From Agelas oroides (lineage: Eukaryota > Porifera > Demospongiae > Agelasida > Agelasidae): a stretch of DNA of 64,000 bases. Below are positions 1 through 64,000 of the stretch, in pieces. The stretch lies in assembly GCA_949130485.1 (NCBI GenBank), contig OX422184.1:2522336-2586335 (forward strand). Reading direction: 5' to 3'. Made by a program: the position numbers and the translations under genes. The first letter of the stretch is position 1; every line of letters begins with the position of its first letter. The notes below the pieces were generated by a model that did not search any database, was not told where the DNA came from, and saw only the letters and a program-made list of their open reading frames with translations.

Positions 1-306
1 CAGAGAGTAAATGCCTTACCATTGGGCCATAGTGTACACCCATCAGATTCTAGTTACAGCTAGAAGCTTTTATTGGTAGGCTAGGCATTGTTTTGCTACT
101 TCACATGTATAAGAGTAACTGTAAAATGCTAACATGGAGACCGTCTAGAGTTTTACCGTTTATATTACTTGAATCCTATATTTTGCATGTTGGGGTGTAA
201 TTACACTGTGCTGCATGATCCTTTATCTTGTATGTTGGGGTGTAACCATTATGTACAATCACATGTGTGATTTCGATAATGCAGTTGTCTTGCTCTATTT
301 TTGTAG
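1..306. other. 5' flank of Death-domain gene, no gene seen
   Basis: No coding exon is visible. The block TGTTGGGGTGTAA occurs twice about 45 bases apart (near 190 and 234), and the first bases resemble a fragment of a dispersed element also seen near 55615. The stretch ends in a splice acceptor (TTTTGTAG) just before the start exon at 307, so a non-coding leader exon probably lies further upstream. Confidence 0.4.
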
Positions 307-3300
307 GCTGCAAAAATGTCTCCTGCGCCATCTGTCTCAATACCTGGTAAGGGCACCTCTCATGGCATGCATATTAGTTGGTAGTTTGGTTTAACCTTGT
401 TAATATTTAGCATCAAGGCAGCAAACTCAGCCTCGAATTGACCATAGTGCTACTGTATCTGTTGATTCTGTTTAGCAGTAAAGTATTTAGAACAATTATG
501 TAGACATACCAATGTAGTTTTGAATGTGCTTAAGCTACATAAATTGAGACGTTTTCTAAACTACTTTAATTATATGTGACCCGCTGAGCGAAAACACTTT
601 GCGCAAATATTGAATTTGAGTTACAGGCAATTTTATCCGTACAGGTCGTTTCCCAGCTAAACTCAGATTATTACACCAACGTGTCACAGCGGGCTTGGAC
701 TGGGTCATACTGAATTATGAAGCCCGGCTCTGCTACTATAAAGACAATATAAGCTCGAACTCACAGGCAGGCCAGTTAAATACGGAAACACGTTGCTATG
801 GACAGCTTGCTCGCGTTTTTCAAAACACACGATTGTACCAGCTTCCAGTCTGTATACGGTTGTCTTTCTGTCCATAGACACAACGTAAGCCCCCGCTTTT
901 ATAACCGCTGTCTTTCCCAACTGTCTTTGCCGACTTCTAAGCTGCTTTTTTTCAAGAACACGTGTAAATTTACGTAACACGATAGTATACGGAGACATTA
1001 AAATTTACCGTAGCAACATAAAAACATTGCGTTTTCTCGAAAAGTTGCATTCCGCATCCACTACGCATTTCGCTCTGTAGCTCGGGAACCAAGCAACCAA
1101 TTGCTTCCATTTTTTTATGCCGCACAACTACACATTGGTATACCGATTTCCGGTCTTATCTTGATTTTCATAAAATGTGCAATGTGCCGGGCTTTCGCTC
1201 AGCGGGTCACATATGGTCTCAGCTTTCAACTATGGAGCCTTTCAATGTACCACATCTCATATCCATTTACAACTTATTCACTTTTTGGGGTACCTTACAC
1301 TGGGCCATTTCTCTTGGTAAAAGTGGTGTGCTGCAAGGTACATGTGTAAGCATGCAATGGCTTGGGTGGTCTGGGGGCATGCCCCCACCCCCAGGAGAAT
1401 TGTTACAATTGGATACTCGGAGATGACTTTTAAGGCCAAAATGCCAGTCTTACCTGTATTTGTTGGCAAGCATGATTTGACTTGCTGCATGTCCACATGG
1501 AAATATCAGTTGCAGATCTGGGTAAACTTAGTTGCGTGTAGATGTCGGTCAAAAGGCACATCAACTGACAATTTCCGCCTCAGATATGTATGCTTTTTGT
1601 GACAATTCTGTTTGTGCAAGAGGAAAGGCAGGCCTCAGTCACCAGGTCGCCAGTGGCATAACCAGCAATTATGAAAGGGAGTTTCTAGTGCATGTGCAGT
1701 GCATGACAAATTTTTATAATTTCACTGTTTAGCTGGAAGTACTCAAGTCCAATTCTAATGAGGACAGTCTGGAGAGTCATTATTCATCTTATTTTTTCAT
1801 GTTGAAACTGACCATGAAATAGGGAAAATATGGTACAGCAGGCTCCCAATAGCTCAGTAAGCTAATACTAAAGGTCATAAGCAGAAAACGAATAATGCAA
1901 ATGCTTAAGTACACAGTGTTTCTAATGCAAAGTTTAACTAGTCAAATAGAGTCGTGACGCATGTAATTAGCTGGTAAACTATTCCACAGTCCAGTAACAC
2001 CAGTAATACTTCGGCATATGCTGAACCTGGATCTAGCTTGCTATCACAAACTAGTAGTATCATGGCGTACGGTAGTACGCCATATGTAGGGATGACCCCG
2101 AAAAAAAATGGCCGCCACATTAAAAGTGCACAAATAACACGCTCGAAATGTCTTCGTTAGATTAGTCAAAGGCCTGTATGAGCCATATCAGGCATTATCG
2201 AGTGTTTTCATGAGCAAAGAGACTGTTAAGTTTGCTAGAAAGTATCGCTAAGCACCAGACCGGCAAGTCGCCAAAACGGACAAATCGTCTATCTTCTGAC
2301 TTTCTTCTTCTTCTTCTTCTTCTTCTTCTGCCTCTCACCGCGATAGCACGATAACGGCTGGAGCTTTTACAACGATTCAAACGCAAAACAACAGGATAAA
2401 TCACTAGGTATTGCACCTGCCACTTATCGGTCTAAAAGAAAGAACTCAAACTTGTCGGCGATTCTCAGGTAATCTCACACTTACGCTAGCTGCTACACGC
2501 CATTTTGCTCGAATTAAATATTACTCATAATTACGTCACCAGGGTTCAACTGAGCACGTGGTTCAGTACTTCGTAGAGAAGGTGAGAATTGAGCGTTGCA
2601 GTTTGCAAATCTGATTTCGTAGATCAGTTGACGTGGTTGTGCTGCACTTTACATCGAACCCAATATGCATAATGTCCGCAAGAAACGAGCGCAGGACAAG
2701 CAGAACTACCTGCGAAACAAAGGGGGAAAAAAGGCAAGCGTCCTGTAATAATTACTGGAAGGACCCGGCAGGGCATCTTCCCAGGCGTCCTCCTATGCCT
2801 GTTTGAAGGACCCTGAGACGAAATGGGCGTCCTCCCATGCCTGTTATTGGAAGGACCCTGTGACGAAAAGGGCGTCCTCCCATACCCTTTATTGGGAGGA
2901 CCCTGAGACCAAAAAGGCATCTTCCAGGGCATCCTCCCATACCCGTTATTGGGAGGACCCTGAGACCAAAAAGGCATCTTCCAGGGCATCCTCCCATACC
3001 CGTTATTGGAAGGACCCTGAGAAAGGAAGGGCAGCTTCCCACGTACCCCCCCATAGTAATTATTGGAGGAACCCTGACAAGAAAAGGGCAGCAGCTCGTA
3101 TGACTAATTTGAAGGCTGCAAAAGCCAAGCTCAAGTGGTATAGACAGTACTATGCCAGCTAGTGTTTTAACCATCAAGTACTTCATATGACTTAGAACAC
3201 TAGCCACTGATATTCAATTTCAAGTTTTATTGTCAACTTTCACATTTCAATTTTGCTTGTTATAGTCATTTACATGCATATAGTACACATACAATGTTTA

Positions 3301-4829
3301 CTGCGAGTTGATGGTAGCACTTTGGCCGGTGTCTTCTTAACATCCTCCTTTTGTGTTGTGCCTGAGTCTTCATATTCCTCCAACGAAGCAAGTGGCAGCC
3401 TATTGGTAGCTTGGTATACTCAAACTCTAGTAGCACCGAGTCAACAGTGCATGGCTTCATTCCAAACTTCTGCACTAGAGGTGGCCACAGAACTGGCGGT
3501 TGTTCAGCTCCACAGACCCCTATGCGTTCGTTTCAAACCGATTTAGACTATAGCTACCCACCATGCATCAAACAGTTCTGTAATGGGGTCTTACGACTCA
3601 ATACTCTGGTGACAGTCTATGGAGGGTTTTTCGGTGAACCCATTAGTAGTCCACGTGAAATGAGCACAGGATTTATAAGCTTGCATGCAAAGCCTTATTA
3701 AACTCATCTGCTTTTCACTTGGTTTTTATGAGGCTTTGCTTGGACTGTACTTCTAAACCCCCCGAAGTTTGATGTTTGGATTGACGATTTCACTTCAAAG
3801 CGTTTGAATTTATGACAATTCTTAGCTCTTTCTACTATCATACTGTACACACCATGCATCTTCCCCTCGGCCTACCCTCCCATGTCACTTCTCTCTTATC
3901 ATTCCTAAAAAGCAATACAAAAAAAAAAAAAAGAGCAGGAACAAGTCACAAAAAAGTTTTCTGAATGAAAACAAGTGCATGTAGGGATGGAACCCTCAAA
4001 AACCAACCAAACTAGATGGGAATGACACCACAACAATTTCACACCATCCCTACATCTTGTGCCATTTTGCCAACTATGCACACCAGTAAACTCTCTAGCC
4101 TATTCACACCCACTAAATGAATACTAGCTGTAGTTAGCGCTGCTCATTCCACAGCCTTTTACATAAAGACAATCCATATCTGCCATGTCCAGCAGCAATA
4201 AAATTTCACACCATAACTTACTCCAACAGACCCAGCTCATGCACTTGACAGTTTCTGCATTCAAGACTAGTCTCACAAGCCAGACCCTTTCCGTTCCACA
4301 GTGCAGATCGCTTTCAGTATCGGCATGCAGAGGAAGGCACTAAGAATCGTCATAAATGCTTTGAAGTGAAATTGTAAATCCAAACATCAAACTTCTTCCC
4401 TCTGTGTGCCGCATACTGAAAGCGATCGGTGCTGCGCAGAAAGGGTCTGACTTGCAAGACTAATTCAAGACAGACCATACCTGCCATTTTCAGCATAGCA
4501 ACTACATCACAGCCACCCACAACATAACTCACCCCCCATGCACATCAACATGCACTCCACACCCAGCACTACCCACCCCACTGCCTTCCACAACCCTCCT
4601 ATCAACACAACTAACAAACACAAAGCATAGTTGGCAAAATGGCACAAGATGTAGGGATGGTGTGAAATTGTTGTGGTGTCATTCCCATCTAGTTTGGTTG
4701 GTTTTTGAGGGTTCCATCCCTACATGCACTTGTTTTCATTCAGAAAACTTTTTTGTGACTTTGTAACTAGGAATACAAATGTGCAGGGTGTTTGCCTTGT
4801 GCACACGAGTTGGTATCATATGAAGTTGT

Positions 4830-4860
<31 letters not shown>

Positions 4861-7800
4861 GAACGAATCTGTGTGAAGATGGCAAAGATTTCGCATGAAG
4901 TGTACAAAGACTGCATCAGCAAGGTGGTGCATCCCTCACCAAAAAATTTTCCCTATTTCATGGTCAGTTTCAACATGAAAAAATGCTTCTGCGCCCTAGT
5001 ATGATCGCACATCTGGCTTAGCATTCACAATTGTCCACGTGATCAAGCAACTATGTATGTACGTATGTATCTGTCATACTTTAATTGGCGTGGGCAGTTG
5101 GCACATGCACACAGGCATTGTACATACATACATGCATACATACATACACACATACATACAAATGTGAACTGACTACACTGCGCAATTATCAGCCTCACAC
5201 TAAGGTGCTTGGCAATCACATCCCTGGACCAAAGCTTAACGATCTGATTGGTCCGTTCATAGCAACGGAATGCAACCACTAAAAACAAAAGATTCGTATA
5301 GTTTAACTCATGCTGAATACTGTTTCCAGTTGTCGTCAAGGTAAATTTCAATGCATTTTGAGCTATGTGCACTCCTCAGATTAAATCACTTGTTTCTTAG
5401 GCCACGTACTTTGTGTACAGTCAGTTCTAGCTGAGGAAGCTCCAAGGGCTAAAATGTCCTATATGTCTTTGTGAAGCAAATACTAGCTACATTTATATAT
5501 GCTCAAAAGTTTGTTGAATTTGATTGTAGAACATGGTAATGAGGCTATACTGTATTATGTACCATTATTCATTGCATAAATAGACACACCTTGTAAACAA
5601 TGTGGTAAATTGTATTGTCTTAAACCATTGTTTTAGGAAAACACGGCAGCAGTTTACACACAAACTACGACAAATTAGGTAGCTATCAACAAAATCTTTG
5701 AGACTGTTGAGATAGATCTGCTTTGTTCTGCTCTTCACCTGCCACCTCAACCGCTAAACATTAGTAAATTACTGCTCGATGCAACTTGAGCTGTAATTTT
5801 GTCTCCTCTTTCCAGAAAATGGTCTCAATGGTTCCCCTTTGGTGATTCAGACATGCAATTCACTAATAGCAGCAACACAAGTACAGATTAAGGACAAAAG
5901 TAGCAACCACTAACCCAAAAGGCTTACTCATGGCAGCCATTTGTAAACTTGCATACAATATTTCCACATGCTTATTATCATGTCATAACGAATTTTTTGA
6001 GGCTGACTTAGCTGTTTTGAGTATTTGCACATGTAACTGTGTAGTATACCTAATACTCTTGGATTGTATAGGAAATGAAACTGAAGAGACAGATTGTTGC
6101 ACAGGTGGGTATACTAGCGTTGAATGTGTAAGAAACAAACTTGTACTTATAAACATATACCGTAAGTTCCTGAAAATACGCCCCCTTCGAGCAAACGCCC
6201 TCCCCCCTCTTTAACCCCAAAGTTCTTGCATAGGGTATTTTTCCTGCGTGTAAACGCCCCATTCGAGTGTCTGGGCATGCTTTTAGTGAACTTTTGGTTT
6301 AGCTCCGTCGTCGACTGTATTCTGAAACATGTACGCACAAATTACTATCCATATCCTCGTTCTCTGGCCACCACCAAGTTTAATGTTGCTCACTCTGGGA
6401 ACGCGAACTTATGTGGGGTCGTCCCTTGTCACCACTGAAGATGCAAGTTGCTTCGACGCCTCTTGGCTTAGTATGAACACAAGTGCCGCTGATTTCCTGT
6501 AGAACACGTTCATCAAAGCTGCCGTTCTTCCAGAAAGCCGCGGCAGTCATCTTGATAGTCAACCTTGCGAGAAACGAAGGGAGGGGCGTATGCACGAGAC
6601 GAATTGAATATTCAAGCAAACACCCCCTCCCCACTTTTGCCTCAAAGTGGTGTACGGTACAGTATATTGTACAATTGCTACCTGCATGCATGCATGAATG
6701 TAGCACAAGTATAAAGCTTTTTCATGTGATGTCATCACCTTTGAGAATACAAAGGGAAACAGAAAAAAGCTGCCATGTTGACAAGGAAATAGCAGCTTCT
6801 ATGGTGACTGACGAACAGGAAGATATGTTTCTAGTATGTGTTGAATCGGACAAATTACCACTGCTATAGATATAGATACAAGTTAAAACAGCTGTGTAAA
6901 TATTTACCTGTGGGATTTTCAATCGATACTGTGTACTGTACATGCTATACACCAAGATGGCAGCTCAAGATTAGTATAATTAAGATCACATAATGGAAAA
7001 GCTCTATTCCATTGCCAGAGTATTTGTATTATGTTGCTGTGTAGTATACTTATATAGGTAATGTAGCTGATGAGAATGCTCAAGGTGTCATAGCACCGGA
7101 CACATAATAGACCTCTCTTGTCTCATGTATCTTGCATGAGACACACGCATTCACTTGTCATCTCACACTCACAAAGTACGCACAAGCAAATCTCATGCTA
7201 CTTTGACAGAACGTCCAGGTCTAATTCCACAGCTTCGATTCTCGTTCTGCTAGCAGCGTTAAAAATCATTCACAGGCTACAAGAATGGTCATGCTGCTGC
7301 ATGGGATGTAAACAGCCTTACAGTCTGACTGATTTACATAAGAATAAACCTGAGAGCTGTTCTCTGACCTTTTCTGTCTACTGAAATACGGCCTGGACTA
7401 TTTGGCTATTATGTGCTATATCTTCATTTTGTTTTCATGCAGCTAAGATGGAACTAAATGACAGGAATATTCTGAATGTCCTTCATGAGGCTGGATTTGC
7501 TGATGCTCACTGGGAACTTCTTGGCATGCAGTTGATAAAGCGTCCTGCCTTATTGAATATTCAGTCAAATCGTCGTGGTAACCCTAACCACTGCATGATA
7601 GACACAATATCCCAGTGGCTAATGACTGACCTTGAAGCATCCTGGGAGAAGCTTGCTGCAGCTGTAGCTAAAGTAGCAGAATATGGAGAAGCCACTGCAG
7701 ACACAGTTCGGCGAGAGGCAGGAATAGGTAAGGCTACAGAGCTGAAAGAGAAACACGGAAAACATACACACATACCTACCACAAATACCACATTAGCCTA

Positions 7801-8438
7801 TCCATAGGCATTCAATAATTGCAGCACTTCACAACATACCACCTCCTTCATGCACAGCAACACTTTAAACTGAATGTACAGTTTTCTAAGTACAAGACAA
7901 TCCACATCTGCCCATACTCAGCACAATGCGTAATCTTGATGGTCATTGCTAAACTATCACTAGAAAACACCCTGACTCCCTCCTTTCCTAGCAACTACAT
8001 GAACAATAACATCTACATTTTATTCAACTGTAAGCTTAAACTCAGTTACACTTATCACTCAAACAATTCTTTTGCAAAACAGAGTCACAGTTATGTATCT
8101 TTGAAATATCAACAGCACAACTATTAATTAACCCATTTGTACCCAAAGCAGCTTTGAAACACAGGATATTATCATCACAATTACAACATTCTGTGCACTC
8201 ATATAATTAAGCATGGTGAAATGGCACAAGATGTAGGGATAGTGTAAAGTATATTATTGTGGTGTCATTCCTACCTTGTTTGGTTGCTTTTTGGCATTCT
8301 ATTCCTAAATGACCTTGTTTGCATTTGGAATTTTTTTCCACTTGCATGACTTTTGTATAAATCAAATGAAGGTTACAAATGAAATACTTTGCAGAGGAAG
8401 ATGGTTCAAAAAGGGCACACCAGATTTGGGCAGGTTAG
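307..8438 (+). CDS. Death-domain protein (short adaptor-like), three exons
   Basis: Proposed exons are 307-346 (ATG at 316), 7443-7727 and 8395-8433. Every junction is phase 1 with AG/GT borders. Exon 1 gives only a short leader starting MSPAPSVSIP. Exon 2 encodes a single Death domain of about 90 residues, with the family's conserved aromatic and acidic positions: NILNVLHEAGF, HWELLG, then TISQWL and SWEKLAAAV, ending VRREAGI. Exon 3 is a 13-residue charged tail. If it is not spliced onward, translation stops at TAG 8436-8438, giving about 119 residues. Death domains form homotypic assemblies in apoptosis and innate signalling. No catalytic domain is seen, so an adaptor is the simplest reading. 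Exon 2 is clearly paralogous to the exon at 42887-43165 and has the same phases. More exons downstream cannot be excluded. The first intron (7.1 kb) is full of transposon remains. Confidence 0.6.
572..1214. mobile_element. 643-bp inverted-repeat element (MITE-like)
   Basis: The ends are a perfect 22-bp terminal inverted repeat: positions 572-593 begin ATATGTGACCCGCTGAGCG and 1193-1214 are the reverse complement. No transposase ORF is present inside, so this is a non-autonomous element. A target duplication is not obvious. It lies in intron 1 of the Death-domain gene. Confidence 0.7.
2040..2565. repeat. Dispersed repeat, copy 1 (hairpin end plus TTC microsatellite)
   Basis: This segment matches 28985-29690 almost throughout. 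It starts with a 7-bp-arm hairpin (GGCGTAC GGTA GTACGCC, 2064-2081) followed by TGTAGGGATGACCCCG. A TTC microsatellite at about 2302-2330 sits exactly where the second copy has a long TTTC tract. The region after the microsatellite (GCACGATAACGGCTG to CAACTGAGCACGTG) is also shared. It is part of a larger collinear duplication. Confidence 0.75.
2665..3162 (+). pseudogene. Degenerate tandem-repeat protein (YWxDPExK repeats)
   Basis: The open part at 2803-3162 encodes at least six units of 15 or 19 residues around the core YW-K/E-DPE-x-K-x-ASS, for example YWEDPETKKASSRASSHT. A basic C-terminal tail follows (KKRAAARMTNLKAAKAK) and a TAG stop at 3160-3162. An ATG at 2665 opens a basic leader (MHNVRKKRAQDKQNYLRNK), but two frame changes near 2740-2790 separate it from the repeats. 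Short Y..NPE.KR-type repeats like these occur in uncharacterised and transposon-linked proteins of sponges and cnidarians, from my knowledge of that repeat type. It lies between two pieces of the collinear duplication, whose second copy lacks it. Function is unknown. It may be a damaged gene or have an unseen intron. Confidence 0.45.
3240..3415 (-). pseudogene. Conserved C-terminal coding fragment, copy 1
   Basis: Read on the minus strand, this repeats the peptide core EEYEDSGTTQKEDVKKTPAK found in the open frame at 29887-30120. Nucleotide differences between the copies include silent changes (GAG/GAA), which suggests the segment was once protein coding. The frame is broken on both sides of the core here. 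The protein family is not recognised. Confidence 0.4.
3943..4761. mobile_element. Inverted-repeat element, 819 bp, with GTAGGGATGG in its arms
   Basis: Long terminal inverted arms of about 135 bp match each other: 3943-4080 and 4625-4761 (outer ends AAGTCACAAAAAAGTTTTCT). Each arm carries the block CATGTAGGGATGGAACCC and the block CCATCCCTACATCTTGTGCC. A second inverted structure of about 200 bp (about 4262-4470, ends near AGCCAGACCCTTTC) is nested inside. The related copy is at 30593-31391, and a single decayed arm lies at 8215-8355. No transposase ORF is seen. Confidence 0.75.
4829..4859. repeat. Poly-G tract (31 bases)
   Basis: An uninterrupted G run. Such runs are prone to length error in sequencing. 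Confidence 0.9.
5050..5165. repeat. Imperfect CATA microsatellite
   Basis: Repeated CATA/TGTA tetranucleotides lie around 5053-5070 and 5122-5160. No gene was recognised between 4862 and 6168, which is part of intron 1 of the Death-domain gene. Confidence 0.7.
6169..6660. mobile_element. TACCGTA-ended element with C-rich arms
   Basis: The segment begins TACCGTAAGTTCCTG, followed by a pyrimidine-rich arm (GCAAACGCCCTCCCCCC), and ends with a similar arm (AAGCAAACACCCCCTCCCC) running to TACGGTA. Related pieces lie at 22574-22650, 49796-50680 and 55600-55880. Short ORFs inside look like chance frames. Confidence 0.45.
8215..8355. repeat. Single arm of the GTAGGGATGG element
   Basis: Bases from AATGGCACAAGATGTAGGGA to GCATGACTTTT match one arm of the elements at 3943-4761 and 30593-31391 with many mismatches. 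The arm ends about 40 bases before the third exon of the Death-domain gene. Confidence 0.6.
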
Positions 8439-8865
8439 TGTAATTAAGTAGAAAGGGTTTTCAAAGGGGGGGGATGTGCCCCTGGTGCCACATTCCTGTA
8501 AGTGCATTGATTTTTATAATACATACAGTAGTTATGATTGCATGTTACTGTTCCTATCCAGTGACCAGCCTCTCAGGGGTGTGATGATTGAGTTGTTCGA
8601 AACTAAATATAGAGTCTGCAGTTGTGTATTTAAAATTTTTTTCCTGAACTCAATGAGATTGTTTGGTAGAGAAGTTTTATGTTGATAGCTAAGTTGTATT
8701 AGCTGTTCAGCAAATATTACCTGTAATGTTTCTTTGTAATGCGTTACAATAATTATGTAGCAGGAATTGGACGGTTGTACCTATGCATGGTTAAGTACTT
8801 CAATTGGTGTGATGATCGATTTGTTCAAGACTAAACATAGGGTCTGCACTCTGCAGTTGTGTGTT

Positions 8866-8893
8866 TATTTATTTATTTATTTATTTATTTACT
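8866..8893. repeat. TTTA microsatellite
   Basis: Seven TTTA tetranucleotide units. Nothing else was recognised between 8439 and 9075. Confidence 0.85.
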
Positions 8894-9075
8894 AGATTGA
8901 TTAGTAGAGAGTACTTATTTTATGTCAATAACTAAGTTGTATTAGCTGTAATGTTTCCTTAATTGTAATGGAGTTGCAATTATGCAGCAGGATTGAATTG
9001 CATGTAAGTTGTGCATATTTACATCAATTAGTTGTACATTCTTGAAACTCAGTACTTGTAATGAAGAAGGGTTAA

Positions 9076-9722
9076 CCGATTATACGCTATGTTTATTGGA
9101 ATTTAATTATCCCCAAACGCGGAAGCTTTTAATGTCACGTGAGGTCAAGAATTATAAAAGCTTTTATCTGAAAATATAAGCACCAGAGAAGTTGAACAAA
9201 GCTCTCCAGAGTTAAAAAATAGATTGAAAAAGCTTCCTATCGCTTAATTTGTACCTAGGTAAGTGTTTGTGAAGCACACGGCAGCTGCTTTTCGCGGAGC
9301 GCTTGTTTGTTGCTTGCTGTCTGTACCATCTTTGGCTTTTCTCGTTGACAGCGAGGTGTAGGCCTAGCCTCGGAACTGTCTTGATAGGTTTGAAGCCTGA
9401 GGTCCGCTGTACCTCTGTAGCTAGCGTTGTGTCTGTCTTCATAGGCGTTGAGAAGAAAACGTGGCCAATAAGTCAGTTTTGCGATCGAGTCAATCGACAA
9501 CCATCATGGCTTCTCACGCTTACTACGCTCCGCCCCTCGAGGGCTTCTGAATGAAACCTTACATAATACTAGGGGAGGCCCTACTCTAACCACAGACCGG
9601 ATACAAAGCTTGTTGCTAAGAGCCCACGGCCATAATAAAGCTTAAGTGCATCCGTGACGCTTATAAGCGTCTATCGCGCTTTGACGTATTGACGCTTATA
9701 AGCGTCTATCGCGTATAATCGG
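9076..9722. mobile_element. 647-bp element with 12-bp inverted ends and paired palindromes
   Basis: The inverted ends are CCGATTATACGC (9076-9087) and GCGTATAATCGG (9711-9722). Near the right end the perfect 16-bp palindrome GACGCTTATAAGCGTC occurs twice (9656-9671 and 9691-9706), each followed by TATCGCG. The middle part (about 9200-9530) is similar to about 32700-33000, including AACTGTCTTGATA and GAAGAAAACGT. No transposase is encoded. Confidence 0.55.
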
Positions 9723-10389
9723 ATAAGGGATCATACATACACCCTGTGGCTGAAATTGACATGTACACAACTAGTCATAGCAGATATTCATATATCTGAG
9801 TAGATTTTTTTGTAGCGTAATACTGTAATACAATAGAACTCTTGCTAATGCTTGTCAAACAAAGTATGCTGATTTTAGCTACACAGCCATGCATGTAAAA
9901 TCATGGGGGTGAAGTGAAGTGGTACTCTTGCCATGTGAAATAGCCATGCATGATTGGGTTTAGTACAATAAATATACACAGATGCCTCACGTCACATGCA
10001 TGCAGGAATCACGTAGACACAGGATATGATGTTCAGCAAAACACGAAAGTGAACATGACACATTGAAACTAATTCACGGACTACTGCACGGCTGGATGTG
10101 GCAATCCTTCCGAGATCTTTGCTTTGAAAACAAGAATTTTACATCTTTGTTGAGGTAGCTAATTACACTGTATCAGTCAATGGGAAAAATATACCAGATA
10201 TTTAGCACAAATTAACCCAAATGCAAATGGTAGGTGGTGATAGGAGGCGGTTGTTGAGGCCCTCCAACAAGTGTCTAATGTACTCAGCTACCAGAACAAT
10301 TCATGTATACTAGATATAGCCAGGATATGCAACAATTGAATTTACAAAAGTCATATCATAAATGCTGGAGGTAAATATCCGGTACATGG
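9723..10389. other. Intergenic stretch, nothing recognised
   Basis: AT-rich sequence with no exon that joins in phase and no clear repeat. It separates the Death-domain gene from the minisatellite. Confidence 0.4.
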
Positions 10390-10475
10390 CAGGTGTAAGG
10401 TGTATCCAAGATGATTAAATTCCTGGGTTATATATAGGGCATAGTTCAATACCGGTAACTATCCTTCCACTCTGC
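10390..10475. repeat. Array-flanking repeat, copy 1
   Basis: This 86-bp block, containing TTCCTGGGTTATATATAGGG, is the reverse complement of 25687-25776 with only a few differences. In both places it directly abuts the 9-bp minisatellite, so flank and array moved or were copied together in opposite orientation. Confidence 0.85.
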
Positions 10476-10479
10476 TGTC

Positions 10480-12293
10480 TCTGGTGCCTCTGGTGTCCGC
10501 GGTGCCTGTGGTGTCTCTGGTGCCTGTGGTGTCTCTGGTGCCTGTGGTGCCTGTGGTGCCTGTGGTGCCTGTGGTGCCTGTGGTGTCTCTGGTGCCTGTG
10601 GTGCCTGTGGTGCCTGTGGTGTCTCTGGTGCCTGCAGTGCCTGTGGTGCCTGTGGTGTCTGTGGTGTCTCTGGTGCCTGTGGTGCCTCTGGTGTCTCTGG
10701 TGCCTGTGGTGCCTGTGGTGCCTGTGGTGCCTGTGGTGTCTCTGGTGCCTGTGGTGCCTGTGGTGCCTGTGGTGTCTCTGGTGCCTGCGGTGCCTGTGGT
10801 GCCTCTGGTGTCTCTGGTGCCTGTGGTGCCTGTGGTGCCTGTGGTGTCTCTGGTGCCTGTGGTGCCTGTGGTGCCTGTGGTGCCTGTGGTGTCTCTGGTG
10901 CCTGCAGTGTCTGTGGTGTCTGTGGTGTCTCTGGTGCCTGTGGTGCTTCTGGTGTCTCTGGTGCCTGTGGTTACTCTGGTGCCTGTGGTGTTTCTGGTGT
11001 CTGTGGTGCCTGTGGTGTCTCTGGTGCCTGCAGTGCCTGTGGTGTCTGTGATGTCTCTGGTGCCTGTGGTTCCTGTGGTGTCTCTGGCACCTCTGGTGTC
11101 TGTGGTGCCTGTGGTGTCTGTGGTGTCTGTGGTGTCTCCGGTGTCTCTGGTGTCTCTGGTGCCTCTGGTGTCTGTGGTGCCTGTGGTGTCTATGGTGTCT
11201 GTGGTGCCTGTGGTGTCTGTGATGTCTCTGGTGCCTGTGGTTCCTGTGGTGTCTCTGGCGCCTCTGGTGTCTGTGGTGCCTGTGGTGTCTGTGGTGTCTC
11301 CGATGTCTCTGGTGTCTCTGGTGCCTCTGGTGTCTGTGGTGCCTGTGGTGTCTATGGTGTCTGTGGTGCCTGTGGTGTCTGTGGTGTCTATGGTGTCTGT
11401 GGTGCCTATGGTGTCTGTGGTGTCTGTGGTGTCTCTGGTGTCTCTGGTGCCTGTGGTGTCTGTGATGTCTCTGGTGCCTGTGGTTCCTGTGGTGTCTCTG
11501 GCGCCTCTGGTGTCTGTGGTGCCTGTGGTCCCTGTGGTGCCTGTGGTGTCTCTGGTGCCTGTGGTGTCTCTGGTGTCTCTGGTGCCTCTGGTGTCTGTGG
11601 TGCCTGTGGTGTCTATGGTGTCTGTGGTGCCTGTGGTGTCTGTGGTGTCTATGGTGTCTGTGGTGCCTATGGTGTCTGTGGTGTCTGTGGTGTCTCTGGT
11701 GTCTCTGGTGCCTGTGGTGTCTGTGATGTCTCTGGTGCCTGTGGTTCCTGTGGTGTCTCTGGCGCCTCTGGTGTCTGTGGTGCCTGTGGTCCCTGTGGTG
11801 CCTGTGGTGTCTCTGGTGCCTGTGGTGTCTCTGGCGCCTCTGGTGTCTGTGGTGCCTGTGGTCCCTGTGGTGCCTGTGGTGTCTCTGGTGCCTGTGGTGT
11901 CTCTGGTGTCTGTGGTGTCTGTGGTGCCTGTGGTGTCCCTGGTGTCTCTGGTGTCTCTGGTGCCTGCAGTGCCTGTGGTGCCTGTGGTGCCTGTGTTGTC
12001 TCTGGTGCCTGTGGTGCATCTGGTGTCTGCGGTGCCTGTGGTGTCTGTGGTGCCTGGGGTGCCAGTAGTGCCTGTGGTGTCTGTGGTGCCTGTGGTGTCT
12101 GTGGTGCCTGTGGTGCCTCTGGTGTCTGCGGTGCCTGTGGTGTCTGTGGTGCCTGTGGTGCCTGGGGTGCCCGTAGTGCCTGTGGTGTCTGTGGTGTCTG
12201 TGGTGCCTGTGGTGTCTCTGGTGCCAATGGTGTCTGTGGTGTCTGTGATGCCTGTGGTGTCTCTGGTGCCTGTGGTGCCTGTGGTGCCTGTGT
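10480..12293. repeat. 9-bp minisatellite array 1 (GGTGCCTGT / GGTGTCTCT)
   Basis: About 1.8 kb of 9-bp units, mainly GGTGCCTGT, GGTGTCTGT, GGTGTCTCT and GGTGCCTCT, arranged in higher-order blocks (for example around 11220, 11460 and 11720). Because 9 is a multiple of 3, long frames stay open on both strands: HHR/HQR, VPVV/VSLV and TPQ/APE repeats. The TPQ/APE frame is preceded by a non-repetitive leader starting MESAGSRKGPKRRC (ATG at 12368, minus strand, context AAAATGG), but it meets TAG at 11667-11669. A low-complexity protein is possible. Drift in a non-coding array is simpler. Confidence 0.9.
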
Positions 12294-12414
12294 CTTCCTC
12301 CCTCCTTTTTTATTATGCGCTCTTGTACACCTACGTTTAGGTCCTTTCCTTGAGCCTGCACTCTCCATTTTAATTGACTCTTGTGAGTAGCTGCATGCAT
12401 GATGATGTCAGATT

Positions 12415-12473
12415 TGTATTCATGAACAATCAACGAACCACATCTCCCTTATAAAACAGGCCTAGATGTTATG
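12415..12473. repeat. Dispersed 59-bp repeat, copy 1
   Basis: Bases starting ATGAACAATCAACGAACCAC and ending ATGCAAAGTCACC match 32256-32317 almost exactly. It may be the edge of a transposon. The rest of 12294-12597 shows nothing recognisable. Confidence 0.7.
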
Positions 12474-12597
12474 CAAAGTCACCATGCACATCATTATAAT
12501 AATAATGGGAAGAATTACAATACATAAACAAATGTTCTAGAACAAGAGTTTTGTTACTGTTCAGAAACCCAAAAACATCAGTAAGTTGTTAGAAAGA

Positions 12598-15500
12598 TCA
12601 ACCATTATAAAGAAGAGATCTAAGCAGTTGCATTGTGATGTAAAGTTTTTGTAAAAACTTTTCGATCTTCTCTTTATCTAGGTTAGATAAGGTAAAATCA
12701 ACAATATCAGTGAGTTGTGCTACTCTTAAGACTTGCGTATACGCATATAGAATATTGTCCGTTGTAATAGCTAACCCATGAAGAATGAAATATACAGCCA
12801 GTGCTTTTAATACCATCACCTCTAGTAAGGTGAGATGGCCATGTACACAAGATTCTCCTCTTTTCTGCATGAATAAATCTGTAGGATGACCACAAAGTGG
12901 CTGCCTTTGAGTGTCGTACAATGCTCGTCTTCTGGTTGTTGAGGGTGGTGGACGAATGCCATGTGGATTTGTACAATCCTTACATCGACAAAGGGAGTTA
13001 CATTGCTTTTTTGCTCTGGCACATGGACATCTGCTAGTAAAACATGCCTTTGCACTAAAGCCGATCTTTCTACCACATGTACATCTTAGTGATTTTTTTC
13101 CCCGTGTATTAGTTTGTTGTTTCCCTGATGCAGTAGTTGACGGTGCTGTTACAGCGTAGTCATAGTGCCCTGGGCCTTCTTGAATGAATGTTAGTAAAAG
13201 AGGTTGTGCTGAGTCAGCAACTTGCATAGTAGGTGTGATGCAAATAACAGGCATGTTGACAACTGAAGTAAAGATGGTTATAGGCATATGAAGAACATTT
13301 GCTAATGTTAGCACCATCAAGTCGCCAAGGTCACCAGTGAACTGTCCACTTGTTTGGTACTGATATGCCACAGCTGTTATGTCAGTGGTTACAAAACCTT
13401 GATAGTACTCAGTATTGTCAAGCCATTCCTTAACCACACAGTGGCGTAGCAATTCAGCAATGGTGTTAATATCATGCATTTGCTCTATAGGTAGCCCTAA
13501 TGCAGACAGTCTTTCAGCAAGTTTTTCATCTTTACTCTGTAAGCGCTGAAGTAGTGCGAGACTTACAGATGTAAATAAGCAATTTCCATCCCCAGGGACC
13601 GGAATTCTTTTTAAATTCCATGAACTCAGAACACTCTCAAGCTGTGCAGCTGGTGAGGGTGATGTAGCTTCTTTAGGAAGACCTTCAATTGCAGCAATGA
13701 AGCTGATAAAGAAAACGTCTTTGCTATTGATATATGCAGTATCTGATATACCTTCAAGGCTCTTTGCAACATAGAAAGAACAGGTAGCTTGCTGTAGAAC
13801 TGATAGGGCCTCTGGAGGAGAAAATTCTACCGTGAAATCATATTCACTTTCCACCTCTGAGCACTCAGAACCTAATGTACTTTCAAGGTTGGCAAGCTGT
13901 TCCTGGACTGTTTTCCAATCCAGTTGAACAATAGGTATCTTAGGCTCTGTTGCTACCTGAAGAACTGCTTCATCTGAGGAAATGATGTTTGAAAGACCAA
14001 AACATTCCTTTCGACTGCTAGCGGTATCAACATAAGCAGTGATGGGTCTTGCAGTTCTTTTCTCCCGTTTTGCTGCTACTTCTTCATTATGAATATAAAA
14101 TGTGGATGTGAGTAGTGCATAAGCTAACTCTACACCATAGCGGCTATTACTAAGAATGGCATTGAGCTGTTTGTGTAAACGTTCGTTTCTATTCGTCCCA
14201 CGACCAGGCTGGATGCCTGACAGACAGCCTTTATCAATGTGTTTCATGAGGCATCTAATCTCTTGGATAGCTGTTGGTGGAAGGATTTGCCTACCATTGA
14301 ATGATACACCTTCCCAGTGGCTCTGAAATCTTTCGAGGTTTTCTCTAAGAATATGTGGAGGAGGGGTGGGTTTTGTCCTCTTTGTTCCTTGGTCAGATGG
14401 GTCACGGAAGACTAAGGTAAGAGACTGCAAGCAGTGTTTGTGGTATGGATGCCGCTTTGGTATTTTTTGTGTAATTCTTTGTACAGCATGGAAAATGTCC
14501 AGAAACACCCTCAATTGTGGTCCAAAGATACTTTGCAATTTGTTTCTCCAGGAACAGCAAATGTCCACATAAAACTCATCAGCAGTCTTACCCTGTTCAC
14601 TTAGTCTATCACGCAGCTGTATTAGTTGCTGTTCTATATGTTCAAAAGATAAGCTCCTAGTGAGTTTCCATGTCATGACTTCACCATCTTGGTTTAACAC
14701 ACAAAACAACCCACTATACTGTTTAATCCAACTTCCATCACTCCTTCTCACTGTCCCCACATTCGATACTGATCTAAAAGTGTGATCACAACTCAACCAA
14801 GCACTTTCAGCATATGAACTGAGTGTGGTCATACACATTTTGTGAGTGTACGCCAATTCAGAATCCCAGAAATGAAGCAGATAACATGCAGCTATGGAAT
14901 GGCGTGTTGGAGACTCTTTCCAAAGTTTAACTGGGACATCATCAAAATGTGGAAATACTTCTTGGGTCCTTGTAGCATAAGGCTGATGATGTGCCAGTTG
15001 CTCAAACCTTTCTTTGATCGAGTAAAACCGATGCACACGATTAGAAAAAAGCCTCTGCTCAATCTGCTGCAGAGATAGGCCTGCATGTAGTGACTGCTGA
15101 ACAAATTCTATTAGTGCTTGAGTAAACCCAGTTTTGTGCCATAACTTGAATGGAATAAGGCACTGCAGATTCGATTGCTGGAGTCTTCTGAGGATAGCAG
15201 GATGATGACCATATACAGTATGACCATTTGAGCATTTGTAAACCCGGCTGATGAGAAGTACACTGGCACTTACATCATGGACTAACCGTGGGCAGCAATC
15301 TGGTGAGTGCCCGTCTGTCCAGTCAACACCAACCAGTGTTGAAGACAGTTCATCCACTGCACATTTTGGACAGGCAGGAGAGAGGATGTGTTGGTACTGT
15401 TCAAGTGGTGACCATACAATGGTTGCAGGAATGAGGAAAAGCGTCACCTATATAATATGGAAATAAGTTACTAATAATAATTGGTGAAAAACCTGAATGC

Positions 15501-15750
15501 GCCAGTGCATGCAGATGGTGTGTTTTACATGGGTAGAAGATAAAACTCTAGTGGATATCTGATATCTCGTACTAACCTGCATTGTATCTGGAGGTGAAGT
15601 CTCCAATATGATGGGGATGACGAAGTTCCTCCTTGATATTTCAGTGCATACAGCACGGAGTGGCTGTACCCAATCCTTGGGAATTTCTACCGTTTCTGTG
15701 CATATACACAGCATCAACAAGCACAATGGAACCGACATTCCAACCGCCAT
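12598..15750 (-). CDS. DDE transposase-like / OTU protease-like / CXC-domain fusion protein
   Basis: Exon 1 is 15750-15577 and exon 2 is 15447-12598, joined in phase 0 across a 129-bp intron (CAG|GTTAGT and TATATAG|GTG). Together they give 1007 codons. Residues about 75-160 hold a Cys-rich head (CPKC, later CC and C-x-N-G-H). Residues about 270-500 look like a DDE transposase core, with D279 (DHTFRS), D353 (VDICCSW) or D375 (LDIFHAVQR), and E480 (NERLHKQL). Residues 670-825 match an OTU cysteine protease, with D678 and C681 in PGDGNCLF and H819 in GHYDYAV. Residues 847-887 are a CXC (tesmin/TSO1-like) cysteine cluster, C-T-C-G to C-R-C-K-D-C. The C-terminus is helical. The protein could be an intact transposase or a captured host gene. 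No flanking inverted repeats were identified. Substrate and pathway are unknown. The first 20 residues look signal-peptide-like, which fits poorly with a nuclear enzyme, so the first exon is less certain. Confidence 0.8.
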
Positions 15751-16153
15751 GATGTTCCTCACCGCCGGAAAGTCCTTATACCAAATTTTTCGCGATCAAT
15801 TCCCGCATGCAGTGCGCCCGCCGGTGCGTGCACTCATTCTCAGTCCTCGATTACACTAGTCTCATGCCCTGACCCAACCCTCTCGCGAGGAAAGGGTCTG
15901 GTGTCACAAGCCTGAATCCTTGGGCTTGCGGAAGTGTTGAAGTCTTGTAATTGTTAGTGTAGAATTACAAATTACTCAATGTTGGATAATGAATCTCATA
16001 ACACGCTTTGAGCGGATCGATTGAAGTACTTGTTCTCGCTTCCGCATTATTCCAATAAACGTTGCTCTGCGATTGGCCGCTCCACGCTTCTGAACGGGAA
16101 TGATCCATCTTGCCAGTTTGTCACATGCATTGATGATCCACACTTTCTACATT
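15751..16153. other. Intergenic stretch with one foldback remnant
   Basis: At about 15858-15915 the sequence CTAGTCTCATGCCCTGACCC is followed by AAAGGGTCTGGTGTCACAAG, a short hairpin resembling the foldback family elsewhere in the window. On the minus strand at about 16047-16150 a frame reads CRKCGSSMHV, which has two Cys but no supported exon borders. Confidence 0.35.
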
Positions 16154-16686
16154 TCATGAACTGTGAAGTAAGAAACTGAGGGTGTGTGATATAAGGATTC
16201 CACTGTAGTACTGCTGGAAGACAAAGTACGATTGATCCAACCCCTCCTTGCAAACCTCAGTGACTTGGGGAGTAATCATATCAGTGCCTCCATTACCTGA
16301 ATGAAGTGTAAATAGCTTAAGACAGTATTGGTTTCTGCTGATTATAGTTAAAAGGTGTTAATCTAGTGTCCTTCCCTCTGCACTAGTGTATAGAGTCAGC
16401 CTTATCTTTGTGTTCTGTTGACTCATTAGAAGCTTTATTATATTCACAAGAATGAATGAAAAAGATTCAACAGAACAGAAAAAGTAATAAAGAATCTTTT
16501 GTCTGCAATAAAGGATAGAAACAAGGTGGTCAGTCATTACCAAAACATACCATTCTGCCTTTGGAATTGCTCTATGAGCCTCTGGATATATTGACAACTG
16601 TGTTCAGATAGAACTCCGTGGCAATCATCTACATTCCAGCCAAACAGCCAGACCATCAGCAGGAGAGAAACAAATGAATTTTCCAT
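16154..16686 (-). CDS. Possible small secreted protein, two exons
   Basis: Exon 1 is 16686-16551 and exon 2 is 16296-16154. Both borders are GT-AG and phase 1 is kept, giving 92 residues and a TGA stop. The N-terminus MENSFVSLLLMVWLFGWNV is a plausible signal peptide. The mature part has only three cysteines (DDCHGV, HSCQYI, EVCKEG) and no motif that I recognise. It is divergently oriented to the NTPase gene starting at 17152, with a CpG-rich spacer. The first exon is better supported than the second, because several acceptor choices exist downstream. Confidence 0.4.
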
Positions 16687-16854
16687 GTCCTGCAAGAAAC
16701 ACAAGGAAATAATTGAACAACTCGAGTAAAGGTGGGTTTTTTTTTGGTTTCTCCACTTACTAATCTCTATCTTTTTAGCTACGTATCTCTCACCACTGAT
16801 CTATCAATGTGCACACACTCCTACTCACCTTTCAGCAGTTGCCAAATACAATGC

Positions 16855-17150
16855 GTGTAGAGTACACGTGAAGCCGCATGCACATCACAAAAGTGCACGC
16901 GCCCGCAGCCAAAATGCTCGTGTAAAATACACGCAAGCGGTTGCGCACGGCGCAATGGTTCGTGCGCGAGGCGTACGCATGCCGTGTCCGCACGGGCGGC
17001 CTGCTGCCCCGTGCCATGTGTATATTAGTCTCTACACATGTGGGCTCGTTCCCATACCAGGTACTACGCGCTCGCCACGCTCGATATCGTCGTCTGCATG
17101 CTCGGCGCACACGTGGTGAATGGAAACAAATGCAAGTGTGAACTGTCGGT
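16855..17150. promoter_or_regulatory. CpG-rich bidirectional promoter candidate
   Basis: This roughly 300-bp stretch is much richer in CG dinucleotides than the AT-rich surroundings (for example TGCGCACGGCGCAATGG and GTGCGCGAGGCGTACGC). It lies between the minus-strand start at 16686 and the plus-strand start at 17152. That suits a shared promoter, though no TATA box or mapped start site supports it directly. Confidence 0.4.
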
Positions 17151-17151
17151 C

Positions 17152-20100
17152 ATGGAGAATGAAGCGACACCAGCACCTCCTACACCGTCTTCCCAACCTG
17201 AAAGCAGCCGGAGATCCACAGTAAGTTAGTGTATTTGTCAAGTTAGTGTATTTGTCTTGTATTTCTATAGCGCTTGAGTTTGTATCCGGCCTTTTTTGGC
17301 TTGTTGCAAACTTTGTATGCTAGGTAGTAATATTTGCATTGTAAGTGTCTGTATAGCGAATCAAGATTACTTTCCTCAGTGATTATTGCGCCATCACAAA
17401 GTGTGTCGCTATGGCAGATTTGCAAACCAAGGAATACACTACCCGAAGGCGTATAGTTTAGCGCGGCGAAAAAGATAAACAAAATACGCAACTGAGTAAT
17501 ATTCCATTTTTCTACCTGGGACTGCCTAATGCATTTACATTCAAAATTTAGATGGGAACAGGGTTTTCTTCCTCCGTTACTGAGACCATAGATAGTGGGG
17601 TGGCACTCCACTATCTATGCTGAGACTCATGGAGGGTCTATGAACTCAACACATGGTTTTGATGCCAAATTTCATTTTTCAAGGACAACAAATTTAATAG
17701 ATACTTACATGTACATTGTACTTCACTAGTTTAGTTTATGGATCATGTCTAGTATTAGCCAATGTTGCTATATACATGTATCGTTGTCTTTAATGACAAA
17801 ACTATTATAGAAAAAAAGAAAAAAAAATGTCACTTTGACAATTGATGCACAAATGTCATCCTTAAAGAGTAGGCAAAATGTCAATTTGTAGGCAAAATGG
17901 GAGTAGGCAAACAGGTAATAATTTATACTTCCCACGGAATTGGTTCTTCTCCCTCTTATCCATCCATTGTATTACTTACTGTCCATTTTTGTTCAGGTGT
18001 AGCTATATAACAATGTTGGTTGATTGTTGAACACTTATGTTGAACACTTATGTCCAAGCAATGGAATGGTTAACCTCTTTCACAGTCATCCTTTTATGTG
18101 GATTGGAGCACTCCCTGTATTGGAGTATTGAATAAGGATGGAAGCAGATCTGACCAAAAGGGTGATTTTGCCATCCGACTTGACACTCTGGTGCAAGCAG
18201 ATGCCAACACTGGGTACCTGGCTACTGTAAAAAGGGGAGTTGATGAGAGGGAAAGGTAAGACAAAGTATATTCATTTGTTCAACCACTTATCAAGTTAAC
18301 ACATAGCTTTTGATAATGGTATGCACCACTTGACTCCAATGTAACTGTTTTTAGGCCTGAAACTATGGTAGTACTTGACCATACTAGACAAAATAGGTAC
18401 TAAACAGGTCCATTTTGTAATCATGATCAGGTGTTGTTGTTCTTTTATGGAGTAAAGTATAGTAGCTATGGTTGTGATTTTACAACTTTTATGTAACAGT
18501 CACTTACAACTAACATTTTCAAGCCAAAAATTGACCAAAAACTAGACAAAATGGGCATATTACATTTGGTGTGTACAGTCGTAACCTAATCTGATAATAA
18601 TTATTGTTCTTGTGGAGTAAGTTTTATTCTCATAACCTTTAAAACCAGGTGCTAACACCAATTATAGGGTGTTATAACTCTGTTTGAGGAGAGTTAAAGG
18701 TGCAATGAATCACTAATTGTCACCTTTCTAACACCCTCTCACATTGTAGTAACACCCTACAAAATGAACTGCAAATTGTTGGGTGTTACTATTGCATCCT
18801 ATTACAGCAAATAATTCTATGTCACAAATGGTTCATGTGTGGATGGCCTTAACCTACCTGAGTAGTACATTATTATACTAATGGTTCCATCCTGTGATGT
18901 TACATAAGGTGGGGAAATTCATTCAGGATTGACTTTTGAGGGATACGTATGGGTGGAATAGCTAGTGAAGAAAGGCTTGGTGGTGTACAAAAGTTCATAT
19001 TACTAACACCGTGAAACTAACGGATATCTTCTCACAACAGATGTCAATTGCTTCTTCTGACCTGTGTGCTGTTTATGTCAGTCCTTTATTTTTCTTGGGG
19101 TGTAACTAGCTATATAAAGTTAGCACGTATTGAAGTGTCCTGATTGGCAAGGGGTTCTTTAAGTGGGATTCCACTGCACTATTCAGAAATTGGGCTGCAA
19201 TTTGATTTTGATGTTATCATGAAGTGTGGTAGTACTCCACATGTAATGAAATTTTATATCAGTGTGAAATCTTAGAGCTCATGTATTCACAAGACTTTTC
19301 AAGTAGGGATTGCTGCATCATAGATAGTGTCTTTCATATGCAGGACATGCTTCTTCACTGTTGAATCAGCTGGATGCAAACCTCGCTTCATGGCACAGAT
19401 TAATAATTCATTTGGAAGTGGTGGCATGTCATTGGCCTTCAATGAAATGCAGTTTGCTGGATTCGTGCAGTTTTTAAAAATGCACAATTCTGTCAACATC
19501 TGCACAGCAGCGACCATCGTTGGTCAGCAGTCATGTGGCCAAGTATGGGTGATGGGTGAGACCCAGATTGATGGTGAGGGGGAGGTCATGGCCCCCAATA
19601 CTTCACCCTACATCTGGCTGGACAAGATTGCTCTTGGAGAGGTTGGAAGCATAGCCACCAATGAATTACTTCCAACCATCCACACCCCTTTGTCGATTGA
19701 TGTGCTTAGTCGACTCTTAAATGTCCTGGAGGTGGTCATGAAACACAACTTTTTCAGTGCAGTACTAGTGGTGGCAGGGGGCGTCCTCTCGCTGCACTAT
19801 TCCACAATCGTCAAAGAGCACATTGGATGCCCTGTGGTGGTAGCATTTGGGCCGTCTGAAACAGGAAAGACTACTGCTCTAACAGCAGCACTTTCTCTAA
19901 CAGGTATGTACATTCTGCCTTAGCATGTGACTGCACAAATATATGTTTCTGCATACTGTTACCGGTGATTTTAGGCTAAACAAGCAGATTGAGGCCAACC
20001 CTCTATAGGGAAGTTTGAGTACATGCTCCCCTGATAATTTGAGGTAGTGAGAAGTGATCTGGGGTTACTTGCTCTGAAACTTAGTATCCAAATTACACAG

Positions 20101-23100
20101 TATAATACACATATACACTAGACTTTGTAAACAAGTTTCACCATGGCAACATTCCAACAATCATACCTGGTAGTTTAATTGCCTTATTTTATCTGGGGAA
20201 TGTCAAATGCATGGGCATGCTTCAATCCAGTGTTGACTGAAAACACTATGGCTTTAAGTTATCAGAATCTGGGTGGAAATACCAGACCACCTATACATCA
20301 AACTTCATAACTTTTAAACCCATTTCTTAGTAAGCTACTACTTTGTGATAGCACAATTTTCAATGTGGTATCCGACATATATATGCAATGATAGAGTCAA
20401 TCTCTTGGTTGTATATGGTTTCGATATAATGTATCTAGACTTGTCATTTTTCACAGGGTCATCAAGCGCCATCTATGAGAGAGGGACCAATGCCTTCTTT
20501 CTTGAAAGGGCATCGCTGTCATCCCTCCCATTTGGGATTGATGACCCCCCAAAGGGGTCGAAAGGAAATGACATCAGTGACTTGATAGTTGACCTCTATC
20601 AAGGAGGGAAAACTGCCAACCTCCGTAAGGGGTCACTTTTGCCGAAGTCAGTGCCACTTGTGGCCAGCAACTTTAGCATTCGCACTGAAGCAAGGTACTA
20701 ACCATATACAATAAGCAGACAATTACCATCTACATTAATTTTGTATTTCACATATTCAATCTGACTGGTTTACACTTGTTCTACCTAAACAAATTCTCCA
20801 TTGTCAACTGAATTTCCCTATTTATTTATTGTCACTTTAACCATCCAGGGTGGCAACCCGAGCCACAGTGATTCCTTTTGAGCAACCTGCTGTATGCCCA
20901 GAATCTGATGAAGAAGAGGATGCATTTGATGAACTAGAGGATTTGGTGAGCAACAACCGATTATCAGCAGCAGTAGGATGGGCTATACAGCTAAGAAAAG
21001 AGTTGTTGCTGAATGGGGACCGCATAAGGGAGCTGAAAAGGGAGTTTTATGGATCCTTTAAAGGTCGTTCAGCGATGAACTGGGCCCTCCTGCTCTTCGT
21101 TGCTGAGAAGGTACTTACTCATCACTGTTACACAGTATAGAATGCATCACGCATAACTATTTTCCTCATAAAAGCCTTATGTCCTGAAATTTTACAATGA
21201 CTCGTACATTCTTTCAGCTTCTTCAAGCTGGCAATCGAGATGACTTATTTGATGATATCCTCCAACATGCACGGAGTATTGGAAAGTCGGAGGTAGACGT
21301 TACCAAAAGCGTTGCACCAAGTAGTGACCACATTATCCATCAAACTATGGATGACGTACTCAAGAGTACACAGGGAAAGTCACTTTCTGAGGTAAGCTAA
21401 TGTATATTTTACCATAATCACAATCTTGCATAACTGTTATTCAGTGTATTAAACAAACTGTTGACAGACTAGTAACTTCTGTTTACTTGAACAAAAGGTA
21501 CTTCGGTACATGAGGACGGGTGTACAAGTGAACCACGAGGATGTGCTTGCAGTTGTGCTGAGTGAAGTAGCAACTTACCTGACGTTCTCCATTCCAAAGA
21601 TTGTTCAAGCTACAGTGAAGGGTGGATCAGGGTACAGCAATGTAAGTAAGGATTTCCTAACCCCAAATGCTGCCACCACTGTCCTTACTCGAGGTCCGAA
21701 CAGTACACGAAGGAAGTGCACAGTGTTCATTCTGTCCAAGCTTCCAGACAGCACCAGAGACAGCCTTCTAAAAGGTTAGTGTGTTCTCCTTCACTACTAA
21801 CTAGGCAATCATTGCTTTTTATTCTTCCTTCTATTTAACACAGCAACACAGCAGTCTACAGTGGATTCTACAGTGGAGAAACAAACACCAGCCGGTATGA
21901 TTGAATTGTGACGAGTGTGTGTCCACAACTTGCCTAATGCTTCAATTGCATGAGTTACAGTAAATAAGCAGTGTTCTACCAGTAGATCTTTTTGTTACTA
22001 TAGTTCACTTAACATAATAGGCTGAAAGAAACTAACTTCACTAACATTCTTTATAGTAGAAGAAAAGGAGGAAGAGCACTTTGGCGATGGAGTCTCTTTA
22101 AGGGATATTGAAGAAGAATGGGAGAGCATAGAGGAAGAGCAGACTGTGGTGACAAGGGCATCTGAAAAGGGAGATGAAGAGAGACACACCATGACGGATG
22201 GCAAGGAGGAACAGGGAGAGGCCAGGGATGCTGATGAGAAAGATAAGATGAAAGAAAAGGGAGAGACTGTGGAGGCTGAAAAGACTGATGTGGAAGAAGA
22301 GAAAGATAAGACGGGAGAGATGAAAGAAAAGGGAGAGACTGTGGAGGCAGAAAAGACTGATGTGGAAGAAGAGAAAGATAAGACGGGAGAGATGAAAGAA
22401 AAGGGAGAGACTCTGGAGGCAGAAAAGACTGATGTGGAAGAAGAGAAAGATAAGACGGGAGAGATGAAAGGAAAGGGAGAGACTGTGGAGGCTGATGAGG
22501 AGGAAGAGATGGAAAAGAGTTCGAAGGGTAAGAAGAATTTTCATATTTCCCATAGTATGCTAGACTGCAAATACCGTAATCTCCCAAGAGGGGGTGCAAA
22601 GAGGGGGTTGGGCATATTTTTGATATTTCTCTAAATACGCCACCTCACACCTCACATGCAGTTAGTCTACCCCTATTTATTTACTCATGGAGTGATTCTG
22701 CACTGCCTCTTTTGTCATGCGCTTTTTACCCAGGTTCTCCTTAATGAGGCTACCTCTGTTTTGAGGCCATGTTAGTGTGCCCTGTTGGTGATCACATTAA
22801 ACAAGTTTCACTGTACTCTTACATCTCCAGAGGGAATAAATGAGTGCATAATGCATACTATGCAAAATGGTGCTTTTCCATTCAGCCAGTATCCAATTAT
22901 GTTATGCTCACATTAGATAACTTCCCGGGCCCAGTCCCACATTTCCATACTGCAAGCAATGGGAAGCTGGGTGCATGTATGTTAACAAGGCTCCATTACA
23001 CTAAAGTGTATTTCACATTATTGGGAAGTAGTACTTATTGTGTGTGTGCAGTGGATCACATCTCAAAATATTCTTACTGCAGGAAAGGACAGGAAGAGGC

Positions 23101-23210
23101 GCAGACATGCACCTAAACGACCTATAAAGAAGTTTTGCACCAGGCAAAATACAGGGCCTATGCCCAATTGGTCCAAGAGCTTATCAGCTGATCATCCACT
23201 GCATCCTTAA
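17152..23210 (+). CDS. P-loop NTPase (SF3 helicase/DUF927-like core) with acidic repeat tail
   Basis: Ten exons keep phase: 17152-17220, 18086-18255, 19344-19903, 20457-20694, 20849-21110, 21218-21391, 21498-21774, 21844-21894, 22057-22527 and 23083-23210. They total exactly 2400 nt (799 residues plus TAA). Residues 249-256 form a Walker A loop, GPSETGKT. LPFGIDDP (290-297) fits a Walker B strand. PLVASN with the following AR..TR fits sensor and arginine positions. This order recalls the ATPase core of D5/SF3-type helicases or DUF927 proteins. The assignment is by pattern, so the enzyme's target is unknown. Residues about 600-757 are Glu/Lys-rich with three 24-residue repeats (72-bp tandem, about 22250-22495). 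The last exon carries a basic nuclear-signal-like run (KDRKRRRHAPKRPIKK), so a nuclear location is likely. An in-frame upstream ATG at 17038 is an alternative start. Intron 2 holds transposon remnants near 18985-19105. Confidence 0.78.
18985..19105. repeat. Remnant of CTTGGGGTGTAA-ended element
   Basis: Bases from GTGAAACTAACGGATATC to CTTGGGGTGTAACTAG resemble 61452-61573, the right part of the element nested in the TTAA-flanked copy at 60236-61854. Only one end is clear here. Upstream, 18640-18800 has several inverted AACACCC/GGGTGTT blocks. Confidence 0.4.
22250..22495 (+). repeat. 72-bp coding tandem repeat
   Basis: Three near-identical copies encode the 24-residue unit KEKGETVEAEKTDVEEE plus KDKTGEM inside the NTPase gene. 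Divisibility by three keeps the frame open. Confidence 0.85.
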
Positions 23211-23542
23211 CTTATTGAACCTTGCTACATACTGCATTTTTTGAACTTATAGGCCGCACTTGTGTTTCTTTTCTTAAAACTGATTAGTATCACTGAAGTC
23301 AATGTGTGTTCCAAAATAACCACAACAGCATCAATACTGTATTTAGCTGACTACCAGCAATGCCAGACATTGCCATGTTGAACAGCAGCATTAGTTAGTA
23401 TCATTGATGTGATAACTGCAGCCTTCTTCTTGAGGCAATTTATATTTACATGATGACCATCACCTTTCTCAAGATCAACAACGTAATGATAACAGTGACA
23501 AATGCTAACAACTTATGGAATGACATCTTCCCATTTCATTCT
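23211..23542. other. 3' flank of NTPase gene
   Basis: No exon or repeat was recognised. It leads into a tandem repeat at 23543. Confidence 0.4.
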
Positions 23543-24045
23543 TAACAAACTCAAACACCAAGTTGTAAATAAAAGTAGTCCAGCATCAAGCTTTGTAGCA
23601 TCTTTCAGTTCTCGGACGTGCATACGATCATGCGACCCAGGTAAGTATACCCATTACTCAGTTTGAGTGTTGATCATGAATGTAGTGTAGTACTAAAAAG
23701 TAAAATTACTTCACACATCGCACATTCGAGTTTCTCTCAAGTAAATAAAAGTAGTCCAGCATCATGTTTGTAGCAACTTTACGTCATCAAAGGTGCATAC
23801 GATCATGTGACCAAGGTAAGTATACCCATTACTCAGTTTGAGTGTTGATCATGAATGTAGTGTAGAAAACAAACTCAAACACCAAGTTGTAAACTTACTT
23901 GTATATTTGAGTTTCTCTCAGGTAAATAAAAGTAGTTCAACATCATGCTTTGTACCATTATACGAAGTCCATACAATCATGAATAAAGTGTTGTAAACAA
24001 ACTCAAACACCAAGTTGTATACTTACTTTGTACCTTTGAACTTCT
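23543..24045. repeat. Tandem repeat of about 175-185 bp, three partial copies
   Basis: The blocks AACAAACTCAAACACCAAG and AAATAAAAGTAGTYCARCATC recur near 23543/23567, 23741/23867 and 23923/23996, with shared stretches such as GTGCATACGATCATG and AGGTAAGTATACCC. The last copy ends in CTTCTATCAG immediately before the second minisatellite. Confidence 0.75.
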
Positions 24046-24051
24046 ATCAGG

Positions 24052-25680
24052 AGGCACCACAGACACCACAGACACCACAGACACCAGAGACTACACAGAC
24101 ACTACAGGCACCAGAGACACCACAGACACCGTAGACATCACAGGCACCGCAGACACCACAGGCACCGCAGACACCACAGGCACCAGAGACACCACAGACA
24201 CCACAGACACCAGAGGCACCACAGGTACCAGAGACACCACAGACACCACAGGTACCAGAGACACCACAGGCACCACAGACACCACAGACACTGCAGACAC
24301 CACAGACACCACAGGCACCAGAGACACCACAGGACACTGCAGACACCACAGACACCACAGGCGCCAGAGACACCACAGACACCGCAGACACCACAGACAC
24401 CACAGGCACCACAGACACTGCAGACACCACAGACACCATGCACAGGCACCAGAGACACCACAGACACCGCAGACACCACAGACACCACAGGCACCAGAGA
24501 CACCACAGACACCACAGGCACCAGAGGCACCACAGGCACCAGAGACACCTCCACAGATACCACAGGCACCACAGGCACCAGAGACACCACAGGCACCACA
24601 GACACCACATGCACACCAGGCACCAGAGACACCAGAGACACCACAGACACTACAGGCACCTCAGGCACCAGAGACACCACAGGCACTGCAGGCACCACAG
24701 GTACCAGAGACACCACAGACATCACAGGCACTCCAGGCACCAGAGACACCAGAGACACCAGAGACACCAGAGACACCACAGGCACCTCAGGCACCAGAGA
24801 CACCACAGGCACTGCAGGCACCAGAGACACCAGCGACACCACAGGCACCAGAGACACCACAGGCACTGCAGGCACCACAGGCACCAGAGACACCACAGAC
24901 ACCACAGGCACTCCAGGCACCAGAGACACCAGAGACACCAGAGACACCACAGGCACCTCAGGCACCAGAGACACCACAGGCACTGCAGGCACCAGAGACA
25001 CCAGCGACACCACAGGCACCTGAGACAACACAGGCACTGCAGGCACCACAGGCACCAGAGACACCACTGACACCACAGGCACTGCAGGCACCAGAGACAC
25101 CACAGGCACCAGAGACACCACAGGCACCAGAGACACCATAGACACCAGAGGCACCTCAGGCACCAGAGACACCACAGGCACTGCAGGCACCACAGGTACC
25201 AGAGGCACCACAGACACCACAGGCACTCCAGGCACCAGAGACACCAGAGACACCAGAGACACCAGAGACACCAGAGACACCACAGGCACCTCAGGCACCA
25301 GAGACACCACAGGAACTGCAGGCACCAGGACACCAGCGACACCACAGGCACCAGAGACACCACAGGCACTGCAGGCACCACAGGCACCAGAGACACCACA
25401 GACACCACAGGCACTCCAGGCACCACAGACACCAGAGACACCAGAGACACCACAGGCACCTCAGCCACCAGAGACACCACAGGCACTGCAGGCACCAGAG
25501 ACACCAGCGACACCACAGGCACCAGAGACACCACAAGCACTGCAGGCACCACAGGCACCAGAGACACCACAGGCACTGCAGGCACCACAGACACCACAGG
25601 CACCACAGGCACCAGAGACACCACAGACACCACAGACACCACAGACACCACAGGCAACAAAGACATCACAGACACCACAG
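24052..25680. repeat. 9-bp minisatellite array 2 (CACAGACAC / CAGAGACAC)
   Basis: About 1.6 kb of units that are the reverse complement of those in array 1 (ACCACAGACACCACAGGC and relatives). Higher-order blocks of roughly 130-190 bp recur between about 24640 and 25560, each containing CAGGCACTGCAGGCACC and CAGGCACTCCAGGCACC. Long frames on both strands arise from the 9-bp period. The TPQ frame hits TAG near 24140 and the register slips near 24328, which argues against coding. Confidence 0.9.
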
Positions 25681-25686
25681 GCACCG

Positions 25687-25776
25687 CAGAGTGGAAGGAT
25701 ATTTACCAGTATTGAACTATGCCCTATATATAACCCAGGAATTTAATCATCTTGGATACACCTTACACCTGCCATC
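25687..25776. repeat. Array-flanking repeat, copy 2 (inverted)
   Basis: Reverse complement of 10390-10475. Here it follows array 2, preserving the flank-array junction in mirror orientation. Confidence 0.85.
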
Positions 25777-25929
25777 TACCAAATATCCTCATGTCCAGGT
25801 TAGCTACTGGTTAGAGAGATAATCTGCTGAAACCATGTAGTGGAAAGGCTCATGGCAAGAATCCTCAAAAGCATCACCTAGAGTCATTCGATGTCCAGCA
25901 GGCAAGAGCTAACTAACCTGCTTCCTACT

Positions 25930-25985
25930 TGGATAGTCTGGACCCCAGACCCTTCTGGCCTCACACGGCCAAAAGGGTCTGAGTG
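25930..25985. repeat. Short foldback
   Basis: AGACCCTTCTGGCC and GGCCAAAAGGGTCT form a stem with a 6-base loop. It resembles the GACCCTTTC foldback ends at about 4270 and 15880. Nothing else was recognised in 25777-26282. Confidence 0.5.
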
Positions 25986-26282
25986 CAAGGTGAATGCCAT
26001 TGAGTTGGTCAGCACAAGCCAGGAGCACAGAGGACATGTTGGTTGAATAGAATCCAGTCCTGTAGTACACACTATACAAACTAGCATTGAAACAAGTACT
26101 TGTCCAAACTGTCAAGAAGACCTAAGCACAGTAAGCAAGTCACTCAGCAGTTCTGGGCATGAGACTTAGGGTAGTACTCGCACCCACATGCACCTGGGGG
26201 CTGGGGCTAGCCATCCTTATAATTCTGTCGTCCCACAATGGCGCACAGAGTCACTGACTCCGGCTAAACAACTACTTGTTTA

Positions 26283-26536
26283 GTCTCGCGGAGCCAGATT
26301 CGCACACGAAAAACGGGCCGGAGAGAGTCTGGTCTCTCTCGCACATCGAGTTGGTGCTAATAGGTCAAGGAATTTCTGGGACCGACAATAATTTGCATAA
26401 TTGCAAATTCTGGACCTATTAGCACCAACTCAATATGCGATACCTAGAGCAGTCTCTCTCCTGTTTTTCGTGTGAGAGTCTGGCTCCGCGCGAGACTAAA
26501 CAACCAGTTTCGTGTGAGAGTCTGGCTCCGCGAGAC
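26283..26536. mobile_element. Foldback with roughly 85-bp arms plus a third half-arm
   Basis: The arm 26283-26368 (GTCTCGCGGAGCCAGATTCG) is mirrored by 26425-26496, including GACCTATTAGCACCAACTCA at the inner end. A third copy of the outer arm lies at 26509-26536 in the orientation of the right arm, suggesting a nested or duplicated insertion. It is just upstream of the ZU5/SAM gene. Confidence 0.7.
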
Positions 26537-26764
26537 TACTTGTTGTTCCCGGCCTTTGCCGTCGTGCAGGAGTTGCAGAGCCCTACTGTTTCCAACGAAG
26601 TAAGCGTAACGTAAAAGGAACTCGTCTCACGGACGCTTACTGACCAACTCAAGATACTCTACTGAATAATTTTGTCCAAATTTGTTGCTGAAGTGGAGGC
26701 TACAAAAAAGAAATATAGAACAGAGCTTAGCTAAAGTATATTTGTTTGTTGTGTTGTTTTGCAG

Positions 26765-36970
<10,206 letters not shown>

Positions 36971-38828
36971 TTTTGATTGAGTTTGTAGGCATGATGTAGT
37001 ATTATAATTAGTTTGAGAAACCAATTGTTGTTTGCTCACAGTATCTTATAACAGACATTCCTAGGTTCTTATTGTAGGTAAATGTACCATGAGTTCATTA
37101 TTAGCATCTGTACAACACTACTGTTTTCTATGAAAATTTTCAGAGAAGTAGGTTGACTTGTAATATAAAATCTTAATTTCCGAGATGCAGATTCAAATTA
37201 ATTGGCAGGTGAGAAAAAGTAATGGACGTCCAATATATATGAAAGTGGTGCCATGCCTGATCTTAGACAGTCTTTGAGTTTGCTCATGTTTGACTGCATG
37301 TTTACTCACATTCATGCAATCATTATGACGAATTTAAACAAGTATAGTGAGGCTTATAAGGGTATCTTCTTCCCCCTCCGACATAGCGTGCATGCGACCA
37401 CAACCAATCCAAAACACTTGCCAGTATCAGTTACACACTTAGACTCAAACATGACTACAATGACAACTACACTGGACTGCACTCCTGAAACCCCAGCACA
37501 GTAGCTATACCACACCTGTGCACCAACTAATCCAAATTTATGGTGCTCTGCCTGAACCACCTGAAGTCAACAATTTGAACACCCCGATGTTACCAGGCTC
37601 TTTCGATCCTCCTGCTTGTGGAAGAGGAAATGGGCCTGTGAACGAGGCTAGAAGGGGGGGGCATGGGCCCACCATGCCCGCCCCCCTTCTGGATCCACCC
37701 CTGAGTGGGTAGGAAAGCTCAGAGTATCACATGACTGCTAGGTCATATTCCTAAGCCACTTAGCACTAAAACTGCATTTACCTTCTTCAACATTGATTTT
37801 CACTTGGGGATCAATCCGGGTTCAGTTTCTATCTATTTGCAAACTTCCATTGTCCAAATTTGGAATGCAATATTTTGTCCACATGAGCTTGTCTTACCCC
37901 CCCCCCCCCCCCCCCCCCCGTGCTGCCAAAGAATCTGCAAAAGAATTTATACATGCCCATACAGACTAGCTGATGTTACAGTGATATGTGTTTCCCCCAG
38001 GAACATTTCCCCCCGAACAAATATCACTGGCATACAAATTTTGGCAACATTAGTATCAGTGATGTTTCCCAGGGTTACCTGCTCCCCCATGATAAAAGTA
38101 AGAAAGTAACCATATCTCAAGACAGTATTTATATCATGCATGGAGGGACAGTCCGGGTTTAATGTTCAATAACCCTTTAGATATAATTGTAGCTACTTAT
38201 ATAATGGTAAGAAAGGGATACCAAGTGTTTCATTGTAGGGATGAATTTAAAGACAGCAGAGTACATACAGATGCAAGGATACAGTCAGAGCCAGAACTGA
38301 GTAGCTAGTTACTTTGAAATACATGTTGGGGGGGGGATACCATTCCATATCAATTGGAAGGAAATATACAGAGGGTACAAACTCTCGGACACATTCGTAC
38401 AACACTCTAAGTGTATATGTACATAGAGGGTGAGGCATGGCAAGAACCCTTACAAGAAATGAACTGTTAAAAAAATTTCAATTTGAAAATGTACACTATA
38501 CTTATATAACAGTGTGCCATCTTCTTGCTGGTTTACTAGCTGTCCTCCCTCCACAACGTAGCAACCTCTTACATAACGTCTGGTGAAGAGAGCCAGAAAT
38601 GAAACTCATTCCTATAATTTTCTTATCCGTATCAAACGTAGAGAAATGCTTTGGTATTAGCCCCCTTCCATTCTAAGTGAGGTGCTTGGGTGAAGAACAG
38701 CCCACTTTTTTATTTTTTAAACATGTATTGAAAGCTATGCATGGGAACAACTTCAAGTTTGCAGTGCAGCATTGGCAAACTTTTCATTTTCTGGATCCTT
38801 TGTCTTTCATTCCTAATCACTTGTTGCG
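36971..38828. other. Intergenic stretch between ZU5/SAM and protease genes
   Basis: No exon joins in phase. A G/C-rich hairpin (GGGGGGGGCATGG to CCATGCCCGCCCCCC, 37655-37687) follows a half foldback end (GGGCCTGTGAACGAGGCTAG). A poly-C tract of about 24 bases lies at 37896-37919 and a 7-G run near 38330. Confidence 0.5.
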
Positions 38829-38884
38829 TTTTCGGGCAACCGGAAGTAGCCAAAAATTTTTGGCTACTTCCGGTTGCCCGAAAA
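38829..38884. repeat. 56-bp perfect palindrome
   Basis: Arms of 28 bases with no spacer, centre between 38856 and 38857. The left arm is TTTTCGGGCAACCGGAAGTA then GCCAAAAA. It lies about 150 bases upstream of the start exon of the protease gene, so it could be a very short foldback element or a cruciform-prone promoter-proximal site. Confidence 0.9.
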
Positions 38885-39033
38885 AACGTCAACAGGCCCC
38901 CTCCCTCCCCAGCAAGGGGCGCGACTCGATATTGAAGCCTATCTAGTCGGCCATGTTCAAGTGATACGAGTGTCAGTCTCAGTGCTAGTTGCTAGTTCTT
39001 CAAGAATCAGTTCGTGTGTGGGGGGTTCCTGCC

Positions 39034-42000
39034 ATGAGTTCAAGGGGTAAGAAATGTAATCACACATCGCTGTTGATGAGATCATAGTTATATCATAGTT
39101 TTATACTTGTAGCATGTCACTCTACTATCTATGCTTGTAGCGTAGGTCGTGGATTAGCAGCGATATCTAGCCTCGTTCCCAGACTCTCCCCTCGCCCCGT
39201 TTTTATTTTTCGTTGGGGCGAGGGGAGAGCCTGGGAACAAAGCTAAGCGGTATCTTTGCTATGGCTACATGTGCTGTAGCAGGGCTTCCTTTTAACACCC
39301 AATTACACTCCAGTATGATAACAATGATGTATAAGTGAGTGTTAAGTGTTTAATCACGTTGACTACAACAGACAGATGAGTGGGGTGTCTAATACTATTG
39401 ATAATTGCCTTGAGGCCAATAGACTGTGTGCCTGTGTGGGTGTGGCCATATATTATACTCGAAAGTATACGATTTTCCACATACTCACTGCCATTTTGTA
39501 GGGCAGTAGAATAGCAGTAATGTACACATAGACCCCTTGTTGGCTCCTTACCAGTAATACTGACGGCTGGATCGCTTAGTGTCTCACGTATGTTATAAGG
39601 CTAATAGCGATGTATGTCATACTGCAGCGATTTTATATGCGGCTCATGGTAATGTTCAGCAGCCAGCTCACAACCTCGTCGCTGTATAAACTTGCTGTTC
39701 ACAGAGCCATTTTTTGCCCTACGTTACGTCATCAGAATACTGACGCCACAGCCTGTGACATCACTGCCACATGTAACCATGCCCATTTAGGCACACGGTC
39801 TATACATAATTGCCCTCAGGGCAATTTAGGCATGGGATTCAACTTTGCATCAAACTGTGTACAGATGACTTCAACAGCCAAGTTAATAATTACCGTATAG
39901 CGGGTTACCGTAAAATCGGGATAATAGGCACCCACACAAAATAAGCACTCCATGAATATAGGCACCCATTTTGATTACAGCAACCGCATCATGTTAATAA
40001 GGACCCGTACAAAAATAGGCACCCCACAAAAAAAGGCACCCATTACCGTGCAAATGGAAGTGAATTTGCTGAGTCGGCTTTTCAAACGTACCATCTAACT
40101 ATCGCCACTGTCTATCTCCGATTGTAAGCAAGCTATTGGGATAAAAATCGAACTTTAGGCAAGGCCTCTTGATAAAACATTAGCAAAAACCTTTCACAGA
40201 TTCGTTAGTTCCAAGCGCTTTATGTTGGTGGGCGGGGGGTGGCAGCGATCGATCGATTGCCGACTGAATCTGTGGTTCTAGAAAAGCTACAAACATAGGT
40301 CATGGAGTTAGCCGAAAAAAGAACCTCTAGGCCTAAAACATATCACAACTAATTTTCTCTCACACACCTGTATGTAGTGTCGAACCCAGACTCCCCTTCA
40401 ACCCTCCAAGAGGAAAGGGGGTTCTGGTGAATATAGTACAACATTTTTGTACCTCCGCAGAATTTTGGCGGCACAATCTGATTGGCTGATGTGGCAATTA
40501 TCTCACCTGTACTGGCTTCCTTACCACAAACCACTTAGCTTTACTCCAACCTTTACAGACCTACTTAGCACACCTCCAATTTGCTGAAGCCCAGCAAGCA
40601 CCTTCAAAGGCTTAGCGACCATAGCAACAGCTACCCCATGGTGTGAGGCTGTACTATATTTGCCAGACCTACTTTTACTCTTTGGAGGAGGGTCTGGGTA
40701 CGAGACTCTCCTGTATGCTACTATAATATTACATTCATTTATTAGCACCCTATGAATATAAGCACCCCACGATTATAAGCACCCATTCTGGCTGCTAATT
40801 TCGAAAATAGGCACCGGTCCTGATTTACGGTATTTTCGTGTGTGAAAATTTTTGTGAAAAGCTGGAAGAGGCTCCCAGAATTAAATTTCGTGGTTTTATA
40901 TTTTGTTGCACGATATGGTATTTTTGATTTTCAGATTATGTAGGCGAACTTTGAACTTGAGACACCTGTGCAAATTTTGGTTTCAACAAGGAAAGATGGA
41001 GCGCTTCAGTGTCAAGTCTTGCATTAGAGTGGGAGGCCAGTATTGGAGAACAGCTACTATGCAAACACGAAAATTTCATGCTGAAGTGCCTAACAGCAGC
41101 ACGAACTCCGTTGGTGCTTGGATACCTGGCTACTTGAGCCTTCCTTTCCGCAGTGAACTAATCACTACATGCGGGACAGCTTGAGAAAGGGGACCCTGTA
41201 GATCAAGGACACTGTCAACGGGCCGGCGTACGTAGCGAAAAGAGCCATAACAAAACGTTGCCGATCCAAATTTTAGCACGTGTAGACAGCGCTGCAGTGT
41301 GGGTGGTAAATTTTGTCGATGAAAAATTCCGTGACACCTGGGTTAACCACGAAAGTAACGAAAATTAGCACCCCACAGCCGCTATACAGTATAATATTAT
41401 GATGTACCAGTGCACAAGTATTACTTTGGTCTCACAGAAGCTTCTCTGATGACACTCAAAAATTTCTCGGAAAGGTCAGGTGACTAGAGTAGAATACAAC
41501 ACTTGACTTACTAGCTAGATCCCAGACTTGACAATATCTCAGAAATTACAGCAGAGACCGAAATGATATTTTCTCTGTGCATATCCACAAGAAAGGATAA
41601 TTCACACAAAGGTTTCATCATCGCATTTCATGAACCTATACCTTGTCTTTTGGGGTGTAATAATTATGTCTGCTGGTACAAGCTTCTTAACTGTTTTTGG
41701 TATCATGTATTTAAAAACATACTCACCAAAGTTTGCATAGTTTGGTAGTTTTCTTGTACCCAGGGTTTTCCCCTTTCAGTTATAAATGGTTCCCATCTAA
41801 AGCAGAGATAGACTATTGTCTGTAAGAGGCTACAGACTATGCAGCTATGTAGTTAGCCAGTTTTAGGGTATATCGATCATCGTGAGATGAGCCTGAGCAA
41901 AATGCAGTGCTGATCCCAAAGATTGCGTACAAAGTAGTAGGAAAGGCAGTCGTTACCAGTTGTACACGACAGCAAAGCTGGGACACAAGTATCTGCTGTC

Positions 42001-45000
42001 TGTGAACACGCAGCCTAGCTAGTTTAATTCTTTCTTGAGGCAGCTTATAGACTGTTAAATCGAATTGCATGTTATATATAAGGGATTGTAGGACTTCCTC
42101 CGCACACTGACTATTCAATTAGCACAAATTATGGCATGCCATGCACTAAACTAAAGGCTTACAGCAAAGAATCTCATGCTACCTTTGAGCAGGCCTCCTT
42201 ATCTGTCATGCTTGAGAAAAATTCTGCTGCCCTCTGTGTTCTGTGGGCAGTTTGGCTTGTCTATATACACAACTACCTATTCCTCACACAGCACATGTTC
42301 TTGCCTTCAGTACAAACTGTCATGTGTTATATTGTCATTTGTATGTGACTGTGAAAGAGGCAGTCCTTCAGTCAAACAGATCACATTTTCCCAGAGACCA
42401 CACTAATGTGAGGCTCACTCAGGCTCACCCCAACAACAAGGACTAGGTGGATATGGTGGCTTGTAGTTCTCAACTCCCAATGTACTCATCATTTCCTTCC
42501 GCCCCCCCCAAACTCTAAGTGTCTTCTGTCGCTGTTGCTTATTCAGATAACAATGCACCATCCATGCACAATGTTTTTGTGGCATGAGCATAGCCCATCA
42601 ATCCCAAGTTCAACAGATGGATAGTGCCTTGAAAATTCATTATTGCATGACTGCAGTTTTAGCCTACTTGGCCCCACCTACAAATTTACAACTGGAAATG
42701 AGTTCAGTGGGTTAACTCACTAACATGATCTGAGTAGACCTACACTGAATTATTTTCAACCCCTGATGCTGGCTGCTGCATGTAAACAGCCTTACAGTCT
42801 GACTGATACTGAATCTGAGACATAGCTATTCTGCTGGAATGGAGCCAGAAATATTATGTGTTCTACCTTCCCTTTGTTTCATACAGAACTAAGGGTGAGG
42901 AATATTCTGAATGTTCTTCAAGAGGCTGGGTTTGCTGATGCTCACTGGGAACTTCTCGGCCAGCAGTTGATGATAAAACAGCCTAATTTATTGACAATCA
43001 GAGCAAATCGTAATCATCAAGCCAACTTCTGCATGATAGACACGATATCCCAGTGGCTAAACAATGACACTGAAGCATCCTGGGAAAAGCTTGCTGATGC
43101 TGTAGCTAAGGTGCAAGGGTATGGAAAAGCCAATGCAGACATTGTTCGGCGAGAAGCAGGAATAGGTAAATTTTTCGGTCAAGTTTATAATGCTAAGCTT
43201 AATATTGGGAAATTCTTTCAGAGGTGTAATAATTTTTGCTCCATGAACTTTTGCACATTTACAGTTATAAGGCTGGCGTAACTGAAATACAAACATGGAT
43301 TGGTATTCATGACATGTATAGTTACTATAGTACGCACAATATGTAGTTGGGAATGCAACACCTGGAATTTTTAAGTGATGAAGGCTGAGACGTTTCCAGA
43401 CTAGAAATGCTGCCACTGTAGTAAGTTGCATGGGATATCCTCAAAAGTATGCAGTAGTGATTCTGAAAGATTTACCTTCTTGAAAGAAACAGCTTGTCCT
43501 CCAGGTAGACTGCAACAACTTCCAGAATTTTCCCCATTGGTTGGCTTGTGAGCAGTTATTGTTATCTTACAAATTAGTGCAATACAAGGCTTTGCATCTT
43601 TAACTTACTTCCAGTGGCCCTGCCAGGTTGTTTAATGCGGTTTGTCAGACTATTCTTTACAGGGTTTCATATGAAGTAGGGGGAGGGGGTGCACTGGATT
43701 TCCCCCTCTCATTCAGAGTTCCCTCCCTCTCCACCCCCCAAGAAATGTAAAAATTATGATGTCATAGTTACCTCAACAGCTACAATAGGGTATACAACAC
43801 AATAACAAAGTACAACATAATTATAGGCTTAATGTATTATAGCTGAATCTGACTATTCTTGTCCTTATAAATACATGTATGTTCAAAATTTTAAAATCCA
43901 TAAAACCCTAGCAGGTGCACTGATGCACGCATGTGCCCTTTGTATGCATCTCAATCCCCCCCCTCTCCCCAGGTTATGAAACCCATCTGTTTTAGTGTGA
44001 GTTTTACAGAACTACATTTGTCACAAGATTTCTGTATTGCACATGTCACATGTCGAAACTAAAAGTAATTTTGAGAAGTTGTTCAGTAATATTAAGCGGA
44101 AGTTGGAGTCAGGAATCGGGGAATAGTGCAACAAAGTAAAACAAGAGGTCTCCAGAGAAAACGTACACTGCACTGCTTTAAAGATGCTGGCACTGAAACT
44201 GTAGCACTCATTGCTGATAAAATTGCATTGAAGAAGACATGGATGCTGATGATCTTCATGCAGTTGCAATACTGATTTTAATAGAAGGCATGATCCGCTC
44301 TACCCCAAGATTTATGGGTAGATCTAAATTATAGTGCAACCAGTGTATGTGGGTGATCCAAATACTAGGAATGAAGCCTCTCAGCTGTCACAACCAGTTT
44401 AGTTTATGAGTAGCAGCCAGGGTCAAGACAATTTCTAGGAAAAAGAGCTAGCTCATAAAATTCTTCACTTGAGCTTTGTTGTTGTATATTTTACGTTTGT
44501 ATAGATGTGAGCAATGGCCAACCTCCAAAAAGAGACCAGAGCAAGGGGAAAAGAACTACAAAAGGTATAGCTTTAATGGAAGTGTATAGTAAGTGATCAT
44601 GACATTTTATAGTTACAGTGCTCATTCTAATAGAAGGCATGATCCAAGACCAAGAAATATTTTGTGGCTGGTTGCAACTTACAGTGCAACCCAATATGAA
44701 TTTTGGTTGACCCAATACTAGGAATGAAGTTTCCGTTGTCACAGCTAGTTTATTTTGTGACAACAAAGCGTGGTCAAACTAGCCCATAAATATCTTACTT
44801 GAGCTTTGTTGCTGGAACTGCTACATGTACTAGGTTACGGGATACCGTGATCAGTGGTCCAGACAGAACAAGTCACAGTGGCTACGTTCATTAGGCTACA
44901 GCTGCGAAATACAGCGGATGAGTTGAGAGGCATGACACAAACATGCGCAGCGAAAAGTGATGAGCTATCTCAAAGGAGCCGTCATGCACGTGTGGTCAAA

Positions 45001-48000
45001 GCTCATGAACATTTTTCAGCCAAATTCTGCTTCTGCAAACAACCAGGAGGGACAAAGTGCATGTCAGAGGCTTTTTTAGAAAAGTACCTCTCGCTTTTAG
45101 AAACAGTCTGTTACCGCTAAAACTTCACATACCACACAATTATTAACTTCTGTATACTTACAACAGCTGACTCTATCCGTAAAAGCTCCCTTCATGCACT
45201 GCATTGTCCATTTTATAGCTCTTTGGACATTAAACCATTTCATATATATAGCTGCTGAACTCTATATTTGGCTGGAAATATACACATCTAATTGCGGCTG
45301 TTTCCAGTGAAAATGTAACACGCATATTTAAATTTAGAATTTACGGTAAGTACGCACACACAAGTGGTATCCCGTAACCTTAAGAGGCTCACATCTTGAC
45401 TACAAAAAATCTGAGACTGAGAACTGAATACCAATAAGTTGCTTGGGTATTCTACTACAATGCATGGTCCTAATGCAAGAAGTTTAAGTTTGAGAATTTA
45501 TGGGTGGATCTAACTTAATGCATACCTACTCACCTACTCAAACTCTTTTACAATATCTGCTTTGTGTTTGTTAGTTGTGTGCATGTCAGAGAGTCGGTAG
45601 ACTATCTATGTAGGGATGGCACAGATGCGTAATATATGCAATACTTAAGCAAAAGCCGTATAACTTCACCACAAATGCGCTAAAAGCTTATTTAAGTGCC
45701 CAGGCTTCCTCTTTGAGTGCCTTTGTAATCAGCAAGACTCATATAAGTGGCCAAAAGCCACGCGGAAGACAGCTAAATGCAAAAGTGTGCGGTAGTGAAA
45801 GTACCATTTTCCTCATTCTTTCTCTTTCTTCGTTACAACCACTTTGTTCAAACAACGATAACTCAAAAACTGTGCAAGTACTCACCATCATTTTAGCACA
45901 AAACTGAAGATCATCACAGTGCGAAGCTCTACGACCACTCAGCGTCTTCATAGCTTCAAATTTACCATAGTCGATAAAGCTGTTCACAGCACTGCCTGCA
46001 TGGCTGCTGTCCATTGCTTAGGACACCATTTTCTAATTTTTTTACGCATGCGCACATGTAGTCTCATTCCCAAACCAAAGACCACGGTCATGGTCTGGGA
46101 GCAAGACTAGTGCACACGTGAAATCTTAGCCTCGTTCCCAGGCCTTCAATCACAGCTAACGCGGTGGAAGGCCTGGTAAAACTCCTACGTAGAATGACGT
46201 CAGGTGGACGTAAGGGTGGACGTAGGACTTTTGGAGGCGTGGTACTTTCAGTCTAGGAACTACGCTAAAGCAGGCGCTATCGCGGACAGGCGTTCAACAA
46301 CGACAGAACAGTCTGGTGTTACTTCTCGGGTTCAGGATGCCGCCTGACAGATGCATAAAGGACGTCCGTGAAGCCAGGGAATAAATGTCCTTTTGTGTAC
46401 ATGTATTCCCTGGCTTCAGACGTCCTTTATGCATCTGTCAGGCACATGTACTGCTCTGTCATTGTTGAACGCCTGTCCGCGATAGCGCCTGCTTTAGCGT
46501 AGTTCCTAGACTGAAAGTACCACGCCTCCAAAAGTCCTACGTCCACCCTTACGTCCACCTGACGTCATTCTACGTAGGAGTTTTACCAGGCCTTCCACCG
46601 CGTTAGCTGTGATTGAAGGCCTGGGAATGAGGCTAGTGAAATCTTACTAGCGGCTAGAGACAGGAATAAAATCCATTAGTGAACTTTGACCTTTTGTGCC
46701 GCAGTTCCAAACCAATGCGAAAGCATCGTTCCATGCAGACGCGGTGTATCACAAGGCGTTTGCCACTTTTACGTAAAAGGCAACGAAGGTTGATAATATT
46801 GAGGTGAGTCATGTGTGAGTATTCTAGTTATGTAGATGTAGCCATTGTAGGGTGCATAGATGACACTAGTTGTAGTGATTTCATGAAAGTAACTATCTCT
46901 TTATTGAAAACTACAATTTGCTCGACACTTGTAGTGCTTTTCGTTATCCGACATTTCAGACCTTTGTGCAGCTGTGTTGGAGCTACAGGAGGATATCACT
47001 CACACTGATACAAGACTCTATAATGTGCTCAGCAGGCAGAATTCACTTTTGCTTGTGTGTGATCTATGTAGGCTTCATTCATTAATAACCACAACATTAT
47101 GATCCTTGTCTTAAACTCAGTGTCGCTACCATGGCATAATGATAATGGAATATTAGAGGCTGTACAGGATAGGGTGGGAGGCAAATTGCTAGGAGCTAGT
47201 AGAACAGTGGCAGGGAAGGCAGTTTGTGGGGAGATAGGATTGAGAAAGAAGAGAGATGTATAGACACTGATTCCGGAAGGTTGGTTTTAAGAGAGATTGG
47301 TGAAACCAGGAATCGAAAGACCAGGTGGTGTAGGTTGAAGGAAGGAATACGGGGTGCTACTGAGAAAGATTAAGAGCCGGAAGAGTCGGGGTTGGCAGCG
47401 GTTTGGAAAAGGAAGATAGAAAACATAAAAAACAAAACTGAGAAAGCTGGCAAGAAGAGGTAGACAGGAAACTTAAGTAGTTTGAAGTGGTTAAAGAAGA
47501 GTAGGGGCCACAGAGGTACGTGGGCTCATGGGAAAAACATCTGCCTGTTAGGTTGAGGTTCTGATTGAGGTCAGGTCCTGCAGGCAGCAGGGCTGTTTGA
47601 AGATAAGGTGTGGAGGTGGACAGATGTGTGCTTTGTAGTGGAGGGAAATTCCACAAATTCTGCACCAGCCATTCTTCCAGTCAGTCGAGTCAACGATCGC
47701 ACATGCAGTCATCAAAGTAACCTTGAACCCAGTCACATTGCACAGACTAGGAACGAGAAAAGTAGCTCAATCGCGGTGCACGCACGTTTGGATGCACAAT
47801 TATACACTCAAGGTCAAAGTCCACTGATGGGTTTTATTCCTGTCTCTAGCTGCTAGTGAAACCTTGAGTTGATCAGCACAGCGTACGGCTGGCACGGTCT
47901 CTTCCCAAAGTAGTGGGCAAGGCTTATATGCCATGCACACCACCTATAGGTAAGGTGCTGTATTCAGCTGCTTACTTATAGCCATACTAAAAAATAGCCT

Positions 48001-51000
48001 ACTCACATCTTTAGTAAAGCTAGGTTGGTCAGTTGCCTGAGTACGGTTGTCAGTTGTCATGTCAGATAATCAGGAAATCAGCTTCACAAAGGGAGGTACA
48101 GAGAGTGGTTGGCCCTTGCTGGCAATGTTACACATAAGCTATGGCCATTCCAAATGAGACTATGGTTTCCTGTCCTCCGCCCACCCCCTCTGGAGTCTAC
48201 CACACCATTATGGCCATTATTATTCTAAATACCGTATAGCGCTAAACTTTCGAGGGTCTTTAATTTTGTGAATTTCGCGAAATTTCAACCGTTGGCGAAA
48301 TTATTTCAACGAAAGTTTTTGACATGTAAACTATGCTGCTGAATCCGCAAGGGACGCTCTCCAAAGAGATACCCTCGAAGTCGGCATTGCTTTGCTGACA
48401 GCTGTGAGCTCGAGCGCAGATGACGGTGTGGACAGTGCGTATTAGATAGAACTTGCTTGTATGCCACACCCATACTACATTACGTTGCAGCGTGCGCATG
48501 GTAAACTATTCAAAAACCGCCATTCGCGAAATTTAGACCCTCGAAAATTTAGTGCTATACAGTATTTCAAAAATGTCATCCAACGTGCAACATGCACTAT
48601 ATGTAGTACAGTAGCAAAGGTAGCATTAACATACTAGACTTGTGTAAAAGCAGACATAGCACCAACAACGCCCGATTCAGTGGAACATTAATAGTGTGAA
48701 TGTGTTCGACAGCTCCAGGATGCGGACATTCCGACGCAGTTAATCCGGACATTGTTTCTTGCACGAATTTATAAACTTATAATGATATTCATAGTAATGG
48801 TTAATAGTAATAGACCGCCCGCCCGCATGTAAAATGACAAAAGTCAGGACGGGAAACTATTGTCTCATTTGGAGTGGCCTATACGTGCTTGGAACCACTA
48901 CTAAACTGTCAATGCTGTTTCAAGTTCTGGGGTTGTGGTTACTCGTGCACTTGAAAGATATAATATTCTTCATAAACTTCAGTCTAACTGTAACTGAGAT
49001 TAACATCAACAAAGTATAGAAACAAGTAAATAAAAAACATTAGAAATGTAAAAAGATGTAGGGATGGCATGCCAAAAAGTATGCCAACAAGGTAGGGATG
49101 ATGCATGAAAGCAAAGGTCAACATATTGGCAAAGCCCCATCCCTACATCTTTTTCACACTACAAGACTACATTATATGAAAAGGCAAACCACCATACTGC
49201 TTATTTTACACTGAGTAAAATGGGGTGTTCAGATTAATAAAAGCTCCAAGCTATTTCATTAGCAGTTTCAATCTCACACTCGCCCTACTGCACCTTATAT
49301 GGCTGAAACACATCTTTGTACATAGGCGCCTGCAGAGCTGTGTGGGTACCCGGGCAAGACTTGGCTACGCATGTGCAATTGCGGAAAGCTTATTTTGTCA
49401 CTACACTCACTGTACGCTATACATGCGTCTGTGCGTGCGTAAGCACGCACAGACCACGTGTCTTCGCATCCGGTCCTCGTGATATGAGTACGCATGATTC
49501 GAAATAACCCGGGCAATGCAGGCGCCTGTCTTTGTATAAGACTTTGGCTTGCTTTTCAATAGATGTGATTGTTCATGCATGGCAAGAGGTAGAACACATA
49601 CATATACTAATAACAAGATATCAACCTGGTACTGTTTTCAGAACTGTCTCTTGATTACTTTAGCTGGAACACCAAGGAAGAGAGTGAAAGAGGATTCTTC
49701 TGGAGAGGAAGATGAAGAGCGTTCGGAACAAGAGGAGGAGGCTGAGATTGAGATGGTATACCAGTAGCACTACAGTTAGCACTAAGTAACCTATACTCAC
49801 AATAATATGCCCCTATGAGCAAATGCGCTCCCCCTGCTTAGCTTTTACTTGTTCTGAACGCCCTGTGGTAAGCGCCTTCGGATGAACTTTTAGTACGTTA
49901 GCTTTTTTCCATCAAGTGTTTTTGTAAACAAGTACACATGGAACCACTAGCCTCGTTCACAGACCACCACCCAGGTTTTCGTTGCTTGCAGTACAAGCTT
50001 ACATGGGTTGTCCCTAGCCTCATTCCCAGGCTCTCGTGCGTGGGCAGAAAAAAAGGAACCTGGTACACACTGTATGTGCATGCTCAGCTCCCCCAGGATT
50101 TCTGGGAATTTGGGAATTTGGAAATTTCCGTAAAATCTGCTCCGTTACACTAACCTCTGCGAGGCACGCCGACTTCTCTCGTATAAAAGATACCTGCCAC
50201 TGACCATCCTCTGTGTGGACGATGACGAGGGAGCGATGAAGGTACTGAGTTCTTCGCTTGCAGGAACTGTCCACGCGTTTGTCCATTCCAGCTAAACGCT
50301 TCGGCATGTGAATGATGCAATCTTTGAAGTTCACCGATCGCCTCGAACAAAGCAATGCAGACCATTGCCGTCAAAGCGATATTGCTTTTGACTTCAACAT
50401 CGCTCGTATGTGTCCCACAGGGAGTATAACTATGCAGTGCGGCCTTTCAGCAGGTAAGCAGAAATTGACCGTAATTTTAGTGTAGCGGAGTAGTATGCAG
50501 GTTACCAAGGGAACTTGGTGCATGTATGAACAGTGTGTACCAGGCTCTCTTTCCTCCTCCCCTGCACAAGAGCCTGGGAACGAGGCTAGGGTTGTCCCCT
50601 GTCACCACTAATGATATAAGTTACTGTACTCACGCCATAGTTAAGCGCATTTCACTTATAAGCGCTATCTGGTATTAAGCTCTGGTTAGTGTGCAGTCAC
50701 TGTGTAACTTGAAATAAAGCACATACAAAATGCACCTTGCTGTTACGTGCATTTCCACTGTTAGGTGCTCCTTTCCTTCCTGTGGAGTTGTAAGTGTATG
50801 TGCTTAAGGTGGCAGGGAACCCTGTGTTTTCAAGGTCAACAAACCTGGAATCCAAGCTGATAGAATTCTTTGTCTTTGTAAACTTTTAGCGCACAGTCAG
50901 TTTTGGGAGTCTTCATCCGTTCATGGTCCGTAAAATTGGGAATTTCCTGTTGGCATTGACATCCAATAATCAGTTTATAATTAAGTTAGTTAAGATGTGG

Positions 51001-54000
51001 CCTGGCAGAACCCCTCATGTGGTGGTTGGAACTTTGAAGATAAGCTTAGATCGACTTAAAAAAAAAAAAAAAAAAGAAGGAGTTTAGTAGAGTGCTGTAG
51101 TGTCAGTAGCTGTGAGTAGTGTGAAGTGCCTGCTTGTGAAAGCAAGCTTGTGTCTAGAAGCAGCAGAAAGGCCACAGTGGCCAAGACTGTACTCATTGGG
51201 CAGGCCCAGGTCTTGCGATTGTATGCCAAGCCTAGTAGGTGATCGTGGCCCGGTGCTTCGAGTGCTGGGCTGGGCTTTAACTAGAATGCGCAATATATCG
51301 TTGGTACTACGTTGCCATTGACAGGAAAGCTGAACGGTGTTTGTGTGTGGAACAGAGCCGTGAGTTGTTTAGCGACATAAGGGGGAGAGGTGGGGCTAGT
51401 AATGCTTGCTTGCACTCGTGAATGAGCCCCTCCCGTAGACAAGCTGTGAATTTTTTGAAATGTGCATTCATTTTGGTACAGTCAAAGTTGTCCATTCCAA
51501 GAGTAGTGACAAACATGAGTCTAGCCTGACTTTGGGAGTAGCTCTGAACAAAAGCTGGCACAGAATGATTTGCGATACATTGGTGGTTAGGACGCTACCT
51601 ACAATGAGCATGTAGATGCATCCATCGAGTGGCAATTTTGGCTCATGAATATATTAATAAGCTACTAAAACCCATTTTTAAAATTAGGCAACGCAAGATT
51701 GCCCTAAACCAAACCCTAACCCTGAAACTAGGAGCAACACTGGTCCTGACTGTAACCCAGGTTTATGTTTTCGTAACCTCCGCCGAGTGACTTCCGCTGC
51801 CACATTAACAGTGCGTGACTATGCTACTCTGATGCTCTCAATAACAGAAAGGGAGGCGCATATATATTGTGAATTAATGATACTTCTTGATAGCCACAAT
51901 ATAGCATGTGTGCATGTGTGGAGGTTTGCCATTGTAGGTTAAGGCTAGAGGAGGTAGAACGCAATCACGTGATAGTGATAATTAACTGACATTCCAAGGC
52001 CAAGGAGTGCGGATGCAACCTACAGGTGTACATGTGGGCCTTTTAGCTATGTATTGGCTACTTGCTCAGGGTCACCCTAGGGTGATGCAGCATCTCCCTA
52101 GTTATACTTATCCCACTAGTTTGGTCGTTTATATTACTATACGCACAAACTAGTTTGCAAGGTAGTTTACCATAGAGTATGTATTAAACATCATATTTTG
52201 GCGACATTAGAATGTAGCAGAAGAGGAGTAGGTGCTAGACATGTACAGTAGTATTTTCCCACCTACATTGTGTTTCTTTGGCCTAGACTCTATCCCTGTC
52301 AATCATATAGTCCCACGTTCTGTCCGTTCATAACTTTTCAGGAAAAAGAGAAACAGTCGCATGGGGCATTCCCTCACTTACACAGTCTATAAATAATGTT
52401 TCGAAAGCCGGGAAAATCTCATTTTCCAGCAGTGTGCAGTTCAACACAAGCAAGAATGAGCCATAAATTCTTAATTCCAGATCACCCTCCGAGCATTTAT
52501 ATCACTGTGAAGTAACTAAGTCTGTATAGGCTCTCATTTCAATACCTTGATGCTGAGATATGCATGTAAATTATATTTGTCTGTATCATCCATCTGTAGC
52601 CAAAGTGCCTCACATACACACGAGAAGATGAAGAAGCTATTGCAGAGACAACCTCAAGCTCTTTTCAGAGCGCATTTATTCCTGACACAAGAAAACTGTT
52701 GACTATACCTGAAATCAAGGTACATGTTACTGTAGTAAATTCAGGAATGTGCAAGCATGTGATTCGTAGTAGCATAGCCATCCCCAGGCACAGATCTGGG
52801 CAATGGAGCTCTGATTCAACCCACACTTTATCAGAGAGTCGGTAGACTCTCTAGGATTGGCGTGGATGCATAATATATGCAATACTTAAAGCAAAAGCCG
52901 TATAACTTTACCACAAATACGCTAAAAGCTTATTTAAGCACCCAGCCTTCCTCTTTGAGTGCTTTTATGATCAGCAAGACTCATATAGTTGCCCAAAAGC
53001 CTTGCGGAAGACAGCTAAATGCAAAAGTGTGCGGTAGTGAAAGTGCCATTTTTCGTATTCTTTCTTCTTTGTTCAACAACAATAACTTGAGAATGGTTTG
53101 AATACTCACCTTGATTTTAGCACGAAACTGCTGCTTATCTTAGTGCGCAGGTCCATGAACACTTAGCGTCTTCATAATTTAAACTTAACCCACACCAAGC
53201 TCTTCCAGCACACAGCAGCTGCTGCCCGTTGTGTAGGACGCTATTTTCCAATAATGTGCGCATGTGCACAGTAGTCTCATTCCGAGACCACAAATTACTG
53301 CATTTGGTCTGGGAATGAGATTAGCATGTGCGATCTCTGCGAGCACGACTACGAGTTGCTGTCTCTGCCTGTCACACAGGATGCTACGCAACGCTATTGA
53401 CAACACGTAGGTAAGACGCTGCTAACTACTATAAGATTGATATCATGTGAAGGCCAATGGAGGGCTACTGTCACAGTGCAGCATCAGCGACCCGGAGCGA
53501 ACACGACTGAAGTTGAAGCATGCATGGCAGCTTGTGTGTGTGTTTTTTATAAGCTATCTCAACTACAGACAGGCAAACTTCACAGTAGACTGCTTACGGA
53601 TGGTATGCACGGTGGCTGAAGTTGCTTCAGGTACTGAGAGATAACTTACATGTATGTACAAACTACGCTCCGGAGATCCAGCTCATGATTTGCTTAGTCC
53701 ATGCATGTGTAGCCATAGTAACTGCCCTGACTGACAGCGTACAGTCACGAACCCTGTTGCTATCCATGGTTTGTGTGCCATGACAATAGCCAGCACAATG
53801 TGCTGCTTGCTCAGGCTCGCCCCATGATGCTGAAACATCTTCCTAGAAATCTATATACTAGTATTAATATTTAATATTGTTATGGTTACCATACATGTAT
53901 GTACAACACTGGGTTATATGTTTGTACATACCTCTCTATAATATAGGTGTGGTTCATGAGCCCAATACCAAACTGGAGGTATGGGGCTCACCCAATCACA

Positions 54001-57000
54001 GACCAGAAAATTCTAGAATGGGCGAACGAGTGGAACACGTTTCACACACCAAAGTATCCAGATGGGAATCCCGTTCCAAAGTTTGTTCCTGCAAAGTCAC
54101 AAGCTGACAGTGATGTACGTGTTGAGTATACAGGTATGTAAACATGATTTCATGAGCGAAAATATTTATTCGATGACACAATTGTGTAGTCCTAGTACTG
54201 CAGTTGTCCAATAATTATGGTGATATGACTCTATTAATTCCATGACTTGTGTCCTTAGTTAATGGTGATTCTCGATCTCAAGTCGGCACTGACGCAAAGA
54301 AGATACCAGTCAAGGAGGCCACAATGTATCTTGATCTTGGCAGAGGGCATGATGAGTACAAACAATATCTTGTCCTACACGAGTTTGGGCATGTATTAGG
54401 TCTTGGGCATGAGCACCAGAGTCCAAAGGCTCTTGATTTTATTGATAAGACGAAAGCAATAGGTGAGCTCACAGATGACTACAAGAAAGCCCTGAAGAAT
54501 ACGTATCATGGGAGAAAGCTGGATAAAATGGCAAAAAAAGAGGCAGAGAATAAGTTTGAGAAAGATTTTGAACAGAAGTCTGGGGGAGAAGCAACGGAGT
54601 ATGATCCCCACAGCATCATGCACTACTGGTAAGATATGTGTATTTGCAAGTTACAAAGTTGCTAATTTAAATCTAGTCATCTACAAATATTTATTTTGGC
54701 ACTTCAATCTGCGTGATCCAGGATTCCAAAGAAGTGGCTGAAAAAGGAATACGAGTATATTGCAAGCCGGCCTGAAAGTCAGCTGTCAGAGCAGGAGAAA
54801 GGAATAAAGAAACGGTTAACTACCTTGGCAACTAAACTCTCAGACCTTGACAAAGAGATGATTGCCGATAAATATCAAGGTGATTTTAGTTTTGTCAATC
54901 TTACACATGCTACACATACTAATATTAATGGTTCCTGTAGCTCCTTGTTAAGGTTTGTCTAGAGCCAAGTTAGAGATCATGTTCTCTGTATTGGTCTGAT
55001 TACATTTTACACAGAAATGACACCTTTACATGCAGTAACTGTCAGCGTGATGAAATTAGAATGGCTATGGCACACTTAGTCTGATGGAAAAAATATACCT
55101 AGCTAACACCAAACTATATAGTAAGCTGGTTGCAACCACTGTATTGAGCCGGAGGCTGGAGTGGTGGATAGTGAGAGTATCTGCTCAGGCAATGTGCTTG
55201 TACAGTCAATCCGCAACCCCATCTGCCGGGGATCTCCATTTAAAATAAGGGAATGTTTCCGACTGCAAGAGAGAGAAAGACAGCTGGAGTCGGCTGAGGC
55301 CTCCAGCATTGCTTCTGCTCCTCTGCCGTGGGTCCAGTGGCTCAGTGGTAAGAGCATCTGACTAGTAATCGCAAGTTCCGGATTTGATTCCCACCTGAAT
55401 TCCTGTGGACACTGGCTTCTGCATTATGTTTTATGTTTCTGTAGAAGTGAAGAATGCCCAACCTCAAGAAAAAGCCCAGATCACAGATGAAACACCAGGT
55501 AATGTTGTAGAGCTAGTTTATATTATAGTGCTGAACCCAAAATGGTACATAGCTATGTATGATTGCCTATGTACATATTATGATAGGCATAGACACTTGC
55601 TAATACCCTCCCTTTGAGTAAATGCCTTCCCCCCTTTTACCCCCAAGTTCTTACATAGGTGATTTTCTTTCTTTTAAATACCCAGTGGTATGCTTTTTCT
55701 AGAATACCTCACATGCCATGTTATGGCTTTAGAAAAGCTGGTTTGAAGCTTTTAGCTTAGCTTAGTGAACACAGCCATCGAGTGTTTTTGTTTCCTTCTG
55801 AATGTGTACATACACGGCACCACTGTAGCTTTATCCACAAACCAGCACCCATGTTTGAGTTTCTTGCAATACTATCATGAGTTGATTTTCTTTTCTATCT
55901 AGGCTCATATATACACATTATAGTGCAGATGATGACTTGAATTTGCAGGCATTGTTAGCATATGTACTATTAGATGACATGGTCAAATCTATTCTGTTGG
56001 TATGTAGAAGTTGCAGCTCCTCGTCCTCCTGGAAGAACTGTAATTGATTATGATGAACCATGTAAGTTGAAGACTTTCAGATTTAAGATTGCTACCATAA
56101 TGATTAACCTTGTTCCCAGGCTCTCATGCGAGAAGAGAAAAGAGCCTGGTACACACTGTTGGTGCATGTGTGAAGTAATTTACCTGCATGCTATTCTGTT
56201 ACACTGCAAGTACGGCCAATTTTAGTTGACCAGCTGGAAGGCCACAATGCAAGGTTATGCTCCCTTTTGAAGTCGGAAGTGACATCCCTTTGACGATAAC
56301 AGTCTGCATTGTCTTGTTTGAGTCGATCGGTGGATTTCAAAGGAAAGATTGAATCATTTATGTGCCATAGCGCTTATCTGAAATGCACATAGGCGTGAAT
56401 ATTCCCTGCAAGTGAAGAGCTGAATGTTTACATTGCCTCTTCATCATTGCTGCAACAGAGCATGGTTGGAGAAATCAATATACAGAGGCTATGGTAACTG
56501 TAATGGAGTCGGAAGTTTCGAAGTCATTGGAGAACTGAGCATGTGCAAACAGTGTGTACCATGTAGATTCTCCTTTTCCCACCCAAACACAAGAGCCCAG
56601 GAATGAGGCTAGTACATGGTATAAGGATTCACAACTTATTTCAAGGATGTAATCTTAACACACTGGAGTGTACATAGTTTACCTTTTTAATGTACACGAG
56701 AGAGATGGTAAGGTGATGCATATGTCATGTTACAGTTTAATTACCCTGATTTGCAGCAACGAGTTTCTGTCAGACATGCATCTGGATCTCTGCTGGAGTT
56801 GTACTTTTATTAGCAATTGTCTCGGCGATTGTTTGGGGTCCAGGACTGCTCACTCCTGCTCAGCCACCAGCAGGTATGCATGATTCTCCATGGTTGTTAG
56901 AACTTGTTGCATTTGTCTCAACTGTCTATATTATAGCAGATTGATTTACAATTTCTAACAATGGTGAAACCAAAGCAACACTACAGTAAGTAGTCTTGCG

Positions 57001-58563
57001 GTTTTTATCAATCGTTACATGGTGGCTGGCTGACAAGAAGAACAGTATCTGTTAATACTATCATCATTCTGTAGTGACACACCTATGTAGCTTAATACGG
57101 ATACAGGTAACCAGGTATATAACTTAGCTTGAATCAGATGGTATCTGTGTGCTGAAACGGACACTGTCCATAGTAGCCACACAAACACTTACATTACTCC
57201 ACATTTACATATACTGTGTGTACTATCCTACTCCATGCAATGTCCCATTGTGTAACTTATTCATGCACACTGGTCACCAAGCATAATACAAACCAGCAAA
57301 ACTTTTTTAAAAATTTGCCTTCAAACATTCTACATAGACACAATCACTGTCACCATTTTCATTACTGATGTGTCGGAATTCAAGATTAGTGTTGCCAACA
57401 ATGTGCCATGAAGCTATAAAAACCAGCATGAGGCATATCAGGTGATGGGATAACTGAGTTCTAGAATGTTCTAGAGGTGAATAATTGTGGTTTACAAGAT
57501 TACATAATAATGAATAAGAGTTGTACAGATTACATAATAACCAAGGAAGGAGTTCTTACTGAGAGTGCATGTTTTATAGTCACTCTCCTTCACCTGGTAT
57601 GTTGCATCACCTGTATAAAGTCGCATCACTATGTTTTAATACAAACTATTATGTCTAGTACTATTATGTCTGTCATGAGTGGATTGTGATTAGCAAACAA
57701 TATGAAATTGCAAGATATAATGGAACAATTTTAGAGAATAAGTATAAGTTAACTAATAAGTCATGAGCACCATGGTTCCAATAATTGTCTTGAATTTAGT
57801 GATTTGTTATATAAGAAAAAGGACTCCACTGCTAAATGACCCCATTTCTGCACCGGTTAGATATGTGCAGGTTGTACAATAGACCCTCACTAACCTGAAT
57901 AGCCTTGTACAAGTAGCTTCAAAAAATTTTTCAGGTTTTATATAGTGAAATGTTATTTTTTGAATTGGAATGGTTTCAATTCAAGTGTAATTTAACCACA
58001 GATAACGTGTACACGTGCAACTTTGGCTACATGTTATCAGTTGGTGCAATCCGTTTTGAAGATAGCTTTTGCACCGGGTACATGGCAGCTATCTTAGCTG
58101 GCTGTAGAAAAGCCTTGGTCGGCCATTTCTCTACTTTTTAGCACAAGCGGCCATAAAAACAACTCCTCTTTCCCTCTAGGGGCTCAATTTTTGGCACTGT
58201 AGGCAGGTTTTAGTCAGAAGGAACGTTACTGGTCGGAGAGCCCTGATAACTGAATGCTCACTGATGAATGGGCATGGTCAAGGTCATATACCCCAAGAGA
58301 ATTGTTAAAAAAGAGCTTTTCAAGGGCAAAGTAGAGGGATGATTATATATTTAGTCAAAATTGTATGGAGACTGTATATTCTATCATTTGTTACAGATAA
58401 TAACTGTCATCGGATAACAAGAAAGCAAGATCTCCCTACAGAGCTAGCAGAGATTGGCAACTGGGAGGCCCTCTGTTCACAATTGGAGGTGCCAGAAGCA
58501 ACACTGGATGGTCTAGTGCATGCTCACCTGGAGAACACTGCTAAGAAGCAGAGGTGTTTATAG
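39034..58563 (+). CDS. Death domain - metzincin protease - transmembrane - Death-like protein
   Basis: Twelve exons keep phase and GT-AG borders: 39034-39046, 42887-43165, 44505-44564, 49664-49755, 52600-52719, 53947-54133, 54259-54628, 54722-54879, 55445-55498, 56008-56061, 56757-56873 and 58397-58563. They total 1671 nt (556 residues). Residues about 6-97 form a Death domain (NILNVLQEAGF, ISQWLNND, SWEKLADAV). Residues 98-148 are a Lys/Arg-then-Glu-rich linker. Residues about 189-425 match a ZnMc metallopeptidase, with H291-E292-F-G-H295-V-L-G298-L-G-H301 binding zinc and the Met-turn at M371 in YDPHSIMHYW. Residues 471-489 are one hydrophobic helix (WISAGVVLLLAIVSAIVW). Residues 502-556 begin a Death-like fold (NWEALCSQLEV) but stop early. 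No signal peptide is seen. A membrane-anchored, Death-domain-controlled protease is inferred. The exon chain is strong, while the very short first exon is less certain. Introns hold many inserted elements. Confidence 0.72.
39169..39246. mobile_element. Short foldback with 9-bp target duplication
   Basis: Ends GCCTCGTTCCCAGACTCTCC and GGGAGAGCCTGGGAACAAAGCTA pair as a hairpin. The flanks GCGATATCT (39160-39168) and GCGGTATCT (39247-39255) are a 9-bp duplication with one mismatch. Confidence 0.75.
39402..39826. mobile_element. Inverted-repeat element, about 425 bp
   Basis: The left arm 39402-39448 (AATTGCCTTGAGGCCAATAG then the GTGTGCC block) is mirrored by 39781-39826 (ending CCCTCAGGGCAATT). 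It lies in intron 1 of the protease gene. Confidence 0.6.
39908..40830. mobile_element. Inner TA-flanked element (CCGTAAATC ends)
   Basis: Left CCGTAAAATCGGGATAATAG and right CCTGATTTACGG are inverted, with TA on both sides (39906-39907, 40831-40832). It is inserted in the left arm of the 39893-41389 element. It contains repeated AATAGGCACCC phrases. Confidence 0.7.
40376..40709. mobile_element. Innermost foldback with about 8-9 bp duplication
   Basis: AGTGTCGAACCCAGACTCCC is mirrored by GGGTCTGGGTACGAGACTCT. The flanks CCTGTATG (40367-40374 and 40710-40717) are direct repeats. This is the third nesting level. Confidence 0.65.
44275..44815. repeat. Partial tandem duplication flanking exon 3 of the protease gene
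   Basis: The segments about 44281-44480 and 44634-44815 share AATAGAAGGCATGATCC, ACTAGGAATGAAG, CAGCYAGTTTA and TTGAGCTTTGTTG in order. The 60-nt exon at 44505-44564 sits between them. Confidence 0.6.
44832..45380. mobile_element. 549-bp element with 15-bp perfect inverted ends
   Basis: AGGTTACGGGATACC (44832-44846) and GGTATCCCGTAACCT (45366-45380) are perfect inverted ends. An internal 88-codon frame (44854-45120) has Cys-rich text (CFCKQPGGTKC) but no recognised domain. Confidence 0.7.
45586..46110. repeat. Dispersed repeat pair, copy 1
   Basis: From TCAGAGAGTCGGTAGACT to CTGGGAGCAAGACTAG this matches 52831-53324, with shared ACGCTAAAAGCTTATTTAAG-type and GCAAAAGTGTGCGGTAGTG blocks. The right end is itself a small foldback (GTCTCATTCCC to GGTCTGGGAGCAAGAC). 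Confidence 0.75.
46127..46635. mobile_element. Large foldback (about 250-bp arms) with 11-bp target duplication
   Basis: Nearly the whole element is one hairpin. The left arm from TAGCCTCGTTCCCAGGCC through GACGTCCGTGAAGCCAGGGA is mirrored to GGCCTGGGAATGAGGCTA with few mismatches. The flanks GTGAAATCTTA (46118-46128 and 46636-46646) are exact direct repeats. Long inverted arms plus a 9-11 bp duplication are typical of Mutator-like foldbacks. Confidence 0.9.
46647..48231. other. Intron stretch without recognised exon
   Basis: Intron 3 of the protease gene. No phase-compatible exon with domain content was found. A 102-codon minus frame at 47357-47665 is leucine/serine-rich and looks like chance. 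Confidence 0.4.
48232..48562. mobile_element. 331-bp TA-flanked MITE (CCGTATAGCGC ends)
   Basis: CCGTATAGCGCTAAACTTTC and the inverted AAATTTAGTGCTATACAG share GACCCTCGAAA/TTTCGAGGGTC just inside, with TA on both sides. Same end motif as the element at 39893. Confidence 0.8.
49050..49154. mobile_element. 105-bp MITE with GTAGGGATGG ends
   Basis: AAAAAGATGTAGGGATGG (49050-49067) and CCATCCCTACATCTTTTT (49137-49154) are perfect 18-bp inverted ends. A second GTAGGGATG lies inside. Confidence 0.85.
49323..49528. mobile_element. Small inverted-repeat element with 10-bp duplication
   Basis: AGGCGCCTGCA and TGCAGGCGCCT are inverted ends. The flanks TCTTTGTACA and TCTTTGTATA form a 10-bp duplication with one mismatch. 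Confidence 0.65.
50015..50588. mobile_element. Foldback (TAGCCTCATTCCCAGGCTC ends) with exact 10-bp duplication
   Basis: Inverted ends plus subterminal GTACACACTGT/ACAGTGTGTAC blocks. The flanks GGGTTGTCCC (50005-50014 and 50589-50598) are identical. It interrupts a copy of the TACCGTA-family element. A sister copy is at 56104-56613. Confidence 0.85.
50804..51808. mobile_element. TTAA-flanked element, copy A (1.0 kb)
   Basis: It begins TTAAGGTGGCAGGGAACC and ends GCTGCCACATTAA. It is the reverse complement of most of 60236-61854. Minus-strand frames inside (SQARLMFVTTLGMDNFDCTK and RILVKAQPSTRSTGPRSPTR) are conserved in copy B, hinting at a decayed coding region. TTAA targets are used by piggyBac- and Kolobok-type transposons. 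Confidence 0.75.
52831..53324. repeat. Dispersed repeat pair, copy 2
   Basis: Counterpart of 45586-46110 in the same orientation, also within an intron of the protease gene. Confidence 0.75.
55330..55400 (+). repeat. tRNA-derived SINE head (Thr-AGT-like)
   Basis: GGGTCCAGTGGCTCAGTGG carries an A-box (TGGCTCAGTGG). The anticodon-like loop CTAGTAA would give AGT, and GGATTTGATTCCC resembles a B-box. The acceptor stem does not close at tRNA length, so a SINE or tRNA pseudogene is more likely than a working tRNA. Confidence 0.45.
56104..56613. mobile_element. Foldback, sister of 50015-50588
   Basis: CTTGTTCCCAGGCTCTCATG and CAAGAGCCCAGGAATGAGGCTAG form the inverted ends, with GAGCCTGGTACACACTGTT just inside mirrored near the right end. 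A clean target duplication was not seen. Confidence 0.7.
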
Positions 58564-58694
58564 CTGCATATGTTGACCAGGGGAATGCTTGCTGGGAGGA
58601 AGTCATTGAAGTTGTTGCTGGCTATCCTTTTTATAAGAAAAATCTAGCTAAGCAGATTGCTGAAAAGTATGGTGTTGCTTGGCAAGGGTTGTAG
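58564..58694 (+). pseudogene. Out-of-frame remainder of the C-terminal Death-like domain
   Basis: Shifting by one base after 58550, the sequence continues as AAYVDQGNACWEEVIEVV then KKNLAKQIAEKYGV to TAG at 58692-58694. This is the expected second half of the Death-like fold begun in the last exon of the protease gene. A single-base indel or sequencing error is the simplest cause. Confidence 0.65.
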
Positions 58695-59046
58695 TGACAA
58701 AAGTATTTTGTTGCAAAGTTTTTTTGAGTTTAATTTTTTAAACAGGTGTAGTATGTTATATTTTAATAACTATTTTAAATGGAGTAATTGTTTAATTGTA
58801 TGTGCCTTAAAACTTTCATGCATTTGGTTGTTATAGTGTTTGCATACTGCTGCATTAAACACAGTAAAATTGATGGGTTTGTTTAACTGCAAAAAATTTC
58901 AGGGTAATAACATTTTTTTGCTACAAATGAAGGCCTACAAACTAGCTAATATCCTAAACATGATAATTATGAAGATGCTATAACTGTACAGTCTGAAAGA
59001 CCAGCGATTGTGGTCATACGTGTATAATAGATGCACACGTGGTTTA
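58695..59046. other. 3' flank between protease and IL-17-like genes
   Basis: AT-rich, with no exon or repeat recognised. The two genes converge tail to tail here. Confidence 0.5.
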
Positions 59047-59452
59047 CTAGCCATGGCGGGGGCGATGGCAGCTGCAAGCCACCGTGAGCTTCTGCTCAGA
59101 GGAAGATCTCACCCACTCTTCATACCCATCACTGCTGCACCTGTTTGTTTTTATCAGGATATGAAACCCGATTTCCCATTTGTAAGTATAGCACTGCCTG
59201 TGCTGATTCAAGCACGCCCATTCATTCTCACGGCAACCTTTGCACACAGTATTGACAACATACTTTGGGAAAATGTCACTGTTTGCATTCTGGATGGGTT
59301 CAAAGCTTTGACTCCAAGAACACGAGGCCTGGCTTTTCCTTGGGAAGCACTCAATGTCATATTGAGGCCTTACGCAATGACTGTCAGCTGTTACAGCAAA
59401 GACTGAAGCATTGTAGCTGTCACCTTCAAGCAACTTCTCTACTTGCTTACAA
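59047..59452 (-). CDS. IL-17-like cysteine-knot cytokine, terminal exon
   Basis: A minus-strand exon with acceptor CACACAG|TTG (after a CA/TG microsatellite) and TAG stop at 59049-59047 encodes about 135 residues with eleven cysteines. The order CSWSQSF, FPKYVVNTVCKGC, ACLNQHRQC, ILIKTNRC and LTVACSCHRP follows the IL-17 fold: an early C-x-W, a proline-led strand before the paired cysteines, then a strand and the final C-x-C. IL-17 family proteins are secreted dimeric cytokines. No signal-peptide exon was found within the window, so the model is partial. A 132-codon frame on the opposite strand lacks any pattern. Spätzle- or neurotrophin-like knots are alternatives. Confidence 0.55.
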
Positions 59453-59454
59453 CT

Positions 59455-59495
59455 GTGTGTGTGTGTGTGCATGTGTGAGTGTGTGTGTGTGTGTG

Positions 59496-59525
<30 letters not shown>
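59455..59525. repeat. TG/CA microsatellite
   Basis: About 70 bases of TG repeats with a few interruptions, lying in the presumed intron next to the IL-17-like exon. Confidence 0.95.
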
Positions 59526-59526
<1 letters not shown>

Positions 59527-59554
59527 CCAGAAACTGACTGTTGTTGCCACAGAG

Positions 59555-59687
59555 ATGAATCTTGCAGGTTAGTTTCTATTTCAAGTTTTGTTTTTGCGAT
59601 ACTAAGTACATTGCATGTTACAATACGTTTTAGGTGGAGGACAGTCAAACTCGAGAAAGGAATCTTTGAGAAGGACAAACAGAAGAG
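59555..59687 (+). CDS. Possible first exons of another plus-strand gene
   Basis: ATG at 59555 reads MNLA then the donor GCAG|GTTAGT (exon end 59567). 59634-59687 continues in phase 1 as GGQSNSRKESLRRTNRR to AGAG|GTAGCT. The tiny phase-1 start exon follows the pattern of three other genes here. Nothing downstream was recognised, so support is weak. Confidence 0.25.
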
Positions 59688-60235
59688 GTAGCTAAGTTAC
59701 AGTCTGGTACACATTAGTGCTAGTGCATTTTCACTGACAAATGCTCTGAATCAGAACTAAGACCAAAATTTGAATTCTGGCTGGATCTCATGTCCATTTT
59801 TTTATGTTATTGTTTCTCCCATGCTCATGTGAGTCTTCGTGTAGGATACTTTTGTGGAATCTGGGCACAAGACTAGGTTCGCAAGCAGCGACAAGCTTCA
59901 GGTGGCGGATGGATCCATATTACGTATACTCACATTGACTTCAAATTTGGGAATTGCCACTTCTGCTTGCACATACTAGGGTTTTTATGGACTACCCAGT
60001 GGACAGTTCAGTAAAACCATCATTAATTGATAAAATAATATGTTGACTAATGACGTCTAATGTTCTTAGGTATGCAAGTTGGAATAGCATCTTCTTTGAT
60101 AGGGAGTAGAGCAGGTATCTGTGGTTAGTAGAGAGAGAGAACATACAGTCAGTACTTTTTGAATCAGTTTTGAGGAATTTCGGCTCCATCTACACCCATC
60201 AACACATCCCTTACTCACACATTTACATTCTTGTG
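59688..60235. other. Stretch without recognised gene
   Basis: No phase-compatible exon or repeat family was recognised. A 65-codon minus frame at 59992-60189 has no signal peptide or domain. Confidence 0.4.
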
Positions 60236-61854
60236 TTAAGGTGGCGGCGAAGTCTTTCGGCGGAGGTTAACAAAAACCTAAACTTTGGTTACAGTCAGGA
60301 TCAGGGTTACTCCTAGTTTCAGGGTTAGGGTTTGCTTTAGCGCAATCTTGCTTTGCCTAATTTTAAAAAGGGTTTTAGTAGCTTATTAATATATTCATGA
60401 ACCCAAAATTGCCACTCGATGGACGCATCTACATGCTCACTGTAGGTAGCGTCCTAACCACCAATGTATCTCAAATCAGTCTGTGCCAGCTTTTGCTCAG
60501 AGCTACTCAGGCTAGACTCATGTTTGTCGCTACTCTTGGAATGGACAACTTTGACTGCACCAAAATGAATGCACATTTCAAACAATTCACAGCTTGTCTA
60601 CGGGAGGGGCTCATTCACGAGAGGAAGCAAGCATTACTAGCCCCACCTCTCCCCCTTATGTCGCTAAACAACTCACGGTTCTGTTCCCCACACAGCTCCT
60701 CTGCAGCTTTCTAGACAACGGCAACGTAGTACCAACGATATATTGCGCATTCTAGTTAAAGCCCAGTCCAGTACTCGAAGCACCGGGCCACGATCACCTA
60801 CTAGGCTTGGCATACGATCGCAAGACCTGGGCCTGCCCAATGAGTACAGTCTTGGCCACTGTGGCCTTTCTGCTGCTTCTGGACACAAGCTTGCTTTCAC
60901 AAGCAGGCACTTCACACTACTCACAGCTACTGACACTACAGCACTCTACTAAACTCCTCCTTTTTTCGAGCGAAGTAACCGCACCCCAAGATGCTCACGG
61001 AAGGTTGGTGCTGCAGGTTTACCTTGGCTCGAACACTTTAGAGTTCAGTGCTATACGTAGGTGAAATCTTTGTTAGTAGGCTTTAGGGAAGATTCTATTG
61101 AGCTACAAGACCTGGATTTTGTGCTGCAAATCTACTTGAAGTAGGAAGCCTTAGAGTTCAGAGTTTGTGGCTTCTTAAAAAGCTTTACCCTCAAGGGAGG
61201 AGTCAGTCAATCGTGAATAGCTGAGCACGCCTTCACCTGCTTTATACTCGCGCGTTACGAGCATAATATTAGCCCTAAGCGCGGTAGCGCGCTCAATACA
61301 CGCAATGATTTTATACATAGGTATATTGAACGTGTGACGTCACGTAAGCGGAACAATCGCTTCGGGAGTCGCTGTGAGGGGTGACAGTGGTGTAGCTGGT
61401 GAAGGGAGAGCTTTTGGTATACCAAAGTTTCATTCCTGGGGTAAGTACACCATGCCATTAACGAATATCAACTCAGATTGGATGTCCAACGCTTCCTCTG
61501 GCCTGTGTATTATATTGTTATATTATATTATATTATATTACGCGGGTCCTTTAAGTTGCATCTTGGGGTGTAATTTTTTTTTTTTTTTTTTGAGTCGATC
61601 TAAGCTTATCTTCAAAGTTCCGACCACCACATGAGGGGTTCCGCCAGGCCACATCTTAACTAACTTAATTATAAACTGATTATTGGATGTCAATGCTGAC
61701 AGGAAATGGGGAAAATTCCCAATTTTACGAACAGTGAACGGATGAAGACTCCCAAAACGGACTGTTCGCTAAACGTTTAAACAGACAAAGAATTCTATCT
61801 GCTTGGATTCCAGGTTTGTTGACCTTGAAAACACAGGGTTCCCTGCCACCTTAA
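60236..61854. mobile_element. TTAA-flanked element, copy B (1.6 kb, inverted, with nested insertion)
   Basis: It begins TTAAGGTGGCGGCGAAGTC and ends CCCTGCCACCTTAA. It is the reverse complement of 50804-51808 apart from an insertion at about 60965-61570 beside a T tract. Frames shared with copy A read SQARLMF-like and RILVKAQSSTRSTGPRSPTR on the plus strand. Confidence 0.75.
60965..61570. mobile_element. Nested element (CACCCCAAGATG ends)
   Basis: CACCCCAAGATG (60982-60993) and CATCTTGGGGTG (61559-61570) are inverted ends of the extra DNA in copy B. Its right part resembles 18985-19105. A TATTA microsatellite lies at about 61508-61540. Confidence 0.65.
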
Positions 61855-61903
61855 AGCTTGTCAGAGAAACATTCTCTTTCATACACATACGCACACACAC
61901 TCG

Positions 61904-62210
61904 TCAGGAAATTTTCTGCTTGTCAGGAAAATGCTAGACACCCCCCACACATACACATATATACACGCACGCCATGCACACACACATTGTCAGGAAATTT
62001 TCTGCTTGTCAGGAAAATGCTAGACCCCCCACACATACACATATATACACGCACGCCATGCACACACATTGTCAGGAAATTTTCTGCTTGTCAGGAAAAT
62101 GCTAGACCCCCCAACACACACATACACATATACATATACACGCACGCCATGCACACACATGTCAGGAAATTTCCTGCTTGTCAGGAAAATGCTAGACACC
62201 CCCTACGCAT
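61904..62210. repeat. 82-90 bp tandem repeat, about four copies
   Basis: Units start TCAGGAAATTTTCTGCTTG at 61904, 61990, 62072 and 62162, each followed by GAAAATGCTAGACMCCCC and a CA-rich tail ending GCACGCCATGCACAC. Confidence 0.85.
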
Positions 62211-62214
62211 ACCT

Positions 62215-64000
62215 ATCTCATGTCTGTCTCATTGCCTGCCTTATAGCTGTCTCATGGCCTGTCTTGTGGCTATGTCATGGCTGTCACATGGCCTGTCTTA
62301 TGTCTATCTCATGGCTGTCTCATGGACTGTCTGATGGCTGTCTCATGACAGTCTCATGGCTATCTCATGGCTATCTCATGGGTGTCTCTTTGCCTACCTT
62401 ATGGCTGTCTCATGGCTGGTCTGATGACTATCTCATGGCTGCCTGATGCCCTGCCTTATGGCTGTCTCATGACATGTCTTATGGCCATCTCATGGATGTC
62501 TCATGGCTCGTCTAATGGCTATCTCACGGCTCTCTGCCTGTCTTATGATTATCTCATCACTGTCATCACTGTCTCATGGCCTGTCTTATGGCTATCTCAT
62601 CACTGTCATCACTGTCTCATGGCCTGTCTTATGGCTATCTCATGGCTGTCTCATGGCCTGTCTCATGGCCTGTCTTGGGGCTATTTCATTGCTATCCCAT
62701 GGCTATCTCACCGCTGTCTCATAGCCTGCCTTATGGCTGTCTCTTGACCTTTCTTATGGCTATTCATTCCATGCATGGCTGCCTCATGACCTGTCTTATG
62801 GCTGTCTCATGGCTGTATCACGGCCTACCTTATGGCTGTCTCGTGACATGTCTTATGGCTATCTCATGGCTCATCTAATGGCTATCTTATGGTTCTCTCA
62901 TGGCCTGTCTTATGGCCATCTCATGGCTGTCTCATGGCCTGTCTTGTGTCTATGTGATGGCTGTCTCATGTCCTGTCTTATGGCTATCTCATGGCTGTCT
63001 TATGGCCTGCCTTATGGCTGTCTCATGACCTGTCTTATGGCTATCTCATGGCTGTCTCATGGCCTATCTTGTGGCTATTTCATGGCTGTCTTATGACCTG
63101 CCTTAAGGCTGTCTCATGACCTGTCTTATAGCTATCTCATGGCTGTCTCATGGCCTGTCTTGTGTCTATGTGATGGCTGTCTCATGGCCTGTCGTATGGG
63201 TATCTCATGGCTGTCTCATGGCCTGTCTTATGGCTATCTCATGTCTGTCTCATGGCCTGTCTTATAGCTATTTCATGGCCTGTCTTATGGCTATCTCATG
63301 TCTGTCTCATGACCTGTCTTATGGCTATCTCATGTCTGTCTCATCGCCTGCCTTATAGCTGTCTCATGGCCTGTCTTCTGGCTATGTCATGGCTGTCGCA
63401 TGGCCTCTCTTATGTCTATCTCATGGCTGTCTCATGGACTGTCTGATGGCTGTCTCATCACCTGTTTTATGGCTATCTCATGACTGCCTCATAGCCTGTC
63501 TTATGGCTATCTCATGGCTGTCTTATGACCTGCCTTAAGGCTGTCTCATGACCTGTCTTATAGCTATCTCATGGCTGTCTCATGTCCTGTCTTGTGTCTA
63601 TGTGATGGCTGTCTCATGGCCTGTCTTATGGGTATCTCATGGCTGTCTCATAATGTCTGATGATGTCTTGTAGTGTCACATAAAGTGTCATGATGTCTCC
63701 TATTGTCTTATGGTGTCTCATGCTGTCTCACACAGTCCCATTGCATCCATAATATCTCATAATGTCTAATGATGTCTCCTATTGTCTCAGTATCTCATGC
63801 TGTCTCATACAGTCCCATTGCATCCATAATGTCTCGTAGTACCTCCTGCTTTCTCATAATGTCTCATGATGTCTGATAGTGTCTCATAATATCTCATGAT
63901 GTCTCATAGTGTCCCATAATATCGCATGATGTCTCCTATTGTCTCACAGTGTGTCATGCTGTGTCATGCAGTCCCATTGAATCTCATAATGTCTAGTAGT
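62215..64000. repeat. 11-12 bp minisatellite running off the window
   Basis: Units TGTCTCATGGC, CTGTCTTATGGC and TATCTCATGGC alternate in higher-order blocks up to about 63650, then grade into TGTCTCATAATG-type units to the last base. Open frames such as MACLMAISWLSHGLS are products of the repeat. Confidence 0.9.

Follow-up and report, generated by a model that had tools for sequence, protein, structure and literature searches.

Death-fold signalling is classically tied to cysteine proteases, and in the initiator caspases (caspase-8/-9 type), with adaptors of the Death/CARD kind such as FADD, recruitment of the protease goes through a Death-fold domain carried on its own chain. As described in the relevant passages of one paper, Death-like units are followed in Amphimedon by a caspase and by other enzymes; in bacterial conflict systems of the Death-like (bDLD) type, trypsin-like peptidases occur in fusion with Death-like domains, and the zincin-like domains of iSTAND2 effectors are called inactive (PMC8195603). 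Here we analyze a 64,000-nucleotide stretch of Agelas oroides DNA (the window) containing a locus that, judged from its exons, is one member of a small family predicted to place an astacin/myroilysin-like metzincin between two interaction modules.

Exon structure of the locus

On the forward strand, a chain of 11 splice-compatible exons runs from a putative start exon at 39034 to a C-terminal Death-like exon with its stop at 58694 (Table 1), and GT/AG sites with matching phase join the exons. When all GT sites in the window are ranked by donor strength, nine donors of the chain lie at or above the 98th percentile, and that of the acidic exon at the 85th. The first exon reads ATGAGTTCAAGGG/GTAAGA at 39034, and its ATG has a G at -3. 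The introns are large and repeat-rich.

An initial annotation had proposed twelve exons in uninterrupted phase linking a Death domain, a metzincin, a hydrophobic helix and a second Death-like segment. Its modules and motifs are all present: HEFGHVLGLGH at 54378-54410 (the single occurrence of HExxHxxGxxH in the six frames of the window), YDPHSIMHYW, a 19-residue hydrophobic stretch and two Death-like segments. The exon count and the phase do not stand, as we find eleven exons, the last one broken: the C-terminal Death segment is read in one frame to ~58556 and in another from ~58560.

Table 1. Exons of the locus and related features in the window
Feature	Position	Strand	Basis or remark
Paralogous Death-like exon, probably the upstream gene's	7448..7726	+	likeness to 42887-43165
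Two SAM exons with stop, end of the immediately upstream gene	36106..36970	+	Pfam SAM_1/SAM_2, exon boundaries
Putative first coding exon, MSSR + 1 base	39034..39046	+	phase 1 donor
N-terminal Death-like exon, class 1-1	42887..43165	+	paralogous exon and family profile
Short linker exon, class 1-1, alternative end 44564	44505..44588	+	homology to 55445-55498
Acidic linker exon, phase 1 to 0	49664..49755	+	donor position homologous in A2, B
Metzincin exon 1, phase 0 to 1	53947..54133	+	62-66% identical copies in A1, B, C
Metzincin exon 2, with HEFGHVLGLGHEH and YDPHSIMHY	54259..54628	+	Pfam Astacin
Metzincin exon 3	54722..54879	+	62-66% identical in 4/4 other close copies
Stalk exon, class 1-1	55445..55498	+	counterparts in paralogue C, C18
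Second stalk exon, class 1-1	56008..56061	+	89% identical copy on C18
Hydrophobic exon, putative transmembrane helix, class 1-1	56757..56873	+	C18 and paralogue C copies
C-terminal Death-like exon to stop	58397..58694	+	one frame change ~58556-58560; intact copies elsewhere

The metzincin and its paralogues

Assignment of the protease to the ZnMc/M12 families is borne out by Pfam Astacin (M12A), which matches metzincin exon 2 alone with 29.4 bits and the spliced domain with 30.3 bits (cut-off 22.5); the spliced domain also matches myroilysin (PDB 5zjk) with E 2.8e-11. In the Met-turn of 28 aligned sequences, S, I and M are invariant and Y is nearly so. Searching the window's own 259-Mb genome, we found five close protease copies, the window's included, within 0.6 Mb (the others are referred to as A1, A2, B and C). 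HEFGHVLGLGHEH and SIMHY are kept in all five, and protease dN/dS is 0.27-0.73 in all 10 pairs among them. The retention of the catalytic motif in every protease copy, together with the many genome copies of the N-terminal Death exon, argues that the locus is not a chance open frame. Metzincin-like places beyond the cluster are seen at C6:7.80 Mb (HEFGH) and, with the third exon only, at C2:6.85 Mb and C2:5.71 Mb. No close relative of the protease exon turned up in contig scans.

Secreted animal astacins have a signal/propeptide and disulfide-forming cysteines. The window protease (238 residues) contains no Cys and no N-glycosylation sequon, and a search of 43.3-53.9 kb for a signal-peptide first exon (phase 0, good donor) gave no convincing candidate; there are weak ones at 46811 and 53895, the latter overlapping the protease exon in a different frame. 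On these grounds, the protease would appear to fall outside the secreted animal astacins. In a protease tree of 59 of the 63 homologues (the four left out are without the motif used for cutting), the window sequence sits on a long unresolved branch, and the tree therefore leaves horizontal transfer undecided. The predicted fold of the protease exon alone (pLDDT 52) is too poor for use.

The paralogues keep the protease and exchange its partners. Paralogue C (C2:3003800-3018292) matches the order of the window locus, starting at the end of the Death exon: a truncated Death exon, linker (at C2:3006103), acidic exon, the protease in three exons, two stalk exons, hydrophobic exon and an intact C-terminal Death exon, the stalk, hydrophobic and Death exons all being read in phase 1. 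Paralogue B (C2:2819761-2827824) yields a clean model of seven exons and 474 residues, all six joins being GT/AG, in the order N-terminal domain, linker, acidic exon, metzincin and SAM; a SAM exon also follows the protease in A2, and in both the N-terminal exon differs from the window's. The exon of A2 and B has no match to Pfam CARD; compared with five CARDs (hhalign), it scores 17.6 (best of 60 shuffles, 15.2) over only 32 columns. Paralogue A1 has a Pfam-positive Death exon (24.0 bits, cut-off 22.6) ~8 kb upstream of its protease exons. A2 is without the first protease exon, and in A1 the acidic exon is reduced to a remnant. Finally, a locus on C18 carries Death-like, stalk, stalk and TM-Death exons with no protease, the arrangement expected if an acidic-protease cassette entered such a gene. 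In the window itself, the short linker exon resembles the first stalk exon (score 54; best of 400 shuffles, 27), while the likeness of the second stalk exon to the other two short exons is not distinctly above shuffle level.

Across the family, the N-terminal adaptor is Death-like in three copies and another domain in two, and the C-terminal module is SAM or TM-Death. The proposal that Death-fold domains are fused to a metzincin is supported, at the level of exon order, by paralogues that keep or reshuffle that order; within the one animal genome searched, the same domain order recurs among paralogues. It is improbable, in our judgment, that the locus represents unrelated neighboring genes (a Death adaptor, a protease and a TM-Death receptor) duplicated as a block. 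The size and repeat content of the introns would suit such a history, and the SAM-SAM neighbor gene and the protease gene are paired again in paralogue C, so block duplication did happen. However, the acidic-protease unit is coupled in 5/5 copies (as a remnant in A1) while its partners change, and phase agreement holds for the window, for B and for the part of C that was read.

The Death-like segments

The N-terminal Death-like exon is 75% identical to the paralogous window exon, and exons resembling it are numerous in the genome. Neither the window exon nor any of the 12 family members aligned matches Pfam Death directly. The family profile does match four exons of this genome that are Pfam-positive for Death (probability 90.9%, E 1.2e-6) and nine vertebrate Death domains (28.0; best of 40 shuffles, 17.7); when the C-terminal exon is represented solely by its 13 nearer relatives, the probability is only 10% (score 21.2 against 19.1). 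Foldseek with the N-terminal model returned nothing at E<=0.001 (14 weak matches, none named Death domain). When the N-terminal Death region (99 candidates) and an invertebrate-style Death domain (455 candidates) were used to look for homologues, no candidate reached E<=1, and scanning contigs yielded no close relative of the Death exon. The comparison with same-genome Pfam-positive Death exons suggests that the N-terminal exon belongs to the Death-fold superfamily, and the Death domain proposed earlier holds as a profile-profile homology and not as a direct Pfam match. The Pfam failure of this family and the empty Foldseek result at that threshold count against the explanation we favor below.

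For the C-terminal exon, those nearer relatives that were scanned singly fail Pfam Death as well, which likewise counts against that explanation; as a profile, the 13 nearer relatives match the four Pfam-positive Death exons with E 7.4e-20. The resulting 17-member profile, those four included, matches FADD with E 9.6e-4; the 13 alone match vertebrate Death domains weakly (20.5; best of 30 shuffles, 17.6). By way of the same-genome Pfam-positive exons, the C-terminal exon thus appears homologous to Death domains.

No plausible intron spanning the frame change at 58556-58560 was seen. Two paralogues in the same genome read across this point unbroken, and intact copies of the exon lie at C2:3017999-3018292 and C18:5290468-5290761. 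The window locus could therefore be a decaying copy, that is, a pseudogene in a family whose other copies are functional, and the weak donor of its acidic exon and the losses in paralogues C and A2 point the same way. On the other hand, the protease keeps its motif, evolution is slow over the initial portion of the C-terminal Death exon (dN/dS 0.31 in both pairs with the window copy), and the frame change could stem from an assembly error. We consider such decay rather doubtful, though a serious contender; it would be compatible with our preferred explanation for the family.

Membrane topology and splicing of the acidic exon

The hydrophobic stretch has a mean Kyte-Doolittle value of 2.7; its exon is 77% identical on C18 and 48% identical in paralogue C, where it is hydrophobic as well, and being of class 1-1 it can be skipped without a frame change. 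The charges before and after the segment are -3/+1 in the window, -2/+2 on C18 and +2/+1 in paralogue C, which favors, for the window and C18, a topology in which the C-terminal Death segment would be cytosolic and the protease outside; paralogue C has no such bias. These charges would fit a type I membrane protease: behind an unseen signal-peptide exon, the protease would lie outside on stalk and helix with the C-terminal Death segment signaling inside, and the N-terminal Death, linker and acidic exons would make up a small adaptor gene of their own that stops at 49767. Indeed, the stalk, transmembrane and C-terminal Death exons lie near the protease and have good splice sites, and the acidic exon, if unspliced, reads into a stop at 49767-49769; an in-frame stop directly after this exon and a weak donor are common to the window and paralogue C.

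However, the acidic exons of A2 and B end in a perfect donor (AGG/GTAAGT) at the position homologous to the window's and in the phase that the protease requires, and this strong donor at the same place in two copies supports acidic-to-protease splicing by homology. The acidic exon is also the top-scoring 1-to-0 exon in 43.2-53.9 kb, by a coding score trained partly on that exon. An alternative exon between it and the protease (52600-52719, phase 0-0) was dropped for its low score. A type I protease is further opposed by the lack of a convincing signal-peptide exon, by the disagreeing charges of paralogue C, by the absence of Cys and sequon from the protease, and by paralogue B, which ends in SAM and has no hydrophobic helix (top 19-residue hydropathy, 0.6). 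Overall, we find it unlikely.

Discussion

We favor, with moderate confidence, an intracellular metzincin assembled by Death-fold adaptors and belonging to a small shuffled gene family. The protease without Cys or sequon and the SAM-ended, helix-free paralogue B speak for it; against it stand the outward charge bias, the weak acidic donor with its stop, the broken C-terminal frame of the window copy and the damage in C, A2 and A1. The protease would be an intracellular effector: once Death domains assemble on a sensor or adaptor, several protease copies would be gathered and their local concentration raised, as in initiator caspases, and the skippable hydrophobic exon would yield a membrane-bound form. 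Activation by clustering, as in the initial annotation, is inferred from the behavior of Death domains elsewhere, and the most likely purpose would be defence or cell death within a fast-evolving, lineage-specific repertoire. More tentatively, and with less than even confidence, the cluster may represent a caspase-independent zinc-protease arm of Death-fold signaling, in which metzincins set between Death/CARD-like adaptors and SAM/TM-Death modules would be activated when the adaptors assemble and would diversify as cassettes are exchanged within a tandem cluster. If a zinc protease does stand in the caspase's place, assembly-driven proteolysis would be an open socket for unrelated proteases. 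The cluster, which displays module swapping around one protease cassette (Death-like or other N-terminal, SAM or TM-Death C-terminal partners), offers a directly testable candidate effector and hints at an uncharted trigger route for immunity or cell death.

Shuffled Death-fold effectors are a known theme; a metzincin effector class was not found in the literature searched. At the level of titles and abstract starts, no Death-metzincin fusion was found, and the Amphimedon supplementary tables could still contain a metzincin. The Amphimedon proteins with Death-like and TRADD-N domains resemble the present family, as far as the passages on them go, in their N-terminal Death-like unit, fast-evolving shuffled C termini and lineage-specific expansion; the enzymes named in section 10 of that paper are kinase, caspase, PNPase and HD, with no metzincin named there (PMC8195603). 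TRADD-N is absent from the Pfam matches of the exons we scanned. The bDLD systems differ in being bacterial, and their zincin-like domain is called inactive and, in the passage concerned, not described as Death-fused (PMC8195603). Myroilysin and related bacterial M12 metallopeptidases share the HEFGHxLGxxHEHQ core and the SIMHY Met-turn, but myroilysin is a bacterial enzyme, whereas the window protease is encoded over several exons, alongside adaptor domains. In P0039, a metzincin of the same subfamily with no obvious signal peptide by eye is fused to an intracellular-type repeat, namely the ankyrin repeats that follow it, but no Death-fold domain was seen there. The initiator caspases share with the window locus a protease and a Death-fold domain in one chain; there the protease is a cysteine protease, whereas here it is a zinc metzincin combined with a C-terminal SAM or TM-Death module and with a proposed activation by proximity.

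Gene model and protease domain

In a six-frame search of the window (G000:C2:2522336-2586335 of a 259 Mb genome in 141 contigs), HEFGHVLGLGH, at 54378-54410 on the + strand, is the only HExxHxxGxxH motif, and the exon model was built outward from it by splice sites and phase. The eleven exons of the resulting model are phase-compatible at every join. It has two weak points: the donor of the acidic exon lies at the 85th percentile of all GT sites, with the remaining nine at or above the 98th, and the reading frame shifts within the last exon.

Exons of the window gene and related loci in the same genome
Feature	Position	Strand	Phase, basis or content
Start exon	39034-39046	+	splice sites and phase
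Death-like exon	42887-43165	+	class 1-1
Linker exon	44505-44588	+	class 1-1
Acidic exon	49664-49755	+	1 to 0
Protease exon 1	53947-54133	+	0 to 1
Protease exon 2	54259-54628	+	1 to 2
Protease exon 3	54722-54879	+	2 to 1
Stalk exons	55445-55498, 56008-56061	+	splice sites and phase
Hydrophobic exon	56757-56873	+	class 1-1
Second Death-like exon	58397 to stop at 58694	+	splice sites and phase
Paralogue C	C2:3003800-3018292		exon order and strand as in window gene
Paralogue B	C2:2819761-2827824		complete 474-residue model
Paralogue A2	C2:2444085-2449704		B-like, without first protease exon
Paralogue A1	C2:2413341-2439456		Death, protease, linkers, SAM
C18 locus	C18:5284124-5290761		Death-like, two stalk, hydrophobic, intact C-terminal Death exons

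The spliced protease domain (238 residues, with no cysteine and no sequon) scores 30.3 bits against Pfam Astacin (cut-off 22.5) and matches myroilysin structures at E 2.8e-11. Among 7998 candidates scored, 63 proteins were homologous at E<=0.01, the three named sources being the bacteria Cytobacillus and Polystyrenella and the fungus Psilocybe. Across 28 aligned sequences the zinc site, its Glu and the Met-turn do not vary, and the window protease has all of them.

Paralogues and the acidic-protease join

A search of the window's own genome, with inspection of neighbourhoods, placed five close protease copies within C2:2.42-3.02 Mb. Paralogue C carries a Death exon copy truncated at its 5' end, then the linker, acidic and three protease exons. 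Both stalk exons come next, followed by a hydrophobic exon that has diverged and a C-terminal Death exon whose single frame is open throughout. Like their window counterparts, the stalk, hydrophobic and Death exons of C read in phase 1. Paralogue B, with GT/AG at 6/6 joins and no inner stops, runs from an N-terminal domain through linker, acidic exon and protease to a SAM domain and stop; its SAM exon is identical to that of A2 (SAM_2, 65.8 bits), and its 474-residue model contains no hydrophobic helix. In A1, a Pfam Death exon (24.0 bits, cut-off 22.6) lies ~8 kb upstream of the protease exons, which are followed by linker exons and then by one SAM exon (39.1 bits) and another that is SAM-like; the joins are less sure because the acidic exon is reduced to a short remnant.

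The acidic exon ends at AGG|GTAAGT in phase 0 in A2 and B and at ATG|GTATAC at the identical position in the window and C, so the weak window donor occupies a homologous position that is strong elsewhere. Phase 0 is also the starting phase of the first protease exon, both in the window and in all three copies possessing it. Just 3' of the acidic donor, the window and C share an in-frame stop, and retention of the intron would yield a short, acidic-tailed Death protein.

Values of dN/dS are 0.27-0.73 for the catalytic exon (10/10 pairs of the five copies), 0.14-0.31 for the initial portion of the C-terminal Death exon (3/3 pairs) and 0.54 for the two N-terminal Death exons inside the window; by this measure, the proteins look constrained yet fast-evolving.

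Metzincin-like places outside the C2 cluster occur at C6:7799975, C2:6852723 and C2:5713173. One family of N-terminal exons, CARD-like by eye, has 15 genome matches, two of which head metzincin genes (C2:2444085, C2:2819761).

Proposed modular origin and genomic surroundings

Class 1-1 is shared by the Death exon, the linkers and the hydrophobic exon, and the acidic and three protease exons, taken as one block, amount to a 1-1 cassette as well. Homology connects the 44505 linker with the 55445 stalk exon; for the stalk exon at 56008 it is not clear. Such a pattern would be the trace of a cassette inserted into a Death-linker-TM-Death gene, for which compare the C18 locus, where no convincing protease match was found in the 30 kb inspected. 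Block duplication of the neighbouring gene is plain at paralogue C and speaks for a chance tandem arrangement of unrelated genes copied as a block, a reading that we consider improbable.

In the upstream neighbour (7448-36970, + strand), a Death-like exon that probably belongs to this gene precedes an exon at 34318-34467 and a pair of SAM exons, the last of which ends at 36970. Just 5' of the SAM exons, 35900-35948 is weakly similar to the linker exons (E 0.054). The same neighbour recurs beside C (C2:2991495-3001936), where the exon C2:2998257-2998529, which by eye we take to be ZU5-like, has no Pfam match. Elsewhere in the window are a long 9-bp tandem repeat array from 10353 to ~12300, with an inverted homologous array at 24551-25328; a minus-strand open frame at 13.75-14.29 kb, transposon-derived in look by eye; an acidic repeat exon that scores high for coding (22060-22527); and inverted repeat copies, ~92% identical, inside the large intron (50804-51810) and downstream of the window gene (60234-61854).

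Topology and proposed mechanism

The domain order and intact catalytic residues are read directly from the window gene, and its product is most likely an intracellular protease assembled via Death-fold domains. It would be located inside the cell and activated by proximity, and may act in defence or death. Topology is the difficulty for this reading: if the N terminus is cytosolic, a single TM helix places the C-terminal Death domain on the wrong side of the membrane. The charges flanking the hydrophobic segment (window -3, +1; C18 -2, +2) favour the opposite orientation, and those of paralogue C (+2, +1) do not. Paralogue B is free of this problem because it lacks the helix, and in the window gene the problem would also disappear if the symmetric hydrophobic exon were skipped.

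Comparison with known systems

Among the titles and abstract openings listed in literature searches, none showed a Death-fold/metzincin fusion with an intact active site. Kaur and colleagues (PMC8195603) report 357 Amphimedon proteins that carry TRADD-N domains of the NCOA6 clade; most of the architectures have Death-like domains N-terminal to TRADD-N, with variable C-terminal parts that include caspase, PNPase and HD. For bacteria, the paper mentions fusions of Death-like domains to trypsin-like peptidases, and one kind of system in which inactive zincin-like domains occur (PMC8195603). The present family fits the theme of a Death-like front with changing C-terminal parts seen in the Amphimedon proteins, with the difference that its protease is a metzincin whose active site is intact.
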